This document shows positions 1 to 64,000 of a DNA stretch of 64,000 nt, in pieces. Both the position numbers and the translations under genes were made by a program. A model generated the notes under the pieces. That model did no database searches, was not told where the DNA came from, and saw only the letters and a program-made list of their open reading frames with translations. Each line of letters begins with the position of its first letter. The first letter of the stretch is position 1. The DNA lies in the NCBI RefSeq assembly GCF_024721115.1, contig NZ_JAMDHK010000005.1, forward strand, positions 245,155-309,154, given 5' to 3'. Source of the stretch: Salipiger pentaromativorans. GTDB lineage: Bacteria; Pseudomonadota; Alphaproteobacteria; Rhodobacterales; Rhodobacteraceae.

Positions 1-278
1 AGCTTCCGCGCCAGCTTGGCGTCCAGCGACGACAACCCGCCCACATCATGGGTCGTCAGCACCACATCCACCCGCTTGTAGACATTCGTCCATTCCGGGT
101 GGTGGTTCCATTTCTCCGCCCACATGGCAGCGCGGGTCATCCAGGCAAAGGCCTCGATAAAATCGGCGAACACAAAGGTCTTGTGGATCGCGTCCCGGTC
201 CTCGACCATCTCCCAGCCGTTCTGCAAAAGCGGCGCAAGGATCGTCTCCCGGGCCGTCTCGGAAAGCTTTTCCGTCAT
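1..278 (-). CDS. phhB: 4a-hydroxytetrahydrobiopterin dehydratase (partial, cut by window edge)
   Basis: Pterin-4a-carbinolamine dehydratase (PCD/DCoH) dehydrates 4a-hydroxytetrahydrobiopterin during pterin recycling in the cytoplasm. The visible 92 residues carry the family core: an N-terminal helix, the W-x-HHPEW stretch with the paired histidines, and a downstream TTHDVGGLS segment holding the third active-site histidine. The ATG is at 276-278 and overlaps the stop of the upstream acyltransferase gene (ATGA), so the two are probably translationally coupled. The C-terminus runs off the left edge after a D-A-K-L-A-R-K segment, so only a few residues are likely missing. No phenylalanine hydroxylase is visible, so the physiological partner is unknown. 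Confidence 0.9.
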
Positions 279-1474
279 TCCTGTTCCTCCCTGTGCTCCT
301 TGCGGAAGGGCCCGTAGGCGGTGAGGATCTCGATATCCTCATCCACTGCGCGGCGCTCTTCCTCGAGATAGCGCTCCACCGCCTCGGCAAAGCCCCGGTC
401 GGCCAGCCAGTGCAGGCTGTGGGTCTGCGTCGGCAGATAGCCCCGCGCCAGCTTGTGCTCCCCCTGCGCGCCGGCCTCGACCCGGTCCAGCCCGTGGCCG
501 ATCGCGAACTCGATGGCCTGATAATAGCAGGCTTCGAAATGCAGGCAGGGGTGATCTTCGACGCAACCCCAGTAGCGGCCGTAAAGCGCCTCGCGCCCCA
601 CGAAATTCAGCGCCCCCGCCACATAGCGCCCGCCGCGCTCGGCCATGACCAGCGCGATGTCGTCGCGCAGCGTGTCATGGGCAATCTCGAAAAACGCGCG
701 GGTGAGATAGGGCGAGCCCCATTTGCGCGAGCCGGTGTCCTGATAGAACCGCCAGAAGGCATCCCAATGTTCGGACCGGATCTCGTCGCCGGTCAGCATC
801 GCGATGGTGCCGCCGAACTCCTGCGCGGTGCGCCGTTCCTTGCGGATGTTCTTGCGCTTGCGCGAGCTGAGGCTGGCAAGGAAGGCATCGAAATCGGCAT
901 AGCCCTCGTTCTGCCAGTGAAACTGCTGGGTGATCCGGCGCAGAAGCCCCATGCGTTCGCCCGCGATGGCCTCGGCTTCGGTGCAGAAGGTGACATGCAG
1001 CGAACTGAGCCCGTTTTCCGCGCCAAACTGCACCGCCCCCTGCACCAGCGCCGACATGCCCGTGGCTTCGTGGCCGGGTTTCGTCAGGAACCGCCGCCCG
1101 GTGGCGGGGGTGAAGGGCACGGCGATTTGCAGCTTGGGGTAATACTGCCCGCCCGCCCGTTCGTAGGCATGCGCCCAGGAATGATCGAAGATATATTCGC
1201 CCTGGCTGTGGCCCTTGGCGTAAAGCGGCGCCACGGCAATGGTCTCGCCGTCCAGCTCGGCGGCGAGATAGCGCGGCTCCCAGCCGGTTCCGGGGCCGAC
1301 CGAGCCCGAGGCTTCCAGTGCATGCAGGAACCGCCAGGTGGTGAACGGGTCGTGCGGGCGCCCGCCGTCGGCGGACTCGGGGCAGGCGCAGGCATCCCAG
1401 TCGCCTGGCGCGATCTGGTCGAGTGAAGTCAGGACGTTGACGGCGATGCTGGCGCCGGGGTCGTGATCGGTCAT
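275..1474 (-). CDS. GNAT-fold N-acyltransferase of the COG3146 family
   Basis: A 399-residue cytoplasmic protein without signal peptide or membrane segments. It resembles the COG3146 (DUF482) group, which has a duplicated GNAT/FemAB-like acyltransferase fold. Conserved-looking stretches include the [19 protein letters not shown] region (about residues 98-116), an RKRKN basic segment near residue 205 and an [14 protein letters not shown] segment near residue 335, which is typical of this family. The substrate is unknown. It overlaps phhB by 4 nt. The start at 1474 gives a full-length family member. The family call rests on remembered sequence features, not a search. Confidence 0.8.
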
Positions 1475-1520
1475 GCTCGGGTTCCCTGCCGGACTTTATC
1501 TGGTCCGCGAGGGGCGGGGT

Positions 1521-2276
1521 TCAAGCCGCATAGCCCTCGAAGGTGATGTTCTGCGCGACCTTGCGCGCCTCCGCCTCTTCCGCAGGCGAGCGGATCGTCC
1601 AGCAGAGCACCGGCACCCCCTGCGCCCGAAGCTCCTGCACGCGCGGATTGGAGAGATCGCGCCAGTGATGGCTGATAAAGCTCGCGCCGGTGCGCTCGAA
1701 ATCGAGAATGCCGCGCAGGTGCGCGCGCGCCGTCTCGGGCAGGCCCGGCGTGTCCTCGGGCGTATAGCCGCAGGTGGTGAGCCCGCGCGGGATCCGCGGC
1801 GCGAGTCGCGCCAGCGTCGCCACCGAATGCGGATTGAAGGACATCAGCGCCACCGGCCCGTCATAGCCTGCGAGCGTCTCGGCGGCGGCAGCCTCCAGCG
1901 GGCCCACATCGGGGCCCATGGCGCCGTCCTGATCCTTGACCTCGATGAGCAGCGGCACCCGTCCCGCAACCAGCTCCAGCACCTGCGACAACGTCGGGAT
2001 GCCCGCCGTTCCGTTCAGGAGCGGAATCGCCCCCAGCTCGGCGGCGCTGCGCTCCGTCACCGGCCCGGTCTCGGCGGTCAGCCGGTCCAGCGCATAATCG
2101 TGAAAGACCATCGCCACGCCGTCGGACGAGGGCTGAAGGTCGATCTCGATGCCATAGCCCGCCGCCACCGCGGCGCGGATCGCCTCGGCGGAATTCTCGG
2201 GTCGCCCCGCCGCCTTGTCGTGCAGGGCACGATGCGCGACGGGCCGGTCGAGGAAGGCGGCGGGCAGCGCGGGCAT
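1521..2276 (-). CDS. ugpQ: glycerophosphodiester phosphodiesterase
   Basis: Predicted to hydrolyse glycerophosphodiesters to glycerol-3-phosphate and an alcohol. The 251-residue protein is a single GDPD TIM barrel: HRALHD near residue 15, ENS near 27, the E-I-D-L...D-G...FHD metal and catalytic signature at about 43-60, and L-I-E-V-K-D near 113. No signal peptide is seen, which suggests a cytoplasmic UgpQ-type enzyme. The reading frame stays open upstream, but the ATG at 2274-2276 sits in a TGATG junction with the stop of the RidA gene and gives the normal family N-terminus, so it was chosen. The two genes form a tight pair. Confidence 0.88.
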   Translation of the reverse strand: MPALPAAFLDRPVAHRALHDKAAGRPENSAEAIRAAVAAGYGIEIDLQPSSDGVAMVFHDYALDRLTAETGPVTERSAAELGAIPLLNGTAGIPTLSQVLELVAGRVPLLIEVKDQDGAMGPDVGPLEAAAAETLAGYDGPVALMSFNPHSVATLARLAPRIPRGLTTCGYTPEDTPGLPETARAHLRGILDFERTGASFISHHWRDLSNPRVQELRAQGVPVLCWTIRSPAEEAEARKVAQNITFEGYAA

Positions 2277-2737
2277 CAGGCGAGCTCGAAGATCGCTTCG
2301 ATCTCGACGGCCACGCCCAGCGGCAGCGCGGCGGCCGAAACCGCCGAGCGCGAATGCCGCCCGGCGTCGCCGAGAACGGCGACCAGCAGATCGGAGGCGC
2401 CGTTGATCACCTTGGGCTGGTCGGTGAACTCGGGCGTGGAGTTGACGAAGCCGGTCAGCTTCACCACCCGCTTGAGCTTGGAAAAGTCGCCGCCGCAGGC
2501 CGCGCGCGCCTGTGCCAGCAGGCTGAGCGCACAGGCCGCCGCCGCCTTGGCGCCCGCCTCGACATCGAGATCGGCACCGAGCTTGCCAAGCATGAGCCCG
2601 TCCGGACCTTGGCTGATCTGACCCGAGACAAAGAGCATGTTGCCGCTTTGCACATAGGGCACGTAATTGGCGGCGGGGGCAGGCGCGTCGGGCAGGGTCA
2701 GGCCCAGCTCGGCCAGGCGGGCGTCGATGTCGGTCAT
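2276..2737 (-). CDS. RidA family protein
   Basis: A 153-residue member of the YjgF/YER057c/UK114 (RidA) superfamily, whose characterised members hydrolyse reactive enamine/imine intermediates released by PLP enzymes. The N-terminal N-Y-V-P-Y-V-Q-S-G-N-M-L-F-V-S-G-Q segment and the central F-S-K-L-K-R-V-V-K-L-T-G-F-V-N motif are visible. It is longer than canonical RidA (about 130 aa), like the paralogous Rid4-7 groups. The arginine that canonical RidA carries in its late C-terminal R-A/V-x-V-x-V motif is replaced here by an L-P-L-G-V-A-V-E-I-E segment, so imine deaminase activity should not be assumed. It shares a TGATG junction with the glycerophosphodiesterase gene. Confidence 0.85.
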   Translation of the reverse strand: MTDIDARLAELGLTLPDAPAPAANYVPYVQSGNMLFVSGQISQGPDGLMLGKLGADLDVEAGAKAAAACALSLLAQARAACGGDFSKLKRVVKLTGFVNSTPEFTDQPKVINGASDLLVAVLGDAGRHSRSAVSAAALPLGVAVEIEAIFELA

Positions 2738-2813
2738 GGAATCCTCCGGCTGATTTCGGCGCGACGCTAACCGCCCCGCAGCGCAATGGAAATAGCCGGA
2801 GGACCGGAAAGGC

Positions 2814-4121
2814 TCAGCTTTCGCGGAACGCCTTCGAGAAGTAATCGGTGAAGGGTTTCACCAGATAGGCCAGCGGCGTGCGGTCGGCGGTGCGCAGAAA
2901 CGCCTCGACCGGCATGCCGGGGATGAGGGTGGTGTCCTCGGGCAGCTTGGCCATCTCGCCCTCGCTCAGCACAATCTCGGCGCGGTAATAGCTGATCGAG
3001 GTGTTCTCGTCGGTGAACGCATCGGCCGAAATCTTGGTGACGGTGCCGAAGAGTTCCGGCGTGGTGCGCTGATCGAGCGCGGCGAAGCGCAGCGAGACCT
3101 GCTGGCCGATATGGGTCTGGTCGATATGGATCGGCTCGACCTGCACCGAGATCACCAGCGGGCGGTCCTGCGGAATGAGATAGAGCACCGGCTCGGCGGC
3201 GCGGATCACCGAACGCGGGGTGAAGACGGTCAGCCCGTAGACGACCCCCGAAACCGGCGCGGTGATCTCCATCCGCTTGAGCTGCTCGCGCAGCGCCTGG
3301 CGCTGCTCGGCCAGCTCGCGGGAGCGGAACTGCATGTCGCGCAACGTGGTGATCGCCTCTTCGCGGCGCGCGGTCGCGAGCTTCAGGATCTCGATGTCGA
3401 TCTCGGTGATCTGGCCTTCGGCCTGCGCCTTCTGCGCAATCAGTTCGCCCCGTTCGCCCGACAGCCGCGCCTCTTCGCGCTGCAATGCCAGCACGCGGCT
3501 GGCCTGCGCCAGCCCCCGGTCGAACAGCGTTTGCTGATCGGTCAGCTCCTTTTCGATGAGCGCAAGCTGGCTGCCCAGCGCCTCGGTCTGCGCCTCGATG
3601 CCGACAACCTGATTGCCGATCTGCTCGCTGCGCTTGCCCAGTTGCTCGACCTCGCGCGCGACGGATTCGAGCCGGGCGAAGAACAGGTTGCGCTGGCCAT
3701 CCACCAGTTCGGAAATCTCGCCATCGGCACTGGCCATCTGAAGCAGTTCTTCGGGGAAGACGATCTCGTCCTTGTTGTCGCGCTCGGCCTCGAGCCGCGC
3801 CCGGCGCGCGAGCAGTTCGAAATACTGCCCCTCGACGATGGTCAGTTCGGATTGCAGCAGCGTCGGGTCGAGGCGGATCAGCACATCGCCCTTCTCCACC
3901 ACATCGCCCTCATCGACGAGGATTTCGGAGACCGTCCCGCCATCGGCATGCTGCACGACCTGGCGGTTCTGATCCACCTGGATCCGTCCTCCGGCGATGA
4001 TCGCGCCGGAAATCTCGGTGGTTGCCGCCCAGGTGCCGAAGCCGGCGACCAGAATCAGCAATGCGATCAGACCGAACATCATCGGCCTGCGCAGCGGAAA
4101 ATCCTTGTCGGTCTCGCTCAT
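2814..4121 (-). CDS. HlyD/PrtE-type membrane fusion protein of a type I secretion system
   Basis: Periplasmic adaptor linking an inner-membrane ABC exporter to a TolC-like channel. The 435-residue protein has one N-terminal transmembrane helix (about residues 14-33), a biotinyl-lipoyl-like half-motif near 50-85 (GGTVSEILVDEGDVVEKGDVL), a long heptad-rich coiled coil (about 90-300) and a C-terminal beta-barrel region (PVSGVVYGL near 300). The ATG at 4119-4121 overlaps the stop of the ABC gene (ATGA) and places the membrane helix correctly, so it was preferred to upstream possibilities. No outer-membrane channel or RTX substrate gene lies beside it. Confidence 0.9.
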   Translation of the reverse strand: MSETDKDFPLRRPMMFGLIALLILVAGFGTWAATTEISGAIIAGGRIQVDQNRQVVQHADGGTVSEILVDEGDVVEKGDVLIRLDPTLLQSELTIVEGQYFELLARRARLEAERDNKDEIVFPEELLQMASADGEISELVDGQRNLFFARLESVAREVEQLGKRSEQIGNQVVGIEAQTEALGSQLALIEKELTDQQTLFDRGLAQASRVLALQREEARLSGERGELIAQKAQAEGQITEIDIEILKLATARREEAITTLRDMQFRSRELAEQRQALREQLKRMEITAPVSGVVYGLTVFTPRSVIRAAEPVLYLIPQDRPLVISVQVEPIHIDQTHIGQQVSLRFAALDQRTTPELFGTVTKISADAFTDENTSISYYRAEIVLSEGEMAKLPEDTTLIPGMPVEAFLRTADRTPLAYLVKPFTDYFSKAFRES

Positions 4122-5848
4122 CTTACCCCTCCCGGCCCGGCGTTCTGCACGATCTGTTCGTGGTTCTTGACCATGGAACGCAGCACCTCGTCCTTGGGGC
4201 CAAAGGCCGCGCGGGCGCCGTGTTCCAGCATCATCAGCACGTCGCATTCGCGGATCGCGGCGGGGCGGTGCGCCATGATGATCACCGCCTTGCCCTGCTC
4301 CTTCATCCGGCGGATCGCCTGATTCACCGCCTCGGAGCCCTCATTGTCGAGATTCGAGTTCGGCTCGTCCAGCACCAGAATGACCGGATCGCCGTACATC
4401 GCACGCGCCAGCCCGATCCGCTGCACCTGCCCGCCCGACAGCCGCCCCCCCGCCGAAGACACCCGCGTGTCGTAGCCGTTGGGCAGCTTGAGGATCATCT
4501 CATGCGCGTCGGCCTTTTTCGCCGCCTCGACGATCTGTTCAGGGTCGGGGGTTTGCGACAGCCGCGCGATGTTCTCGGCGATGGTGCCGTCGAACAGCGC
4601 GACCCGCTGCGGCAGATAGCCGATATGCTGGCCCAGCGTCTGACCGTATTGTTCGAGAGAGGCGCCATCGAGACGGATCTTGCCGCCCGCCGGGCGCCAG
4701 ACCCCGGTCAGCGCGCGCGCCAACGTCGACTTCCCGGCGCCGGAGGATCCGATCACCCCCATCGCCTGCCCTGGCAACAGGGTGAAGCTGACCAGCCGCA
4801 GCGCCGCCTGATGTTCGCCCGGCGGCACGACCGTCAGCTGCGTGACCTCGAGATTGGCCTTCGGCTTGGGCAGCGGCAGGCGGGCCTCCTCGGGCGGCAC
4901 CTCGTTCAGAAGCTGGGCGAGGCTGTCCCAGCCCTTGCGCGCGCGGGTCACCATCGGCCACTGGCCGATCGCCATCTCGATCGGGGCGAGCGCACGGCCC
5001 ATCAGGATCGAGCCGGCGATCATTGCGCCCGCGGTCAGTTCGCCCTGTAGCACCAGATAGGCGCCCAGACCCAGCATCGCCGATTGCAGGAACAGGCGGA
5101 ATGTCTTGGTGACCACCGAGAAGGTACCGACGATGTCGGTGGTGCCGATCTGCCCCTTCAGCGACTCGGCCCGTGCCTTGTGCCAGCGCTTGAACGCGGC
5201 CTCGCGCATGCCGAGCGACTGCACCATCTCGGCCTCGTTGCGGATCTGTTCCGAGGTATGTTCGGCCCGCAGCAACGCGCGGTTCGATTTCAGCGTCGGG
5301 TTGCGGCTGAGAAGCTGGTTGAAGCCGGTGATCACCACCAGCACCAGCCCGCCGGCGATGGCGAGATAGCCAAGCCAGGGATGGAAGATGAAGATCCCGG
5401 CGATGAAGAACGGCGTCCAGGGAATGTCGAACATCGACATCAGCACCGGCGAAGACATCAGCCGCTGCACCGATTCGAGATCTTTCAGGCCGGTCGCGGC
5501 CAGTTCGTCGGGCTGCACGGCGGCCCGGCGCATCACCGCGTCGAACACCCGCAGATCCATCGCCGCCTGGAACCGCGCGGCGACCCGCGCCATGACCCGG
5601 CTGCGGGCATAGTCGAGGATGCCCATCATCCCGTAGAGGAACACCACAAGCACCGAGAGCGCGATCAGCGTCGCCTCGGACCGCGACCCCAGCACCCGGT
5701 CATAGACCTGAAGCATGTAAAGCGGGCCGGTCAGCATCAGCATGTTCACGAAGAAGCTGAAGATTGCCACGAACCAGTAATACGGGCGGCTTTGTTTACG
5801 GGCGGCCACCAGTTCGTCGCGGCCGGCATCCTTGGATCTTTGTTGCAT
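4118..5848 (-). CDS. type I secretion ABC transporter, fused permease/ATPase (PrtD family)
   Basis: Inner-membrane exporter predicted to drive one-step secretion of an unidentified, probably RTX-type, protein. The 576 residues contain an N-terminal membrane domain with helices at about 22-45, 58-80, 140-180 and 255-290, then the ATPase domain: Walker A GSSGAGKS at 367-374, signature LSGGQ at about 470-474 and Walker B LVLDEP at about 491-496. There is no N-terminal peptidase C39 domain, which matches PrtD rather than bacteriocin exporters. It is the first gene of a two-gene operon with the HlyD adaptor. The 171-bp region upstream is shared with divergent mlaA and holds an inverted repeat. Confidence 0.9.
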   Translation of the reverse strand: MQQRSKDAGRDELVAARKQSRPYYWFVAIFSFFVNMLMLTGPLYMLQVYDRVLGSRSEATLIALSVLVVFLYGMMGILDYARSRVMARVAARFQAAMDLRVFDAVMRRAAVQPDELAATGLKDLESVQRLMSSPVLMSMFDIPWTPFFIAGIFIFHPWLGYLAIAGGLVLVVITGFNQLLSRNPTLKSNRALLRAEHTSEQIRNEAEMVQSLGMREAAFKRWHKARAESLKGQIGTTDIVGTFSVVTKTFRLFLQSAMLGLGAYLVLQGELTAGAMIAGSILMGRALAPIEMAIGQWPMVTRARKGWDSLAQLLNEVPPEEARLPLPKPKANLEVTQLTVVPPGEHQAALRLVSFTLLPGQAMGVIGSSGAGKSTLARALTGVWRPAGGKIRLDGASLEQYGQTLGQHIGYLPQRVALFDGTIAENIARLSQTPDPEQIVEAAKKADAHEMILKLPNGYDTRVSSAGGRLSGGQVQRIGLARAMYGDPVILVLDEPNSNLDNEGSEAVNQAIRRMKEQGKAVIIMAHRPAAIRECDVLMMLEHGARAAFGPKDEVLRSMVKNHEQIVQNAGPGGVR

Positions 5849-5880
5849 GAGCGCGTCGGCTCTCCGTTGCTATCTCGTAG

Positions 5881-5899
5881 GCCTGTATCATGCACAGGC
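5881..5899. promoter_or_regulatory. inverted repeat in the exporter/mlaA divergent promoter region
   Basis: GCCTGT-N7-ACAGGC, perfect 6-bp arms, 33 bp upstream of the exporter start codon and about 120 bp upstream of mlaA. The symmetry and position fit an operator for the type I secretion genes. No binding protein can be named from the sequence. Confidence 0.35.
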
Positions 5900-6019
5900 A
5901 ATCGTTTAACTATCGTTCTGTCGCCAAAGTGTCACAGCGCGGCGGAATGCCCTTGGGTTGCTTGGGGGCGGGTTAGTCTGCGAATATGCGTCTTTGTATA
6001 GCAATAACGGGAATTTCCA

Positions 6020-6799
6020 ATGCCATTTGCCAAGAGGGTGAGCCGAGTTTCGGGGATCAGGACGATCTTGGTGTTGATGGCCGGTCTTGCGGTCTCGGCC
6101 TGCGCCGTGCCCGGGCCGGGTGAGGCGCCCGACGGGATCTACGATCCGAACGAAGGCGCAAACCGCCGCGTTCATGCCTTCAACAAGCGGATCGACAGCG
6201 CGCTTTCCGGCGGCGAGGGGCCCGGGCTGGCCGCCTCTGTCCCCGAACCGCTGGCCGAAGGGGTCGCCAATTTCGCCGATACCGTATCGCTGCCGCAAAC
6301 CGTGATGAACCAGATCCTGCAGGCGCGCCTCGGCCGCGCCGCGCGCAACACGCTGCGATTCTCGGTGAATGCCACGGTCGGCATCGCCGGGCTGTTCGAC
6401 GTGGCCTCGCAGATCGGCCTGCCGGAAGACGAGAGCGATTTCGGCGAAACGCTTTATGTCTGGGGGCTTCCCGAGGGGGCCTATATCGAACTGCCGGTGC
6501 TGGGGCCCGCGACCGAGCGCGACGCGGTCGGCAAGGTCGTCGATCTCTTCACCGATCCGGTCAGCTATCTCGTGCCCACCCCCGACCGCTACTACGCCAC
6601 CGGCGCAAAGCTCGCCGACAAGGCGCTGAGCCGCGCGCGATACGGCGAGACGGTGGATTCGGTCCTGTATGACAGCGCCGACAGCTACGCCCAGCTTCGG
6701 ATGATCTATCTCCAGAAGCGCCGCTTCGAGCTGGGAGATGAAAGCGCGGGGGAAGAGGACTATATCGACCCCGAAGCATTGGATACGGAGGGTTTCTGA
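6020..6799 (+). CDS. mlaA: MlaA (VacJ) outer-membrane lipoprotein
   Basis: MlaA removes misplaced phospholipids from the outer leaflet of the outer membrane and hands them to the periplasmic carrier MlaC. The 259-residue protein has a lipoprotein signal with lipobox LAVSAC (Cys28), followed by the VacJ pattern: the D-P-x-E-x-x-N-R-x-x-x-x-F-N region (about 41-55), N-x-x-R-F-x-x-N-x-x-x-G-x-x-G-x-F-D (about 112-132) and an E-x-D-F-G-E-T-L motif near 144. Its stop codon directly abuts the start of mlaC. The inner-membrane components MlaFEDB are not in the window. Confidence 0.93.
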   Translation: MPFAKRVSRVSGIRTILVLMAGLAVSACAVPGPGEAPDGIYDPNEGANRRVHAFNKRIDSALSGGEGPGLAASVPEPLAEGVANFADTVSLPQTVMNQILQARLGRAARNTLRFSVNATVGIAGLFDVASQIGLPEDESDFGETLYVWGLPEGAYIELPVLGPATERDAVGKVVDLFTDPVSYLVPTPDRYYATGAKLADKALSRARYGETVDSVLYDSADSYAQLRMIYLQKRRFELGDESAGEEDYIDPEALDTEGF

Positions 6800-7402
6800 A
6801 TGGCACGGCACGTCCTTTCCCGGCGCGGTCTTCTCGGGTCTCTGGCGATGGCGGGGTTGATCTCGGCGCTGCCCGCAGCGGTCTTCGCGGCCACCTCGGC
6901 GCAGGCCCAGACGCTGGTGGACAAGCTGGTGGGCGAGATCAACCGGGTGATCGATTCCGGCAAATCGGAATCCGCGATGCTCGGCGACTTCAAGCGCATC
7001 TTCGAAAGCTACGGCGACATGCCCTATATCGCCGCCTATGCGCTGGGGGCCGATGGCCGCAGCGCCAGCCCGGCCCAGAAAAAGGCGTTCTCGGCGGCGT
7101 TCTCGGGCTATATCTCGCGCAAATACGGCAAGCGGTTCCGCGAATTCGTCGGCGGGCGGCTGGAGGTGAACGGCGCCAAGAAGGTCAAGAACGCCTATCA
7201 GGTCTCGACCACCGCCTATCTGCGCGGCGAGGCGCCCTTCGAGGTCACGTTCTTTGTCGGCGAGAAATCCGGCCGTTTCTACAACATGTATATCGAGGGC
7301 GTGAACATGCTGCTGACCGAGCGCACCGAGATCGGCGCGATGCTCGACAAGCGGCGCGGCGATCTCAACGCGATGATCGAGGATCTAAAGCGCGCCGGCT
7401 GA
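6800..7402 (+). CDS. mlaC: MlaC-type phospholipid-binding periplasmic protein
   Basis: Periplasmic carrier (MlaC/Ttg2D family) predicted to shuttle phospholipids between MlaA and the inner-membrane Mla complex. The 200-residue protein starts with an export signal containing a twin Arg (residues 9-10, S-R-R-G-L-L) and a hydrophobic core to about residue 36. This is followed by the family's helical N-half and a mixed C-half with F-x-x-x-F-x-x-Y-I-S-x-K-Y-G-K-R. The ATG immediately follows the mlaA stop with no gap, so the pair is one transcription unit. A strong hairpin follows the gene. Confidence 0.9.
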   Translation: MARHVLSRRGLLGSLAMAGLISALPAAVFAATSAQAQTLVDKLVGEINRVIDSGKSESAMLGDFKRIFESYGDMPYIAAYALGADGRSASPAQKKAFSAAFSGYISRKYGKRFREFVGGRLEVNGAKKVKNAYQVSTTAYLRGEAPFEVTFFVGEKSGRFYNMYIEGVNMLLTERTEIGAMLDKRRGDLNAMIEDLKRAG

Positions 7403-7409
7403 CAGCCGC

Positions 7410-7436
7410 GCGCGGACCCCGCAACGGGGCCCGCGC
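7410..7436. terminator. bidirectional terminator-like hairpin between mlaC and the peroxiredoxin gene
   Basis: GCGCGG-a-CCCCG, loop CAA, CGGGG-c-CCGCGC: 11 paired bases with one mismatch, lying between convergent genes. There is no U-tract on either strand, so the assignment rests on stem strength and position. Confidence 0.5.
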
Positions 7437-7457
7437 CGGCCATATCGCCGGGCGCGC

Positions 7458-7943
7458 TCACATTGCCGCGAGCAGAGCCTCGCCCGCGGAGGTTTCGCAG
7501 CCGCGGGTCTGCTCGGGCAGGAACCGGGTCACGGTGCCGTCCTCGACCAGCATCGCATAGCGCTTGGACCGCGAGAAAAAGCCGATCGCCGGCACGGTGA
7601 GTTCCATCCCGATGGCCTTGGAAAAGGCGGAATCCGCATCGCAGAGCATCGTCAGCCCCGCCTCGTCGGCACCGGTCACCTCGGCGAAGGCCTTCATCAC
7701 GAAAGGATCGTTCACCGCGATGCAGATGATCTCCTCGACACCCTTCTCGGCCAGCGCATCCTTGGTGCGGATGAAACTCGGCACATGTTCGACCTGACAG
7801 GTGCCGGAAAAGGCACCCGGGATGCCAAAGATCACCACCTTGCGCCCCTTGAGACGGTCGCTCAGCGTCACCGTCTCCACGCCCTCGGCGCCCATCCTGC
7901 TCAGCGTGGCTTCTGGCAGCGTATCTCCTGCGGAAATTGACAT
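7458..7943 (-). CDS. peroxiredoxin of the Prx5 family
   Basis: Thiol peroxidase predicted to reduce hydroperoxides, probably with glutathione or glutaredoxin as reductant. The 161-residue protein has the Prx5 signature I-P-G-A-F-S-G-T-C with peroxidatic Cys49, the following H-V-P-S-F segment, and a second cysteine in L-C-D-A-D (about residue 99). A further cysteine near the C-terminus (T-R-G-C-E-T) could act in resolution. An in-frame ATG exists 36 nt upstream, but the ATG at 7941-7943 gives the usual short family N-terminus. It is divergent from the flavoprotein gene at 8038. Confidence 0.88.
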   Translation of the reverse strand: MSISAGDTLPEATLSRMGAEGVETVTLSDRLKGRKVVIFGIPGAFSGTCQVEHVPSFIRTKDALAEKGVEEIICIAVNDPFVMKAFAEVTGADEAGLTMLCDADSAFSKAIGMELTVPAIGFFSRSKRYAMLVEDGTVTRFLPEQTRGCETSAGEALLAAM

Positions 7944-8037
7944 GTGCGGGTGTCTCCCTGATTTGCGTTTCCCGTTCACCGGGATATAGGCTGCGCCCGA
8001 TCAAGGCCAACTCGGAAATTCGGAAGGACAGGCGCAG

Positions 8038-9246
8038 ATGGGCGATGTGGTGGTGATCGGCGCGGGCCAGGCCGGCGCTTCGCTGGTGGCACGGCTGCGC
8101 GGCAAGGGGTTCGACGGCGGCATCACGCTGATCGGGGCCGAGCCGCTGCCGCCCTATCAGCGCCCGCCGCTCAGCAAGGCCTATCTGCTGGGTGAGATGG
8201 CGCAGGAGCGCCTGTTCCTCCGCCCTCCGGCCTTTTACGACGAGCAGCGCATCGCGCTGATGCTGGACAGCCCCGCAATCGCGGTGGATACCCGGGCGCG
8301 GCACGTCATCGCCGGCGGGCGCGAGATCTCCTATGACGATCTGGTGTTCTGCACCGGCTCCGCGCCGCGCCGGCTGCCCGCGGCGATCGGCGGCGATCTT
8401 GACGGCGTCTTCGTGGTGCGCGGCATCGGCGATGTGGATGCCATGCGCCCGCGCTTCACCGAAGGCGCCCGCGTGCTGATCGTGGGCGGCGGCTATATCG
8501 GTCTGGAAGCGGCGGCGGTCGCTGCCAAGCTGGGGCTCAAGGTGACCCTGGTGGAAATGGCGGCCCGTATCCTCCAGCGGGTCGCCGCGCCCGAGACCGC
8601 CGATTATTTCCGCGCGCTGCACACCGGTCATGGCGTCGATATCCGCGAAGGCGTCGGGCTCGGCACGCTCACCGGAACCGGGGGCCGGGTGACCGGGGCC
8701 GAGCTGACCGACGGCAGTGCGCTTGCGGTCGATTTCGTCATCGCCGGCGTCGGCATCCTGCCCGACACCGCCCTCGCCGAAGCCGCCGGGATCGCCATCG
8801 AGAACGGCATCCGCACCGACGCCCAGGGCCGGACCTCGGCGCCGCAGGTCTGGGCGGCGGGGGATTGCGCCTCGTTCCCCCATGGCGGCGCCCGGCTCCG
8901 GCTGGAAAGCGTCGGCAACGCCATCGACCAGGCCGAGACGGTGGCGGACAATATCATGGGGGCCGAGCGCCCCTATCTGGCGAGACCCTGGTTCTGGTCC
9001 GACCAATATGACGTGAAGCTGCAAATCGCAGGGCTGAACACCGGCTATGACCGGGTGGTGCTGCGCCAGAGCGGCGCGGCGGTCTCGCATTGGTACTACG
9101 CCGGCGAGACGCTGCTGGCGCTCGACGCGATGAACGATCCGCGCGCCTATATGGTCGGCAAGCGGCTGATCGAGGCGGGGAAATCGCCCGCGCCCGGTGC
9201 CGTGGGCAACCCCGACACCGATCTCAAGGCGCTTTTGAGCGCGTGA
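8038..9246 (+). CDS. FAD-dependent NAD(P)H oxidoreductase, ferredoxin/rubredoxin reductase type
   Basis: A 402-residue flavoprotein of the rhodocoxin/putidaredoxin reductase group, predicted to pass electrons from NAD(P)H to an iron-sulfur protein. It has the N-terminal FAD dinucleotide-binding G-A-G-Q-A-G (about 8-13), the P-Y-Q-R-P-P-L-S-K motif near 40, a second NAD-binding G-G-G-Y-I-G-L-E near 150, the A-A-G-D-C FAD motif near 280 and the C-terminal W-F-W-S-D-Q-Y-D motif typical of these reductases. A GGAAGGA ribosome-binding site precedes the ATG. No ferredoxin or oxygenase partner is adjacent. Its stop overlaps the GTG start of rsmD. Confidence 0.88.
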   Translation: MGDVVVIGAGQAGASLVARLRGKGFDGGITLIGAEPLPPYQRPPLSKAYLLGEMAQERLFLRPPAFYDEQRIALMLDSPAIAVDTRARHVIAGGREISYDDLVFCTGSAPRRLPAAIGGDLDGVFVVRGIGDVDAMRPRFTEGARVLIVGGGYIGLEAAAVAAKLGLKVTLVEMAARILQRVAAPETADYFRALHTGHGVDIREGVGLGTLTGTGGRVTGAELTDGSALAVDFVIAGVGILPDTALAEAAGIAIENGIRTDAQGRTSAPQVWAAGDCASFPHGGARLRLESVGNAIDQAETVADNIMGAERPYLARPWFWSDQYDVKLQIAGLNTGYDRVVLRQSGAAVSHWYYAGETLLALDAMNDPRAYMVGKRLIEAGKSPAPGAVGNPDTDLKALLSA

Positions 9247-9800
9247 GGATCATCGCCGGAGAATGGCGCGGCCGGGCGCTGACCGCGGTGGGCAAGGGCG
9301 ACCCCCGCGCCCATCTGCGCCCCACCACCGACCGGGTGCGCGAGAGCCTCTTCAACATGCTCGCCGGTGGCCGCTTCGGCGACCCGTTCGAGGGTGCGCA
9401 GGTGCTCGACCTCTTTGCCGGCACCGGCGCGCTGGGGCTGGAAGCGCTCTCGCGCGGCGCGGCGTCCTGCTGCTTTGTCGATGACGGGCGCAAGGCGCTG
9501 TCGCTGCTGCGCGAGAACATCCGGCTACTGGGCTGCGCCGACCGCACCAAGGTGATCGCCCGCGACGCCACCCGCCTGCCGGCGGAGGGCACCGCCTGCG
9601 ATCTGGTCTTTCTCGATCCGCCTTACGGCAAGGCTCTGGGCGGGGCGGCACTGGCCGCGGCCCGCGCGGGCGGCTGGCTCGCCCCGGGGGCGCTGGTGGT
9701 CTGGGAGGAGAACGCGCCGCAAGCCGCGCCCGAAGGGTTCGATCTGCTGGAAAACCGCCGCTACGGCGACACCCATGTGACGCTTCTGCGCGTAGCGTGA
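9243..9800 (+). CDS. rsmD: 16S rRNA (guanine966-N2)-methyltransferase RsmD
   Basis: S-adenosylmethionine-dependent methylase of G966 in 16S rRNA. The 185-residue protein begins R-I-I-A-G-E-W-R-G-R, the usual RsmD N-terminus. It has R-P-T-T-D-R-V-R-E-S-L-F-N near 30, the SAM motif D-L-F-A-G-T-G-A-L-G-L-E near 57 and the catalytic D-P-P-Y near 122. The start is the GTG at 9243-9245, overlapping the stop of the flavoprotein gene (GTGA). Starts further upstream would add sequence foreign to the family. Confidence 0.93.
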   Translation: MRIIAGEWRGRALTAVGKGDPRAHLRPTTDRVRESLFNMLAGGRFGDPFEGAQVLDLFAGTGALGLEALSRGAASCCFVDDGRKALSLLRENIRLLGCADRTKVIARDATRLPAEGTACDLVFLDPPYGKALGGAALAAARAGGWLAPGALVVWEENAPQAAPEGFDLLENRRYGDTHVTLLRVA

Positions 9801-9891
9801 CCGCGCCGCGCCGCCTTGGCTCTGGTAATCGTGGGTGGCTCGGGTATCTTATTCATATCTGTTCATGTTTGCGAAGAACTGGGAGGCTCGC

Positions 9892-10860
9892 ATGACGATT
9901 TTCAAGCCGACGCGCCGGGACATTCTGGCCATGGCCGCCGCCGCGCCCGCGCTGACCCTGCCGGCCATGGGCCGCGCGGAGCTGGGGGCACCCGCCGCGG
10001 GCAACCCGTCGCATTTCTCCTTCTCGCTGGGCGAGGCGAAATTGACGGTGATCTCGGACGGCTCGCTGCAGCTTCCGGCCAACGGGCTGGGCGTGAACGC
10101 CGATCCCGAAACGGTGAAGGCCTTCCTGGAAAGCTATTATCTCTCGCCCGAAATCAACTATTCGCACACCAACCACCTGCTGGTGGAGCTGGGCGATGCC
10201 AAGGTGCTGGTCGATGTCGGCTCGGGCAACCGCTTCCTCGACACCGCCGGCCGGCTCCTGGACAACCTCGATGCCGCCGGCATCGCCCCGGGCGAGATCA
10301 CCCATGTGGTCATCACCCATGCGCACCCCGATCACATCTGGGGCATCCGCGACGATTTCGACGAGGCGATCCTGCCCGACGCGGCCTATTTCATCGGCCA
10401 GTCCGAACATGATTTCTGGATGCAGGACGGGCTGGCCGGCACCGTTGCGCCGGACATGCAGCAATTCGTCGTGGGGGCGCAGAACTCGATCAATGTGGAC
10501 GGCGCCGACTGGCAGCTTCTGTCCAACGAACAGGAGATCGTGCCGGGGCTGCGCGTGATCGACACGCCGGGCCACACGCCCGGTCACATGAGCCTGATCC
10601 TCGAGTCGAACGGCCAGCAACTGCTCGTCACCGGCGATGCGATGAGCCATTCCTACATGAACTTCGCCCATCCCGAGTGGTTCAACGGTTTCGATATGGA
10701 CGGGGCGCAGACCGTCGCCACGCGCCAGCGCCTGCTCGACATGGCGGTCGCCGATCGCATGGCCGTTCTGGGCTATCACTTCCCCTTCCCCGGTGTCGGG
10801 CATGTGATGAAGGACGGCGAAACCTATCGCTTTGTACCCGCGCTCTGGAAATGGAGCTAG
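9892..10860 (+). CDS. exported metallo-beta-lactamase-fold hydrolase
   Basis: A 322-residue MBL-fold protein with a twin-arginine-like signal (T-R-R-D-I-L followed by an Ala-rich hydrophobic run ending A-M-G-R-A, about residue 31). The zinc motif T-H-A-H-P-D-H lies near residues 138-144, with further ligands in T-P-G-H-T-P-G-H (about 226) and T-G-D-A near 248. It resembles the broad methyl-parathion-hydrolase-like MBL group, and the substrate is unknown. The ATG at 9892 has a GGGAGG site upstream and gives a proper signal peptide. An earlier in-frame ATG at 9835 does not. A perfect hairpin follows the gene. Confidence 0.82.
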   Translation: MTIFKPTRRDILAMAAAAPALTLPAMGRAELGAPAAGNPSHFSFSLGEAKLTVISDGSLQLPANGLGVNADPETVKAFLESYYLSPEINYSHTNHLLVELGDAKVLVDVGSGNRFLDTAGRLLDNLDAAGIAPGEITHVVITHAHPDHIWGIRDDFDEAILPDAAYFIGQSEHDFWMQDGLAGTVAPDMQQFVVGAQNSINVDGADWQLLSNEQEIVPGLRVIDTPGHTPGHMSLILESNGQQLLVTGDAMSHSYMNFAHPEWFNGFDMDGAQTVATRQRLLDMAVADRMAVLGYHFPFPGVGHVMKDGETYRFVPALWKWS

Positions 10861-10870
10861 GCAGCTTTCC

Positions 10871-10894
10871 GCGGCACCGTCCTGACGGTGCCGC
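10871..10894. terminator. terminator-like hairpin after the MBL hydrolase gene
   Basis: GCGGCACCGT, loop CCTG, ACGGTGCCGC: a perfect 10-bp stem with a 4-nt loop, 11 bp after the stop codon and between two convergent genes. No U-run follows. Confidence 0.6.
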
Positions 10895-10963
10895 GATCCG
10901 GGCGCGCTGAGCCCGATCTTTCCGGACGGCGATGGCGCCGCCTGCAACTGCGCTTGCGCCGGT

Positions 10964-11392
10964 CTACTGGATGGAAATATCCACGCGCTGGCTTTCGCCG
11001 CTGCTGCCGGGGATCTTGAGATAATAACGGCCCGGCTTGATGGCGAGGAACTCGATCTCCATCGTTCCGGCCTCGTCGAACTCGACGCTTTCCAGGCCGA
11101 AGGGCCGGATCTCCAGCCCGTTCACCACCACCTCGTTGACCCAGATCGCCCGGAAGAACCCCGAGCCTTCCAGCGCCAGTTCACCGCTGCCGTCGGCCTC
11201 GATCTCGAGCTCGTAGAGCATCCCGGATTTCAACGTGATCGGCGCCTCGGCCAGCGGCTTGCCCACCGACAGCAGGATGCCGGGCATCTCGCCCTTGTTG
11301 GAATTGGACAGCACGCCGGCAAAGCCGAAGTCATGCGCGGCGGCGGGCAGGGCGCATAGCGCGAGCGCCGCCGCGAATAGCGGGGTTTTCAT
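10964..11392 (-). CDS. small exported protein of unknown function
   Basis: A 142-residue protein with a clear signal peptide ending A-A-A and a predicted mature N-terminus starting with His (H-D-F-G-F). The rest is beta-rich, ending in a K-P-G-R-Y-Y-L-K-I-P-G segment that recalls the C-terminal strands of cupredoxin-like folds. The mature part has no cysteine, so a classical type 1 copper site is not possible. It lies 13 nt downstream of the ATPase gene of a NitT/TauT-type importer and probably shares its transcript. A periplasmic binding or scavenging role is plausible from position only. Confidence 0.7.
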   Translation of the reverse strand: MKTPLFAAALALCALPAAAHDFGFAGVLSNSNKGEMPGILLSVGKPLAEAPITLKSGMLYELEIEADGSGELALEGSGFFRAIWVNEVVVNGLEIRPFGLESVEFDEAGTMEIEFLAIKPGRYYLKIPGSSGESQRVDISIQ

Positions 11393-11405
11393 GGGTCTTC
11401 CTCCT

Positions 11406-12077
11406 TCAGACCAGATGAGGGGAAAGCGTGGCCGGATGGCCGCGCAGCTCCAATATGCGGTTGGCTAGGCGTTCGGCCTCGGCTCTGGCATGGGTGACAA
11501 AGATCGTTGCGGGGCGGGCCTCGGCGATCAGCGCCTCGGTCAGCGACAGCATGGACTCGGCCAGCGCCGGATCGAGCGAGACAAAGGGCTCGTCCATGAC
11601 CAGCATCTCGGGCCGGCCGGCAAAGGCGCGCGCCAGCGCCAGCCGCCGCTGCTGACCCAGCGACAGGCGCCCCGGAAAGGCCTCTTCGCGGCCTTTCAGC
11701 CCGACCCGCGCCAGCGCGGCCCGGGCCTGCCGGTCGCTCAGTTCGGGATGGACCAGCGTCAGGTTGCGCAGCGCGCTGCGCCAGGGCAGCAGGGTGGGCT
11801 CCTGAAACACCATCGCCATGGATTCCGGCCGGTCGACATGGCCCTCGAAATCGCCGTCGAGCCCGGCAACAATCCGCAGCAGAGTGGATTTGCCGATCCC
11901 GGACGGCCCCAACAGCGCCACCGTCTCGCCACGCGCCACCTCGAAGCGCACGTTCTCCAGGATCGGCGTGACCCCGAACCGCTTGGCGCGAATATCGACG
12001 CGGATCACGCCCGGCTCCGGACGCAGGGGGCGAAAGGGCACGACGCGCCGGTCATCTGCGCAGCGATCCTGCCTCAT
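11406..12077 (-). CDS. ABC transporter ATP-binding protein, NitT/TauT (SsuB) type
   Basis: ATPase subunit of an importer. The 223 residues contain Walker A GPSGIGKS, a Q-loop F-Q-E-P-T-L-L-P-W, signature L-S-L-G-Q-Q and Walker B M-L-V-M-D-E-P. The signature has Leu where most families have Gly, which should not abolish function. The ATG at 12075-12077 overlaps the stop of the binding-protein gene (ATGA). An internal GTG about 24 codons later would remove a basic leader and is an alternative start. No permease gene lies nearby, and the only NitT/TauT-type permease in the window is at 48650-49459. Confidence 0.85.
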   Translation of the reverse strand: MRQDRCADDRRVVPFRPLRPEPGVIRVDIRAKRFGVTPILENVRFEVARGETVALLGPSGIGKSTLLRIVAGLDGDFEGHVDRPESMAMVFQEPTLLPWRSALRNLTLVHPELSDRQARAALARVGLKGREEAFPGRLSLGQQRRLALARAFAGRPEMLVMDEPFVSLDPALAESMLSLTEALIAEARPATIFVTHARAEAERLANRILELRGHPATLSPHLV

Positions 12078-13042
12078 TGCACCGCCGCGAAAAGACCGTC
12101 GGGCACGGCGTCGGCGCGGCCGACCAGCTCGGCCCCGCCGAGATCGGCCATCAGCGCCAGAAGCCGGCCCGCCGCCGCCGCATCCACCGGGCCGCGCGCG
12201 GGCACCCCCGCCAGCCAGTCGGCGCGAAGCTGCTCGAACTGCGCATCGGTCTTGGCATTCATCATCGGGCGAACCGCATCCCAGGCGCCAGCCTCGTCGG
12301 CCAGCAGCGCCTTGGCCTCGCGGCTGGCCTCGTAAAAGCCCTGCGCCAGATCGGGGTGGGACGCCAGGAAGTCGCCCTTGAAATAATAGCCCAGCAGCGG
12401 CACGTCCGGATCCAGCCCCAGCGCCATCGCGGCGGTCTCGACCGAGATCAGCTCGCGCATGCCGGCGGCCTTCATCTTGGCCAGGAAGTGCCAGAAATTG
12501 ATCGCCCCCGCGTAATCGCCGCCCAGTGCCGATTTGAAGATCAGCGGTGGCGCGCCAAAGACCTGCTCGGTCTCGGCCTTGAGATCGAGCCCGTATTCCT
12601 TCTGCGCATAGGCGCGCAGGATCAGCCAGGATTTGTCCAGCGGCCCGCCCGCGATGCCGATCTTGCCGCCGGCGAGATCGGCCAGCGTGCGGGCGTCCGA
12701 GCCCTCGGGCACCACGACCCCGCCGACCGCGCGGGAATAGGGCACCACCACATAGTCCTTGCCCTCGGCGCGCTGCCGCGCCACCCAGATCCAATCCGCC
12801 ACAGCCATGTCGGCCTCGCCGCCCTCGACCGCGATGCGGGTGGCGCCGTTGTCGGCATAGGGCATCATCTCGAGCTTGAAGCCGTGTTTCTCGTCCAGCC
12901 CGTTCGCGGCGATGGTGGACAGCTCCCAGTTCACCGTGCCGATCTTGAGCGTCGCGGCCCGGATCACCGGCAGATCCGCGGCCATCGCCGCCGAGGCCAG
13001 GCACAGCGCCCCGAGCGCCGCCATAAATCGTTGAAAGCGCAT
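12074..13042 (-). CDS. ABC transporter substrate-binding protein, NMT1/SsuA-like
   Basis: A periplasmic binding protein of 322 residues with a signal peptide (cleavage near A-M-A-A-D, about residue 22) and the two-lobed NMT1/THI5-SsuA-like fold: T-L-K-I-G-T-V-N-W-E near 31, V-E-G-G-E-A-D-M-A-V-A-D near 70 and a G-G-K-I-G-I-A-G segment near 125. A GGGGAGGAG ribosome-binding site precedes the ATG at 13040-13042, which decided the start over an in-frame ATG further upstream. Ligand unknown. The operon then encodes the ATPase and the small exported protein, but no permease. Its surroundings suggest a role tied to PQQ or methanol metabolism. Confidence 0.85.
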   Translation of the reverse strand: MRFQRFMAALGALCLASAAMAADLPVIRAATLKIGTVNWELSTIAANGLDEKHGFKLEMMPYADNGATRIAVEGGEADMAVADWIWVARQRAEGKDYVVVPYSRAVGGVVVPEGSDARTLADLAGGKIGIAGGPLDKSWLILRAYAQKEYGLDLKAETEQVFGAPPLIFKSALGGDYAGAINFWHFLAKMKAAGMRELISVETAAMALGLDPDVPLLGYYFKGDFLASHPDLAQGFYEASREAKALLADEAGAWDAVRPMMNAKTDAQFEQLRADWLAGVPARGPVDAAAAGRLLALMADLGGAELVGRADAVPDGLFAAVQ

Positions 13043-13132
13043 AATCTCTCCTCCCCAGAAAAGCGCGCGCCGGGCAAGCGGGTCGCCGTACCCGGTCATC
13101 GGGCCCAACGTGATCGCCGCACCCCTTCTTGT

Positions 13133-14104
13133 CTAGTGGGGCGTGATCGCCACGCCCCAGGGCTGCTGCCCCACCGGCACCGACCTGATGGCCTGTTCCC
13201 GGGCCACGTCGATCACCGTCACATCGTTGGAATTCCCGTTGGTCGTCACCAGAAACTCTTCACCCGGTGTAAAGGCCATCTGCCAGACGCGCTGTCCGAC
13301 CATGATATAATCGACAACCTCCAGCGAGGCGCCGTCGATCACCGCCACGCGATTCGCCGGCCCCAGCGCCACGAAGATACGGCTGCCGTCCCGGGTGATC
13401 TTGACCCCAACCGGCTGAAGCCATTCCGGCAGCACGCCGGGCACCTCGAAGCCGATCTTCTGCGTGAGCGTCGGCGTTCCGTCCTCGGCGATGTCGATCA
13501 CACTGACCGTGCCGCCGATCTCGGCGCTGACAAAGAGTCTTTTACCGTCCGCGGTGTATTCCGCATAGCGCGGGCGCTGGTCCACCAGCACATTGTGCTT
13601 GATCTGGTAATCCTCGGTCGAGATGAAATGCGCCATGTTGGTGGTCTCGGACGTATTCACCACCCATTTCTCGTCGGGCGAGATCGCCATGCCCTCGGGC
13701 TCGACCCCCACCGGCACCTCTGCCAGAATCTTGTGGGTCCGAGTATCGGTCACGGTGACGAGATTGTCGTCCTCATTGGCGATGTAGAGCGGCGAGCCTG
13801 CCGGATCGAGCACGAAGAGTTCGGGATCGGGGCCCGACGGCAGGGTGTAGAGCTCCTGATAGGTTTCGGTGTCGAAAACCCGCACCGCGTCGTCATCCGA
13901 GGCGCAGACATAAAGCAGCTTGCCATCGGGCGAGAGCGTGATGCCGCGCGGGCGGTTGCCGCCGCTGAATTCCTCGATGGGCTCCCAGGTCGATGTGTCG
14001 ATCACGGTGATGGTGTTGCCGCGCTCGTTCGAGACGAACGCCTTGCCCGCGAAGGCGCTGCTGGCCGCAAGGCACAGCGCGGCAGAGAGGATCAGGGGGT
14101 TCAT
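13133..14104 (-). CDS. PQQ-dependent catabolism-associated beta-propeller protein (YVTN type)
   Basis: An exported 323-residue beta-propeller of the family found beside PQQ-dependent alcohol dehydrogenases and their ABC transporter (TIGR03866-like). The signal peptide ends near A-F-A-G-K, and at least six N-T-I-T-V-I-D/D-x-x-T-x-x-x-x-x-x-V-P-V-G-type blades follow. An ATG at 14117-14119 overlaps the upstream stop, but the ATG at 14102-14104 has a GAGGAA ribosome-binding site at good spacing and a cleaner signal peptide, so it was chosen. Members of this family are encoded with the PedA1A2BC-type ABC system that Pseudomonas putida needs for lanthanide-dependent growth. The biochemical role is unknown. 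Confidence 0.85.
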   Translation of the reverse strand: MNPLILSAALCLAASSAFAGKAFVSNERGNTITVIDTSTWEPIEEFSGGNRPRGITLSPDGKLLYVCASDDDAVRVFDTETYQELYTLPSGPDPELFVLDPAGSPLYIANEDDNLVTVTDTRTHKILAEVPVGVEPEGMAISPDEKWVVNTSETTNMAHFISTEDYQIKHNVLVDQRPRYAEYTADGKRLFVSAEIGGTVSVIDIAEDGTPTLTQKIGFEVPGVLPEWLQPVGVKITRDGSRIFVALGPANRVAVIDGASLEVVDYIMVGQRVWQMAFTPGEEFLVTTNGNSNDVTVIDVAREQAIRSVPVGQQPWGVAITPH

Positions 14105-14115
14105 GGCGTGTTTCC

Positions 14116-15303
14116 TCATTGGAATGCGGTGCAGGCGGATTCGGGGCGGTCGAGCCCCAGCGTGTCCAGCGGCGAGACCTGGTGCAAAAAGCCTTCCTGC
14201 GGGCTCACGCTGACGGTGATCCGCCCATCGTAAAGCAGGATCGGCTGGCGCATCTGGCCGTTCCAGTCGCGAAAGGTCACCTTCTGCCCCTTGAAGGCGG
14301 CCAGCTCGAAAGCGTCCGACAGCACATAGGCCTCGATCTCGCGCGGGTCGGTGCTGGTCGTGCGGGTCACCGCCTCGCCCAGCACGCGCAGCGCCAGCCA
14401 GACGTTGTAATCCTCTTCCATCACGTAGCGGCGGGTGAGCTTTTCGAACCGGGTCTGGAACTGCGTCGCGCCCCAGGCCTCATGGGCACCGTGGATGGTG
14501 ACCGGGCGCAGCCCGGCGCTGCCCATGACCGGGCGCGGCGTCCACAGATGATAGGGCAGATAGGCGGCGAAATAATCGGTGGCATCGGCGGCGATCACCA
14601 CGTCATGCTCCTTGGTTCGTTGCATGAAGGTCGGCAATTGCCGCTGCACCATCACATGGCCGGAATCGGTCCGCCGGGCGCCGCCGGTGTCCTCGAAAAC
14701 CCGGTCCTCGACGACCTTCGCCCCGAACTTGTGCGCCGCGCGGCGATAGGCATCGGCCAGCGCGCGGTCGGCGGGGTTCGAGCCTTCGACCAGCAGCCAG
14801 CGCGGCCATTTCTTCCAGACCGCAAACTGCGCCACCGCATCGGCCTTCATGGCGTTCGAGGGCGCGATATGCAGCAGGTTGGCCCGGCAGGCATCGTCCC
14901 GCAGCGCTGTTTCCGGCGCACGGGTGTTCACCACCAGCGCCCCCGCCTGCGCGGCCCGGTCGGTCAGCCGCAGCAGATCCCCGGCCTGCGCGTCGATCAC
15001 CAGATACCGGATGCCCTCCGCAAGCAGCGCCTCGAGCGCCGCATCGGCCTCCTCCGGCGCTGCGGCAACGGTTGCGGTGTCGTAGCTGTGGCCCAGGAAC
15101 CGCCCGGTGGTGCCATTGTCCTCGTCGGCCAGCACCGCCCCGGCAAAGCCCAGATCCTCGGGCCGCAGATCGAAGCGCGAGATCGGCAGCAGAGTGGGGT
15201 AGTCCACCCGCAGCACCGCCGCGCGCACGTCCAGCGCCTGCGCAGCACCTGCAAAAACAGTAAGAAACGCCGCAGCGAGCAGCGGCACAAGCCTTGTCAG
15301 CAA
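14116..15303 (-). CDS. substrate-binding-like protein of the PQQ-dependent alcohol dehydrogenase ABC system
   Basis: A 395-residue periplasmic protein resembling branched-chain amino-acid/Leu-Ile-Val binding proteins, as in the TIGR03863 family linked to PQQ-dependent alcohol oxidation. It has a signal peptide (A-G-A-A-Q-A-L-D) followed by alpha/beta lobes. The likely start is the TTG at 15301-15303, which has a GGGAGGAG site 5 nt upstream. An ATG at 15346-15348 would add a basic leader and lacks such a site. The cognate permease and ATPase are encoded about 33 kb away (47137-48653). It is the first gene of the operon with the beta-propeller, and its promoter region is shared with the divergent 15459 gene. 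Confidence 0.85.
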   Translation of the reverse strand: MLTRLVPLLAAAFLTVFAGAAQALDVRAAVLRVDYPTLLPISRFDLRPEDLGFAGAVLADEDNGTTGRFLGHSYDTATVAAAPEEADAALEALLAEGIRYLVIDAQAGDLLRLTDRAAQAGALVVNTRAPETALRDDACRANLLHIAPSNAMKADAVAQFAVWKKWPRWLLVEGSNPADRALADAYRRAAHKFGAKVVEDRVFEDTGGARRTDSGHVMVQRQLPTFMQRTKEHDVVIAADATDYFAAYLPYHLWTPRPVMGSAGLRPVTIHGAHEAWGATQFQTRFEKLTRRYVMEEDYNVWLALRVLGEAVTRTTSTDPREIEAYVLSDAFELAAFKGQKVTFRDWNGQMRQPILLYDGRITVSVSPQEGFLHQVSPLDTLGLDRPESACTAFQ

Positions 15304-15435
15304 TGTCTCCTCCCAGATGCCCGGCTGTTTTTGTCGGGCTTTGCGCAACCCTGCCCGAGTCTCCGGCTTGGGCGGAACCGATACTTTTGGTTCGGTTGCA
15401 GGCTCTAGGGTAGCGGCGGCACCATGAGGCGCGAC

Positions 15436-15450
15436 TCTTAATTTCTAAGA
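15436..15450 (-). promoter_or_regulatory. inverted-repeat motif shared with the pqqA promoter region
   Basis: Read on the minus strand it is TCTTAGAAATTAAGA, which differs at one position from TCTTAGAAACTAAGA found 79 bp upstream of pqqA. It lies 133 bp upstream of the TTG start of the binding-protein gene and directly before the ribosome-binding site of the divergent 15459 gene. It is a candidate binding site for a common regulator. A weaker GAACC-N9-GGTTC inverted repeat is at 15375-15393. Confidence 0.45.
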
Positions 15451-15458
15451 AGGGGGAA

Positions 15459-15950
15459 ATGCTTACGCGCGTTGTCATCCTGAGCCTGGCGCTCTGCGGC
15501 GCGGCACAAGCGGAGGAGACGGTGGCCTTCTTCGGCATCACCTTGCTGGATTCCTCGCTTCAAACCGCCGAACTGGGCCAGGACCCGGCAGAGCTTGCCC
15601 GGCTGGCAATGCTGGAAGAGCAGGTGCGCGCGCGCTTTACGGAGGAGGGCTATGCGCTGGCCGATCTGACCCCGGTGGCCAAGGAACGCGACCGGATCGT
15701 GAACCCGGCGAAATGCTATGGCTGCGACACGCGCATGGCCGCAAAGCTGGGCGCCGATTATGCGCTGGTGGGCGAGGTTCAGAAGGTCTCGAACCTGATC
15801 CTGACCATGAACCTGCAGATGCGCAGCGCCGCGACCGGCCAAATGGTCAAGGGCCGCGTGGTCGATATTCGCGGCAACACGGACGAAAGCTGGACGCGCG
15901 GCATGCGCTACATCTTGAACAACACATTCTTCAGGGAGGAGGAGGAATGA
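15459..15950 (+). CDS. exported DUF3280/DUF2380-like protein
   Basis: A 163-residue exported protein with a short signal peptide (A-A-Q-A-E-E). The mature domain, E-T-V-A-F-F-G-I-T-L-L-D-S-S followed by a C-Y-G-C motif near residue 85 and G-A-D-Y-A-L-V-G-E-V-Q-K-V-S-N, resembles the DUF3280/DUF2380 group, which is related to TolB-like N-terminal domains. The C-x2-C pair could form a disulfide or bind metal. AGGGGG precedes the ATG. The stop overlaps the ATG of the SRPBCC gene (ATGA). This begins a four-gene operon with SRPBCC, beta-propeller and SoxYZ-like genes. Function unknown. Confidence 0.72.
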   Translation: MLTRVVILSLALCGAAQAEETVAFFGITLLDSSLQTAELGQDPAELARLAMLEEQVRARFTEEGYALADLTPVAKERDRIVNPAKCYGCDTRMAAKLGADYALVGEVQKVSNLILTMNLQMRSAATGQMVKGRVVDIRGNTDESWTRGMRYILNNTFFREEEE

Positions 15951-16498
15951 ACAGACGGTATTTGCTGATGTCGGGGGCGGCGCTGGCGCTGGTGCCCGGC
16001 ATGGCGCTGGCCCATGGGCCGAGCCGGCAGAAGATCACGCTGACGACCGAGGTGGCGGCGGAGCCTGCCGAGGTCTGGGCCGTGATCGGCAATTTCCAGG
16101 ACATGAGCTGGCACCCGGCGGTGGTGTCGCAGGAGGGACAGGGCGGCAACGAGATCGACGCCACCCGCATGCTGTATCTGAGCGACGCGGGCGCCGACGG
16201 TCCCAAGATCGACGAGATCCTGTACAAATACAGCGCCGAGAAAATGTCCTATTCCTACCGCATCACCGAGGTGGCGGTGGAGGTGCTGCCGGTCACCAAT
16301 TATTCCTCGCATCTGACCGTGATGCCGCGCGACGGCGGCGGTTCGGTGGTGGAATGGCGCGGCGCCTTCTATCGCGGCTACCCCAACAACGATCCGCCGC
16401 CCGAGCTGAACGACGAGGCCGCCATCGCGGCGGTGTCGGCGGTCTATCAGGCCGGGCTCGACGCGCTGGTCGAGCGGTTCGGTGCGCCCGCTTCGTAA
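15947..16498 (+). CDS. exported SRPBCC (START/Bet v1-like) protein
   Basis: A 183-residue protein with a signal peptide (M-N-R-R-Y-L-L, hydrophobic run, A-L-A-H). The mature SRPBCC fold is recognisable from A-E-P-A-E-V-W-A-V-I-G-N-F-Q-D-M-S-W-H-P near residues 37-56, the polyketide cyclase/dehydratase pattern, and a V-V-E-W-R-G-A-F-Y segment near 137. SRPBCC proteins bind hydrophobic ligands. An exported form in a PQQ operon could bind a cofactor or its precursor, but that is a guess. The stop overlaps the next gene's GTG start by 17 nt, indicating coupled translation. Confidence 0.8.
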   Translation: MNRRYLLMSGAALALVPGMALAHGPSRQKITLTTEVAAEPAEVWAVIGNFQDMSWHPAVVSQEGQGGNEIDATRMLYLSDAGADGPKIDEILYKYSAEKMSYSYRITEVAVEVLPVTNYSSHLTVMPRDGGGSVVEWRGAFYRGYPNNDPPPELNDEAAIAAVSAVYQAGLDALVERFGAPAS

Positions 16499-17426
16499 TA
16501 CGGCGCTGAGCCTTGCGCTGACCCTCGCCGCATGGCCCGCGGCGGGGGATGTGGCCTTTGTGACCTGCCAGAACGGGGACGCGGTCAGCGTTCTGGACTT
16601 GTCCACCGGAGAGGAACACGCGCGCTGGACCGTTCCGGGGAAACCGGCGGGCGTGGCGGTGGACACGGGCGGCGCGGTCTACACCGTGTCGCCCGACAGC
16701 AAGGCGGTGCGGCGGTTTTCCTTTGCGGGCGAGGTGCTGGCCGAGGTCACGCTGGACGGCGGCCCCATCGCCGCGACCTATGACGCGGCGCGCGACCGGC
16801 TGTTCGTGTCGGACTGGTACAACGCCCGGCTCTGGGTGCTCGACGGCGCAACGCTGGCGCCGCTGGGCGAGCTGCCCGCCGATGCCGCGCCCTCCGGGCT
16901 GGCGCTGTCGCCGGACGGGGCGGTGCTGGCCGTGGCAGAGCGCGACGCCGACCGTGTCCGCTTTTACGACGCCGCAACCCTGACCCTGCGCCACACCACG
17001 CGCGTCGGCACGCGACCGTTCGGGCTGGGCTTTGCCCCGGACGGGCGGCTGTTTGTCGGCAATGTCGGCAGCAACGACGTGACGGTGATCGACCCCGCGT
17101 CGGGCGAGGTGCTGGCCACGCTGCCGGTGGGGGAACGCCCCTATGGCGTGGGCTTTGCCGCAGGCCGCGCCTTTGTCACCAACCAATATGCCGACACGGT
17201 CAGCGTCATCGCGCTCGACGATCTGAGCCCGGTCGGCGTGATCGAGGTCGGCGAATACCCCGAAGGCATCGCCGCCACCTCGGACGGGCATATCGCGGTC
17301 GCCAACTGGTTCGACAACACGCTGAGCCTGATCGACGCGGAGACGCTGGAGGTGGTGGCCAGCTACGGCACCGCCGACGGGCCCCGCGCCTTCGGCGCCT
17401 TCATCCTGCACGGAGACCTGCCATGA
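16482..17426 (+). CDS. exported YncE-like beta-propeller protein
   Basis: A 314-residue beta-propeller starting at the GTG at 16482-16484, inside the end of the SRPBCC gene. A signal peptide (A-A-W-P-A-A-G-D) precedes about seven YVTN-type blades such as S-N-D-V-T-V-I-D-P-A-S-G-E-V-L near residue 200 and N-T-L-S-L-I-D-A near 285. It is distinct from the propeller at 13133-14104 but belongs to the same broad group seen around PQQ dehydrogenases. Its stop overlaps the ATG of the SoxYZ-like gene. Function unknown; a periplasmic scaffold or cofactor-handling role is possible. Confidence 0.82.
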   Translation: MRPLRNTALSLALTLAAWPAAGDVAFVTCQNGDAVSVLDLSTGEEHARWTVPGKPAGVAVDTGGAVYTVSPDSKAVRRFSFAGEVLAEVTLDGGPIAATYDAARDRLFVSDWYNARLWVLDGATLAPLGELPADAAPSGLALSPDGAVLAVAERDADRVRFYDAATLTLRHTTRVGTRPFGLGFAPDGRLFVGNVGSNDVTVIDPASGEVLATLPVGERPYGVGFAAGRAFVTNQYADTVSVIALDDLSPVGVIEVGEYPEGIAATSDGHIAVANWFDNTLSLIDAETLEVVASYGTADGPRAFGAFILHGDLP

Positions 17427-18226
17427 GACCTGCCCTTGCCGCCCTGCTGATCCTCACCGCCCTGCCCGCCTGGGCCGGGGAGGCCTGGGACTCGGTCCGC
17501 TATCAGCTCTATGGCGACCGGGCGATGCTGGAGGGCGCCGGGGTGATCGCGCTCGACGCCCCCTATCGCACCGCCAATGACGCCCGCACCCGGATCGCCG
17601 CGCAGGTGGCCGCGCCGCCGGGCGCGCGGATCGGCAAGGTCTCGGTGGTGCTCGACGAGAACCCGATGCCGGTTTCGGCGGTCTTTACGCTGAAAGAGCC
17701 TCAGCAACGCTTCTTCTTCGACACGACGCTGCGCATCAACGGGCCGACCCCGGTGCATGTGGTGGCCGAGATGAGCGACGGGCGGCTCTTCGTGTCAGAA
17801 GCCTTCGTCAAGACCTCGGGTCAGGGCGCCTGCGCGGCGCCGCCCGGCACCGACCCCGAGGCGGCGCTGGCGACGCTGGGCGAAATGGTGCTCACGGTTA
17901 CGGGCGATGTGCCCGGCAGCGCGGCGGAGCGGCTGGCGGGGCTGGCGGCCCGGCTGAAGCGGCTCGACGTGGACATCTCGCACCCGTCGCATTCGGGCAT
18001 GCAGATGGACCAGATCACGCTGCTCTTCCTTCCCATGCGCTATGTGGAGCGGGTCGAGATCCAGACCGACGGCGGCGGCTATGTGGAGATGACCGGCAGC
18101 ATCTCGCTCTCGGAAAACCCGCAGGTAAGCCTCTCGGTGCCCGGCGCCACGCGGTCGGTGGATGTGACCATGACCGACATCTCGGGCACGGTGACCACGG
18201 CGCACAAGGATCTGGCGGGGTTCTGA
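17423..18226 (+). CDS. quinoprotein dehydrogenase-associated SoxYZ-like carrier protein (copy 1)
   Basis: A 267-residue exported protein in which a SoxY-like and a SoxZ-like beta domain are fused, as in the TIGR04557 family of putative quinoprotein-relay carriers. After the signal peptide (A-W-A-G-E) comes the SoxY-like part, V-S-V-V-L-D-E-N-P-M-P-V near 73, ending at a single cysteine in G-Q-G-A-C-A-A-P near residue 137 that corresponds to the swinging-arm region. The SoxZ-like part begins near 185 with H-P-x-x-S-G-M-Q-M-D-Q. No sulfur-oxidation genes are present, so the carrier probably serves the quinoprotein system. A second copy is at 27203-28012. Confidence 0.87.
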   Translation: MRPALAALLILTALPAWAGEAWDSVRYQLYGDRAMLEGAGVIALDAPYRTANDARTRIAAQVAAPPGARIGKVSVVLDENPMPVSAVFTLKEPQQRFFFDTTLRINGPTPVHVVAEMSDGRLFVSEAFVKTSGQGACAAPPGTDPEAALATLGEMVLTVTGDVPGSAAERLAGLAARLKRLDVDISHPSHSGMQMDQITLLFLPMRYVERVEIQTDGGGYVEMTGSISLSENPQVSLSVPGATRSVDVTMTDISGTVTTAHKDLAGF

Positions 18227-18249
18227 GCGGCGGAAAACCACCCTGTACG

Positions 18250-18269
18250 ATACCGTCATTCTGCGGTAT
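18250..18269 (+). promoter_or_regulatory. candidate operator/promoter of the ccdAB-like pair
   Basis: ATACCG-N8-CGGTAT, perfect 6-bp arms, about 40 bp upstream of the antitoxin ATG and overlapping an AT-rich TATATATA stretch that could hold the -10 element. CcdA-type antitoxins repress their own promoter, so an operator here is expected. Confidence 0.5.
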
Positions 18270-18306
18270 ATATAGCGGCATGATTATGCCCTCCCCGGAG
18301 TCTGCC

Positions 18307-18537
18307 ATGACCGCCCGCGCCCGCAAATCCACCAGCATGACGCTCGACCCCGCGCTTCTCGACGAGGCGCGGCAACTGGGGATCAATATCTCGCGCGCGG
18401 CGGAAAGCGGCGTGGCCGCCGCCATCTCGGCCGAACGCGCCCGGCAGTGGAAAGCGCAGCATGCGGGCGCCATTGCCGATTACAACGCCTTTATCGACAC
18501 GCAGGGGGTGCCGCTGGCGGACCGGCGCAAGTTCTGA
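18307..18537 (+). CDS. ccdA: CcdA-like type II antitoxin
   Basis: A 76-residue protein. The N-terminus, K-S-T-S-M-T-L-D-P-A-L-L-D-E-A-R-Q-L-G-I-N-I-S-R-A-A-E read in short pieces, is the ribbon-helix-helix DNA-binding domain of CcdA. The C-terminal A-I-A-D-Y-N-A-F-I-D segment matches the toxin-binding tail of E. coli CcdA. The ATG at 18307 follows a CCGGAG site, and an in-frame upstream ATG at 18280 is less likely. The toxin gene begins 3 bp after its stop. The pair sits between two opposing quinoprotein operons. Confidence 0.88.
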   Translation: MTARARKSTSMTLDPALLDEARQLGINISRAAESGVAAAISAERARQWKAQHAGAIADYNAFIDTQGVPLADRRKF

Positions 18538-18540
18538 GCC

Positions 18541-18840
18541 ATGGCCGCGCAGTTCGATCTCTACCGCATGGGCGACGGCACGCTTGTGACCGTGCTGCAA
18601 AGCGACCTGCTCGACGGGCTTCAGACCCGCGTCGTGGCGCCCCTGATCCCTGCAGACCAGATCGGCCGGGTGATGGCGCCGCTCAACCCTTCGGTGCAGG
18701 TGGGGGCGGAGCGCTTCCTGCTGATGCCGCAGCTTGCCGCAACGCTGACCGTGGCCGAGCTGGGCGAGCGGGTGGGTTCGCTGGCGGTGATGCGGGACGA
18801 GATCGTGCGCGCGCTGGACGCGCTGCTCTCCGGGGTGTGA
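18541..18840 (+). CDS. ccdB: CcdB-like toxin homologue
   Basis: A 99-residue CcdB-family protein: F-D-L-Y-R start, V-T-V-L-Q-S-D-L-L-D near 18-27, R-V-V-A-P-L near 31-36, and an L-L-M-P-Q-L-A-A strand near 59. CcdB poisons DNA gyrase through its last three residues, Trp-Gly-Ile in the F plasmid protein. This copy ends L-L-S-G-V, so the tryptophan is replaced by serine. Gyrase poisoning is therefore doubtful, while antitoxin binding and autoregulation may persist. Its length matches the family (101 aa in E. coli). Confidence 0.87.
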   Translation: MAAQFDLYRMGDGTLVTVLQSDLLDGLQTRVVAPLIPADQIGRVMAPLNPSVQVGAERFLLMPQLAATLTVAELGERVGSLAVMRDEIVRALDALLSGV

Positions 18841-18846
18841 GGGAGC

Positions 18847-18871
18847 GGTGGGCAAGGATTGCCCACCCTAC
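18847..18871 (+). repeat. REP-like palindrome, single copy
   Basis: GGTGGGCA, loop AGGAT, TGCCCACC, then CTAC. The same 8-bp arms and CTAC tail, with a GAT loop, occur at both ends of the element at 30096-30428. It lies 6 bp after the ccdB stop and may also act as its terminator. Confidence 0.7.
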
Positions 18872-18903
18872 AGGCGACCGGCCGGAAATGCGGATCGCCC
18901 TGC

Positions 18904-18938
18904 CTTTCATCTTTCTAGGAATACGCCCGCCGGAGGCG
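18904..18938 (+). repeat. dispersed 35-bp repeat, copy 1
   Basis: The sequence runs CTTTCATCTTTCT, AGGA, ATACGCCCGCCGGAGGCG. The reverse complement of 63964-63999 shares TTTCATCTTTCT and the CCCGCCGGAGGCG end with two or three differences between them. Intergenic, just beyond the CXXCW-type gene end. A partial likeness is at 55016-55046. Confidence 0.55.
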
Positions 18939-18954
18939 CACCGCCTTACTCCGT

Positions 18955-19491
18955 TTACGGCTGCGGCTCCCGTGGGGTGCCCCGCTCTGTCGGATAGTCC
19001 TGAAACACCCAGCCATCGGTGCCCTCGGGAAACCAGTAGACCGTCGAATAGCCGTACTCCAACGCCCGCTTCGCGGCGTTCCAACTCATCCAGCACTCCG
19101 CCAGGCAGAAAAACAGCACCGGGTGCGCCAGGTCGCCCCCCGTCGCCTCCGCCAGCCCCGCGCGGAAATAGGCCTCGGTCACATCGGCAATCGCGCCATA
19201 GCCCACATTGGGCAGCCAGATCGCGCCGGGAATGCTGTCGCGCGGCTTGTCGCGCCAGATCGTGCCTTCGGGCAGGTTGGCGGGTTTCGGTGCCTGCGGC
19301 AGCACGTCGATGAAGGCCACCGCCCCGGACTGCCAGAGCGCAAACGCCACTTCGGCATCGACCACCGTGGCCCCTGTCAACGTATCGGGCACCGGCCCCC
19401 GGTAGTGATCCATGCGGTAGCCCTCGGGCTCCGGCTCTCCGGCAAAGGCCAGCGCCGGCAGCAGCAGCGCCACCGCCAGCGCCCGGATCAT
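18955..19491 (-). CDS. PQQ-dependent catabolism-associated CXXCW-type rhodanese-like protein
   Basis: A 178-residue exported protein (signal peptide ending A-F-A-G-E) with a rhodanese-like layout: F-I-D-V-L-P near 60, I-P-G-A-I-W-L-P near 87, and the putative active loop F-F-C-L-A-E-C-W-M-S-W-N-A-A-K-R near 125-140. The family (TIGR03865) is named for a CXXCW motif. Here the two cysteines are separated by three residues. It is encoded with PQQ-linked alcohol oxidation systems and may have a redox or sulfur-handling role in the periplasm. The ATG overlaps the xoxJ stop (ATGA), placing it last in the xox operon. Confidence 0.87.
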   Translation of the reverse strand: MIRALAVALLLPALAFAGEPEPEGYRMDHYRGPVPDTLTGATVVDAEVAFALWQSGAVAFIDVLPQAPKPANLPEGTIWRDKPRDSIPGAIWLPNVGYGAIADVTEAYFRAGLAEATGGDLAHPVLFFCLAECWMSWNAAKRALEYGYSTVYWFPEGTDGWVFQDYPTERGTPREPQP

Positions 19492-20339
19492 TGTCCGACC
19501 TCGAGCATCCCGTCGCCCATGTCGCGTACCAGCGGCACTCCGGCCTCGGCCAGCAGCGCGTCGATCTCGCCCTGATTGCGGCGGATCAAAGAGTTCAGCT
19601 TGCGCTGCCAGACCTTCTCGCCCTGCCGCACCCCCATGGTGATGCGGTAGAAAAGTTTGGGAAAGGCCGCCTCGTGCAGCAGCGGGATCACCGTCAGATC
19701 CGGGTGGTCGCGCCGGACCAAAGGCCCTGCCAGCGGCCCCCAGAGCACCGCCGCGCCGATCTCGCCCGCAGCCAGATCGTTCAGCATATCGACGGCGGGG
19801 CTTTCATGGCGGCGGTCGACCACCAGATGATAGGGCCGCGCCTTGCCGATGAGCCCGTAGCGCGCCATATGCGTCGCGGGCGGCGAGCCCGCCACCACAC
19901 CGATGGAGAGCCCCTGTAGCCGGGGATCGGAAAGCTGCGTCACCTCCGCCAGCGGCCCGTCCGTGGGCACCACCAGAACATAGACCGAGGTCATGTAATG
20001 GTTGGTGTTCAGCACCAGCTCGTGGCCCTGGGCATAGCCCATCACCACATCGCATTTCCCCGCCTTCAGCGTGTTGCGGATGAACCCCGTCGCCATCGGA
20101 TACCAGGTGTACTGCACCGGCAAATCCAGCTTCGACGCGATCAGCTCGGCCAGCCGGTTCTCATAGCCCGATCCGTCCTGCATCGACATCGGATCGTTGG
20201 CCGGATCGGCGCAAACCCTGAACGCTGTCCGGGAGACGAGATCAGAGGTTTGCGCGTCACCCGGCCCGCCGTGGAAGACCAGCAGGGCCGCCAGCACCGC
20301 CGCAAGACAGCGGCGCAGGTTACGACCCCATGCAGGCAT
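19488..20339 (-). CDS. xoxJ: XoxJ/MoxJ-like periplasmic binding protein
   Basis: A 283-residue exported protein of the quinoprotein dehydrogenase-associated putative ABC substrate-binding family (TIGR03871-like). After the signal peptide it begins F-R-V-C-A-D-P-A-N-D-P-M-S, then E-N-R-L-A-E-L-I-A and G-K-C-D-V-V-M-G near 107. The C-terminal D-M-G-D-G-M-L-E region is typical of MxaJ/XoxJ. XoxJ is thought to help activate or load XoxF rather than to serve transport. The ATG at 20337-20339 lies within the last 20 nt of xoxG and gives a proper signal peptide. Longer starts would run into xoxG. Confidence 0.88.
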   Translation of the reverse strand: MPAWGRNLRRCLAAVLAALLVFHGGPGDAQTSDLVSRTAFRVCADPANDPMSMQDGSGYENRLAELIASKLDLPVQYTWYPMATGFIRNTLKAGKCDVVMGYAQGHELVLNTNHYMTSVYVLVVPTDGPLAEVTQLSDPRLQGLSIGVVAGSPPATHMARYGLIGKARPYHLVVDRRHESPAVDMLNDLAAGEIGAAVLWGPLAGPLVRRDHPDLTVIPLLHEAAFPKLFYRITMGVRQGEKVWQRKLNSLIRRNQGEIDALLAEAGVPLVRDMGDGMLEVGQ

Positions 20340-20850
20340 TTTCCATCTCGGCAAAGACTTCACCTTTCTTCTCTTTCTTGGCGGGGCGGCCGCGCGCGAT
20401 TGCGCCGGAGCCATGCGCCTTGAGATAGGTATAGATGTCGTCGAGGTAGCACATCACGTTGGGATTGGTGCCGAAGGCGGGCATCACCGAGTTCTCGGCC
20501 GCGCCGACCTTCTGGCGACCATTGGTCACGACGTCGATGAAATCGTAATAATCCAGATCGAGCGCCGAGTTCTTCAGCGCCGGGGCATAGGTCGAGCCTT
20601 CGCCATCCGGGCCGTGGCAGACATGGCACTCGGCGTGGTAGCGACGAAAGCCTGAGAAGGTCGGCCAGTCCACCGTGCCGTCTTCGGCCACGTTGAAGGT
20701 GGGCACGCCGTCATCGGTGTAATAGCGTCCGTCTTCTTCGTAGGCCGCCTTGATGTTGGGGTCGTCCATCGAGACCTTGTCCGCCGCGGAAAGGGCGGTG
20801 GCCGAGACGAGGCAGGCGGCGGCTGCAAGAAGGCTGAGGGATCGGGTCAT
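20320..20850 (-). CDS. xoxG: XoxG-type cytochrome c, methanol metabolism-related
   Basis: Predicted periplasmic electron acceptor of XoxF. The 176-residue protein has a signal peptide (A-L-S-A-A-D), one heme site C-H-V-C-H near residue 75, a likely axial Met in S-V-M-P-A-F near 122, and two further cysteines (M-C-Y-L-D-D near 133 and N-A-C-M-G-S at the C-terminus). Four cysteines match the TIGR03874 family of methanol-related cytochromes (cytochrome c553i type of Paracoccus). It lies 82 nt downstream of xoxF and overlaps xoxJ. A lysine-rich tail (K-K-E-K-K-G) precedes the last cysteine. Confidence 0.9.
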   Translation of the reverse strand: MTRSLSLLAAAACLVSATALSAADKVSMDDPNIKAAYEEDGRYYTDDGVPTFNVAEDGTVDWPTFSGFRRYHAECHVCHGPDGEGSTYAPALKNSALDLDYYDFIDVVTNGRQKVGAAENSVMPAFGTNPNVMCYLDDIYTYLKAHGSGAIARGRPAKKEKKGEVFAEMENACMGS

Positions 20851-20932
20851 GGTCACCTGTCCTGAGGAATTTTGGAGGGATGGGGGCCGGCGCGGGCGTG
20901 ATGCCGCGCCGGCCCGGCGCAAGGTCTGCGGA

Positions 20933-22735
20933 TCAGTCGGGAAGGGCAAAGACCGTCAGCTGGCCACCGAGCGCGGTGTAATCGGACAGTGCGGAATAGC
21001 CGCCCACCGCGCCAAGACCGTCGTTCGGATTGGTCAGGCCCGCCGCGAGGCCGATGCCTGCCCAGCCGCCGACGCCCGAGAGGATGCCGATATACTGCTT
21101 GCCGCCATGCTCGTAGGTCATCACGTTGCCGATGATGCCCGAGGGGGTCTTGAAGCGGTAAAGCTCCTCGCCGGTGTCCGCCGACACCGCCTTCAGATAG
21201 CCTTCGAGCGTGCCGTAGAACACCACGTCACCCGCGGTGGCCAGAGCGCCCGACCAGACCGAGAACTGCTCGGGGATCGACCACTTGATCTCGCCCGCGA
21301 TGTTGTCCCAGGCGATGAAGTTGCCCATGCCGCCGTGGCTGTCGGGCGCCGGATACATCGCCAGCGTCGCGCCCACATAGGGCTGACCGGCGGTGTAGCT
21401 GACCCGGAACGGCTCGTAATCCATGCAGACGTGGTTGGTCGGCACGTAGAAGAGGCCGGTTTTCGGCGAGAAGGACGCCGGTTGCTGGTCTTTCGACCCC
21501 AGCGCCGCCGGGCAGATGCCGGTCGAGTTCACGTCCTCGCCGTTCTGCTCGGTGGAATATTCGGCCACAACCGCCGGGCGGCCATAGGTCGCCGAGTTCG
21601 GGTCCATGTCGACGCCGGTGGTCCAGTTCACCGCCGGATCGTATTTCTCGGCCACCAGCAGCTCGCCGGTGATGCGGTCGAGCGTATAGCCAAGGCCGTT
21701 CCGGTCGAAATGGGTGAGCAGCTTGCGCATCTCGCCGTTCACTTCCTGATCGGTCAGGATCATCTCGTTGATGCCGTCATAATCCCACTCGTCATGGGGC
21801 GTCATCTGATAGACCCATTTGGCCATGCCGTCGTCGGGATCGCGCGCCATGATGGTCATCGACCAGCGGTTGTCGCCGGGCCGCTGCGCCGGGTTCCAGG
21901 TCGAGGGGTTGCCGGTGCCGTAATAGATCAGGTCGGCCTCGGGATCGTAGGAATACCAGCCCCAGGTGGTGCCGCCGCCGATCATCCACTGATCGCCTTC
22001 CCAGGTGTTGGTGCCCGAGTTCTCGCCCACCGGCGTGCCAAGATGGGTGGTGGTCTGCGGGTCCATCAGGATATCGCTGTCCGGGCCCATGGAATAGGCG
22101 CGCCATTCCAGTGCCCCGGTTTCCATGTTGTAGGCCGTCACCGAGCCGCGCACGCCGAATTCGCCGCCGGAAATCCCGACGATCACCTTGTCCTTGACCG
22201 GCATCACCGTGGCGGTGTTGGTCTCGCCCTTGGACGCGTCGCCGTTCATCACCTCCCACAGCACCTCGCCGGTGTTGGCATCGAGCGCCACCACCTTGGT
22301 GTCGGCCTGGTGCAGGAAGATCTTGCCGTCGGCATAGGCCACACCCCGGTTCACCGTGTCGCAGCACATCACCGGAATGACGTTCGGATCCTGCTTGGGT
22401 TCGTAACGCCACTTGATGCGGCCGTCCTCGTTGAGATCGAGCGCATAGACGATGTTGGGGAAAGGCGTGTGCACGAACATCGTGTCGCCCACCACCAGCG
22501 GAGAGCCCTCGTGCCCGCGCAGAACGCCGGTCGAGAAGGTCCAGGCGACCTGTAGGTCGTCCACATTGCCGGCGTTGATCTGGTCAAGCTCGGAATAACG
22601 CTGGTTGGCATAGTCGCCCGTCTGGATCGCCCATTGCGCGGGGTTGTCCATCTGGGTCATCAGGTCGTCGTTGGCCATGGCCATGGTCGCGGCGCATAGA
22701 GCCACACCCGACGTCAAAAGCGTCAGCTTCTTCAT
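20933..22735 (-). CDS. xoxF: lanthanide-dependent PQQ methanol dehydrogenase XoxF
   Basis: Periplasmic quinoprotein oxidising methanol (and possibly formaldehyde). The 600 residues start with a signal peptide ending A-M-A-N (about residue 21), followed by an eight-bladed propeller. Seen directly: vicinal Cys124-Cys125 (M-C-C-D-T-V-N-R-G), metal ligands Glu192 (G-G-E-F-G-V-R-G) and Asn276 (G-T-G-N-P), catalytic Asp318 and the additional Asp320 in E-W-D-Y-D-G. The Glu-Asn spacing (84) and the Asn-Asp spacing (42) equal those of Methylobacterium MxaF, which has Ala at the last position. An Asp there marks lanthanide-dependent enzymes. Sequence blocks resemble clade 5 XoxF. No mxaI-like small subunit gene is present. 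Confidence 0.96.
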
Positions 22736-22855
22736 TTCCTACTCCCTTGGGTTTTCGGCGTTATCCGCCTGCGGCCATGCAGTCCCGGGCCGCTGTTCTC
22801 CTCCAGATACGGGGCCTCTTCTCCTCCCCCCGAATCCTGGACGTGGTGGTCTTGG

Positions 22856-23269
22856 TTAAGAGCCTCCCTCCATGCTGAATGTTGCCAGATATGCGATCAC
22901 ATCGGCGCGTTCCTGGTCCTTGCGCAGACCGGCAAAGGACATCTTGGTGCCCTTGGCGAAATCGCGCGGCTTGGTCAGAAACGCGTCGAGCTCTTCCGGC
23001 GTCCAGGTGCCGTCCTTCTCGGACAGGGCCTTGAGCGCGTCGGAATAGTCGAAACCGGGTTCGGCGGCGATGGTGCGGCCCACGACGCCGTTCAGCACCG
23101 GGCCGGTCTTGGCCTCGGCTCCCTCGCCCACCGCGTGGCAGGCCTTGCACTTGCGGAAGACCTTCTCGCCGGCGGCGGGGTCTCCGGGCAGGTCGCCATG
23201 GCTGTCGGCCAGGGCCATCCCGGCCGACAGTAGCGTCATGCACGCGGTTGCGAGCAGTTTGTCGAGCAT
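22856..23269 (-). CDS. class I cytochrome c (c2/c550 type)
   Basis: A 137-residue exported cytochrome with signal peptide (G-M-A-L-A-D-S), a single heme motif C-K-A-C-H near residue 42, conserved [10 protein letters not shown] near 56-65 and the axial Met in G-T-K-M-S-F near 109. It is the soluble class I type that carries electrons from periplasmic dehydrogenases to an oxidase. It is encoded between fghA and xoxF, as in the Paracoccus flhA/xoxF locus. An AGGAGGACCTT ribosome-binding site precedes the ATG. It probably works with XoxG in methanol oxidation. Confidence 0.9.
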
Positions 23270-23299
23270 AAGGTCCTCCTCCCTAAGTCAGCTCTGAAG

Positions 23300-24124
23300 T
23301 CAGGTCAGCCTTTCCGCATGCCAGGCCACATGGTCGCCCGCGAAGCTGTTCACGAAGAAATACGAATGGTCGTACCCTTCCTGCATCCGGAACGTCGCCG
23401 ACTGGCGCCGCTTGGCAATGGCCGCGGCCAGCGCCTCGGGCTTCAGCAGGTCGAGGAACTGGTCGCTCGCCCCCTGATCCACCAGGATGTCGCCCTTCCA
23501 GCCGTGCTCCTCCAGCAGCAGCGTGGAATCATGGGCGGCCCAGCCGCTCTCGTCGTCGCCCAGATAGGCCGAGAGCTGCTTGCGCCCCCAGTCCGACTGG
23601 GTCGGATGCGCGATCGGCGCAAAGGCCGACAGGCTGTCGTAAAGTTCCGGGTTGCGGATCGCGAGGGTCAGCGCCCCGTGCCCGCCCATGGAATGGCCGG
23701 TGATGCCGTGCTTGCCGTTCACGCCCTCCATCCCCTCGACGATGCTGCGCAGCTCCGAGGTGATGTAGTCGTACATCTGGAAATGCGGCTTCCAGGGATC
23801 GCGGGTGGCGTTCACATAGAACCCCGCCCCCTGCCCGAGATCATAGGCTTCGTCATTGGCCACCCCCTCGCCACGCGGCGAGGTGTCGGGAAACACGACC
23901 GCTAGGCCGTGCTTCGCCGCATGTTCCTGAAACCCGCCCTTGGTCATGGCGTTCTCATGGGTACAGGTGAGCCCCGAGAGATACCACAGCACCGGCACCG
24001 GGCCATCCTTGGCCTGCGGCGGCATATAGACCGCAAAGGTCATCTCGCAGCCGCAGGTGTTGGACGGGTGCTTGTAGACGGACTGGGTGCCGCCGAAGCT
24101 CCGGTTCTGGGAAACGATCTCCAT
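23300..24124 (-). CDS. fghA: S-formylglutathione hydrolase
   Basis: Esterase that converts S-formylglutathione to formate and glutathione, the last step of the glutathione-dependent formaldehyde pathway. The 274-residue alpha/beta hydrolase of the esterase D family has the nucleophile motif G-H-S-M-G-G with Ser145, the oxyanion-hole region Y-L-S-G-L-T-C near 48-54, and a C-terminal G-Y-D-H-S-Y-F histidine motif near 255. The gene starts 3 bp after the flhA stop, so the two are cotranscribed. Cytoplasmic. Confidence 0.95.
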   Translation of the reverse strand: MEIVSQNRSFGGTQSVYKHPSNTCGCEMTFAVYMPPQAKDGPVPVLWYLSGLTCTHENAMTKGGFQEHAAKHGLAVVFPDTSPRGEGVANDEAYDLGQGAGFYVNATRDPWKPHFQMYDYITSELRSIVEGMEGVNGKHGITGHSMGGHGALTLAIRNPELYDSLSAFAPIAHPTQSDWGRKQLSAYLGDDESGWAAHDSTLLLEEHGWKGDILVDQGASDQFLDLLKPEALAAAIAKRRQSATFRMQEGYDHSYFFVNSFAGDHVAWHAERLT

Positions 24125-24127
24125 GGC

Positions 24128-25255
24128 TCAGTATTCCACCACCGCGCGGATCGACTTGCCCTCGTGCATCAGGTCGAACCCGTGGTTGATCTCCTCAAGC
24201 TTGAGCTTGTGGGTGATCATCGAGTCGATCTCGATCTTGCCGTCCATGTACCACTCGACGAATTTCGGCACATCGGTGCGGCCCTTGGCGCCACCGAAGG
24301 CGGTGCCTTTCCAGACCCGGCCGGTGACCAGCTGGAACGGACGGGTGGAAATCTCGGCCCCGGCGGGCGCCACGCCGATGATCACCGACACGCCCCAGCC
24401 GCGATGCGAGCATTCCAGCGCGTCGCGCATCACCTTGACGTTGCCGGTGGCGTCGAAGCTGTAATCCACCCCGCCGATCTGGTCGGCGCCGCGCTTGGTC
24501 AGATCGACGATGGCCTGCACCGTGTTCTCGACCTTGGACGGGTTCACGAAATGGGTCATGCCGAACTTCTTGGCCATCTCGGCCTTGTCGTCGTTCAGGT
24601 CGACGCCGATGATCATGTCGGCCCCGGCCATGCGCAGACCCTGGATCACGTTGAGGCCGATGCCGCCCAGACCGAAGACGGCGGCGGTCGCGCCGATCTC
24701 GACGCCGGCGGTGTTGATCACCGCGCCGATGCCGGTGGTGACGCCGCAGCCGATGTAGCAGATCTTGTCGAAGGGCGCGTCGTCGCGGACTTTCGCCAGC
24801 GCGATCTCGGGCATCACCGTGTGGTTGGCGAAGGTCGAGCAGCCCATGTAGTGATAGATCGGCGTGCCATCCAGCATCGAGAACCGCGTGGTGCCGTCGG
24901 GCATCAGGCCCTGACCTTGCGTGTTGCGGATCGCGGTGCAGAGATTGGTCTTGCCCGACAGGCAGGACGGGCATTCGCGGCACTCGGGGGTATAGAGCGG
25001 AATCACATGATCGCCGGGCTTCAGCGTGGTGACGCCCTCGCCCACTTCCACGACCACACCCGCGCCCTCATGGCCGAGAATGCAGGGGAACAGCCCCTCC
25101 GGGTCGGCGCCCGAGCGGGTGAATTCGTCGGTGTGGCAAAGCCCGGTGGCCTTGATCTCGACCAGAACCTCGCCCGCCTTCGGGCCTTCGAGGTTCACTT
25201 CCATGATTTCCAAAGGTTTGCCGGCCTCCAGGGCCACGGCTGCACGGGTGCGCAT
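24128..25255 (-). CDS. flhA: S-(hydroxymethyl)glutathione dehydrogenase / class III alcohol dehydrogenase
   Basis: NAD- and glutathione-dependent formaldehyde dehydrogenase that oxidises S-(hydroxymethyl)glutathione to S-formylglutathione in the cytoplasm. The 375-residue zinc enzyme shows Cys40 in G-L-C-H-T-D (catalytic zinc), G-H-E-G-A-G near 61-66, the structural-zinc cysteines in E-C-R-E-C-P-S-C...N-L-C (about 91-107), and the Rossmann G-L-G-G-I-G-L-N near 195. It is the first gene of the operon flhA-fghA-cytochrome-xoxF-xoxG-xoxJ-CXXCW. The upstream region shared with the 25420 gene has palindromic sequence. The symbols adhI or frmA would be equally valid. Confidence 0.95.
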
Positions 25256-25312
25256 GCAGGTTCCTTCCTAGGTATCTAAAGTCGTTCTGACGCTCTGCGG
25301 CGATTGCCCAGA

Positions 25313-25360
25313 GTATGGGTGCGCTATCGCATACCGAACAATACACCCATTGGTGGGTAT
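25313..25360. promoter_or_regulatory. palindromic region between flhA and the 25420 gene
   Basis: Contains TGCG-CTAT-CGCA (25320-25331) flanked by GTATGGG and ATACC, then an imperfect 20-bp palindrome ATACACCCAT-TGGTGGGTAT (25341-25360). The ATAC/GTAT half-element recurs four times in 48 bp. Such clustering fits operator sites for a regulator of the divergent flhA operon and the exported-protein gene. The factor is unidentified, and FlhSR-type regulation is known for Paracoccus flhA. Confidence 0.4.
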
Positions 25361-25419
25361 TCCCCGAAATGGACAGACGGCCCACCCTGTCCCATAGTCT
25401 GCGACGGGAGGAAAGCGCG

Positions 25420-26040
25420 ATGTTGAATATCAAACAAATCGCCCTGAGCGCGGCCCTTCTGGGCTGTGCCGGGCCGCTGCTTGCGGCCGATTTTTCGGAC
25501 CCGACCTGGCCTTGCGTCCAGCGCAAGGTCGAACACCTGTCCATCGGGCTGATGTGGCCCGCACCACTGGCCAAGCTGAAGCTGACCCCCGAAACCGACC
25601 GCGCCGCCGAAGAGCTGGCCGAAACGCTGGCACTGCGCCGGGTCGATCTCGATGCCGCCCGGGTTGCGGCAGAGGCGTTTGCCGAGAGCGAGGGGCGCGA
25701 TACCGCGCTCATGGGCGAGATCTTTGCCCGGGTCTTCGACAAGCTGGCGACGCGGCGCACCCGGATCATCGGAGGAATCGGGGCATTTTCGACCAGCCAG
25801 ATCGCCCTGTCCGAACGCATCGACGCGACCCGCGGCGAGATGGACGCCCAGATGGCGCTGGAGACGCCGGATTACGACCGGGTGGACGCGCTGGAGGAAC
25901 AACTCGACTGGGACCAGCGGATCTTTACCGACCGGCAGAAGACGATCACCTATCTCTGCGAAACCCCGGTGCTGCTGGAAAAGCGGCTCTATGCGTTGGC
26001 GCAGATGCTGTACGAGACTGCGCAGCCGGACGGGGGATAA
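25420..26040 (+). CDS. exported protein of unknown function, divergent from flhA
   Basis: A 206-residue protein with a signal peptide (G-P-L-L-A-A-D). The mature region is mostly alpha-helical and acidic, with W-P-C-V-Q-R-K-V near residue 30 and one more cysteine (Y-L-C-E-T) near 182 that could pair with it. No domain is recognised. A GGGAGGAAAG ribosome-binding site precedes the ATG. It is convergent with the metallohydrolase gene and divergent from flhA. Its position among quinoprotein-relay genes suggests a periplasmic accessory role, nothing more specific. Confidence 0.75.
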   Translation: MLNIKQIALSAALLGCAGPLLAADFSDPTWPCVQRKVEHLSIGLMWPAPLAKLKLTPETDRAAEELAETLALRRVDLDAARVAAEAFAESEGRDTALMGEIFARVFDKLATRRTRIIGGIGAFSTSQIALSERIDATRGEMDAQMALETPDYDRVDALEEQLDWDQRIFTDRQKTITYLCETPVLLEKRLYALAQMLYETAQPDGG

Positions 26041-26065
26041 GCGTACGCCCCCGACGCCGGCCCGA

Positions 26066-27076
26066 CTATTCCCATTCGAGTTCGGTAAAGGCCACCGTCG
26101 CGTTCCGCGCGTTATAGGCCTCGAAAAGCGCCCAGGCGCCTGCCTCGCTCTCGGCGATATGGGTCACCGCCTCGCCCAGCCGTTCTCCGGCGGCGATGGC
26201 GGCGCGGGTGTCTTCGGCCAGCACCTCCAGATAGTGCCGCAGCGGCGCCCCGCCCTCAGGCCAGTCCAGCACCGGCCCGCCATGGCCCGGCACCAGCCGC
26301 GCCACCGCCATGTCCTGAAGCGTGTCCAGCACCGTCTGCCAGCCGCGCAGGCTTCCATCCAGCGCCGGCGCATGCGCGTCGAACACCAGATCGCCCGCAA
26401 AGAACGTGCCCGTCGCGCGGTCGAACGCGGTCAGATCGCTGCTGGTATGCGCCGTGGGCCAGACCTGCAATTCCAGCATCCGCCCGCCCAGATCCAGCGA
26501 GACCGCCCCGGCAAGCCCCCGGTCCACATGCGGCATCTCGCTGCCCAGAAAGCGCGGCATGCCGATCAGCCGCGCGAAACTCTCAAGATAGCTGTCCCGC
26601 CGCTCGGCCAGCGCCCGGGCCAGATTCGCGTGGCCGATCACCTCGGCGCCGGAAAACACCGACGCCCCGAGCACGTGATCTGGATGCATATGGGTCAGAA
26701 CCATATAGGCCACCGGCAGATCGCTCCGGGCGCGGATCGCACGGTAGAGCGCCTCGCCCATCCAGGCCGCCGAGCCGCTGTCGATCACCGCCACCGCCCG
26801 GGAACCGATCACGAACCCCAGATTCGATACATCCCCGCCGTTCTCCGCATCCGGCTCGGCAATCTCTCCCCGATGCACAAAGACCCCCGGCGCGATCTCG
26901 GTCACGTCCAGCGCCGGACCCGCCGGGCGACAGACCGCCCCCGCGATCGCGGGCGGATCCGCCGCCAGCGCCGCCACGCAGTCGGCGTGGCTGCCCGCCT
27001 CGTATCCGGGCAGCAGCGCGTCGCGGCAGGATGCCCCCGCCAGCGTCGCGCAGAGCGTTACCACAGCTTCGAACAT
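26066..27076 (-). CDS. quinoprotein relay system zinc metallohydrolase (MBL fold, SoxH-related)
   Basis: A 336-residue MBL-fold protein resembling SoxH and the TIGR04559 family that co-occurs with SoxYZ-like carriers and PQQ dehydrogenases. The zinc motif T-H-M-H-P-D-H is near residue 130, with further ligands in T-A-H-T-S-S-D near 210, A-G-D-L-V near 230 and P-G-H-G-G near 268. A short N-terminal segment (M-F-E-A-V-V-T-L-C-A-T-L-A-G-A-S-C) may be an export signal, with paired cysteines in the early mature part. The gene is divergent from carrier copy 2 (27203), with 126 bp between them. Reaction unknown. Confidence 0.85.
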   Translation of the reverse strand: MFEAVVTLCATLAGASCRDALLPGYEAGSHADCVAALAADPPAIAGAVCRPAGPALDVTEIAPGVFVHRGEIAEPDAENGGDVSNLGFVIGSRAVAVIDSGSAAWMGEALYRAIRARSDLPVAYMVLTHMHPDHVLGASVFSGAEVIGHANLARALAERRDSYLESFARLIGMPRFLGSEMPHVDRGLAGAVSLDLGGRMLELQVWPTAHTSSDLTAFDRATGTFFAGDLVFDAHAPALDGSLRGWQTVLDTLQDMAVARLVPGHGGPVLDWPEGGAPLRHYLEVLAEDTRAAIAAGERLGEAVTHIAESEAGAWALFEAYNARNATVAFTELEWE

Positions 27077-27202
27077 GGCCCGTCCTCCCGTGCCCAGCCT
27101 CGCCCCGCGCAAGGATGTGATCCATACCGACCATGCGCTCGGTATCGGCAACCGGCGAAATCTGGCACACTGTGCCCCACATCCCATGCGAGGAGGAGAA
27201 GC

Positions 27203-28012
27203 ATGGACCGCAAGACTCTCACCGCCGCGGTGCTGGCAGCAGCATGCGCTTTTCCGGCGCTGGCCGCCGACAATCCCAACCCGCTGACCGCAAGCCCGAC
27301 CTGGGATTCGCTGCGCGAAGACGTCACCGGCATGGCCGGGCCGGTCGCCCCCGCCAATGGGCTCTTTACCGTCGAGGCCCCCTATCGCGCCGAGGACGCG
27401 GCCACGGTGCCCATCCATATCGTGCAGCAGGATCCCTCCCTGCGCATCGAAACCGCCACGGTGGTGATCGACGAGAACCCCGCGCCGGTGGCCGGCGCGT
27501 TCCGGTTCTCTCCCGCCATGGCGCCGCTCGATTTCGAGATGCGGGTGCGGGTGAACCAGTATTCCAACATCCGCGTCATTGCCGGCACGCCGCAGGGGCT
27601 GCGCATGGACGGGCGCTTTGTCAAGGCGTCCGGCGGCTGCTCGGCCCCGGCCACGAAAGACCCCGAAAAGGCGCTGGCCGGGCTTGGGCAGATGAAACTG
27701 CGGCTGTTCGGAGACCCCCCGGCGATCTCGACCCCGCGCCGCGAGGCACAGATCCTTGTGCGCCATCCGAACTATTCCGGGTTGCAGCGCGACCAGATCA
27801 CCCAGCTTTTCATCCCGGCGCATTTCATCGACCATCTGGAGGTGTGGCAGGGCGACGAAATGCTGTTCTCCATGGATGGCGGCATCTCGATCAGCGAAAA
27901 TCCCAGCTTCCGGTTTTCCTATACGGACAACGGCGCGCCGGCGCTGGCGGTGAAGGCCACCGACACCGAAGGCAACCGCTTCGAGACGGTGCTGCCGAAA
28001 GCCGGCGGCTAG
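27203..28012 (+). CDS. quinoprotein dehydrogenase-associated SoxYZ-like carrier protein (copy 2)
   Basis: A 269-residue paralogue of the 17423-18226 protein. The signal peptide ends A-L-A-A-D. The SoxY-like half contains A-T-V-V-I-D-E-N-P-A-P-V-A near 88-100 and ends in the single cysteine of S-G-G-C-S-A-P near residue 147, closer to the SoxY G-G-C-G-G arm than copy 1. The SoxZ-like half has H-P-N-Y-S-G-L-Q-R-D-Q near 190. AGGAGGAG precedes the ATG at 27203. It shares a divergent promoter region with the zinc metallohydrolase, its likely partner. Confidence 0.88.
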   Translation: MDRKTLTAAVLAAACAFPALAADNPNPLTASPTWDSLREDVTGMAGPVAPANGLFTVEAPYRAEDAATVPIHIVQQDPSLRIETATVVIDENPAPVAGAFRFSPAMAPLDFEMRVRVNQYSNIRVIAGTPQGLRMDGRFVKASGGCSAPATKDPEKALAGLGQMKLRLFGDPPAISTPRREAQILVRHPNYSGLQRDQITQLFIPAHFIDHLEVWQGDEMLFSMDGGISISENPSFRFSYTDNGAPALAVKATDTEGNRFETVLPKAGG

Positions 28013-28054
28013 CGTCCCGGCGCCGCCGGCACGACGCTCCTTGCGCCCGCCGCC

Positions 28055-28618
28055 TCAGAAGCTCGGCGGCGTGCAGGCGCTTACGACCTCGCACACCTCT
28101 GTCCCGACATTCCGGAACCGGTGCGGCGTGTTGGAATTGAAGTAATAGGCGTCGCCCGTCTTCAGCACATGCACCTCGTCGCCCACGGTGACCTCAAGCG
28201 TGCCGGAGACGATCACCGCGCATTCCTCGCCCTCATGCGACAGGGCACGGCGGCCCGAGTCCTTTCCCGGCTCGTAGAATTCATGCAGCATCTGGAGGCT
28301 GCGGCCCGGCCGCTGCGGCGCGACCAGAAGGTATTTCACCCCCGGCGCGCCAATATCGACATGTTCGCCCCGGCGGTAGACGGAGGCGTCCTGTCCCGAG
28401 AGTTCGAAACTGAAGAAGGTGGCCAGATCCATCGGAACCCCGTCGAGGATCTTTTTCAGCACCGAGACCGACGGCTGCATCGTCATCGCCTCGATCTGTG
28501 AGATCGTGCCCGAACCGACACCGGCGCGGCGCGCAAGCTCCCGCTGCGACAGGCCCTTGGATTTGCGCACCACGCGCAGCCGGCGGGCGACAATGGCGTC
28601 ACTGGAGGTCGATGACAT
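28055..28618 (-). CDS. XRE-family regulator with C-terminal cupin domain
   Basis: A 187-residue transcription factor with an N-terminal helix-turn-helix (A-R-R-L-R-V-V-R-K-S-K-G-L-S-Q-R-E-L in short form, about 11-60) and a cupin ligand-binding domain (about 105-180: H-E-G-E-E-C-A-V-I-V-S-G near 128, N-S-N-T-P-H-R-F near 163). This is the PuuR/SutR-like architecture often controlling amine or amino-acid catabolism. The ATG at 28616-28618 gives the standard length, and an in-frame upstream ATG only adds a leader. It is divergent from the aminotransferase gene with an inverted repeat between them, so it is the probable local regulator. Confidence 0.88.
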   Translation of the reverse strand: MSSTSSDAIVARRLRVVRKSKGLSQRELARRAGVGSGTISQIEAMTMQPSVSVLKKILDGVPMDLATFFSFELSGQDASVYRRGEHVDIGAPGVKYLLVAPQRPGRSLQMLHEFYEPGKDSGRRALSHEGEECAVIVSGTLEVTVGDEVHVLKTGDAYYFNSNTPHRFRNVGTEVCEVVSACTPPSF

Positions 28619-28634
28619 GAGCGGATGTGCTTTC

Positions 28635-28654
28635 CTGCTTCCGATCCGAAGCAG
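28635..28654. promoter_or_regulatory. candidate operator between the XRE-cupin and aminotransferase genes
   Basis: CTGCTTC-N6-GAAGCAG, perfect 7-bp arms, 17 bp upstream of the regulator's ATG. A second, shorter inverted repeat AAACC-TGC-GGTTT follows at 28666-28678. Both lie in the 149-bp divergent region and fit autoregulation plus control of the aminotransferase. Confidence 0.45.
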
Positions 28655-28767
28655 TGTCATATGAAAAACCTGCGGTTTCAATGGGGAAACAGGGCGGAAG
28701 AAATCAGGATTGTCCGGTTTCCGAAGCGGTGAGAGGCTATGCCGGATGCCCCGACCGGAGACAGACC

Positions 28768-30084
28768 ATGAACGCCCACAGCAATACGACCTCCAGCTTC
28801 TGGATGCCCTTCACCCCCAACCGCGCCTTTGTGCAGAACCCCAAGCTGATCACCGCCGCAGACGGCATGTATTACACCGCCTCGGACGGGCGGCAGATCC
28901 TCGACGCGACCGCCGGACTCTGGTGCGTCAACGCCGGACACAACCGGCCGCGCATCGTCGAGGCGGTGCGGAAACAGATCGGCACGCTCGATTACGCACC
29001 GCATTTCAATTTCGCCACCCCGCAGGCCTTCGAGCTGGCCGAGCAGTTGGTCGCGCTGTTCCCCGACGGGCTCGACCATGTGTTCTTCACCAACTCCGGA
29101 TCGGAGTCGGTGGACACCGCGCTGAAGATCGCGCTGCATTATCACCGCATGCGCGGCGACGGTGCGCGGACCCGGCTGATCGGGCGTGAGCGCGGCTATC
29201 ACGGCACCGGCTTCGGCGGCATTTCGGTGGGCGGGATCGTCAAGAACCGCATGCATTTCGGCTCCCTCCTGACCGGCGTCGATCACATGCGCCACACCCA
29301 CGATCTGGAGCGCAACGCCTTTTCGCACGGCTGCCCGGAGCATGGCGCGGAGCTGGCCGACGATCTCGTGCGGCTGACCGAGCTGCACGATCCCTCGACC
29401 ATCGCCGCGGTCATCGTCGAGCCCATGGCGGGCTCGACCGGGGTGCTGCTGCCGCCGAAAGGCTATCTCCGGCGCCTGCGCGAGATCTGCGACCGCTACG
29501 GCATCCTGCTGATCTTCGACGAGGTCATCACCGCCTACGGGCGGCTCGGGAAGGCTTCGGCGGCGGAGTATTTCGGGGTGACCCCGGACATCATGACCAC
29601 GGCCAAGGGGCTGACCAACGGTGTGGTGCCGATGGGGGCGGTGATGGTGAGCGGCAAGATCTACCAATCCGCGATGGAGCACGCGGATGCGCCGATCGAG
29701 CTGTTCCACGGCTACACCTATTCCGCCCATCCGGTCGCCGTGGCGGCCGCGCAGGCGAGTCTGGCGACCTATGCCGCAGAGGGGCTTTTCGCCCGCGCCG
29801 AGGCGCTGTCGGGCCTCTGGGAAGAGGCGGTGCACGGGCTGAAGGGGCTGCCGCATGTGAAGGATCTGCGCAATCTCGGGCTTGTGGCCGGGATCGAGCT
29901 GGAGAGCCGCGACGGCGCCCCCGGCGCGCGGGCGGCCGAGGCGATGAACAAGGCCTGGGACGCGGGGATCATGATCCGGGTGACCGGCGACATCATCGCG
30001 CTGTCGCCGCCGCTGATCGTCTCGGAAGACGAGATCCAGATGCTGTTCGGCAAGCTGGCCGGGATCCTGCGAACCATTGCCTGA
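28768..30084 (+). CDS. class III (omega) aminotransferase, beta-alanine:pyruvate type
   Basis: PLP-dependent enzyme of 438 residues predicted to move an amino group from an omega-amino acid or amine to pyruvate. It has the start F-W-M-P-F-T-P-N-R, the N-S-G-S-E-S phosphate-binding motif near 109, the F-D-E-V PLP-ring aspartate Asp251 and Schiff-base Lys280 in T-T-A-K-G-L-T-N-G. These resemble omega-amino acid:pyruvate aminotransferases. The ATG at 28768 was chosen because it gives the family N-terminus, although the frame is open upstream. Divergent from the XRE-cupin regulator. A repeat element begins 12 bp after its stop. Confidence 0.9.
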   Translation: MNAHSNTTSSFWMPFTPNRAFVQNPKLITAADGMYYTASDGRQILDATAGLWCVNAGHNRPRIVEAVRKQIGTLDYAPHFNFATPQAFELAEQLVALFPDGLDHVFFTNSGSESVDTALKIALHYHRMRGDGARTRLIGRERGYHGTGFGGISVGGIVKNRMHFGSLLTGVDHMRHTHDLERNAFSHGCPEHGAELADDLVRLTELHDPSTIAAVIVEPMAGSTGVLLPPKGYLRRLREICDRYGILLIFDEVITAYGRLGKASAAEYFGVTPDIMTTAKGLTNGVVPMGAVMVSGKIYQSAMEHADAPIELFHGYTYSAHPVAVAAAQASLATYAAEGLFARAEALSGLWEEAVHGLKGLPHVKDLRNLGLVAGIELESRDGAPGARAAEAMNKAWDAGIMIRVTGDIIALSPPLIVSEDEIQMLFGKLAGILRTIA

Positions 30085-30095
30085 GACGGATTGGG

Positions 30096-30428
30096 AGGGG
30101 TGAAAGGGGGGTGGGCAGATTGCCCACCCTACAATTGTGCGTTGCCCCAGCGCGGAATCAAGGCCGAAGCCCGCCTCTCACACATCGCAAAGCGATGTGT
30201 TGCCGGCAGGGGTTTGCAAGCAAACGCCGAGAGGCGCGCAGGCGCCGGACCGTCTCCGCGGTCTGGCGCTTTGGTGACGTTTGCGCTGCCTGTTGGGGTC
30301 CTTCGGATGTGGCAGGGATAAATCGAGAGATTCGACAGGCAGAGCGCCAGCCCAAGGTCCGGCGCTTGCGCGGCTAAGCCCGTGCTCACTCGTAGGGTGG
30401 GCAATCTGCCCACCGCCCTTTCACCCCT
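30096..30428. mobile_element. MITE-like or BIME-like element with 37-bp terminal inverted repeats
   Basis: Occupies the 336-bp gap between the aminotransferase and GMC oxidoreductase genes. The left end (30096-30132) and right end (30392-30428, inverted) match at 36 of 37 positions. Each end contains the palindrome GGTGGGCA-GAT-TGCCCACC. The interior has no convincing gene but is rich in hairpins: ACACATCGC-AAA-GCGATGTGT (30180-30200) and GTTTGC-AA-GCAAAC (30212-30225). The right end extends into the GMC gene and supplies its last codons and stop. No target-site duplication or transposase is seen, so a REP-pair origin is as likely as a transposon. Confidence 0.6.
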
Positions 30429-32064
30429 GCACCACACCCTTCACCAGATCCGCCGCCTTCTCGCCGATCATCACTGTCGAGGCGTGGGTATTGCCGCGCA
30501 CCACGCGCGGCATGATCGAGGCATCCGCGACCCGCAGCCCGCTGACCCCGCGCACCCGCAGTTGCGGGTCCACCACGGAGTCTTCGTCCCCGCCCATCCG
30601 GCAGGTGCCGACCCCGTGGATGTCGGAGCCCGCCGCCTCGCGCACGAAAGATAGCAGCGCCGCCTCGTCCTGTACGCTCGGGCCGGGCCGCAGCTCCTCG
30701 GCGATCAGCACCGACAGCACCGGCTGCGCGGCGATCCTGCGGATCAGCCGGACCCCCTGGATCAGCGCGTTGCGGTCGTAGTCCGTCTGCAGAAAGTTGA
30801 AGCGGATGCGCGGCGCCGCGCGCATGTCAGGACCCGACAGGGTGATGTCGCCGCGCGCGTCTGGCGCCAGATGCTCGGGGCTGATGGTAAAGCCCGAGAA
30901 TGGGTGTTGCCGCGCGCCCGTGCTGGTGCGTTCGGCGACGCTCCAGTTCGACAGGGTGATTTGCAGATCGGGCCGGTCGAGCGCCGGATCGGTGCGGGTG
31001 AACCCGCCGACATAGATCCCGGTCTCCGATAGCACCCCCTTGCGGGTCAGCCCGTAGCGCAGCCCCGCCAGCCCCCGCCGCCAGACACTGTTGGCCAGAT
31101 CGTTGACAGTGACCGGCTCGGTGCAGCGGAACATCACCTGAAGCGAAGTGTGATCCTGCAGGTTCCGCCCCACCTCCGCCCGATCCACGACGGGTGCGAT
31201 GCCCTGCGCCATCAGCCCGGCGGCGGGGCCGATGCCCGACACCATCAAAAGCTGCGGCGCCGCGATGGTGCCCGCGCTGACGATCACCTCGCCTGCCGCC
31301 CGCGCATGCAACGGCGTGTCGTCGCCCGTGCGGCGCAGCGCCACGCCCCGGCAGGTCCGGCCCTCGAAGAGCAGCCGCTCGACCGTGCAATCGGTCAGGA
31401 TGCGCAGATTGGGCGGCGCGGATTTCAGATAGGCGCGGGCCGAGCTCCAGCGCCGGCCGCGCGCGGTGTTGAACTGGTAATAGCCGAACCCGTCCTGCGC
31501 GGCGCCGTTGAAATCGTCGTTGCGCGGCAGATCGGCGGCATAGCAGGCCGAGAGCACCGCCTCGGGCAGCCGCCCGCCGCGCGTGCTGTCGGAGATCTTC
31601 ACAGGGCCGCCGCTGCCGTGCCATTCGCTCTCGCCCAGGAAATGATCCTCGGAGCGGCGGAAATAGGGCAGCACCTCGCGGAACGACCAGCCGCTGCAGC
31701 CGAGGGCGGCCCAGTCGTCGAAATCGAGATGATTGCCGCGCAGGAACATCATGCCGTTGATCGAGCTGGACCCGCCCAGAACCTTGCCGCGCGGCTGATA
31801 CATGCGCCGCCCGTTCATCTCGGGCTCGGGTTCGCCCTCATACATCCAGTTGAGGCGCGGGTTGGCGAAGAGCTTGGCATAGCCCATGGGCAGATGCACC
31901 CAGGGCGAGCGGTCGCGCGGCCCCGCCTCGATCAGCAGCACGGAGCGGCGGCGATCTTCGGCCAGGCGAGCGGCGACGGCGCAGCCCGCCGAGCCCGCGC
32001 CGACGACGATGTAATCGTATGGGCCCCCGTCCAGAAACGGCGCGTCGGGGATGGTCGTGGTCAT
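30421..32064 (-). CDS. GMC family FAD-dependent alcohol oxidoreductase
   Basis: A 547-residue flavoprotein of the glucose-methanol-choline family, predicted to oxidise an alcohol such as choline or an amino alcohol. It has the FAD-binding G-A-G-S-A-G at 22-27, G-G-S-S-S-I-N near 97-103, and the C-terminal active-site histidine in D-I-H-G-V-G-T-C-R-M-G near 485. The usual N-T-N motif reads N-T-H-A-S-T near 524. No signal peptide. Its last codons lie inside the right end of the 30096-30428 repeat element. It is separated by 11 bp from the ABC permease gene upstream and is probably the last gene of that operon. Confidence 0.9.
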   Translation of the reverse strand: MTTTIPDAPFLDGGPYDYIVVGAGSAGCAVAARLAEDRRRSVLLIEAGPRDRSPWVHLPMGYAKLFANPRLNWMYEGEPEPEMNGRRMYQPRGKVLGGSSSINGMMFLRGNHLDFDDWAALGCSGWSFREVLPYFRRSEDHFLGESEWHGSGGPVKISDSTRGGRLPEAVLSACYAADLPRNDDFNGAAQDGFGYYQFNTARGRRWSSARAYLKSAPPNLRILTDCTVERLLFEGRTCRGVALRRTGDDTPLHARAAGEVIVSAGTIAAPQLLMVSGIGPAAGLMAQGIAPVVDRAEVGRNLQDHTSLQVMFRCTEPVTVNDLANSVWRRGLAGLRYGLTRKGVLSETGIYVGGFTRTDPALDRPDLQITLSNWSVAERTSTGARQHPFSGFTISPEHLAPDARGDITLSGPDMRAAPRIRFNFLQTDYDRNALIQGVRLIRRIAAQPVLSVLIAEELRPGPSVQDEAALLSFVREAAGSDIHGVGTCRMGGDEDSVVDPQLRVRGVSGLRVADASIMPRVVRGNTHASTVMIGEKAADLVKGVVQG

Positions 32065-32075
32065 CGAGGGGCCTT

Positions 32076-32873
32076 TCAGGATTTTTTGCGTCTGCTCAGC
32101 AGCATCGCGAGCATGGCGATCACCGCGAAGAGCAGCAGTTGCGACGAGATGGCGGCGACGGTGGGGTCGATCTTGTCGCGCAGCGCCGCGAACATGACTT
32201 TCGGGAGCGTGGCGTTCTGCCCGCCCGAGACGAACATGGCGACCACGACCTCGTCGAGCGAGGTGACGAAGGCCAGCAGCCCGGCGGCCACCAGAGAGCC
32301 GCGCAGGTTCGGCAGGATCACGTCGATCCAGATGCGCCAGCGGGTGGCGCCGAGGCTTTCGGCGGCGCGTTCGAGCTGGTCGTCGAACTCGGCAAAGCCC
32401 GCGCTCATCACCACGAAGACGATGGGCAGCGCCAGCGCCGTGTGGCCCAGCACAAGCCCGGTCAGGCTGCCGACCATCTTCACGCTGCTCAGCACAAAGA
32501 AAAGGCCGATGGCGACAAGGATCGAGGGCACCACCGCAGGCAGCATCAGCACCCCGCCGGCCAGTGCCCGCCAGCGCGCCGTCATCCGGCGCATGGCGCT
32601 TGCGGCCAGCGTGCCCAGCGGCAGCGACAGCGCCACGGTCAGCAGCCCGACCAGCCCGGAGGTGACGGCGGCCGAGCGCCAGGTCGGCGAGCTCCAGAAC
32701 TCGCGATACCAGCGCAGCGACCAGGAGCTGGGCGGGAATTCGAGGAAGTCGTTGCCCGAGAAGGACATCGGTACGACAAGGAAAGACGGCGCCACAAGGA
32801 AGACCAGCAGCAGCACGGCATAAAGCGCAGGCAGGCCGCGCAGCAGCCGGGGAACGAGACCGGAGCGGGTCAT
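32076..32873 (-). CDS. ABC transporter permease, PotC/PotI type
   Basis: A 265-residue inner-membrane permease with about six helices and the binding-protein-dependent transport (EAA) loop, here A-A-E-S-L-G-A-T-R-W-R-I-W near residue 177. Length and topology match the second permease of polyamine/opine-type importers. The start at 32871-32873 overlaps the stop of the preceding permease (ATGA). It belongs with the ATPase (33762-34853) and binding protein (34860-35909), a complete four-component importer. Confidence 0.88.
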   Translation of the reverse strand: MTRSGLVPRLLRGLPALYAVLLLVFLVAPSFLVVPMSFSGNDFLEFPPSSWSLRWYREFWSSPTWRSAAVTSGLVGLLTVALSLPLGTLAASAMRRMTARWRALAGGVLMLPAVVPSILVAIGLFFVLSSVKMVGSLTGLVLGHTALALPIVFVVMSAGFAEFDDQLERAAESLGATRWRIWIDVILPNLRGSLVAAGLLAFVTSLDEVVVAMFVSGGQNATLPKVMFAALRDKIDPTVAAISSQLLLFAVIAMLAMLLSRRKKS

Positions 32874-33778
32874 TTTGTCTCCTTTCCGCCTGACAGGCGT
32901 CGGCGCAGCAGCAGGCTCAGCCCCAGCACGGCGAAGACGCAGATCAGCAGCACCACGCCGATGGCCGAGGAGGCGCCGAAATTGGAATAGGTGGAGAGGC
33001 TGCGCGCGATCCGCATCGAGATCACCTGCACGTTGCCGCCGCCCAGAATGGCCGGTGTGACGTAAAAGCCCAGCGACATCACGAAGACCAGGATCGTGCC
33101 CGCGAGGATGCCCGAGAGCGACAGCGGCAGGAATACCGACAGATAGGTGCGCAGCCCCGAGGCGCCCATGCTTTCCGAGGCTTTCAGCAGGTTGCCATCG
33201 ACCGAGCGCATGGCGCTGATGGTCGGCAACAGGAAGATCGGCAGCATGATATGGGTCATCCCCAGCACCGTCGCGAATTCGTTGAAGGCCAGCGGCAGGG
33301 GTGCGTCGATCAGCCCCCAGTCCTGAAGCCAGGTGTTGAGCAGCCCGTTGCGCTGAAGGATCACCAGCCAGGCGTAGGCGCGCACCAGAAGCGAGGTCCA
33401 GAGCGGGAAGAGCACCGCTGCCATCACCAGCCCGAAGGCGCGCGGCGGCAGTTTCGCGACATAGCTCGCAAAGGGAATGCCCAGCACGAGGCAGCACAGC
33501 ACCGTCTCGAAGGACACCCGGAAGGTGATCAGAAAGATCCGCCGATAGCTCGCCTGTTCGATCAGCCGCGCATAGTTCTCGCCGCTGAGCGCGCCGCTGC
33601 GGTCGAGCACCGACAGCCAGACCAGCCAGAGGCAGGGCAGCAGCACAAAGACCCCCACGGTCAGCAGCGCGGGCATCACGCCGATCCGCCCGAGGACAAA
33701 GCCGGTGAGCCGGTGCAGCGCGAGCGGCGCGCGGCTGTCGGGCGCGGGAAGACTCACCATCTCAGGACCGTCCGACAT
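32870..33778 (-). CDS. ABC transporter permease, PotB/PotH type
   Basis: A 302-residue inner-membrane permease with a first helix near residues 31-55 and an E-S-M-G-A-S-G-L-R-T-Y EAA loop near 198-208, typical of the first permease of PotABCD-like systems. The ATG at 33776-33778 overlaps the ATPase gene by 17 nt. A second in-frame ATG at 33758-33760, just beyond the ATPase stop, would shorten the protein by six residues and is equally possible. Pairs with the 32076-32873 permease. Confidence 0.88.
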   Translation of the reverse strand: MSDGPEMVSLPAPDSRAPLALHRLTGFVLGRIGVMPALLTVGVFVLLPCLWLVWLSVLDRSGALSGENYARLIEQASYRRIFLITFRVSFETVLCCLVLGIPFASYVAKLPPRAFGLVMAAVLFPLWTSLLVRAYAWLVILQRNGLLNTWLQDWGLIDAPLPLAFNEFATVLGMTHIMLPIFLLPTISAMRSVDGNLLKASESMGASGLRTYLSVFLPLSLSGILAGTILVFVMSLGFYVTPAILGGGNVQVISMRIARSLSTYSNFGASSAIGVVLLICVFAVLGLSLLLRRRLSGGKETK

Positions 33779-34853
33779 AATGCAGCGCGTCGCGGCGCAG
33801 GTAGACGGTGCAGCTTTGCCCCGGCGCCAGCGTCTCGATCCGGCTGGAGGAGACGCGCTGCGCCCGGATGGCGATCTCGCGCCCGGTGCCGAGCCGCAGC
33901 TTTACCAGCCAGCTGTCGCCCTGAAAGACGATGTCGCGCAGCTCGGCGGTCAGCGTCACCGGCGCGGCATCCTCGACCCAGGGCACAAGCTGCATGTCCT
34001 CCGAGCGCATCATCAGCAGCGGGCCGTCGCTGTCGTGTTCGGCGGGCAGGCCGGACAGGATCTGCGCCTGTTCCTCGGGGTCGAAGAGGATCGCTTCGCC
34101 AAGGAACTCCGCCACAAAGGCCGAGCTGGGGCGGCGGTAGATCTCTTCCGGCGGGGCGATCTGTTCGAAGCGTCCGTCGCGCATCACCGCCACGCGGTCG
34201 GCGATGGTCAGCGCCTCGCGCTGGTCGTGGGTGACGTAAAGCGTCGTGATCCCCAGCTTTTCATGAAGCTCGCGGATCTCGATCTGCATTTCCTCGCGCA
34301 GCGATTTGTCGAGCGCCGAGAGCGGTTCGTCCATCAGCAGGATTTCCGGCTCGTAGACGATGGCCCGCGCCAGCGCGACCCGCTGACGCTGCCCGCCCGA
34401 CAGCGCGTCGATGCGGCGGGCGGCGAGATGGTCGAGCTTGACCGTCGCCAGCGCAGCCATCGCACGCTCCACCGCCTCGGGTCTGGGCACGCGGCGCAGT
34501 TTCAGCGGATAGAGGATGTTCTCCAGCACGGTCATATGCGGGAACAGCGCATAGTTCTGGAACATCACGCCAAAGCCGCGCTTGTTCGCGGGCAGGTGGG
34601 TGATGTCGCGCCCGTCCAGCCGGATCGAACCGCTGTCCGCCTCGACGAACCCCGCCAGCGCCATCAGAAGCGTGCTCTTGCCCGAGCCCGAGGCGCCGAG
34701 AATGGCCAGGAACTCTCCGCGCTGGAGGGTCAGGCTCACATCGTCGAGGACGACATGTTTGCCATAGGTTTTGCGAAGCGCGGTGATTTCCACGCTCTTG
34801 CCCACCCCGGCGAGGCCGGGGTGGGGGTGGATCGAAGGGGTATCCATCTTCAT
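33762..34853 (-). CDS. ABC transporter ATP-binding protein, PotA/PotG type
   Basis: ATPase of 363 residues with Walker A G-A-S-G-S-G-K-S at 53-60, Q-loop near 99, signature L-S-G-G-Q at 151-155, Walker B I-L-L-M-D-E-P near 171-177 and H-loop near 210. A C-terminal TOBE domain (about 280-360) is present, as in PotA/MalK/FbpC-type subunits that receive regulatory or specificity signals. It follows the binding-protein gene by 6 bp. Confidence 0.92.
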   Translation of the reverse strand: MKMDTPSIHPHPGLAGVGKSVEITALRKTYGKHVVLDDVSLTLQRGEFLAILGASGSGKSTLLMALAGFVEADSGSIRLDGRDITHLPANKRGFGVMFQNYALFPHMTVLENILYPLKLRRVPRPEAVERAMAALATVKLDHLAARRIDALSGGQRQRVALARAIVYEPEILLMDEPLSALDKSLREEMQIEIRELHEKLGITTLYVTHDQREALTIADRVAVMRDGRFEQIAPPEEIYRRPSSAFVAEFLGEAILFDPEEQAQILSGLPAEHDSDGPLLMMRSEDMQLVPWVEDAAPVTLTAELRDIVFQGDSWLVKLRLGTGREIAIRAQRVSSSRIETLAPGQSCTVYLRRDALHYVGRS

Positions 34854-34859
34854 GTCGAC

Positions 34860-35909
34860 TTATTCGGTCATCATGTTTTCGTAGAGCTCGCGCACGTGGT
34901 CGTTGTTCTCGACCCACCAGCCGATGTTCTGCACGATCAGGTCGTTCAGGTAATCGGGATGGGTGGGCAGCCGCTTGGCGACATCGTCGGGAATGAGGCC
35001 GGTGTCGAAGGCGGCGGGGATCACCGGGCCGTAGCTGATGTATTCGGTCAGCTTCGCCTGGCTTTCGGGATTGGCCATCTCGGCGATCAGCTTCATCGCC
35101 AGATCCTTGTTCGGGGCGCCTTTGGGCACGCCGAGGCAGTCGGTGGCCAGAATGCCCTGATTGAAGGTGAAATCGACCGGGCCGCCATCGTCCATGGCGC
35201 TCTGGAACCGGCCGTTCCAGCCGGTGGACATGTCGACCTCGCCGTCGCGCATGAGCTGGGCATGCTGGGCGCCCGACGACCACCAGACGGAAATGTCGTC
35301 CTTCAGCGCGAAAATCTTGGCCAGCGCGCGGTCGAGCCCCTCTTCGGTGGACATCACGTCATAGAGCTCTTCCGGCGCGACGCCATCGGCCAGCAGCGCC
35401 ACCTCGATCTGGGTTTCGGGGTTGCCGCGCAGCGCGCGGCGGCCGGGGAACGCCTCGGTGTCCCAGAAATCCGCCCAGCTCGAGGGCGCCTTCGCGGCAT
35501 AGGTTTCGGTGTTCCAGGCCATGACGGTGGCGTAGCCGTAGACGCCGACGCAATAGTCGGTCGCGGTGCCGGGCATGAACTGAGACTTGTCCACGATGGA
35601 ATAGTCGATGGGCTCCAGGATGCCCTCCATGCCGCCGAGCGTGCCTTCGTAATCGGCGAGGAAAACGATGTCGCTGTAGACCGAGCCCGAGCCGACCTGC
35701 AGACGCACCGCCGGCAGCCCCTCGTCGGCGGTTTCGCTGCGCACCTCGATGCCGAGTTTCTCGCCCGCGGGCCCCCAGAGAACGGCGTTGCCACCCTCGT
35801 AGACCGAGCCGCCGGGCGACAGCACGTTCACCACACCTTCGGCATGCAGCGCCCCGGCGCCAAGCGAGACCAGCAGCGGCAGGCTGGTGGCGATGGTTGT
35901 TTTCTTCAT
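34860..35909 (-). CDS. ABC transporter substrate-binding protein, PotD/PotF-like
   Basis: A periplasmic binding protein of 349 residues with a signal peptide (A-L-H-A-E-G, about residue 23) and the two-lobed spermidine/putrescine-type fold: G-S-V-Y-S-D-I-V-F near 75, W-A-D-F-W-D near 146, and Y-I-S-Y-G-P-V near 290. The ligand could be a polyamine, amino alcohol or related compound, judging by the neighbouring aminotransferase and GMC oxidase. The ATG at 35907-35909 gives the signal peptide directly. The frame is open for 25 more codons into an AT-rich leader that lacks signal features. First gene of the importer operon. Confidence 0.88.
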   Translation of the reverse strand: MKKTTIATSLPLLVSLGAGALHAEGVVNVLSPGGSVYEGGNAVLWGPAGEKLGIEVRSETADEGLPAVRLQVGSGSVYSDIVFLADYEGTLGGMEGILEPIDYSIVDKSQFMPGTATDYCVGVYGYATVMAWNTETYAAKAPSSWADFWDTEAFPGRRALRGNPETQIEVALLADGVAPEELYDVMSTEEGLDRALAKIFALKDDISVWWSSGAQHAQLMRDGEVDMSTGWNGRFQSAMDDGGPVDFTFNQGILATDCLGVPKGAPNKDLAMKLIAEMANPESQAKLTEYISYGPVIPAAFDTGLIPDDVAKRLPTHPDYLNDLIVQNIGWWVENNDHVRELYENMMTE

Positions 35910-35940
35910 TTTTGGTTTTCCCTGTTGGTTCGTATATATC

Positions 35941-35950
35941 AACGTTTGTT
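35941..35950. promoter_or_regulatory. candidate IclR-site half, importer promoter
   Basis: AACGTTTGTT, one mismatch from AACATTTGTT, 32 bp upstream of the binding-protein start within a strikingly AT-rich stretch (about 35920-35990). Same motif family as the sites at 36221 and 37103. Confidence 0.4.
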
Positions 35951-36051
35951 TCTTTTTTATGTATGCATCGCCTGTTGATGTCAATCCAAAGCTAACCTTT
36001 GAGTTTCAATACCTTACACGTGAACGCATCCATATCTTGCAGGAGAGGCAC

Positions 36052-36135
36052 ATGATTCCCCAGCCAGAACAGGGTTCGAACTTCGCCGGTCGGGGGCCGT
36101 CTGCGGCATATTTCCGGCCTGCGCGCTTAGAATAA
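36052..36135 (+). CDS. possible 27-residue leader peptide upstream of the IclR gene
   Basis: A small frame with a good AGGAGAGG ribosome-binding site 4 nt before the ATG, in the 344-bp region between the divergent importer and IclR genes. It begins M-I-P-Q-P-E-Q-G and ends F-R-P-A-R-L-E. No family is recognised and no conservation can be judged. Apart from this and the operator-like motifs at either end, the region (35910-36253) is AT-rich promoter DNA. Confidence 0.2.
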   Translation: MIPQPEQGSNFAGRGPSAAYFRPARLE

Positions 36136-36220
36136 CGCAAAAAACGTTCCGAAATATAAGCTGGATGGTGGAAATTCGGCGCCCAACCGCGTATCTGTGC
36201 TGACATCTGCACATATACTC

Positions 36221-36230
36221 AACAAATGTT
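36221..36230. promoter_or_regulatory. candidate IclR operator upstream of its own gene
   Basis: AACAAATGTT, the reverse complement of AACATTTGTT, 23 bp before the IclR ATG. Identical to the copy at 37103-37112 upstream of the ThuA-like gene. IclR-family proteins commonly repress their own gene and neighbouring catabolic operons. Confidence 0.45.
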
Positions 36231-36253
36231 TCCTGGATACGAGGGCCGAGCGC

Positions 36254-37057
36254 ATGAAAGAGACCACATCGTCCGAACGTGGCAAATCTGGACATATCCA
36301 GAGTCTCGCCAAGGGCCTCACCATCCTGGACGAGATCATCGCCGCGCCCGCCCCGGTCAAGCTCGCGCATATCATCAAGGCGCTGGAGATGGACAAGGCT
36401 TCGGCCTTTCGCTTCCTTCAAACACTTGAAAATATGGGATTTATCAGGAAGGATGCGGACACCAAGGAATATGAGCCCGGCGGGCGGCTCTATTACTGGG
36501 CGTCGCAACTGCGGAACAAGACCCGCATCATCGACACATTCCACGGGCATCTGGAGCGGCTGGCCGCGATGACGCAGCAAACGGCGCATCTGGGGCTTCT
36601 GCTCAACGACCGGGTGCTGCTGGCGGATTTCGCGACTTCGAACTCCATCGTTGCGATTCAACACACCATCGGCGGCATCGAGCCGTTGCACAGCTCTGCG
36701 GCGGCCAAGGCGATCCTGGCGCATCTTCCGGTGGAGCTTCAGGATCAACTTATTGAAAAAATTGAGTTTACCAAACATACGCCCCGCACGATCGAAAATG
36801 AAACCGATCTGCGCATGGATCTGAACATGACCCGCGAGCGCGGCTATGCCGTCGATGCCGGAGAATCATATGGCGGGCTCTACTGCGTCGCCCGCCCGGT
36901 TTTCGACGAGAACGGGCTGCCCTTCGCCTCCATCGGCATTTCCACGATCTCGGCACTCGTTGGCTCCGACAGTGAGAAATTCCACAACATTGTCAAAGCA
37001 ATAGAGTCCGTCTCGGCAGAGATCACCGAAGAGATCCGTGCCCAGAGCAGGATCTGA
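36254..37057 (+). CDS. IclR family transcriptional regulator
   Basis: A 267-residue regulator with an N-terminal winged helix (about 15-75; S-L-A-K-G-L-T-I-L-D near 16-25, A-S-A-F-R-F-L-Q-T-L near 50) and a C-terminal effector-binding domain (about 90-260; S-S-A-A-A-K-A-I-L-A near 152, R-G-Y-A-V-D-A-G-E near 193). The ATG at 36254 was preferred because it starts just before the family core. It is divergent from the importer operon and upstream of the ThuA-like and MFS genes, and the shared AACAAATGTT motifs suggest it controls both sides. Confidence 0.92.
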   Translation: MKETTSSERGKSGHIQSLAKGLTILDEIIAAPAPVKLAHIIKALEMDKASAFRFLQTLENMGFIRKDADTKEYEPGGRLYYWASQLRNKTRIIDTFHGHLERLAAMTQQTAHLGLLLNDRVLLADFATSNSIVAIQHTIGGIEPLHSSAAAKAILAHLPVELQDQLIEKIEFTKHTPRTIENETDLRMDLNMTRERGYAVDAGESYGGLYCVARPVFDENGLPFASIGISTISALVGSDSEKFHNIVKAIESVSAEITEEIRAQSRI

Positions 37058-37081
37058 AAGGCTTGACCTCGGCTGGCATCT

Positions 37082-37112
37082 GACATTTGTTCGCCATGAA
37101 ACAACAAATGTT
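37082..37112. promoter_or_regulatory. paired candidate IclR operators upstream of the ThuA-like gene
   Basis: GACATTTGTT at 37082-37091 and AACAAATGTT at 37103-37112, an inverted pair 11 bp apart in the 68-bp gap before the ThuA-like ATG. The second is identical to the IclR autoregulatory candidate at 36221-36230. Confidence 0.45.
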
Positions 37113-37125
37113 GACGGAGATTCGC

Positions 37126-37767
37126 ATGAAGTCCTGCCTTATCGTGTCCGGCGGTTACGAGCCGCACCGCCCTCATGACGCCGCCGCCATCGTCGCGGGC
37201 GAGCTCGAGCAGCAGGGCTTCTCCGTCACGCTCAGCGACACGCTGTCGGCCTATGACGATCTCGACCTCGGATCCTACGATCTGATCGTGCCGAACTGGA
37301 CCATCGGCGAGATGAGCGTGCCCACCGCCAAGCGCCTCTGGGCGGCGGTCGAGGCGGGCACGGGTCTGGGCGGGTTCCATGGCGGCATGGCCGACGCGTT
37401 CCGCAATTCCGACCGCTTCCGCTTTATCGTCGGCGGCTCCTACGCGGCGGAGCCGGGCGGCGTGACCGATTACCGCGTCAACATCACCCGGCCCGACGAT
37501 CCGGTGATGCAGGGGCTTTCGGATTTCGACTACCGTTCGGAACAGTATTTCCTGCATGTGGACCCCTCGGTCGAGGTACTGGCCACCACCACCTATGACG
37601 GGTCGGTCTATGACTGGCTCGACGGTGCGGTGATGCCCGTGGTCTGGAAGAAGCGCTTCGGCAAGGGGCGGGTGTTCTTCTCGGCGCTCGGCCATGTGCC
37701 CGAGGAATTCGACGTGCCCGAGATGCGGACGCTGCTGATCCGTGGCCTCGTCTGGGCCGCGCGCTGA
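37126..37767 (+). CDS. ThuA-like protein
   Basis: A 213-residue cytoplasmic protein with the ThuA (trehalose utilisation-related, class I glutamine amidotransferase-like) fold: V-S-G-G-Y-E-P-H near residue 6, Y-D-L-I-V-P-N-W near 49, G-G-F-H-G-G-M-A-D near 82 and a C-terminal G-R-V-F-F-S-A-L-G-H near 183. ThuA proteins act in sugar metabolism, but the reaction is poorly defined, and no sugar genes are adjacent. It lies between the IclR and MFS genes, with candidate IclR operators immediately upstream. Start chosen for the family N-terminus. Confidence 0.85.
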   Translation: MKSCLIVSGGYEPHRPHDAAAIVAGELEQQGFSVTLSDTLSAYDDLDLGSYDLIVPNWTIGEMSVPTAKRLWAAVEAGTGLGGFHGGMADAFRNSDRFRFIVGGSYAAEPGGVTDYRVNITRPDDPVMQGLSDFDYRSEQYFLHVDPSVEVLATTTYDGSVYDWLDGAVMPVVWKKRFGKGRVFFSALGHVPEEFDVPEMRTLLIRGLVWAAR

Positions 37768-37787
37768 GGCGCCCCCGGATCACAGAC

Positions 37788-38921
37788 ATGCCCATCGTCC
37801 TTTACGTTCTGGCCCTGCTGACCTTCTGCACGGGCACCGCCGAGTTCGGCATTGTGGGGATCATCCCCTCTGTCTCGGCCGAATTCGGCGTGCCGCTGCC
37901 GGTCAGCGGCCTGCTGATCACCGCCTATGCGCTGGCGATGATCGCCGGTGCCATCGGCGTCAACCTGATCGCCACGGGGCACTCGCCCCGGCGGGCAATC
38001 CTGGCGGCGACCGCGCTGTTCGCTGTCGCCAATCTCGGCATTTCCATCGTGCCGAATTTCGCCACGCTGCTCGGGCTGCGCACGCTGTCGGGCCTGTCGC
38101 AAGGCGCGATCTACGGGCTGTCGACCGCCGCCGCGTCAAGCATCGTCGCCAGCCACCTGTCGACGCGCGCGGTGGCGCTGGTCTATGTCGGCCCGACGCT
38201 GGCGATGATCGCGGGGGTGCCGCTGAGTTCGGTACTGGCGACCATGGACAACTGGCGCGGGCCGTTTCTGGTGATCGGCATTGCCGCGCTTGGCTGCGCT
38301 CTGGCGCTGGTCCGCACCCTGCCCGAGCTTGGATCGCTGCGCATCCTGCATCTGTCGGCGATGGCCGGCCTGCTGCGCGAGGCACGCCTGCGGCTGATCT
38401 ACGGCATGACGATCCTCGGTTTCGGCGGCTCGATGGTCGCCTATGCCTTCCTCCCCGCCACGCTGGAGGAGGTCGGCGGCGCCAGCGCGGCGAGGCTGGG
38501 GCTTTCGCTGTCGGTCTTCGGCATCGGGGCCTTTGCCGGGAATCTGCTGGCCGGATGGGCGGGCGACCGCTTCGGGATACGCGCCACCATGCTGGCCGTG
38601 CTGGCCGTGCTTGGTGTCTCGCTTGCCGGCATGCTGATGATCGCGGCGCAGGGGCCGCTGGCCTTCGCCGTGCTCTTCGTGTGGGGCGCGATGGCCTTCT
38701 CGCTTCCACCGCTGCTACAGAATGCGGCCATCGGCATCGCCCGGGAAAGCGGCTCGGAAACGGCGGGCGCCGGCCTGAACATCGCGGCTTTCAACGTCGG
38801 GATCGGGACGGCGGGGCTGGCCGGCGGGCTGCTGGTCGCCGTCGGAGACCTGACGACACCTCTGCTGGCGGCGACCATTGCGGTGCTCGCGGCAATCCCG
38901 GTGGCGACACGGTTGCGCTGA
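37788..38921 (+). CDS. MFS transporter, DHA1 (AraJ-like) family
   Basis: A 377-residue inner-membrane protein with 12 predicted helices, starting L-Y-V-L-A-L-L-T-F-C-T-G-T-A-E-F, the usual DHA1 N-terminus. A loop motif of the G-x-x-x-D-R-x-G-x-R type is visible as G-W-A-G-D-R-F-G-I-R near residue 258. Members export drugs, sugars or metabolites. It starts 20 bp after the ThuA-like gene, suggesting cotranscription. Substrate unknown. Confidence 0.87.
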   Translation: MPIVLYVLALLTFCTGTAEFGIVGIIPSVSAEFGVPLPVSGLLITAYALAMIAGAIGVNLIATGHSPRRAILAATALFAVANLGISIVPNFATLLGLRTLSGLSQGAIYGLSTAAASSIVASHLSTRAVALVYVGPTLAMIAGVPLSSVLATMDNWRGPFLVIGIAALGCALALVRTLPELGSLRILHLSAMAGLLREARLRLIYGMTILGFGGSMVAYAFLPATLEEVGGASAARLGLSLSVFGIGAFAGNLLAGWAGDRFGIRATMLAVLAVLGVSLAGMLMIAAQGPLAFAVLFVWGAMAFSLPPLLQNAAIGIARESGSETAGAGLNIAAFNVGIGTAGLAGGLLVAVGDLTTPLLAATIAVLAAIPVATRLR

Positions 38922-38951
38922 GCGGCAGAGGGCACGAGCCGGGAAGGTGGG

Positions 38952-39305
38952 TCAGAAGAAGCAGACGACCTCGGCCTCGGCCTGCGCGCGGCGCAGATCG
39001 GCGACCAGATGATTGGCGGCGGCGGCGCTGTTGAACACCGCCATGCGTTCGCCGCCGGTCAGCCGCATGGACAGCACCGTCTCGGCATCGACATAGGCCG
39101 CATAGGGCAGGATCGCCGCGATCTCGTCGATCGAGCAGGCGCATTGCCGCAGCGCCTGCCGGGTCTGCCCGTTCGAGGCCATGCAGGCAAAGACGTAATC
39201 CGCCCGCGCCTCGGTGGGGTAGTCGTTCAGCCGCTCGGCCACGCTCTGCGCCCAGCCCGGCAGCGGGAGGCAGAGCGTCAGCAGTGCCAGCGCCGCGCGG
39301 GTCAT
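38952..39305 (-). CDS. small exported cysteine-containing protein
   Basis: A 117-residue protein with a signal peptide ending G-W-A-Q-S. The mature part contains Y-V-F-A-C-M-A-S-N-G-Q-T, then Q-C-A-C-S-I-D-E-I near residue 55 and a terminal V-V-C-F-F: four cysteines in all, arranged for disulfides. I believe similar small proteins accompany PQQ-alcohol oxidation clusters in other alphaproteobacteria, but cannot verify this. The ATG overlaps the stop of the 39302-39970 gene (ATGA). Last gene of the long minus-strand series. Confidence 0.75.
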   Translation of the reverse strand: MTRAALALLTLCLPLPGWAQSVAERLNDYPTEARADYVFACMASNGQTRQALRQCACSIDEIAAILPYAAYVDAETVLSMRLTGGERMAVFNSAAAANHLVADLRRAQAEAEVVCFF

Positions 39306-39970
39306 TGCCCGGCAACCGCGTCGAACCGCAGCTCCGACCGGTAGCCGCCGGCGCTGCCCTGCGCGTCCGGCGCCTCGGCGACAAGCGCCAGATACCAGCC
39401 CGGCACCGCGTCGGACATCACCACCCGCAGCTCCAGATCGCCAAAGCCCTTCATCCGCGCCCGGTTCGGATCGTCGGCGAACGGGCGCAGCGTGACCGTC
39501 CGGGTCATGACCGTCCGGCCATCGAAGACGACCTCGCCCTCTTCGATCTCGGCCGGGCGCACCAGCGCCTCCTTGACGCGGTTGCGGATGTAGAAGGGCG
39601 ATCCGCCCGAGGACTCTGCCATGTCGCGGATCACGCTTTCATAGAAATACATGATCATCGGGTTACCGACGCTGGCGGGAAAGCTGCCGAGATTGCGGTG
39701 CTTGCCGTCCTGAAGAAATTGCAGATTGGCGAGAACCGCCTCGCCCTCGGCGAAGGACAGCACGATCTCGCCGGTGTCGCGCTCGGCGGTCTCGGGGTTC
39801 GCGCGGTTGGTCACGGCGCGGGTGTAATGCAGCGCCGCATCGCGGTTCACCTCGTCCAGCGTTCCCTGCCGGAAAAGCAGGTCATAGGTCTGGGCCGCCT
39901 CGCCGGTCGCCGCCGTCACCGGCAGCGCGAGCCAGGCCACCGCCGCCACGAGGGCCAGTGTCTTGCGCAT
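39302..39970 (-). CDS. exported protein of unknown function
   Basis: A 222-residue protein with a signal peptide (P-V-T-A-A-T-G). The mature domain is mixed alpha/beta: Y-D-L-L-F-R-Q-G near 30, a repeated V-x-L-S-F-A-E-G/T-V-T-L-R-P-F pattern, and R-S-E-L-R-F-D-A at the C-terminus. No domain recognised. A GGAGGATTCGAACC ribosome-binding region precedes the ATG at 39968-39970. The gene overlaps the following cysteine-rich exported protein, so the two probably act together in the periplasm. Confidence 0.75.
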   Translation of the reverse strand: MRKTLALVAAVAWLALPVTAATGEAAQTYDLLFRQGTLDEVNRDAALHYTRAVTNRANPETAERDTGEIVLSFAEGEAVLANLQFLQDGKHRNLGSFPASVGNPMIMYFYESVIRDMAESSGGSPFYIRNRVKEALVRPAEIEEGEVVFDGRTVMTRTVTLRPFADDPNRARMKGFGDLELRVVMSDAVPGWYLALVAEAPDAQGSAGGYRSELRFDAVAGQ

Positions 39971-40037
39971 GGTTCGAATCCTCCCTGACGCCAGCCTAAT
40001 CCCCCTGACCCGCCTGTCATTGCCGACTTTTGTCTGT

Positions 40038-40055
40038 GCCCGGCCGCGGCCGGGC
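40038..40055. terminator. perfect 18-bp GC palindrome
   Basis: GCCCGGCCGCGGCCGGGC, fully self-complementary, 81 bp beyond the stop of the 40137-41045 gene and upstream of the 39970 start. Likely a terminator or attenuator hairpin. No U-tract. Confidence 0.35.
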
Positions 40056-40136
40056 GGTGGTGCCCGCCTCACCCGCTTCAGGAGCGGCGGACCCCGCGGT
40101 CGCTACCCGTTTCACGATCTTGGCTGGGCACAACGC

Positions 40137-41045
40137 TCAATCCGGCGCAAAGCCGGAGCCGGTCCATCGGATGACATCGGTTCGGCCGCCATGGCTGACG
40201 ACGCGAACCCCCGGGAGCGCACCCTCCACGATCCCGCCCAAAGAGTTCTGACCTGTGAGCGTATGCACTAGGGCACCGTTGCGATGCATGTAGATGTGGA
40301 ACTCGCAGACCTGCGCCCCGCAGCTCAACGGGCGCCGCATCCACAGTTCCGGGCCCTCGCAGGTGACAAAGGATTCATCGACGATCACATCCGCCACGCC
40401 ATCCCGATCGAGATCCGCCTGTATCACGCCGGCGCCGTCCATACTGCCGCCCCGGCCCTGACAGGCATCCTCCAGCACCGTATCGACAACGCCGTCGACG
40501 TCAAAAAGCGCACCGACAGCCGGGCAGATCTCCATCGCCTGCGCAATCGCCCGGGACGAGCCCTTCAGCTCTCCAGCATAGCTGTAGGCATCGCTCCCCT
40601 CCTGAAAATCGAACGCAAACCGGCTGCCCGACCGCATCGCCTGAAGATATCTTGACGCGTTCGCCCCGCTCAGCCGCGCCGCAAAGACATCTTCGCTCCC
40701 CTCGACCTGAGTGAAATCGAGCGGCCCGATCCGCCGTCCATCGACGACAAGCGTCGCGGCACGCAGACCGCTGATGGCCAGCGACGGCGTGACTACGTAA
40801 AGCCCGAGCGGCGCCGCGGCCTGACAGCCCGCAAAAAAGCAGTATTGCCCCACAAACCGGTCCGACTGACAAAGATACGCTCCTCGGAGCCCTCTCGTCG
40901 CCTGCCCCTCGACCGCCACCTGCCAGCGCCCAGCCTCGGCCATCTGAGGCGGCGGCGACTGTACCGCGGACTGTGCCGAGACCCCTTCCGTTTCAAGGAG
41001 CAACGCAATCATCAGAGCGACCATCGGGAGAAGGAGATTTTTCAT
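40137..41045 (-). CDS. exported protein with aspartate-rich metal-loop motifs
   Basis: A 302-residue protein with a signal peptide (G-V-S-A-Q-S). Several cysteines are present (Y-L-C-Q-S, Y-C-F-F-A-G-C, E-I-C-P, D-A-C-Q, V-T-C-E, L-S-C-G-A-Q-V-C). The C-terminal half contains D-L-D-R-D-G-V-A-D-V near residue 220, a D-x-D-x-D-G loop as in dockerin, EF-hand or FG-GAP calcium sites, and a looser F-D-V-D-G-V-V-D-T-V near 186. No domain can be named. It stands alone between the kinase gene and the exported-protein pair. Metal binding is inferred from the motif only. Confidence 0.7.
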   Translation of the reverse strand: MKNLLLPMVALMIALLLETEGVSAQSAVQSPPPQMAEAGRWQVAVEGQATRGLRGAYLCQSDRFVGQYCFFAGCQAAAPLGLYVVTPSLAISGLRAATLVVDGRRIGPLDFTQVEGSEDVFAARLSGANASRYLQAMRSGSRFAFDFQEGSDAYSYAGELKGSSRAIAQAMEICPAVGALFDVDGVVDTVLEDACQGRGGSMDGAGVIQADLDRDGVADVIVDESFVTCEGPELWMRRPLSCGAQVCEFHIYMHRNGALVHTLTGQNSLGGIVEGALPGVRVVSHGGRTDVIRWTGSGFAPD

Positions 41046-41182
41046 GCCCGCAACATGGCAGAATGCCCGATTTTGACAAGGGGAACATGCGCTTGGCGGA
41101 AACGTTTCGCAACCATCCTCAACCTGTCCTGTGCGCGCCGAGAGTCGTGCCGCCGCGTGGCAAGGCCCCCGGAACGCTCTGG

Positions 41183-43417
41183 TCAGAACGTCGCCTCCTC
41201 CGGCGCCTGCCAGCGGATCTTCCATTCGATGAGCGGGCGCAACCGCGACAGTTGCACCGGTTTGGTCAGCACCGAGAACCCCTCCTCCGCGCCCTTCTTC
41301 AGCAGCGCGTTGCTGCGGTCGGCGGTGATCATGATCGCCGGAACATGCACCCCCGTCATGTCGCGCACCGCCTGGATCGCCCGGTCGCCCGTCTCGCCAT
41401 CGTCGAGCTGATAATCGGCCAGGACGATGTCCGGCGCGATCCCGATATCCCGCAGATGGTCCAGCGCCTCGCCGGCGGAGCGCGCCGCCAGCACGCTTGC
41501 GCCCCATTGCTCGAGCTTGCTGGTGAAGGCGTAAAGCACATCGGGATCGTTCTCGATGACCAGCACGATGTAATCCATGTCGTACTCGGCGCTGGGGGTC
41601 TGGCTGCACCCTTCCTGCGCATCGGCCGGCCGCCCCGAAACCGCTTCCATCTCGATGGAAAACACCGAGCCGACGCCCGGCTTCGACCGCACCCGCACCT
41701 TGTGCCCGAGATGCCGGCAGGTCCGGTCGACCACCGAAAGCCCCAGCCCGACGCCCGAGCCCAACGGCACATTGTCGGCGCGGGCGAACTCTTCGAAAAT
41801 CCGTTTCTGATCCTTGCGGGAAATGCCGATCCCGGTATCCCAGACCTGAAACGCCACCCGGTCGCCCTGCCGCCGGCAGCCGGCCAGAACCCGGCCACCC
41901 GGTTCCGTATACTGGATCGCGTTCACCACGAGATTCTGGATCGAGCGCAGCAGATAGACCGGGTCCGAGCGCACGAAGACCATGCAGGGCACCATGTCGA
42001 GCCGCACGCCCTTGCGCTGTGCCAGCGGCATCTGGTCCTCCCAGACGCTGCGCATCAACGTGCCGAGGCAGACCTCGGTGGCGGTCAGCGCCTGATCGGC
42101 GCTTTCCAGCCGCGAAATATCGAGCAGCGAATGCAAAAGCTGCTCGATGGAGGAAAACGAGCCCTCCAGCCGCTCCACCGTCGGGGCAAAGCGGGTCTCG
42201 GCGACGGAATCCATCAGCGTGGCGATCAACAGCTTCGCGGCGTTGATCGGTTGCAGCAGATCGTGGCTCGCGGCGGCCAGGAACCGCGTCTTGGAAGACA
42301 CCGCCGCCTCGGCCCGTTCCTTGGCCAGCCGCAGCTCCTCTTCCACCCGCGCCTTTTCCTCGTATTGCTCGGTGAGCCGCTGGTTTGCGCGGGTCAGCTC
42401 GGCGGTACGCTCGGCAACACGGTTCTCCAGCATCTCGGTGGCGCGGGTTTCCAGCGTCACGTCCTTGAGCTCGAGCAGCACGCCGCCATCGGGCAACCGG
42501 TGCGCGTGCAGGTCGAGCATCCGCCCGGTGGCATGGCGCACCCGTTTGCGCAGCCGGCCCTGCCGCTCCAGCCGGTCCAGCCAATAGCCGATCTCGAAAT
42601 CCACCGCTTCGGCGATCAGCGCGTGCTGGGCGACGAAATCCAGAAGCCGCTGCAAATCGGTGCCCTTCTGAAGCATCGTGTAGGGCAGGCCCAGCAATTG
42701 CCGGAACTGCTGGTTGTACATCATCACCGCGCCCGAGGGCGAAAAGGTGCAGACGCCAGAGGTCATGTTCTCGAAGACCGCCTGCAGGTAATCCGCCTGC
42801 CGGTCGATCAGCGTTTCCTTTTCCGACCGGTTGCGCCGCACGATGAGGGTGATCTCGGTCAGCAGCAGCACCATGTTCTCGGCGCTCGTGCGTTGCAGGT
42901 TGATCTGATACCAGCGGTCCCCCGCCAGCTCGATCACCAGCGACACCACCGAGGCCCCGACACGGCCACGCCGCGCATGGGCCAGCGCGGTGTCGAAACT
43001 GCCCTCGACGGTGACCAGATGGCGGCTTTCGGCCATGGCGGCAAAACAGTCATCGACCGGCAGGCCGGGCCGCAAGCGCCCGGAAATATCCGGCAGCAGC
43101 ATCTGGAAGATGTCGTTGCAGACTTCGAGCCGCCCCGCGGTGAACAACGCCACCCCGCCATCCATCGCCGAAAGCGCATCGGCGAGGTTCTTGCGCATCC
43201 GCTCGCTGTCGTCGCGGGCGTGGCGCAGCGCGTCGGTGGTGCGCTCCAGATCGCGGGTCTTGGCCCAGACCTGCGCCTGAAGCGCGATGGCCGACTGGAA
43301 CGCACCATAGGCCGAGCTGCCCACCTCGTGCTGCCGGTTGGCGCGGCGCATCAGCGCGTCGATGATCCTGGCCTGGCGCGCGACCTGAATGTCGAGCGGC
43401 TCGTCGGGGTCGATCAT
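41183..43417 (-). CDS. hybrid sensor histidine kinase with PAS domains and C-terminal receiver
   Basis: A 744-residue soluble (no membrane segment) hybrid kinase: an N-terminal coiled region, two PAS-like domains (about 80-190 and 205-325), a coiled coil, HisKA with phospho-acceptor His385 in A-A-S-H-D-L-L-Q-P, HATPase boxes (V-N-A-I-Q-Y-T, D-T-G-I-G-I, G-S-G-V-G-L-G-L) and a receiver domain (about 614-735) with Asp in V-L-A-D-Y-Q-L. The ATG overlaps the FIST gene stop (ATGA). With the FIST protein and LuxR-type regulator it resembles the systems that control formaldehyde oxidation in Paracoccus (FlhSR) and Rhodobacter, and adjacent gfa supports this. Confidence 0.9.
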   Translation of the reverse strand: MIDPDEPLDIQVARQARIIDALMRRANRQHEVGSSAYGAFQSAIALQAQVWAKTRDLERTTDALRHARDDSERMRKNLADALSAMDGGVALFTAGRLEVCNDIFQMLLPDISGRLRPGLPVDDCFAAMAESRHLVTVEGSFDTALAHARRGRVGASVVSLVIELAGDRWYQINLQRTSAENMVLLLTEITLIVRRNRSEKETLIDRQADYLQAVFENMTSGVCTFSPSGAVMMYNQQFRQLLGLPYTMLQKGTDLQRLLDFVAQHALIAEAVDFEIGYWLDRLERQGRLRKRVRHATGRMLDLHAHRLPDGGVLLELKDVTLETRATEMLENRVAERTAELTRANQRLTEQYEEKARVEEELRLAKERAEAAVSSKTRFLAAASHDLLQPINAAKLLIATLMDSVAETRFAPTVERLEGSFSSIEQLLHSLLDISRLESADQALTATEVCLGTLMRSVWEDQMPLAQRKGVRLDMVPCMVFVRSDPVYLLRSIQNLVVNAIQYTEPGGRVLAGCRRQGDRVAFQVWDTGIGISRKDQKRIFEEFARADNVPLGSGVGLGLSVVDRTCRHLGHKVRVRSKPGVGSVFSIEMEAVSGRPADAQEGCSQTPSAEYDMDYIVLVIENDPDVLYAFTSKLEQWGASVLAARSAGEALDHLRDIGIAPDIVLADYQLDDGETGDRAIQAVRDMTGVHVPAIMITADRSNALLKKGAEEGFSVLTKPVQLSRLRPLIEWKIRWQAPEEATF

Positions 43418-44571
43418 GCGAAATCGCGCCTCCCCGGTTCGAAAAAGGCGACGCCCACGAAGGTCTGGTTCACATGCACGCCGCAATGCTGCTCGCCATA
43501 GGTGTTGAAGCCGAACACCCGGCGTTCGCGAAAGATCTCGCTCACCGGGGCCGAGAGCTGTTTCTGCTCGATCTCCAACTTGCGCAGCACGCAATCGAAG
43601 CCCAGCACGAAATCCGGCGCCGCGTCTCTCGGACCCTTCACATCCAGCTCGGCCTCGAGCGTTTCCAGGATCTCCTTGCCCCGGCCCAACGTCAGGATCA
43701 GCCCGTCGTCGATGGCGCCAAGGAAGGACAGCGCATGCGCGCCGGGCGCGTCATGGATTGCGCGCACATGGTAATTCATGTTCTGCCGCACCAGCATCGG
43801 GTTCTCGGCAAAGATCTCGGGCGAGAGATGTTCGACCGGGCAGCCGACAATACGGGCGTATTCCAGCGCGGCAGGGGCGCCGTTGATCTCCAGCACCAGC
43901 CGCTCCTCGGGGATGGCGTCGGTGACGACCATCTGCTGTTCGGTGGGCAGGAAGTGATCGAACCCCAGCCCGCGAAACTCCAGATCGGTCTCCAGCATCA
44001 GAAGCAGCGCCGCATTGCTGTGGAACCGCCCGTTCTGCAACACGAAGGTTTCCTCGAAGGCAAGGTTGTCCCCCGCCGAGCCGCCGAAGACCGGCACCTC
44101 GCCCAGCGCCGCCTCGAGCGTGGCAACCAGCAGATCCTCCTGTTTCGACAAGCCGTCCGCCAGGATCAGCGCCAGCCGGTTCCAGCCCGCCGTGCGCTGG
44201 AACCGCGCCGCGTGGCTGCGGGCCTCGGCGGCGATGCTCTGGATCGACAGCGGTTTCAGCGGCGCGATCAGCATCGAGGCGCAGCGGAAATGTTCGCGCG
44301 GGAAGGCCAGCAGCAGCAGCGCCTCGGTCTCGTAGCCCAGCGGCGTGATCGTGCCGGCGGTCGTGCAGCCGAAGACGGGCACGCCACCCGCGCCCTCGTC
44401 CAGCGCCCGCGCCACGATGTCGAGGTTCAGCCCCTCGGGCACGAAGGCCAGCACGAAACAGGTTTCGGGCAGGTCGATGGCACGCAACACCTCCTCGACC
44501 GCAGCCCGCGCCTCGGTCTCACGGGAAACGGCGATGTTCACATAATGCGGCGGCTGCCGGTCCGGGCCCAT
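43414..44571 (-). CDS. FIST-domain signal protein
   Basis: A 385-residue cytoplasmic protein with an N-terminal FIST domain (F-G-C-T-T-A-G near 67-73; P-V-F-G-G-S-A-G-D near 159) and a C-terminal FIST_C domain (about 215-370; N-Y-H-V-R-A-I near 267, G-V-F/F-G-F-N-T-Y-G-E near 352). FIST domains are proposed small-ligand sensors and often act beside histidine kinases. It is encoded between a LuxR-type response regulator (3 bp away) and a hybrid kinase that lacks an obvious periplasmic sensor, so it could be the input module for that kinase. Confidence 0.9.
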   Translation of the reverse strand: MGPDRQPPHYVNIAVSRETEARAAVEEVLRAIDLPETCFVLAFVPEGLNLDIVARALDEGAGGVPVFGCTTAGTITPLGYETEALLLLAFPREHFRCASMLIAPLKPLSIQSIAAEARSHAARFQRTAGWNRLALILADGLSKQEDLLVATLEAALGEVPVFGGSAGDNLAFEETFVLQNGRFHSNAALLLMLETDLEFRGLGFDHFLPTEQQMVVTDAIPEERLVLEINGAPAALEYARIVGCPVEHLSPEIFAENPMLVRQNMNYHVRAIHDAPGAHALSFLGAIDDGLILTLGRGKEILETLEAELDVKGPRDAAPDFVLGFDCVLRKLEIEQKQLSAPVSEIFRERRVFGFNTYGEQHCGVHVNQTFVGVAFFEPGRRDFA

Positions 44572-44574
44572 CCG

Positions 44575-45300
44575 TCAGTGGCTCAGAAACGCCTGGGCGT
44601 CGGCCTCGCCGGCGCCGATGGCGGTGGCGGGCTGCGACCCCTCGACCAGAACCGCCGCCTGGGTCCGGTTCTTGACCCCCAGCCGGCGGAGCAGCGCCGT
44701 GATATGCGCCTTGACCGTCGCCTCGGCCAGCGACATCTCGTAGGCGATCTGCTTGTTGGGCTTGCCGGCGCAGATCAGCTTCATGATGCGCTGCTGCTGC
44801 GGCGTCAGCTCGGCCAGCTTCGGATGGAGCGCTTCGAGCGGCGCAGCCCCTGCCCCGGCGCCGGCCACGCTCTGATAGCCGGAATGGACGTATTTGCGCC
44901 CCGCGCCGATCTCTTCCAGCGCCTGGCGCAGCACCTGGGCCGAGGCGTCCTTGGGCAGAAAGCCGGCGGCCCCCTCCTCCATCAGCGCCCGCACCACCTG
45001 CACCGAGGTCAGCGAGGAGATCACCAGAATCGGCGCATCGGGCAGCACCGCCCGCAACCGCTGGAACCCCGAGATCCCCGAGACATCCGGCAGTTTCAGA
45101 TCGAACATCACCAGATCGGGGGCGAAGCCGCCGTCGAGCAGCGTCAGCGCCGCCCCCAGCGTCTGGGCCTTTTCCATCCGGCAATCGGGGAACACCAGTT
45201 GCAGCGCGGCGGCCAGCGCATCGCTGTAAAGCGGATGGTCATCCACGATCACAACGGATCGGATGGCGCCCGCAGGCGGCGCCTCGTGCGTGTCTTTCAT
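44575..45300 (-). CDS. NarL/LuxR-family response regulator
   Basis: A 241-residue regulator with a receiver domain (phospho-acceptor Asp67 in V-M-F-D-L-K-L-P, acidic pair V-D-D-H near 19-22, Lys in F-L-P-K-D near 114) and a LuxR-type helix-turn-helix (L-T-P-Q-Q-Q-R-I-M near 168; N-K-Q-I-A-Y-E-M-S-L-A-E-A-T-V-K near 184-199). It begins the operon with the FIST and kinase genes. Position next to gfa and homology of layout to FlhR/AfdR-type systems suggest control of formaldehyde and methanol genes. Confidence 0.9.
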   Translation of the reverse strand: MKDTHEAPPAGAIRSVVIVDDHPLYSDALAAALQLVFPDCRMEKAQTLGAALTLLDGGFAPDLVMFDLKLPDVSGISGFQRLRAVLPDAPILVISSLTSVQVVRALMEEGAAGFLPKDASAQVLRQALEEIGAGRKYVHSGYQSVAGAGAGAAPLEALHPKLAELTPQQQRIMKLICAGKPNKQIAYEMSLAEATVKAHITALLRRLGVKNRTQAAVLVEGSQPATAIGAGEADAQAFLSH

Positions 45301-45419
45301 TGAACAATCCTCCCACCGGGAGGTTAGCGTATGACATTTCATTCGCGCAACGGTCGAGTTGCGGCCCGGCATCCCCGGCGAATGCGCGCCGGGGCCGGAC
45401 CGGGTTTCAGCCTGACGCC

Positions 45420-46046
45420 TCAGTTCAGCGCGCCGCTTTGCTTGGCGACATGGGTCGCGATCGCATCCATCAGCGGCGGCGACAGGCAATCATAGGGCTC
45501 GAGCCCCAGTTCCTTCAGCCGGCCACGGATCGCCTCCATACGCGACGGATCGACCCCGGATTCGATGATCGACGAAACGAAGGCGGCAAATTCCGCCGGC
45601 GACCAGCCCGATTGCGGCGACAGTTCCGTATGCACGAAATCGAGCCCGTAGAACGGATGCCCGGTGTTTTCGATGCGGCCATACATATGCACGCCGCAGC
45701 CCTTGCAGGCATGACGCTGGATCGCCGCCGACGGATCGACGATCTCGAGCTTGTCCGCATTCTCCTTCACACCCACCTTGTCGCGGGCGACCACGGCGAT
45801 CTGGCTGAAGATCGCCCCGTCGGGCTTCCAGCATTTGGTACAGCCGCAGACATGGTTATGCGCGGTCTGCGCCTCGACCACGACCACCACCGGATCGCTG
45901 GCGCAGTTGCATTTCAGTGTGCCTCCGGAAAACCCGGGCGTCGCGGGCTTCACGCCAGTATCGACCGACGGATGAATTTTCACGTAGCTGTATGTCGGAG
46001 CGGCGCTGCCCCCCTCACCGCCAAAGAGCTTGTCGAGAATTCCCAT
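45420..46046 (-). CDS. gfa: S-(hydroxymethyl)glutathione synthase (glutathione-dependent formaldehyde-activating enzyme)
   Basis: Gfa promotes condensation of formaldehyde with glutathione, making the substrate of FlhA. The 208-residue zinc protein has the family cysteines: Cys46/Cys48 (K-C-N-C), Cys67/Cys69/Cys72 (C-G-C-T-K-C-W) and Cys114/Cys117 (C-K-G-C-G-V-H), plus the C-terminal region with S-P-P-L-M-D. The N-terminus (G-I-L-D-K-L-F-G-G) and length fit Paracoccus Gfa. It lies upstream of the response regulator, 119 bp apart, so it may have its own terminator. Catalytic versus glutathione-carrier function of Gfa is debated. Confidence 0.95.
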
Positions 46047-46086
46047 ATTTTGTTATCTCCTCCCAGCGGGGCACCGCCTCCATACG

Positions 46087-46107
46087 GCACCCTCGGCAAA
46101 AGGGTGC
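46087..46107. terminator. hairpin downstream of the DUF58-like gene
   Basis: GCACCCT-N7-AGGGTGC, perfect 7-bp arms, in the 217-bp region between the DUF58-like gene and gfa. It could end the upstream transcript or lie in the gfa leader. Confidence 0.35.
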
Positions 46108-46263
46108 GCCCTGCCCGGGATTCTGGCAATTCAACCATTCGTATCGGCCCGAGGCACGATTCCGAGACGGGTGAGACGCGGATCTCTGCGAAAGATCGGG
46201 CGGAAAACGCCCAAATCTTCCGTTGAAAAGCAAAGCCTTACAGGAAACATCGCGCTCCGGACG

Positions 46264-46944
46264 TCACCGATGCGCCGGATCGGACGATCCGCCCCACGGC
46301 GCGCGAGAAAGATCCGGCGGGAACAGCGCGCCCAGCCGCCAGACCGTCGCCTCCGGAGGCAGGCTCGCGTCGATTGACAGCAGCGGCTGGCCGACAACGC
46401 CGGGCTCCGCCCCCGCGCCATCGGTGACATGCAGCAGCCGCAGCGGATGCGCGCGTGCCAGCCCGTCCAGCCGGTCGGCAAGCCCGCCGCCCGGCGTCTC
46501 GAACCCGGAGGCGATGACCAGCGCGCTGCCCGGTGCCGCCAGCCCTCTGAGTGGCGCCAGCGCCCGATCGAGGGGCGGATCGTCCAGCCGGCCGGCCAGC
46601 GCATGGGCCGCCGCGGCCTCATGCGCACGGACCAGCCCGCGGATCACCGCGACCATGCCCCCGGGCGGCACCCGCACCGGTTCGCCCGCCGCCAGCGCCA
46701 GCAGCCCGACACCGCCGCCCGCCTCGGCCACGCGCCAGCCGATCAGCGCCAGCGCCTCGGCAGCGGCCACCGACCGGAAGGCCCGGATCAGCCCCCGCAG
46801 CATCGACGGTCGAAAATCCGCCACCAGCACACAATCGCCGCCACAGGCCGGGAGAGCGGCGGGACCGGCCAGAGCCGTGGCACGCAGCGCGATCAACTCG
46901 TCGGCCCGGAGACCCGCGCCGGGAACATCCAGCGCGGCGGTCAC
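46264..46944 (-). CDS. short DUF58/MxaS-like protein
   Basis: A 226-residue protein starting at the GTG at 46942-46944 (GGAGC about 10 nt upstream). The centre, V-L-V-A-D-F-R-P-S-M near 40, followed by R-A-F-R-S-V-A-A-A-E-A-L-A-L-I near 57-71, resembles the von Willebrand-like part of DUF58 proteins such as MxaS of methanol oxidation operons. The R-x-Y-x-x-G-D-D-x-R-x-I-D-W motif that normally precedes it is missing, so the protein is N-terminally short. MoxR/MxaR ATPases, the usual partners, are not in the window. Position between the PQQ-linked ABC permease and gfa supports a C1 role. The assignment is tentative. Confidence 0.55.
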   Translation of the reverse strand: MTAALDVPGAGLRADELIALRATALAGPAALPACGGDCVLVADFRPSMLRGLIRAFRSVAAAEALALIGWRVAEAGGGVGLLALAAGEPVRVPPGGMVAVIRGLVRAHEAAAAHALAGRLDDPPLDRALAPLRGLAAPGSALVIASGFETPGGGLADRLDGLARAHPLRLLHVTDGAGAEPGVVGQPLLSIDASLPPEATVWRLGALFPPDLSRAPWGGSSDPAHR

Positions 46945-47136
46945 GTGAGATCGGCTCCGGAGCGAAGGCCGAAACAGACCCGTCCCGGGTCTCGGACTGC
47001 GGTGTGCAGAGCCGACATCGCGTGATCTCCTTCCCGTTGAACGCTTGCTGTTCAGTCTAGCCGAGCCCGGATCACGCCGGAACACAGCCCTAGGTCGCAA
47101 CGGCGCTCCGGGCCGCGAGCGGGAGAGAGGCGGCGG

Positions 47137-47934
47137 TTAGCGGCCCGGCTTGCGCCGGGTCAGCCCGTAGGCCGGATCGTAGCCCACCAGCGCCAGACCG
47201 AAGAACACCCCGAAGCTGACCGCGACCCACAGAAGCGCCATACCGTTCAGGTTTTGATACAGCGCGAAGCGGATCAGCTCGACCGCATGGGTGAAGGGGT
47301 TCACCGCGCAGATGTCGCGCAGGAGGTCCGAGCTTTCAGCCATCTTCCACAGCGGGTAAAGCGCGCTCGACAGAAAGAACATCGGGAAGATGACGAAATT
47401 CATCACCCCGGCGAAATTCTCAAGCTGCCGGATCGTCGAGGAAATGAGCAACCCCAGCGCGCCCAGCATCAGCCCGCTGATGACCAGCGCGGGCAGGACA
47501 TAGAGATAGCCCAGCGGCGGCAGCACGATGCCGAACCCCGCGGCGATGGCCAGAAACACATAGACCTGAAGAATCGACACCGCGACACCGGCGAGCAGCT
47601 TGGACAAGAGCAGCCACCAGCGCGGCAGCGGCGAGGTCAGCAGCAGCCGCATCGAGCCCATCTCCTGATCGTAGACCAGCGAGAGCGAGCTTTGCATCCC
47701 GTTGAAAAGCTGGATCATTCCGCAAAGCCCCGGAACGATGTAGACCTCATAGGTGATGTAGGTCTGATAGGGCGGGATGATCGAAAGCCCAAGCGCGGCG
47801 CGGAACCCCGCCGCAAAAACCACCAGCCAGACCAGCGGACGCACCAGCGCCGCGAGAAACCGGCTGCGCTGGTGCAGAAACCGCAGCGCCTCGCGGCGCA
47901 CGATGGCGAGCAGCGCGACGAGATAGGGTTTCAT
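47137..47934 (-). CDS. ABC-2 type permease of the PQQ-dependent alcohol system (PedC-like)
   Basis: A 265-residue inner-membrane protein with about six helices (near 20-40, 55-75, 100-125, 130-160, 165-190, 228-250) and the ABC-2 layout: N-G-M-Q-S-S-L-S-L-V-Y-D-Q-E-M-G near 83-98 and R-D-I-C-A-V-N-P-F-T-H-A-V-E near 208-221. It resembles the TIGR03861 permease family. In Pseudomonas putida the equivalent transporter (PedA1A2BC) is required for lanthanide-dependent growth. The ATG overlaps the ATPase stop (ATGA). The matching binding protein and propeller are encoded at 13133-15303. Confidence 0.88.
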   Translation of the reverse strand: MKPYLVALLAIVRREALRFLHQRSRFLAALVRPLVWLVVFAAGFRAALGLSIIPPYQTYITYEVYIVPGLCGMIQLFNGMQSSLSLVYDQEMGSMRLLLTSPLPRWWLLLSKLLAGVAVSILQVYVFLAIAAGFGIVLPPLGYLYVLPALVISGLMLGALGLLISSTIRQLENFAGVMNFVIFPMFFLSSALYPLWKMAESSDLLRDICAVNPFTHAVELIRFALYQNLNGMALLWVAVSFGVFFGLALVGYDPAYGLTRRKPGR

Positions 47935-48653
47935 GCGGTCTCTCCGGTCGCGGTCATCTCGATGAACACATCGGCCAGCGGGCGCCCCTTCCGCAGCTCT
48001 GCGGCGGTGTCATGTGCCAGCACATGGCCCCGGTGCAGCACGACCACATCGTCGCTGTCATGGATCTCGTCCACCAGATGGGTGGCCCAGAGAACGGTCA
48101 GCCCGCCCGCCGCCAGCTCGTGCACATGCGCAACGATGTCCTGCCGGCTCTTGAAATCCAGCCCGACCGTGGCCTCGTCGAGCAGCAGCACCTCGGGCCT
48201 GTGGATCAGCGCACGGGCGATCTCCATCCGCCTTCGGTGACCGCCGTTCAGGCCGCGCACGGTCTCGCCCGCGCGTTCTGCCATGCCCAGCCGCTCCAGC
48301 GCCTCTTGCGCGCGCCGCGCCGCCTCGCGCCCGGAAATGCCGTGCAGGGCCGCGAAATAGCGCATGTTCATGGCCACCGACATATCCAGATCGAGCGTCG
48401 GCTGCTGGAACACCACACCGATTTTCGACAGCGCCGCGCGTGGCTCTTTCGCGATGTCGTGCCCGGCGACGGTGATGCGCCCTTCCTTGGTGACGAAAAG
48501 CCGCGTGAGCAGCGAGAACAGGGTCGATTTCCCGGCGCCGTTCGGGCCCAGAAGCGCGGTGAACCGCCCCGGCCGCAGCGCAAAGCTCACCCCGTCGAGC
48601 GCCCGTTTGGCCCCGTAGCTGTAGCCGAGATCCACGAGTTCGAGGGCGGTCAC
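47931..48653 (-). CDS. ATP-binding subunit of the PQQ-dependent alcohol ABC system
   Basis: A 240-residue ATPase (TIGR03864-like) with Walker A G-P-N-G-A-G-K-S near 36-43, Q-loop V-F-Q-Q-P-T near 82, an unusual signature L-N-G-G-H-R-R-R near 137 and Walker B V-L-L-L-D-E-A near 157. Gly-His in the signature and Ala after D-E are typical of this ABC-2 group. It starts at GTG (48651-48653), overlapping the stop of the upstream permease (GTGA). Pairs with the ABC-2 permease at 47137-47934. Confidence 0.9.
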   Translation of the reverse strand: MTALELVDLGYSYGAKRALDGVSFALRPGRFTALLGPNGAGKSTLFSLLTRLFVTKEGRITVAGHDIAKEPRAALSKIGVVFQQPTLDLDMSVAMNMRYFAALHGISGREAARRAQEALERLGMAERAGETVRGLNGGHRRRMEIARALIHRPEVLLLDEATVGLDFKSRQDIVAHVHELAAGGLTVLWATHLVDEIHDSDDVVVLHRGHVLAHDTAAELRKGRPLADVFIEMTATGETA

Positions 48654-49459
48654 GCCGTCCCTCCCCGCCAGCGCCGCACGCGGCGTTCCCAGGGTTGCAG
48701 GACCAGCCATTCGACCGTCAGCATGACGGCGATGAAGGAGAAGGCATAGACCAGCACCATCCCCACATCGAAAAGCTGGAAATAGAGGTGAATCTGAAAT
48801 CCGATGCCGTTCGAGCGGCCCAGGAACTCCACCACCAGAACGATCTTCCAGATCACCGCCACGCCCGAACGCGCGGCGGCGGTCAGGAAGGGCGCAAGCT
48901 GCGGCAGCACCACATGGCGCATCCGGCGGCGCCACGGCATCCGGTAGACCCCGGCCATGGCGTCCAGCCCGGGGTCGAGCGCCCGCGCGCCCTCGCGGAT
49001 CACCGTTGCGACATTGGGGATCTTGTTCAGCGTGACGGCCGCGATGGCGGCGGCCTCGGTGAGCCCGATCCACAGATAGCACAGCACGATGAGCACCAGC
49101 GCCGGCAGGTTCAGGAAGATCACCAGCCAGGGGTCGAGCCAGCGGTCGAGTACCGGAAGCCGGCCCATCGCCAGCCCCAGCGCGGTGCCGAGACTCATGG
49201 CAAGCACAAAGGCCCAAAGCACCCGCGACAGCGTCCAGCCCAGATGATAAAGCAGCTCACCCGATTGCAGCGCCTGTGCAAAGGGCCGGGCCAGCGCCCA
49301 GGGCTGCGGCAGGATCTGGGGATCGGCGGTCACCGCCGCCGCCACGATCCAGATCAGCCCGAGCGCGACAAGCGAGATCGCGGGCACCGCAATCCGCCCG
49401 GGCACCTTCTGCCCGGCGGTGGCCGCTCCCTGCCAGCGCTCTGCCGTGTCGTTCGGCAA
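48650..49459 (-). CDS. ABC transporter permease, NitT/TauT (SsuC) type
   Basis: A 269-residue inner-membrane permease with about six helices and the EAA-type loop (G-V-Y-R-M-P-W-R-R-R-M-R-H near 167-179, then P-Q-L-A-P-F). Sequence and length match SsuC/TauC-like permeases. The predicted start is TTG (49457-49459) with a GGGGAGGAT site upstream; no in-frame ATG fits. It has no ATPase or binding protein of its own type nearby, because the neighbouring ATPase is of the ABC-2 kind. It is the likely partner of the orphan SsuA/SsuB-like pair at 11406-13042. Confidence 0.87.
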   Translation of the reverse strand: MPNDTAERWQGAATAGQKVPGRIAVPAISLVALGLIWIVAAAVTADPQILPQPWALARPFAQALQSGELLYHLGWTLSRVLWAFVLAMSLGTALGLAMGRLPVLDRWLDPWLVIFLNLPALVLIVLCYLWIGLTEAAAIAAVTLNKIPNVATVIREGARALDPGLDAMAGVYRMPWRRRMRHVVLPQLAPFLTAAARSGVAVIWKIVLVVEFLGRSNGIGFQIHLYFQLFDVGMVLVYAFSFIAVMLTVEWLVLQPWERRVRRWRGGTA

Positions 49460-49616
49460 CGGAAATCCTCCCCTTCCTCGGAAGGACCGTGACCGTTCGC
49501 GCCGCGCGCGTCAATTACTCCGAAGGGAGGAGAGCGGTTTCACCCGGTCGCAAAGGATCGCTCTGCGCAGCCGTGTCACCCGCATCCGCTGCTGCCTGCG
49601 GCCCTGACATCGGGCC

Positions 49617-49820
49617 TCAGGCCTCTTTCTCGCCCGGGCGGACAGACCGGCATTTCCAGCCGGTGACGGTAAAGGCGGGATGGGTCTGCGTCCATTTCGC
49701 CAGCTCGGGCTGCGCCCCCATCACACAGGTCATCGGCGTGATGTCGGTAAAGAGCAGGCTGCGTTCCTGGCACTGATCTGGCGCGGTGGACAAGCAGGCC
49801 ACAAAGAGAAGCTCAATCAT
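49617..49820 (-). CDS. small cysteine-containing protein
   Basis: A 67-residue protein with a weakly hydrophobic N-terminus (M-I-E-L-L-F-V-A-C-L-S) and four cysteines (residues 9, 17, 32 and about 57). C-Q-E-R-S-L-L-F-T and W-K-C-R-S-V motifs are recognisable, and I have the impression that similar short proteins are common in Rhodobacterales. CGAGG precedes the ATG. Divergent from the sensor kinase gene. Function unknown. Confidence 0.6.
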   Translation of the reverse strand: MIELLFVACLSTAPDQCQERSLLFTDITPMTCVMGAQPELAKWTQTHPAFTVTGWKCRSVRPGEKEA

Positions 49821-49997
49821 GTTTGCCTCGTTGAATTGGACGTGATGCCCGCGCAGGATCGCGCAAAGGCCCCGAAGAAAGGATCAACAGAAAGGTCGCA
49901 CCATGCTGCATTGCAGCATTTTGACAAAGTTTTTGCATGCTCTCTCATCATGTGACCAAATATTGAGCAGCGCAGAAAGGTAAATGGCACTGACCGA

Positions 49998-51572
49998 ATG
50001 CGGCAAGGACTGTCACTCAAGGCCCGGCTCGGACTGGGTGCGGGGCTGCTGGGCCTCATCACGCTGCTGACCGCGGCGCTGCTCGCGGCGGGCATGTCGC
50101 GGGTGTCGCAGCGGCTCGAAACGGCGCTGGCGGCAGAAACCCGGCTTGAACATTATGCCGCGCTCTCGACCCAGGTCTCAACCTTTATCGTGGTCGCCGC
50201 CGAGGTGATCCAGCGCGGTCTGCCGACCGAGACCCGCGCCGCGCGGATCGACCGGATCGCCGAAACCATCGGGCAGACCTTTTCCCGGCTGCGCGCCGGG
50301 CTCGACCTCGAGGTCGCCGAAGCGCGCGGGCTCGACGCGCAAAGCCGCCGCGCCACGCAATCGCTTGCCATCGCCCGGATGGAGGCGCTGTTCCGGACGG
50401 CACGGGACGGGCTCTCGGCCGAAACCGGCGAACAGACCCGGCTGCGCGCCTATCTCGACACGTTCGCCTCGGGGTTCGAGCCGCTTCTGGCCGAGGCCGT
50501 CAACGAGGAAAAGCGGCTGCGCAACGAGATCCTCGCGGGGATCGAGGATCTGCGCCGCCGGCTGACCCTGGCGGCGCTGAGCATCGCGCTGGGTGCGGCG
50601 GCGCTTTCGGCGGGGTTCTATTTCGGCCTCGTCCGGCCTCAGTTCCGGCGGCTCGACGCGCTGCGCGATGCCGCCCGCCGGATCGGCCGCGAGGATTTCG
50701 CCATCGCCCTGCCCGACGGGCGCAGCGACGAAATCGGCCGGCTCTCCAGCGAAACCGAACGTATGGCGCTGGCGCTGGCGACACGCCAGCGGGCGGTCGC
50801 CGCCGACCGGGCGCAGCTCAACGAGACGATCCGCCAGCGCACCGAGGCGCTGCGCGCCGCCAACACGCGGCTGGAACGCATCGACGAAGACCGCCGCCGC
50901 TTCTTTGCCGACATCAGCCACGAGCTGCGCACGCCGCTGACGGTGATCCTGATGGAAGCCCAGCTCGGTCGCCGGGGCGCCGACCCGGCCCCGGCCTTCG
51001 CCACCATCGAAACCCGCGCGCAGCGGCTGAACCGCCGCATCGACGACCTGCTGCGCATTGCCCGTTCCGAAACCGGCCAGCTCGCGCTGGACACGGCCCC
51101 GGTCGACCTTGCCGCGCTGCTGCAAGAGGCCATCGCCGAGACACAGGCCGAACTCTCCAACGCGGGAATGACCGTCACGGCACCGCCTGCGTCGCCGGTC
51201 ATCGTGACCGGAGATCGCAACTGGCTGCGGCAGGTGGTGGTCGGATTGATCCGCAACGCCATTCGCCACGCGCGGGCGGGCGAAAAACTGCGGCTCGCGC
51301 TGCAAGAGACCGACACCGGCGGCGAGATCGCGCTCACCGACAACGGCCCTGGCATCGCCCTCGAGGATCAGGCGCAGATCTTCGATCGCTTCGCCCAGGG
51401 CGCGGGCGGCGGCAATGCACAGGGCTTTGGCCTGGGCCTCGCCCTGGCCCGCTGGGTGATCGAGGAGCAGGGTGGCAGCATCGCAGTGCAGAGCCCCGTG
51501 CCCCGCGACGCCGCCCTCGGCGACGCCCCCGGAACGAAAATCTCGGTTCGCCTTCCGCGTGTGCCGGGTTAG
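49998..51572 (+). CDS. membrane sensor histidine kinase
   Basis: A 524-residue kinase: transmembrane helices at about 10-32 and 189-211 enclosing a helical periplasmic sensor of about 155 residues, a HAMP linker (about 210-263), a coiled coil, HisKA with His308 in D-I-S-H-E-L-R-T-P-L, and HATPase motifs (I-R-N-A-I-R-H, D-N-G-P-G-I, G-F-G-L-G-L). The response regulator gene begins 9 bp downstream. The ligand is unknown. Its closeness to pqqABCDE (1.4 kb) makes a signal tied to alcohol or lanthanide oxidation a fair hypothesis, untested. Confidence 0.9.
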   Translation: MRQGLSLKARLGLGAGLLGLITLLTAALLAAGMSRVSQRLETALAAETRLEHYAALSTQVSTFIVVAAEVIQRGLPTETRAARIDRIAETIGQTFSRLRAGLDLEVAEARGLDAQSRRATQSLAIARMEALFRTARDGLSAETGEQTRLRAYLDTFASGFEPLLAEAVNEEKRLRNEILAGIEDLRRRLTLAALSIALGAAALSAGFYFGLVRPQFRRLDALRDAARRIGREDFAIALPDGRSDEIGRLSSETERMALALATRQRAVAADRAQLNETIRQRTEALRAANTRLERIDEDRRRFFADISHELRTPLTVILMEAQLGRRGADPAPAFATIETRAQRLNRRIDDLLRIARSETGQLALDTAPVDLAALLQEAIAETQAELSNAGMTVTAPPASPVIVTGDRNWLRQVVVGLIRNAIRHARAGEKLRLALQETDTGGEIALTDNGPGIALEDQAQIFDRFAQGAGGGNAQGFGLGLALARWVIEEQGGSIAVQSPVPRDAALGDAPGTKISVRLPRVPG

Positions 51573-51581
51573 GGTGTCGCC

Positions 51582-52262
51582 ATGAACACGCAGACCCGGC
51601 TTCTGGTGGTCGATGACGACCCGGAAATCTGTTCCGCCCTCGCACGGGGGCTGGCGCTGCACGGCTATGCGGTCGAGACCCGCAACCGCGCCGAGACCGC
51701 GCTCGCGGATCTGACCGGCCATCGCTTTGCCGCCGCTGTGGTCGATGTCATGCTGGGCGCCGACAGCGGTATCGCGCTGGTGCGCGACGCGCGGGCCTCG
51801 GGCGCGCAACTGCCCATCGTCATGCTCTCGGCGCTGTCCGATGTCGATCACCGCGCCGCAGGGCTCGAGGCCGGGGCCGACGACTATATCGTCAAACCCT
51901 TCTCCTTCGACGAGTTGGCCGCGCGGCTGAAGGTGCAGGAGCGCCGCGCCGCCACGCTGCGCCCGGCGCCCGCGCGGCTGTCGCCCGCCGCGCGCAGCCT
52001 CAGCACCGGCACGCGCACGGTCACGCTCACCGACCGGGAATTCGCACTGCTGGCGCTGCTGGCCGATCACGCCGGCACGCCCCTGCCTCGCGGCGAGATC
52101 TTCGATGCGCTCTGGGCGGGCGACTCCCGGTCGGAAAACGTGGTCGATGTCTATATCGGCTACCTGCGCAAGAAGCTGAAACCCGCCTCCGATTTCGGCT
52201 TCGAGATCGCCACCGTCCGACATAAAGGCTTTTGTCTCGACGGCCTGCCGCCGCAGCGCTGA
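51582..52262 (+). CDS. OmpR-family response regulator
   Basis: A 226-residue regulator with receiver domain (D-D-D-P near 11-14, phospho-acceptor Asp55 in V-V-D-V-M-L-G, Lys in I-V-K-P-F near 107) and a winged-helix DNA-binding domain (about 130-222; L-T-D-R-E-F-A-L-L near 149, V-V-D-V-Y-I-G-Y-L-R-K-K-L near 188). Paired with the upstream kinase. It could be the factor binding the inverted-repeat motif near pqqA, but nothing in the sequence proves this. Confidence 0.92.
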   Translation: MNTQTRLLVVDDDPEICSALARGLALHGYAVETRNRAETALADLTGHRFAAAVVDVMLGADSGIALVRDARASGAQLPIVMLSALSDVDHRAAGLEAGADDYIVKPFSFDELAARLKVQERRAATLRPAPARLSPAARSLSTGTRTVTLTDREFALLALLADHAGTPLPRGEIFDALWAGDSRSENVVDVYIGYLRKKLKPASDFGFEIATVRHKGFCLDGLPPQR

Positions 52263-52337
52263 ACCGCAGGAAGCGCTTGCACCGCCCCGCGTTTTTGCCA
52301 TCTTGCGCAGAGGACCCAGCCAGCAACGGAGCGCGCG

Positions 52338-52817
52338 ATGGACCCCCGCCAGTTGGAAATGACGGTGCTGATGACGCCGGATATGGCGAATTTCAGCGGC
52401 AAGGTGCATGGCGGCGCGCTGCTGAACCTGCTCGACCGCGTCGCGTTTTCCTGCGCCTCGCGCTTTTCCGGGCGCTATGCGGTGACGCTGTCGGTCGATC
52501 AGGTGACTTTCAAGCAGCCGATCAACGTGGGCGAACTGGTCACCTTCCGCGCCAGCGTGAACCATGCCGGGCGCACCTCGATGGAGATCGGCATCCGGGT
52601 CGAGGCCGAGGACATCCGCAAGGGCACACGGCGCCACACCAACTCCTGCTACTTCACCATGGTCGCGGTGGACGAGGACGGCAAACCCGCCGAGGTGCCC
52701 GAGCTGCGCATTCTCACCGAGACCGAGGCCAAGCGCAACCGCGCCGCCACCGTCCGCCGCGACCTGCGCCGCCGCTTCTCCGAAGAGCTGAAACAGGCCG
52801 CCAAGGGCGAGCTTTAG
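52338..52817 (+). CDS. acyl-CoA thioesterase, hot-dog fold
   Basis: A 159-residue YciA/BFIT-type thioesterase predicted to hydrolyse acyl-CoA in the cytoplasm. It has G-K-V-H-G-G-A-L-L-N-L-L-D near 22-34 (catalytic aspartate), V-D-Q-V-T-F-K-Q-P-I near 55 and V-G-E-L-V-T near 66. The C-terminus is a basic helix (R-R-D-L-R-R-R-F). It lies between the two-component genes and pqqA, with a 133-bp gap to pqqA that contains the pqq regulatory motif. Confidence 0.9.
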   Translation: MDPRQLEMTVLMTPDMANFSGKVHGGALLNLLDRVAFSCASRFSGRYAVTLSVDQVTFKQPINVGELVTFRASVNHAGRTSMEIGIRVEAEDIRKGTRRHTNSCYFTMVAVDEDGKPAEVPELRILTETEAKRNRAATVRRDLRRRFSEELKQAAKGEL

Positions 52818-52844
52818 GGCGTTTCCACCTCTACACGCGACCAA

Positions 52845-52873
52845 AGTCTAAGCGTTTCTTAGAAACTAAGACT
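52845..52873 (+). promoter_or_regulatory. pqqA upstream palindrome with the shared 15-bp motif
   Basis: A 29-bp imperfect palindrome (AGTCT ... AGACT at its ends) that contains TCTTAG-AAA-CTAAGA at 52857-52871, a perfect inverted repeat with 6-bp arms, 79 bp before the pqqA ATG. The same motif with one change lies at 15436-15450. Candidate regulator site. It follows the thioesterase stop by about 28 bp, so terminator function is an alternative. Confidence 0.5.
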
Positions 52874-52950
52874 CGCCTCCCCCCGTCTGTGTTTGGCAGT
52901 CTGGCATGCACCGAAACAATCGTTCGGCACGCCAGAGGAGGAGGAAACCC

Positions 52951-53043
52951 ATGGCCTGGACCAAGCCCGTGATCCGCGAAATCGAGTGCGGTATGGAAAT
53001 CAACATGTACGGCCCCGAGCACGACGACGGCGTCCTGTTCTGA
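52951..53043 (+). CDS. pqqA: PQQ precursor peptide PqqA
   Basis: The 30-residue ribosomal peptide from which PQQ is made: start M-A-W-T-K-P, with Glu16 and Tyr20 in E-I-N-M-Y, the two residues that PqqE cross-links and that become the cofactor skeleton. The E-x3-Y spacing is canonical. A strong GAGGAGGAAA ribosome-binding site precedes the ATG. It is followed 23 bp later by pqqB. Confidence 0.96.
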   Translation: MAWTKPVIREIECGMEINMYGPEHDDGVLF

Positions 53044-53066
53044 GCCCCGGCGCGCGGGAGGACGCG

Positions 53067-53963
53067 ATGCAATTCCGCGCGCGCATTCTGGGGGCCGCCG
53101 CGGGCGGCGGCCTGCCTCAGTGGAACTGCGGCTGCGACAATTGCCGCAGCGCCCGCGCGGGCGAGATCCCGCCGCAGACGCAAAGCTCGCTCGCCGTCTC
53201 CGCCAACGGGCGGGACTGGGCGGTGCTGAACGCCTCGCCCGACATCCGCGCCCAGCTCGCGGCCTGCACCGTCCTGCACCCGACGGGCCTGCGCGAGATA
53301 CCGCTGCGTTCGGTGCTGCTCACCAATGGCGACATCGACCATGTGGCGGGGCTTTTGACGTTGCGCGAAATGCAGCCCTTCACGCTTTACGCCACACCCG
53401 GCATCCACGAGGTGCTGGCGGAAAACCCGATCTTTTCCGCGCTGAACCCGGCGGTCGTAACCCGCGCCACCGTGGCGCTCGACAGCCCCGCCGAGATCGC
53501 GCCGGGCCTTGTCGCAACGCTCTTCGCGGTGCCCGGCAAGGTGCCGCTCTATCTCGAGGGCGAGGAGGTGCAGACCGATCTCATGGGCGAACAGACCGTG
53601 GGGGTCGAGCTCACAGCAGGCGATGACACCGCCTATTACATTCCCGGCTGCGCGCGGCTCACCGACGCGCTGCGCGACAGGCTTTCCGGCGCAGCACTGG
53701 TGTTTTTCGACGGCACGCTCTGGCGCGACGACGAGATGGTCCGCGCCGGGCTCGGCAGCAAGACCGGCCAGCGCATGGGCCATATGTCGATGAGCGGCGC
53801 GGAGGGCTCGATCGCCGCCTTCGCCGGGCTCGATATCGGAGAGAAGATCTTCGTTCACATGAACAACACCAACCCCGTCCTGCGCCCCGGCTCGGAGGAG
53901 CGCCGGGAAGCGGAAGCGGCGGGATGGACCATCGGTCAGGACGGCATGGAGGTCACGGCATGA
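53067..53963 (+). CDS. pqqB: PQQ biosynthesis protein PqqB
   Basis: A 298-residue metallo-beta-lactamase-fold oxygenase that hydroxylates the tyrosine part of the PQQ precursor. Seen: start R-I-L-G-A-A-A-G-G-G-L-P-Q-W-N-C, the zinc C-x-C-x2-C set (W-N-C-G-C-D-N-C near 19-26), D-I-D-H-V-A-G near 90-96 in place of the usual HxHxDH, and F-V-H-M-N-N-T-N-P near 263-271. The ATG at 53067 fits the family N-terminus. Its stop overlaps the pqqC ATG (ATGA). Confidence 0.95.
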   Translation: MQFRARILGAAAGGGLPQWNCGCDNCRSARAGEIPPQTQSSLAVSANGRDWAVLNASPDIRAQLAACTVLHPTGLREIPLRSVLLTNGDIDHVAGLLTLREMQPFTLYATPGIHEVLAENPIFSALNPAVVTRATVALDSPAEIAPGLVATLFAVPGKVPLYLEGEEVQTDLMGEQTVGVELTAGDDTAYYIPGCARLTDALRDRLSGAALVFFDGTLWRDDEMVRAGLGSKTGQRMGHMSMSGAEGSIAAFAGLDIGEKIFVHMNNTNPVLRPGSEERREAEAAGWTIGQDGMEVTA

Positions 53964-54709
53964 CGATGACACGCGACGCATTCGAGGCACGGCTGCGGCA
54001 GATCGGGGCCGAGCGCTATCACGATCTGCACCCGTTCCATCACCGGCTGCATGGCGGCGGCTGCACCCAGGACGAGGTGCGCGCTTGGGTGATCAACCGC
54101 TATTACTACCAGCATTCGATCCCGATGAAGGACGCCGCCTTCATGTCCCGCGTCGAGGATCCGGCGCTGCGCCGCGCCTGGCGGAGCCGGATCGAGGATC
54201 ACGACGGCACCGAGACCAATGAGGGCGGTATCCGCCGCTGGCTGCGGCTGGCGAAGGCGGTGGGGCTCGACCCCGATTATGTCGCCTCCTGCGAGGGCGT
54301 GCTGCCGGCCACGAAATTCGCCGTCGACGCCTATGTGCGCTTCGTGCGCGACAAGACGTTGCTCGAGGCCGTCGCCGCCTCGCTCACCGAGCTTTTCGCC
54401 CCGGCGATCCACGCCAACCGCATCGAAGGGCTGCTGAAGAATTACGATTTCGCCGATGACAGCGCGCTCTCCTATTTCCGCAACCGGCTGAAAGAGGCGC
54501 CCAAGGACGTGGCCTTCGGGCTGAAATGGGTGCTCGACCACGCCGATACGGCGGAAAAACAGGAGATGGCGGCGAAAGCGCTGATCTTCAAAACCGATGT
54601 GCTCTGGTCGCAGCTCGATGCGCTCTGGGGCGCTTATGTCGAGCCCGCGCGCATCCCGCCCGGCGCCTGGCGCCCCGGCGAGGGGTTGCGCGCCGCCGAG
54701 GCCGCGTGA
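53960..54709 (+). CDS. pqqC: pyrroloquinoline-quinone synthase PqqC
   Basis: Cofactorless oxidase catalysing the last ring closure and oxidation to PQQ. The 249-residue all-helical protein has H-P-F-H near 27, N-R-Y-Y-Y-Q near 50-55, I-E-D-H-D-G-T near 79-85, the V-L-P-A-T-K-F-A-V-D-A-Y-V-R-F motif near 114-128, and W-V-L-D-H-A near 191. An ATG two codons further is possible, but the ATGA overlap with pqqB favours 53960. Its stop overlaps the pqqD start. Confidence 0.95.
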   Translation: MTMTRDAFEARLRQIGAERYHDLHPFHHRLHGGGCTQDEVRAWVINRYYYQHSIPMKDAAFMSRVEDPALRRAWRSRIEDHDGTETNEGGIRRWLRLAKAVGLDPDYVASCEGVLPATKFAVDAYVRFVRDKTLLEAVAASLTELFAPAIHANRIEGLLKNYDFADDSALSYFRNRLKEAPKDVAFGLKWVLDHADTAEKQEMAAKALIFKTDVLWSQLDALWGAYVEPARIPPGAWRPGEGLRAAEAA

Positions 54710-54981
54710 TGTCGCCCGCCGACATCCCCGCCCTGCCCCGCGGCGTGCGCCTGCACTGGGACCGGGTGCGCGAGACCTGGGTGCTGCTGGCGCCGGAACG
54801 TACCGTCACGCTCGACGCGGTGGCCCATGCCATCCTGTCGGAACTCGACGGCATCCGCAGCCTGGGTGAGATCACCGAAACGCTCGCCGCGAAATACCAC
54901 GCCCCGCCAGAGCAGATCGCCGCCGACAGCGCCGGATTCCTCGGTGCGTTGCACGCCCGCCGCTTTCTCGACCTGCGGTGA
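54709..54981 (+). CDS. pqqD: PQQ peptide chaperone PqqD
   Basis: A 90-residue winged-helix-like chaperone (RRE fold) that binds PqqA and presents it to PqqE. Motifs: P-R-G-V-R-L-H-W-D-R near 10-19, W-V-L-L-A-P-E-R near 24-31, L-D-A-V-A-H-A-I-L near 35-43 and a helical tail. The ATG overlaps the pqqC stop (TGATG). Normally pqqE follows at once; here a 105-nt open frame intervenes. Confidence 0.94.
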   Translation: MSPADIPALPRGVRLHWDRVRETWVLLAPERTVTLDAVAHAILSELDGIRSLGEITETLAAKYHAPPEQIAADSAGFLGALHARRFLDLR

Positions 54982-54985
54982 TGCG

Positions 54986-55090
54986 ATGACCCATCCGCCC
55001 CTGCCCCGCATGCAGCTTCTTCTCTTTCCAAATACGCACGGCACGGCCTCGACCACCGGGCCCGCCGCCGCAGAAAAAGGCGCTTCATGA
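54986..55090 (+). CDS. possible 34-residue peptide between pqqD and pqqE
   Basis: An open frame begins 4 bp after the pqqD stop and ends in an ATGA overlap with pqqE, so it would couple the two genes. It starts M-T-H-P-P-L-P-R and contains L-L-L-F-P-N-T-H-G. There is no clear ribosome-binding site apart from GCGGTGATG. Part of its DNA (about 55016-55046) resembles the dispersed repeat at 18904 and 63964, so the frame may be an inserted spacer rather than a gene. Confidence 0.25.
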   Translation: MTHPPLPRMQLLLFPNTHGTASTTGPAAAEKGAS

Positions 55091-56193
55091 CGACCCGTCC
55101 CCCCATCGCCATGCTGGCCGAGCTCACCCACCGTTGCCCGCTCGCCTGCCCCTATTGCTCCAACCCGGTCGATCTCGCCCGACAGGAGAGCGAACTCGAC
55201 ACCGACGCATGGCGCGACGTGTTCCGGCAGGCCGCCGATCTGGGTGTGTTGCAGCTCCACCTCTCCGGCGGCGAGCCCGCCACCCGCCGCGATCTGGAAG
55301 AGCTGGTGCAGGCCGCCCGCGACGCCGGGCTCTACACCAATCTCATCACCTCCGGCATCGGCCTGACCGAACGGCGGCTGAGGGCGCTCGACAATGCCGG
55401 GCTCGACCATATCCAGCTTTCGCTTCAGGGCACCACGCCCGAGATGGCCGACGAGATCGGCGGCTACGCGGGCGGCTACAGGCGCAAGATGATGGTGGCC
55501 GAGTGGATCGGACAGATCGGCTTTCCGCTCACCCTCAACGCGGTGCTGCACCGGCGCAACCTGCATCAGCTGCCCCGCGCGCTGGAGATGGCGGTGGAGA
55601 TGGGCGCACGCCGCATCGAGGTCGCCACCGTGCAGTTCCATGGCTGGGCGCTGAAAAACCGCGATGCACTGATGCCGACCCGCGCGCAAGCCGAGGAGGC
55701 GACGCGCATCGTGACAGAGGCGCGCGCGCGGCTGAAAGGCACGCTGGTGATCGACTATGTGCCCGCCGATTACCATTCCGATTACCCCAAGCGCTGCATG
55801 GGCGGCTGGGGCTCGACAGGGCTCAACGTCGCGCCCGATGGCACGGTGCTGCCCTGCCACGCGGCCCAGACCATCCCCCACCTTCGGTTCGACAACCTCC
55901 GCGACAAGCCCCTCTCCGAAATCTGGTACAAGGGCACGGCCTTCAACGCCTATCGCGGCACGGGCTGGATGCCCGAGCCCTGCGCAAGCTGCGACCGCAA
56001 GGAGGTGGATTTCGGCGGCTGCCGCTGCCAGTCCATGGCACTCGCGGGGGATGCGGCGGCCACCGATCCCGTTTGCGTGAAATCGCCCCATCACAGCGAT
56101 CTGCAATCCCGTGCAGCAGCCCATGCGACGGCGGCAGACGCACCGCTGATTTATCGCAGCGTCCCCGGCAGAGCGACCGAACCGGCGGAATGA
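55087..56193 (+). CDS. pqqE: PqqA peptide cyclase PqqE (radical SAM)
   Basis: Radical SAM enzyme joining Glu16 and Tyr20 of PqqA. The 368-residue protein has the SAM [4Fe-4S] motif C-P-L-A-C-P-Y-C (Cys17, Cys21, Cys24), the G-G-E motif in L-S-G-G-E-P near 60, and a C-terminal SPASM domain with cysteines in R-C-M-G-G-W-G near 238, L-P-C-H near 257, C-A-S-C near 299-302 and G-G-C-R-C near 310-314. Starts in an ATGA overlap with the preceding small frame. Last pqq gene, convergent with map. Confidence 0.96.
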   Translation: MTTRPPIAMLAELTHRCPLACPYCSNPVDLARQESELDTDAWRDVFRQAADLGVLQLHLSGGEPATRRDLEELVQAARDAGLYTNLITSGIGLTERRLRALDNAGLDHIQLSLQGTTPEMADEIGGYAGGYRRKMMVAEWIGQIGFPLTLNAVLHRRNLHQLPRALEMAVEMGARRIEVATVQFHGWALKNRDALMPTRAQAEEATRIVTEARARLKGTLVIDYVPADYHSDYPKRCMGGWGSTGLNVAPDGTVLPCHAAQTIPHLRFDNLRDKPLSEIWYKGTAFNAYRGTGWMPEPCASCDRKEVDFGGCRCQSMALAGDAAATDPVCVKSPHHSDLQSRAAAHATAADAPLIYRSVPGRATEPAE

Positions 56194-56249
56194 CCCGACC
56201 GCCCTCGCACCGGACCGGCGATAGCGGCGAGGAGCGCCCGCAAGGGCGC

Positions 56250-56264
56250 GAGGAGCCGCTCCTC
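56250..56264. terminator. hairpin between pqqE and map
   Basis: GAGGAG-CCG-CTCCTC in a GC-rich 93-bp gap between convergent genes. Short, without a U-tract; placed here by context. Confidence 0.3.
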
Positions 56265-56286
56265 CGCCCGCGCGGGCGTCGTCGCC

Positions 56287-57147
56287 TCAGGCCTCTTCCC
56301 AAGTCGGATGGAACCGTCCAGCAGGCGACAAGGTAAAGATCTCGACTCCGTCCGCGGTCACCCCCACGGAATGCTCGTATTGCGCGGAAAGCGACTTGTC
56401 GCGGGTGATCGCGGTCCATTCGTCCTTGAGCACCTTGGTCTCGGGACGGCCCAGATTCACCATTGGCTCGATGGTGAAGAACATGCCCTCCTCGAGCCGC
56501 GGCCCGCTGCCGGCGCGGCCATAATGCAGCACATTGGGCGGTGCGTGAAACACCCGCCCCAACCCGTGGCCGCAGAAATCGCGGACCACCGACATGCGGT
56601 GGCTTTCCACATAGCTCTGGATCGCGTGGCCGATGTCGCCGAAGGTGTTGCCCGGTTTCACCGCCTCGATCCCGATCATCAGCGAGTCATGGGTGACCTG
56701 CATCAGTCGCTTGGCATAGGCCTTGGGCTCGCCCGCCACATACATCCGGCTGGTATCGCCGTACCAGCCATCCACGATCACCGTCACGTCGATGTTCAGG
56801 ATGTCGCCATCGACCAGACTGTCGTCGGTGCGGCCGTGCGAATCGTTCTTCCACTTCGGAATCTTGCTGCCCGGAATACCGTGGCAGACCACATGGTTCA
56901 CCGAAATGCAGCTTGCGTGCTGATAACCCTTGTAGCCGATCGTCGCCGAGATCGCGCCCGACGCCTCGACCGCGCCGCGGATAATCTCCTCAAGCCCGCC
57001 GGTCGTCTGGCCCGGATAGACATGCGGCGCCACATCGTCGAGGATGCGCGCGGCGACGGCGCCGGCCTTGTGCATGCCGTCGAAATCGGAAGGCTCGTGG
57101 ATGCGGATGCCGTCCCGGGTGAGGCGGCCGCCGGTGTCATGTCTCAA
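56287..57147 (-). CDS. map: type I methionine aminopeptidase
   Basis: Removes N-terminal Met from nascent proteins. The 286-residue protein has the five metal ligands of the family: Asp in N-I-D-V-T and D-T-S-R-M, His in G-H-G-L-G, and Glu in T-I-E-P-M and Y-E-H-S-V. An insertion of about 20 residues (K-W-K-N-D-S-H-G-R near 95-103) precedes the first ligand. The best start is the TTG at 57145-57147, with GGAG 8-10 nt upstream. No in-frame ATG gives the family N-terminus, and the ATG at 57131-57133 is out of frame. Confidence 0.92.
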   Translation of the reverse strand: MRHDTGGRLTRDGIRIHEPSDFDGMHKAGAVAARILDDVAPHVYPGQTTGGLEEIIRGAVEASGAISATIGYKGYQHASCISVNHVVCHGIPGSKIPKWKNDSHGRTDDSLVDGDILNIDVTVIVDGWYGDTSRMYVAGEPKAYAKRLMQVTHDSLMIGIEAVKPGNTFGDIGHAIQSYVESHRMSVVRDFCGHGLGRVFHAPPNVLHYGRAGSGPRLEEGMFFTIEPMVNLGRPETKVLKDEWTAITRDKSLSAQYEHSVGVTADGVEIFTLSPAGRFHPTWEEA

Positions 57148-57303
57148 AGCTGCGCGCTCCGTCCTGCGTGAATACCCGATACTTAATCCCAATCGCCGGG
57201 CAATTCCAGAGGCAGAAGCCGGAACATTCCCCCCTGCCCGGGCGTTGCCGAACGGGCCTACTGCCGCGCATAAGCGGTCACCGGAACAGGAACGAGAGGA
57301 CAA

Positions 57304-58176
57304 ATGGAAACGCTTCGCAACCTGCTGAACATGCAAATCTACGGCGGCAAATCGCTGTCGGACCTTCTGACGCTGGAATTCCTGGCACAGCTCCTGGGCA
57401 ATGTGGTCGCCGCGGTGCTGCTGCTGATCGTGGGCGCCTTCGTCGCCGGCTGGATCAAGCGCCGGATCATCGCCATCTCCAAGCGCAGCGCGAAGCTGGA
57501 CGACACCCTGTTCCACTTCCTCGGCAACCTGGCGCGCTACACCGTCCTGCTGTTCACCGCGCTTTTCGTACTGAACACGTTCGGCGTTCAGACCACCTCA
57601 ATCGTCGCCGCCATCGGTGCCGCCGGTCTCGCCATCGGCCTGGCGCTTCAGGGCACGCTGTCGAACCTCGCCGCCGGTGTGATGATCATCATCTTCCGCC
57701 CCATCAAGCTGGGCGATTTCATCGAGGTCGCCGGCGAGATGGGCACAGTGAAGGATATCACGCTCAACACCATCGAGCTGGCCTCGCTGAGCAACACCCA
57801 GATCATCATTCCCAATGCGCAGGTCTGGGGCAATGTGATCGAGAATTTCTCGGTCTACACAACCCGCCGCGCGGAATGGACCTTCGGCGTGGGCTACGGC
57901 GCCAATCTGAAGCAGGCCGAAGAGGTGATCCGCGACACGATCCTGTCCGACCCTCGCGCCAAAACCGATCCCGCGCCGTTCATCCAGGTCAACAATCTGG
58001 GCGACAGCTCGGTGGATTTCCTCGTGCGGGTCTGGGTCGACAGCGGCGATCTTTTCCAGTTCCAGGCGGATATGAAACGCCAGGTGAAAGAAGCGCTGGA
58101 TGCGGCGGGCGTGGCAATCCCCTTCCCGACCCGCACACTTCATATCGAAAAGGGCAGCGCCGTCGAAAGCGCGTAA
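57304..58176 (+). CDS. mscS: small-conductance mechanosensitive channel, MscS family
   Basis: A 290-residue inner-membrane channel that releases solutes on hypo-osmotic shock. Three N-terminal helices are seen (about 30-50, 70-92, 97-130). The third is the Gly/Ala-rich pore helix (A-A-I-G-A-A-G-L-A-I-G-L-A-L-Q-G near 102-117), followed by the beta domain with F-R-P-I-K-L-G-D-F-I near 133-142, the V-N-N-L-G-D-S-S-V segment near 223 and the alpha/beta C-domain. The length matches E. coli MscS (286). Confidence 0.93.
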   Translation: METLRNLLNMQIYGGKSLSDLLTLEFLAQLLGNVVAAVLLLIVGAFVAGWIKRRIIAISKRSAKLDDTLFHFLGNLARYTVLLFTALFVLNTFGVQTTSIVAAIGAAGLAIGLALQGTLSNLAAGVMIIIFRPIKLGDFIEVAGEMGTVKDITLNTIELASLSNTQIIIPNAQVWGNVIENFSVYTTRRAEWTFGVGYGANLKQAEEVIRDTILSDPRAKTDPAPFIQVNNLGDSSVDFLVRVWVDSGDLFQFQADMKRQVKEALDAAGVAIPFPTRTLHIEKGSAVESA

Positions 58177-58377
58177 CCCTCCGGACGCGGCGCGGGCTCA
58201 GCTACGGGTCAACGCCGCGTGTTGCCATATCGAAACACGCGCCGCGCCATTGCCGGGCCGCCGGCTGGCGCTCCTCGACGTCGAACCTCCTACTTTATCG
58301 CCGCCAAATCCGAAGAACCTCGAAACGAGGCGACGCCGGGAGGAACCGCTCAATATTCCATAAAAAGGTGGAAAAGC

Positions 58378-59085
58378 TCAGGGGGCGCGGAACGGCAGCG
58401 CGCGCCCGAGCGAGACGCCTTCGGGAGAGATCCCGCAGTCGAAGGCCAGAACCTCGACACCCGCAGCCGTGGCCTCGGCAAAGGCGCGCGCATAGGCCGG
58501 GTCGAGATCGGCGGCCAGAGTCACCTCCGAACAATCGGTGCGCTGCACCAGATAAAGCATCACCGCCCGGTGCCCCGCCCGCACCATCGCCGCCAGCTCC
58601 GCCAGATGTTTCGCCCCGCGCGCCGTCACGCTGTCGGGAAACTCCGCCAGCCCCGGCCGGCGCGACAAGGTCACCGATTTCACCTCGACATAGGCGTCAG
58701 GGCGGCCCTCCTCCAACAGCAGAAAGTCGATGCGGCTCTTCTCGCCGTATTTGACCTCGGGACGCACCGCGCCATAGCCCTCCAGCCCCGGCACCGCCCC
58801 TGCCTCCAGCGCCACGCGCAGCATGCGGTTGGGCACGCCGGTATCGACCCCGGTGAAGGCGCCGCTCTCATGCTCGACCAGCCTCCAGGCGTATTTCAGC
58901 TTGCGCTTGGGGTCGTCGTTCGGCTCCAGCCAGATTTTCAGCCCCGGATCCTTCAGCCCCAGCATGCTGCCCGGATTGGCCACATGGGCGGTGATCTCGC
59001 GCCCGTCCTCCAGCCGCGCATCGGCCAGGAAGCGTTTGTAGCGGCGGAGCAGCGTGGCGGGGATCAGAGGGGTTTGAAAGCGCAT
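58378..59085 (-). CDS. sfsA: SfsA family protein (sugar fermentation stimulation)
   Basis: A 235-residue cytoplasmic protein with the SfsA pattern: R-Y-K-R-F-L-A-D near 15, H-V-A-N-P-G-S-M near 33-40, S-R-I-D-F-L-L near 115 and Y-V-E-V-K-S-V-T-L near 131-139, the nuclease-like D...E-x-K core. DNA binding has been reported for E. coli SfsA, but its role is unclear. The ATG at 59083-59085 was chosen for the family N-terminus (M-R-F-Q-T-P-L). The 201-bp gap to mscS contains only a small CCTCG-AAA-CGAGG hairpin at 58318-58330. Confidence 0.92.
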   Translation of the reverse strand: MRFQTPLIPATLLRRYKRFLADARLEDGREITAHVANPGSMLGLKDPGLKIWLEPNDDPKRKLKYAWRLVEHESGAFTGVDTGVPNRMLRVALEAGAVPGLEGYGAVRPEVKYGEKSRIDFLLLEEGRPDAYVEVKSVTLSRRPGLAEFPDSVTARGAKHLAELAAMVRAGHRAVMLYLVQRTDCSEVTLAADLDPAYARAFAEATAAGVEVLAFDCGISPEGVSLGRALPFRAP

Positions 59086-59134
59086 GGCGGCGGGCCTATA
59101 CCATTGCAGGAGCCGCGCCAAGGAGAGCCGTGAC

Positions 59135-59860
59135 ATGACCAACCCCACCGCCGCGATGATCGTGATCGGCGACGAAATCCTCTCGGGCCGTACCCGCGAT
59201 TCCAACATGCATCACCTCGCCCGCGAGCTGACCAAACAGGGGATCGACCTGATGGAAGTGCGCATGGTCTCGGACGATCGCGAGGCCATCGTGGGCGCGG
59301 TCACCGCGCTGAGCGCGACCTTTACCCATGTCTTCACCTCTGGCGGCATCGGCCCGACCCATGACGACATCACCGCTGATTGCGTGGCCGCCGCCTTCGG
59401 TGCCCCGATCGGCGTGCGCGACGATGCCCGGGCACTGCTTCAGGCGCATTACGACCGCCAGGGCGTGGAGTTCAACGATGCCCGCAAGCGCATGGCCCGC
59501 ATTCCCGACGGCGCCACGCTGATCGAGAACCCGGTCTCCATCGCGCCCGGCTTCACCATGAAGAACGTGCATGTGATGGCCGGCGTGCCCGCCGTTTTCG
59601 AGGCGATGGTCGCCAGCGTCCTGCCCACCCTTACCGGCGGCGCGCCGCTGCTGTCGCAGAACCTGCGGATCGAACGCGGCGAGGGCGAGATCGCCGGGCC
59701 ATTGGCCGAGCTGGCAACGGAGTTCAGCGACCTCTCCATCGGTTCCTACCCCTATCAGCGCAATGGCGTCTATGGCGCCAATATCGTGATCCGGGGGCAG
59801 AACGGCGCGCGGGTGGACGCGGCAATGACCGCGCTCGCCGCGCTCTTTCCCGAGGGCTGA
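59135..59860 (+). CDS. CinA-like molybdopterin-binding domain protein
   Basis: A 241-residue protein with the MoaB/Mog-like domain of the CinA family: I-G-D-E-I-L-S-G-R near 13-21, T-S-G-G-I-G-P-T-H-D-D near 70-80 and V-M-A-G-V-P near 150. The C-terminal nicotinamide-nucleotide amidase domain of full CinA (about 160 aa) is absent, a common stand-alone form. An AGGAGAG ribosome-binding site precedes the ATG at 59135. Exact function is unclear. Followed by two strong hairpins. Confidence 0.87.
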   Translation: MTNPTAAMIVIGDEILSGRTRDSNMHHLARELTKQGIDLMEVRMVSDDREAIVGAVTALSATFTHVFTSGGIGPTHDDITADCVAAAFGAPIGVRDDARALLQAHYDRQGVEFNDARKRMARIPDGATLIENPVSIAPGFTMKNVHVMAGVPAVFEAMVASVLPTLTGGAPLLSQNLRIERGEGEIAGPLAELATEFSDLSIGSYPYQRNGVYGANIVIRGQNGARVDAAMTALAALFPEG

Positions 59861-59861
59861 A

Positions 59862-59886
59862 CCCGGGGCAGCCTCAAAGCCCCGGG
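59862..59886. terminator. terminator-like hairpin after the CinA-like gene
   Basis: CCCGGGGC-N9-GCCCCGGG, perfect 8-bp arms, beginning 2 bp after the stop codon. Confidence 0.5.
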
Positions 59887-59940
59887 CGCGGCGGAAACCC
59901 GGTCCGCACCGCAGCAAGAGAGCCTCGCACCGGCATGTCA

Positions 59941-59960
59941 CGAGGGCCTATCGGCCCTCG
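59941..59960. terminator. second hairpin in the gap before the GNAT gene
   Basis: CGAGGGCC-TATC-GGCCCTCG, a perfect 8-bp stem with 4-nt loop. The 227-bp gap (59861-60087) otherwise shows no gene. Confidence 0.45.
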
Positions 59961-60087
59961 GCAGCCGGGGCAATCCTCGCCCGATCCGCGCAGAGCGATT
60001 GCCAGCACGCCCGGGGATCGCCATAAAAGGCCGGAAGCTGTCCACGAGGTACGCCTTGGCTCCTGCCACTTTCTCCGGGTTCGCCGC

Positions 60088-60813
60088 ATGACCCCCGATC
60101 TGCCGCGGCTCTACGCCGCCATCGACGGCACATGGCCCGCGGCGCGCGCCATCGACGCAGGCCCCTGGCGGCTGCGCGAAGGCGGTGGCGGCGGCAAGCG
60201 GGTCTCCTGCGCCAGTGCCGAGCGCGACTGGACCCCCGACGACCTGCCCGCCGCCGAGAAGGCCATGGAAATGATGGGGCAAGATCCGCTGTTCATGATC
60301 CGGGCGGGCGAAGAGGCGCTGGATTCCGCGCTGCAGGCCGCCGGCTACGACCGGATTGACCCGGTGAACCTCTGGCTCAGCCCGCCCCCCCGGCTGACCG
60401 ATGTCAAGATTCCCCGCGTCACGGCCTTTGCCGTCTGGGAACCGCTCGCCATCATGCGCGAGATCTGGGAGGAGGCCGGCATCGGCGCCGACCGGCAGCG
60501 CGTCATGGAGCGCGCCAAGGGCCCCAAGACCGGGCTGTTCAGCCGCCTTCGGGACAAGCCCGCCGGCGTCGGTTTCTGCGCGATCCATGACGGGATCGCG
60601 ATGGTGCATGCGCTCGAGGTGCGCGCGCCCCATCGCGGCAACGGGCTTGGCAAATGGATGATGCGCCGCGCCGCCGCCTGGGCGGGCGATCATGGCGCGG
60701 ACTGGATCGCCGTGCTTTGCGTACAGGACAATCACCCCGCGAACGGCCTTTACGCTTCGCTTGGCTTCACGCTTGTGGGGCAATACCACTACCGCATCAA
60801 AGTCGAGAGCTGA
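60088..60813 (+). CDS. GNAT family N-acetyltransferase
   Basis: A 241-residue protein with a C-terminal GNAT domain: V-H-A-L-E-V-R-A-P-H-R-G-N-G-L-G-K-W-M-M in pieces (about 172-191, the acetyl-CoA loop R-G-N-G-L-G) and N-P-A-N-type N-H-P-A-N-G-L-Y-A-S-L-G-F near 218-230. The N-terminal half is less conserved. The substrate is unknown. The downstream gene begins 2 bp after its stop. The frame is open far upstream, but the ATG at 60088 gives a normal single-domain protein. Confidence 0.87.
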   Translation: MTPDLPRLYAAIDGTWPAARAIDAGPWRLREGGGGGKRVSCASAERDWTPDDLPAAEKAMEMMGQDPLFMIRAGEEALDSALQAAGYDRIDPVNLWLSPPPRLTDVKIPRVTAFAVWEPLAIMREIWEEAGIGADRQRVMERAKGPKTGLFSRLRDKPAGVGFCAIHDGIAMVHALEVRAPHRGNGLGKWMMRRAAAWAGDHGADWIAVLCVQDNHPANGLYASLGFTLVGQYHYRIKVES

Positions 60814-60814
60814 C

Positions 60815-61384
60815 ATGACCAAGGACCTGCCCACCGCACTCAACCTGCCCATGGCGGACCCGCTGCCGCCCGAGACGCAGAAATATTTCGACATCTGCAA
60901 CGACAAGCTCGGCATGGTTCCCAATGTGCTCAAGGCCTATGCCTTCGACGTGGCCAAGCTGAACGCCTTCACCGCCATGTACAACGAGCTGATGCTCGCC
61001 GATTCCGGGCTCAGCAAGCTGGAACGCGAGATGATCGCGGTGGTCGTTTCGTCGATCAACAAATGTTATTACTGCCTCACCGCCCATGGCGCCGCGGTGC
61101 GCGAGTTGTCGGGCGATCCGCAACTGGGCGAGATGCTGGTGATGAACTGGCGCGTCGCCGACCTGCCGCACCGCCATCGCGCGATGCTGGCCTTTGCCGA
61201 GAAGATGACCAAGACCAGCGCCGAGATCGCGGAATACGACCGCGAGGCACTGCGCGACGCGGGCTTTGGCGAGCGCGACATCTGGGACATCGCCAATGTG
61301 GCGGGGTTCTTCAACATGACCAACCGCGTGGCGAGCGCCACGGACATGCGGCCGAATGACGCCTATCACGCGCAGTTTCGCTGA
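60815..61384 (+). CDS. AhpD-like peroxidase-related protein
   Basis: A 189-residue carboxymuconolactone decarboxylase/AhpD-superfamily protein of the peroxidase-related type. The redox motif C-Y-Y-C-L-T-A-H lies near residues 87-94, within K-C-Y-Y-C. Helical throughout. AhpD proteins are thiol-disulfide peroxidase components, but the partner here is unknown. The ATG follows the GNAT stop by 1 bp (TGACATG), so the two are coupled. The OmpA-like gene begins inside its last 29 nt. Confidence 0.88.
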   Translation: MTKDLPTALNLPMADPLPPETQKYFDICNDKLGMVPNVLKAYAFDVAKLNAFTAMYNELMLADSGLSKLEREMIAVVVSSINKCYYCLTAHGAAVRELSGDPQLGEMLVMNWRVADLPHRHRAMLAFAEKMTKTSAEIAEYDREALRDAGFGERDIWDIANVAGFFNMTNRVASATDMRPNDAYHAQFR

Positions 61385-62285
61385 GGCGGCGCTGCTCCTG
61401 ATCTGCCTGGCCGGCCCGCTGCAAGCGCTGGATCTGAGCCTGCCGTCAGGGGCGCGGATGATGGCCGAGCGCGTCACCGATCCCGGCAGCTATGCGGTGC
61501 CGCTGGGGCCCTGGCGCGAAGACGGCGGCAGCCCGGTGATCCGCGCAGAGGGGCGCATCGCCCGGCAGGCCTGGCGCATCGACGCCTCCGACCTGACCAC
61601 GTTGCAGATCCTCGCGCCGCTGCGCGATCAGATCCTCGCAGCCGGCTACGAGCTGCTGTTCGACTGCGCCTCCGCGCGCTGCGGCGGCTTCGATTTCCGC
61701 TTCGGAACCGAGGTGATCCCGGCGCCCGAAATGTATGTCGATCTCACCGCGTTTCGCTTTCTTGCCGCGCGCGGCCCCGAGGGCGATTATCTGACCCTGC
61801 TGGTCAGCCGTTCGAACGCAGCGGGATATGTGCAGATCATCCGTGCCGGGGCGGGCGCGCCCACAAGGATCGTGCCGGACGGCGCCGTCCCCATCCCTGC
61901 GGCCGCGACGGAGGGCATTGCCGCCGAGCTCGAGGCGCAGGGCCATGCGATCCTGCGCGACCTGCGTTTCGAAAGCGGCGCCACGGCTCTGGGCGATGCG
62001 ACCATCGCCTCTCTGGACGCGCTGGCCGCCTATCTGCGCGACAACCCCACGCGGCGCATCCTCTTTGTCGGCCATACCGACGCCGTGGGCTCTCTGGACG
62101 CCAATACGGCGCTCTCGCGCAAGCGCGCCGCTGCGGCAGAGGCCTATCTGCGCGATAGGGACATTCCGGCGGCACAGATCGGCTCGGACGGCGTGGGCTA
62201 TCTGGCACCGGTCGCCAGCAATCTCACCCAGGAGGGGCGAGAGGAGAACCGGCGCGTCGAAGCGGTGCTGATCTCGACCGACTGA
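61356..62285 (+). CDS. OmpA-family outer-membrane/periplasmic protein
   Basis: A 309-residue exported protein: signal peptide (P-L-Q-A-L-D), an N-terminal domain of about 170 residues with one Cys pair (D-C-A-S-A-R-C near 105-111), then a C-terminal OmpA/MotB peptidoglycan-binding domain (about 200-305; F-E-S-G-A near 205, F-V-G-H-T-D near 234, N-R-R-V-E near 299). There is no beta-barrel, so it is probably an anchored periplasmic protein. Starts within the end of the AhpD-like gene (29-nt overlap). Confidence 0.88.
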   Translation: MTPITRSFAEAALLLICLAGPLQALDLSLPSGARMMAERVTDPGSYAVPLGPWREDGGSPVIRAEGRIARQAWRIDASDLTTLQILAPLRDQILAAGYELLFDCASARCGGFDFRFGTEVIPAPEMYVDLTAFRFLAARGPEGDYLTLLVSRSNAAGYVQIIRAGAGAPTRIVPDGAVPIPAAATEGIAAELEAQGHAILRDLRFESGATALGDATIASLDALAAYLRDNPTRRILFVGHTDAVGSLDANTALSRKRAAAAEAYLRDRDIPAAQIGSDGVGYLAPVASNLTQEGREENRRVEAVLISTD

Positions 62286-62301
62286 CCGGCGCGTCCGGGC
62301 C

Positions 62302-63009
62302 CTATATCGTCAGCAACGCCACGCGTCCGCGCAGACCGGGGGACAGCGGCGAGACTGCCGGCACCGGGGGCAGGATACGCGGCGCAGAGGCCTCTTGCGG
62401 TGCCGGTGCGGGTGGAACCGCGCGTTTCCGGGCCTGCGGGCTGGGCGACCGGGACGGCGTGCTGACCGGTGCGGGATCGCCGCAAAGAGCGTTGAGCACA
62501 GCCCCGATCCCCGTCAAAACCGCGATGGCCACGATACTCCACAGCGCAATTGTCAGCCAGGGCAGCGCAAACGCCCAGCTTGCGGCGTGATAGATGAGCG
62601 CCATCATCATGATGCCGAACCCGACGGAGAGCGCAAACGCGAGGGCGCGAAAGGCGCCCTCCACGGCCAGCAGCAGGGCCTCCAAGGCGGTGCTGACGAA
62701 CACCGCCAGAAACAGCAGGCCCGCAGCCAGAACAAGCGTCAGCGCAAACAGAAGATACGGCGCGGTCTGTCCCGTAAAGAAGCTCACCCCCGCGCCGATC
62801 AGTTGCGCGAAGATGACATCGGGCAGGCTGTCCCCCGTCGCCACGCGATAGATCACCACGCTCATCAGGTAGCCCAGCGCAAGCAGCGCCCCCAGGCGCA
62901 ACCGCATCGCCACCGTAAGGCGCGTCGCTTTCAAGGGCCGCCCCCACACGATCAGACGACCGGCGAGGCATTCCGCAAACGCCACAAGATCGTTTTTTCT
63001 TTGGGACAT
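62302..63009 (-). CDS. inner-membrane protein of unknown function
   Basis: A 235-residue protein with four predicted helices (about 38-60, 80-118, 122-145, 148-172) and a Pro/Ser-rich C-terminal tail (P-A-P-V-S-T-P-S-R and P-P-A-P-A-P-Q-E). No domain recognised. The ATG at 63007-63009 is followed by a short cytoplasmic N-terminus (M-S-Q-R-K-N-D). Convergent with the OmpA-like gene. Confidence 0.7.
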   Translation of the reverse strand: MSQRKNDLVAFAECLAGRLIVWGRPLKATRLTVAMRLRLGALLALGYLMSVVIYRVATGDSLPDVIFAQLIGAGVSFFTGQTAPYLLFALTLVLAAGLLFLAVFVSTALEALLLAVEGAFRALAFALSVGFGIMMMALIYHAASWAFALPWLTIALWSIVAIAVLTGIGAVLNALCGDPAPVSTPSRSPSPQARKRAVPPAPAPQEASAPRILPPVPAVSPLSPGLRGRVALLTI

Positions 63010-63073
63010 GCCATGCTCCCGCACCGAAGGTTTCGCGAGATCTAGCGCCGCGCCGCCGCCGGACAAGGGCGCT

Positions 63074-63436
63074 TTAGCGCTCGCTCTCCGGCAGCGCTTC
63101 CAGATAGGTCCGCACCGCGTCCTGCACATGGCGAAACCGGTCGCCCCCAAGATGCTTGCCGCCATACCAGCGCGTCACCACCACCAGGTGATCGGAAAGC
63201 CCCTCGCGTTCGAGCATGCGCAGGATGACCATACCGGCGCCGCTCTCGCCGTCGTCGTTCTTGACCGGACCGGCCGAGGTCAGCAGCCCCCAGCTATTAT
63301 GGGTCGCCTTGGCGAATTTCTTGCGCCGGCACAGCTCCTTGATCAGCGCCTTCGCGGCCTCTTCCGAGGCGCAGGGCGCGCCCGAGACGGCGTATTTCGA
63401 ACCCCGGTCGCTGATGATATTCTCGATGATCCGCAT
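63074..63436 (-). CDS. YigZ/IMPACT N-terminal domain protein (UPF0029)
   Basis: A 120-residue stand-alone UPF0029 domain: K-Y-A-V-S-G-A-P near 14, the E-D-D-G-E-P equivalent K-N-D-D-G-E-S-G-A-G near 59-68, and T-R-W-Y-G-G-K-H-L-G near 88-97, the most conserved block of the family. YigZ normally has about 200 residues with a second C-terminal domain that is missing here, as in many alphaproteobacterial forms. Possible translation-related role; unproven. Confidence 0.88.
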   Translation of the reverse strand: MRIIENIISDRGSKYAVSGAPCASEEAAKALIKELCRRKKFAKATHNSWGLLTSAGPVKNDDGESGAGMVILRMLEREGLSDHLVVVTRWYGGKHLGGDRFRHVQDAVRTYLEALPESER

Positions 63437-63480
63437 GCTGCCGGTCTAATCCGCCGGTCCGGGGCGGGCAAGCGCGCGCC

Positions 63481-63960
63481 TCATGCGGGATCGTAGGGCG
63501 ACCCCGCCGGGGTTCCGTCGAAGGTGGCGATCTCGCGCGAGGTGATCTCCTGGCTGTCCGGATCGCGCGTCAGCCGCACGACGCGGTCGTGATCCGGGTA
63601 GGTGACGACATCGGCCAGCCCGCGCGTGCCGATCACCAGATAGCGCACCGGCGCCGCGCTTGTGTTTTCGAGACAATGCCCCTCGGGCACCCCGGCCCGA
63701 AACGTTGCCGCCTCGCCCGGAGACAGCGTGTAACACGCGTCACCCTCATGAACCGTCACCTCGCCCGCCAGCACATAGACCATTTCATCCTCGGTCGCGT
63801 GCCAGTGCCGGATCGACGAGCGCGAGCCCGGTGCCAGGATCTCGACAAAGGCGCCGAACTGGGTCAGCCCGCCGCTGTCGCTGAAGAGAAGCGCCTCGTA
63901 AGGCCCGCAGGACCCGTCTCCGGCATCCCTCCGAACGGTCGTTTCGGTGAGTTTGGGCAT
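63481..63960 (-). CDS. cupin-domain protein
   Basis: A 159-residue single-domain cupin with metal-site motif R-H-W-H-A-T-E-D-E-M-V-Y near 51-62, Y-V-L-A-G-E-V near 62-68 and the second motif G-V-P-E-G-H-C-L near 89-96. Cytoplasmic; function unknown. A dispersed repeat copy (63964-63999) lies immediately upstream of its start codon, in the place where a ribosome-binding site and promoter would be. Confidence 0.85.
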   Translation of the reverse strand: MPKLTETTVRRDAGDGSCGPYEALLFSDSGGLTQFGAFVEILAPGSRSSIRHWHATEDEMVYVLAGEVTVHEGDACYTLSPGEAATFRAGVPEGHCLENTSAAPVRYLVIGTRGLADVVTYPDHDRVVRLTRDPDSQEITSREIATFDGTPAGSPYDPA

Positions 63961-63963
63961 GAT

Positions 63964-63999
63964 CGCCTCCGGCGGGAGTATTTGGAGAAAGATGAAAAG
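63964..63999 (-). repeat. dispersed 35-bp repeat, copy 2
   Basis: CGCCTCCGGCGGGAGTATTT then GGAGAAAGATGAAAAG at the right edge of the window. Its reverse complement closely matches 18904-18938. It begins 4 bp upstream of the cupin ATG and may continue beyond the window. Confidence 0.6.
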
Positions 64000-64000
64000 C

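Follow-up and report, generated by a model that had tools for sequence, protein, structure and literature searches.

The closest described relatives of the genes considered here belong to lanthanide uptake and to binding of the cofactor PQQ. Deletion of pedA1A2BC in Pseudomonas putida raises the lanthanum requirement about 100-fold (available excerpts of PMC6839425), while in the excerpted parts of PMC7391723 the lutE and lutF mutants of Methylorubrum extorquens fail to grow with methanol and lanthanum, a lutA mutant grows slowly, and the lutA, lutE and lutF mutants show lanthanum deposits in the periplasm. PqqT is given as a PQQ-binding protein with a Kd of 50 nM in the passages available from PMC12124388, which cites Ho and Cotruvo 2019 as the primary paper, and PDB entry 9B1V is described as PqqT with PQQ and Gd bound in those from PMC12828617. 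Relatives of both kinds of genes occur in a stretch of 64,000 nucleotides from the methanol-oxidizing Salipiger pentaromativorans (hereafter the window). We consider it likely that they specify one lanthanide importer of the PedA1A2BC/LutABEF type, interleaved with a PqqT-type PQQ importer and divided over two operons whose products reassemble in trans, with two PedA1 proteins per PedBC pump. The lanthanide importer is a known one; what is new is its split arrangement combined with the PqqT-type importer.

Table 1. Features of the window, with positions counted from its first nucleotide
Feature	Position	Strand	Remarks
Small exported β-sandwich protein	10964..11392	-	33-36% identity to the protein intervening between lutB and lutE in Methylorubrum/Methylobacterium
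ATPase of PqqT-type importer	11406..12077	-	ATGA overlap with the binding protein at its start
PqqT-like PQQ-binding protein of TauT/NitT-type ABC importer	12074..13042	-	PDB 9b1u/9b1v/9ooz, E 7e-61 to 2e-60
PedA2/LutB exported β-propeller	13133..14104	-	TIGR03866
PedA1/LutA periplasmic binding protein	14116..15303	-	TIGR03863; TTG start after GGAGGAG ribosome site
Conserved box TTCTTAGAAATTAAGAGTCG upstream of PedA1	15432..15451	-	
SRPBCC protein	15947..16498	+	Relatives annotated SRPBCC
XoxF lanthanide-type methanol dehydrogenase, between the halves	20933..22684	-	D301-Y-D303
LutG-like exported protein	25420..26040	+	30-35% identity to the gene after lutF in Methylorubrum/Methylobacterium
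PedC/LutF ABC-2 type permease	47137..47934	-	TIGR03861; ATGA overlap with PedB
PedB/LutE ATPase	47931..48650	-	TIGR03864; GTG start overlaps the permease stop
Permease of PqqT-type importer, opening the right half	48650..49459	-	TTG at 49459 is the probable start on visual inspection
Conserved element CTCCCTTCGGAGTAATTGACGC preceding the right half, different from the box before PedA1	49508..49529	-	
Same box as before PedA1, here TTCTTAGAAACTAAGACTCG, upstream of pqqA	52856..52875	+	
pqqA precursor peptide, first gene of pqqABCDE	52951..53043	+	Position worked out
pqqBCDE	53067..56193	+	B, C and E recognized by their domains; pqqB-E also match annotated genes in relatives

The four genes assigned to the lanthanide importer lie at two sites of the window, both on the minus strand (Table 1), and all exceed the curated NCBIfam cut-offs of their families: PedA1 scores 473 bits (cut-off 413.6), PedA2 504 bits (287.3), PedB 343 bits (302.25) and PedC 430 bits (241.35). 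They usually form a single run, a feature that is common to such systems but not defining; here the run is absent, with 32.0 kb between PedA1 and PedC by the match coordinates. The structure model of PedA1 matches Leu/Ile/Val-binding proteins with Z scores of up to 16.5, which, given its mean pLDDT of 53, indicate the fold class only, and no sequence relative of PedA1 was found in the PDB at limits of 0.01 and 1. Together, the family matches support the identification of the four genes as the PedA1A2BC/LutAB-EF system, a known kind of lanthanide importer. The initial annotation was thus correct in placing a binding protein and β-propeller in one part of the window and an ATPase and ABC-2 permease in another (47137-48653), in noting the wide gap between them, and in recognizing a lanthanide XoxF in that gap; the link of the P. 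putida and Methylorubrum equivalents to lanthanide uptake is likewise borne out by the published mutants excerpted above. Its view of the locus as a metal supply system holds as regards the identity of the genes and their lanthanide-type dehydrogenase company, but was incomplete in that a PqqT-type importer is cut too; and its picture of two halves is real, but it missed that most of the genus has the same split and that a second PedA1/PedA2 pair lies elsewhere in the genome.

The XoxF of the window contains the motif W-D301-Y-D303-G, in which we take the Asp-x-Asp (DxD) pair to be the lanthanide ligand pair and the mark of a lanthanide-type dehydrogenase, and its best solved match is the XoxF 6oc5 (1077 bits). 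The host genome yields three PQQ alcohol dehydrogenases at E<=1e-60, each of them a DxD enzyme. Of the 149 family genomes surveyed, 43 carry PedC along with PedA1, two have PedC only (G047 and G083), one has PedA1 only and 103 have neither, so that phylogenetic profiling, which the initial annotation had proposed as a check, finds the two genes co-occurring. A PQQ dehydrogenase match is present in 44 of the 45 PedC genomes, as against 4 of the 104 other family genomes; the remaining PedC genome, G047, lacks PedA1 as well as the dehydrogenase match. The four with a dehydrogenase and no PedC are G008, G078 (which has PedA1) and G098, all 82-84% complete, and G048, which is 99% complete. Aspartate occupies the lanthanide position in 34 of 38 further dehydrogenase loci of the family (one of the 34, L139, being partial and atypical), and in all 25 XoxF stretches of >70% identity, which represent 22 distinct genes. 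The four loci with another residue come from G109 and G125, each of which carries another DxD enzyme, and from G002 and G083, which have an 86% XoxF match and XoxF-like fragments, respectively, both known as matches and not by motif. Homology and this company with DxD dehydrogenases support lanthanide import by the system, whereas the lanthanide cargo and the inward direction as such would be carried over from the published mutants of other species. We propose that PedA1, alongside the PedA2 propeller, captures Ln3+ or a lanthanide chelate in the periplasm and would pass the lanthanide to the PedB/PedC pump of the inner membrane.

The class of PedC counts against reading the system as an importer: ABC-2 type permeases are better known for export. 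PedC also matches TIGR01247, the model of DrrB-type exporters, with 118 bits, and the portion available of a 2026 review has a table that gives PedB as an ABC efflux ATPase. These features favor an alternative in which PedA1A2BC moves a chelator or a maturation factor of PQQ dehydrogenases outward and the lanthanide phenotypes are secondary. We regard this as unlikely, since importers, as is generally known, typically have a periplasmic binding protein dedicated to them, a point also made in the excerpts of PMC6839425, and since the periplasmic lanthanum deposits of the lutA, lutE and lutF mutants (PMC7391723, as excerpted) speak for an inward direction.

Interleaved with the PedA1A2BC genes is a TauT/NitT-type ABC set that is divided at the same point, its binding protein and ATPase (11406-13042) lying in the left half and its permease in the right. 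The binding protein is homologous to PqqT over nearly its full length (residues 27-318, E 7e-61), while the next unrelated PDB match has an E value of only 0.04. Its lysine 137, within an LDK stretch, is retained in 35 of 35 aligned stretches (some genes being represented twice among these), and counting along the alignment suggests that it corresponds to K142 of PqqT. Hence, the set is likely to be a PQQ importer, with its cargo predicted from homology, and the genes for lanthanide import would be interleaved with those for import of PQQ, which accompanies the lanthanide as cofactor in the enzyme. The NCBIfam matches of the three proteins are all generic or far below cut-off, and in 11 of the 38 genomes that have the permease it lies away from both PedC and PedA1 (4 of these 11 have no PedC), which would fit a different cargo, such as a sulfonate or a thiamine-like compound, and an accidental linkage. 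The near full-length alignment with PqqT, the invariant lysine, and a distance of no more than 25 kb between the permease and PedC or PedA1 in the other 27 of the 38 genomes make that an improbable reading. As the lanthanide importer and the probable PQQ importer each have one half on the left and one on the right, neither half of the locus holds a complete importer.

The window has further counterparts of genes from lut clusters in the small exported protein and the LutG-like protein (Table 1). The model of the small protein (pLDDT 70) matches many cupredoxin domains with Z scores of about 9, close to background, and the PDB gave no sequence relative at limits of 0.01 and 1. The SRPBCC protein is probably of the MxaD-homologue type.

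The split is seen across most of the genus. Exactly one PedC was found at E<=1e-60 in 19 of 20 genus genomes, and in 16 of these 19 it occurs as permease-PedB-PedC, never with PedA1/PedA2 adjoining. PedA1 or its operon was located in 12 of the 16, on the same contig at a distance of 13-54 kb in 11 cases and on another replicon in one; in the other four (G437, G441, G445 and G452) PedA1 falls outside the stretches covered. The arrangement is not universal in the genus: G442 has a distant PedA1/PedA2 pair (37-38%) directly beside PedC, and G443 and G444 have PedBC without the permease there. The searches of genus neighborhoods used identity filters of 45% and 40-60%, and the PedA1 of G442 (37%) appeared only when unfiltered. 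In Salipiger abyssi, plasmid pPABY2 (188,936 bp) carries PedA1-PedA2-PqqT-ATPase-small protein and XoxF, and plasmid pPABY5 (131,420 bp) carries permease-PedB-PedC, so that a cell losing one of the two plasmids should be left with neither lanthanide nor PQQ import. Stretches identical to the two plasmid records occur in G436, which has a single PedC. In the plasmids of A. pacifica and CCB-MM3, pqqABCDE and repABC lie between the halves. The halves are on the same strand in the host and on opposite strands in G088, A. pacifica and CCB-MM3. An assembly artefact is rejected by the recurrence of the same half-operon boundaries in G088, in four plasmid records from three named Salipiger/Alloyangia strains, and in further congeners.

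Beyond the genus, the genes are mostly close together: PedC and PedA1 are within 9 kb of each other in 33 of the 43 family genomes that have both, far apart on one contig in two (the host and its congener G088), and on different contigs in eight, some of which perhaps reflect assembly breaks. Intact runs that include the PqqT set were found in three of the family genomes read, namely G071 and G111, with the order XoxF ... PedA1-PedA2-PqqT-permease-ATPase-PedB-PedC, and G002, where the small exported protein is inserted into the run and XoxF is on another contig. The order of the genes rejects a simple insertion of ~32 kb into an intact operon: the intact run has PqqT-permease-ATPase, whereas here the ATPase is on the left and the permease on the right, so that reordering is needed besides insertion. 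The two operons of the genus, a left one for the binding proteins and the PQQ-ATPase and a right one for the PQQ-permease and PedBC, appear to derive by rearrangement from an ancestral run like PedA1-PedA2-PqqT-permease-ATPase-PedB-PedC. Each operon could then be controlled apart, and if the proteins reassemble in trans, as we infer, the distance between the halves would not matter.

The 5.28-Mb host genome has one PedC and one ATPase above the PedB cut-off, and a complete second copy of PedA1A2BC, which the initial annotation had named as evidence against its reading, was not found in it. There are two copies of PedA1, however, the one in the window and another at C33:209320-210357, and the binding half is therefore not single-copy. 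The C33 PedA1 scores 490 bits against TIGR03863, compared with 473 for that of the window, adjoins a second PedA2, and lies ~3.5 kb away from a dehydrogenase whose motif reads WDYDG; as this pair comes without its own PedBC, one pump probably serves two binding proteins. In the PedA1 tree (52 rows), a long branch of 0.85 with support 100/100 separates a clade of 22 rows. This clade holds all 19 rows labelled XoxF-linked (one of them, G130b, being ~94 kb from XoxF) together with G067b, G139b and G002; the PedA1 of the window falls inside this XoxF-type clade and the C33 PedA1 outside it. No matching division is seen in the PedC tree, which has 38 rows drawn from the 45 PedC-bearing family genomes: genomes carrying one PedA1 type, the other or both are intermixed, except that a set of four with the XoxF-type PedA1 forms a separate clade (100/100). 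Clustering of the labels on this tree is weak, the XoxF-type PedA1 clade group requiring 8 changes against a mean of 10.4 after shuffling, with values as low in 29 of 500 shuffles. The copy numbers and trees suggest that a single PedBC is probably fed by both PedA1 proteins, the XoxF-side one and that of C33. That the halves are separate systems, the left binding proteins using another ATPase and permease and PedBC serving the C33 PedA1 only, would accord with the two PedA1 proteins per PedC and the higher family score of the C33 protein, but is quite improbable in view of congener G088, which has the same split halves and a single PedA1 of the XoxF-linked type, of G071 and G111, in which XoxF is the sole dehydrogenase match and the XoxF-type PedA1 is in one run with PedBC, and of the PedC lineages, which, the four-genome clade excepted, are not divided by PedA1 type. 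With one pump fed by two binding proteins, the C33 pair may cover the loss of 14116-15303, and a single deletion may show little; in M. extorquens, too, loss of lutA slowed growth and did not abolish it.

A conserved box with the motif TTCTTAGAAAnTAAGAnTCG, an inverted repeat, precedes both PedA1 and pqqA. Allowing 3 mismatches at most, 1.275 Mb of genus sequence, in which some stretches are present twice, contains it 28 times: 14 sites precede PedA1, 14 precede pqqA/B and 0 lie elsewhere. With the doubles removed, a hand count finds it before all 12 PedA1 genes covered and, except in G453, before the pqqB genes covered (13 of 14). Across sixty column-shuffled motifs the matches averaged 0.07 and never exceeded 2, a control of specificity and not of discovery because the motif was chosen from these same sites. 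Among 220 loci outside the genus set (1.53 Mb; two of these loci belong to the window), the box occurs before PedA1 in G002, before PedA1 and pqq in G125, and before PedA1 with 3 mismatches in G035, and there is one unplaced 3-mismatch match in G047 (L141). It is absent before most of the PedA1 genes examined outside the genus, for example those of G071 and G111, and from the C33 locus. The left operon, which shares the box with the PQQ synthesis genes, is apparently co-controlled with PQQ synthesis. Response regulators are encoded at 44575-45252 and 51582-52262. The box is also absent before the right half, which bears a different element (Table 1), and for that reason we do not claim a common regulator of both halves. 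A more speculative reading, to which we give little credence, is that PQQ itself is the lanthanide carrier in these bacteria, for which the search gave no LutH, such that the cell makes and recaptures PQQ, Ln-PQQ is bound via PqqT and PedA1, and metal and cofactor are imported as a matched pair; if true, it would explain the operons common to the two importers, the box common to the binding half and pqqABCDE, and the survival of the interleaving through the split, even onto two plasmids.

The outer-membrane receptor LutH and lanmodulin are the lut counterparts missing from the window, in agreement with the initial annotation, which had listed neither a TonB receptor nor a lanmodulin gene there. 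The wider search for a LutH-like receptor that it had suggested found none in the host genome: the three TonB receptors (one B12-like, two heme-like) are all on contigs other than that of the window, and the LutH query gave no match at E<=1 in a search without its own positive control, although the Pfam TonB model does detect the receptor beside PedC in G430. That receptor, 100% identical to the one of Methylobacterium bullatum and 73-74% identical to Methylorubrum ones, recovered 20 named loci as a query, 19 of them from Methylobacterium or Methylorubrum. Four of five loci inspected have LutA, LutB, the small exported protein, LutE, LutF and LutG followed by the receptor, and the fifth (L220) has none of the lut genes nearby. 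At L214 the next ORF after the receptor encodes four EF hands of the DPD type and is recognized here as presumably lanmodulin. The lanmodulin query gave four weakly matching loci in the host genome, the best of which, C7:178823 (E 4e-6), lacks the DPD pattern in its EF-hand loops and is by its sequence a generic EF-hand protein.

The locus bears on how lanthanides cross the envelope in Roseobacteraceae without LutH, offering a single putative pump, a pair of candidate metal-binding proteins and a probable PQQ importer distributed over two operons, and annotation based on neighborhoods would label each half an orphan. Neither the split nor the joint PqqT/Ped arrangement is described in the titles and abstract openings listed, a set that excludes subscription journals and preprints, or in the available passages of PMC7391723, PMC6839425, PMC13088180, PMC12828617, PMC12124388, PMC12997753, PMC5934484, PMC12482762, PMC11996626 and PMC10875860.

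Compared with the lut cluster of Methylorubrum extorquens AM1 (PMC7391723, in part), the window has genes matching those of Methylobacterium/Methylorubrum genomes at 38-40% identity for LutA, 59-61% for LutB, 50-53% for LutE and 64% for LutF, and it shares the LutG-like protein and the small protein that follows LutB. The lut genes are contiguous, with LutH behind them and, at the one locus covered completely, lanmodulin as well, whereas the window is split, has no LutH or clear lanmodulin that we could find, and adds the PqqT-type importer. PedA1A2BC of Pseudomonas putida KT2440 (PMC6839425 and PMC12997753, in the parts available) resembles the system of the window in having all four gene types and a link to PQQ dehydrogenases, and no LutH homologue is reported there either; it differs in forming one ped cluster, in having PedH/PedE in place of XoxF, and in that no PqqT-type set is among the ped genes listed in those parts. 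Finally, the protein of the window is like PqqT of Methylobacterium extorquens (9b1u/9b1v) in its near full-length homology and in the conserved lysine of the LDK stretch, and differs in that its ABC partners are spread over two operons held in common with the lanthanide importer.

Within the genus sequences scanned, the operons beginning with PedA1, the importer's binding protein, and with pqqA are the sole places preceded by a conserved inverted-repeat box. Part of a second inverted repeat found beside it, TAAGTATCGGTT, also occurs upstream of PedA1 in genomes G071 and G111.

Among the 16 genomes with the split, 15 carry the histidine kinase and OmpR-type regulator pair next to the permease gene; it was not seen there in the remaining one, G440. 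The run of PAS kinase, FIST-domain protein and LuxR-type regulator also accompanies the cluster in G088 and on plasmids of Alloyangia pacifica, S. abyssi and Salipiger sp. CCB-MM3. In A. pacifica and CCB-MM3 (L232 and L236), the two halves flank repABC.

Features of the split system and related loci
Feature	Coordinates	Strand	Remark
Inverted-repeat box	15432-15451	-	upstream of PedA1
Same box, second site	52856-52875	+	upstream of pqqA
Second conserved inverted repeat, AACCGAACC...GTATCGGTT	15375-15399	-	immediately downstream of box
PAS histidine kinase, FIST-domain protein, LuxR-type regulator	window 41183-45252		single run
Histidine kinase, OmpR-type regulator	window 49998-52262		between right half and pqqA
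repABC plasmid replication genes	L232:18710-22172; L236:15386-18860		separating the halves
Second PedA1-PedA2 pair	G000:C33:204264-210357 (in L072)		close to DxD-type PQQ dehydrogenase
Third PQQ dehydrogenase of host genome	G000:C12:58823-60349 (L103)		motif PFDYDA
PqqT-type set, TonB receptor directly after	L197:12482-16980 (G322)

The host genome, which carries the PedA1-PedA2 pair on contig C33, holds no PedBC pump other than the window copy. The motif of the dehydrogenase on C12 likewise fits the DxD lanthanide-ligand pattern. In G322, the TonB receptor behind the PqqT-type set is a candidate outer-membrane partner for PQQ.
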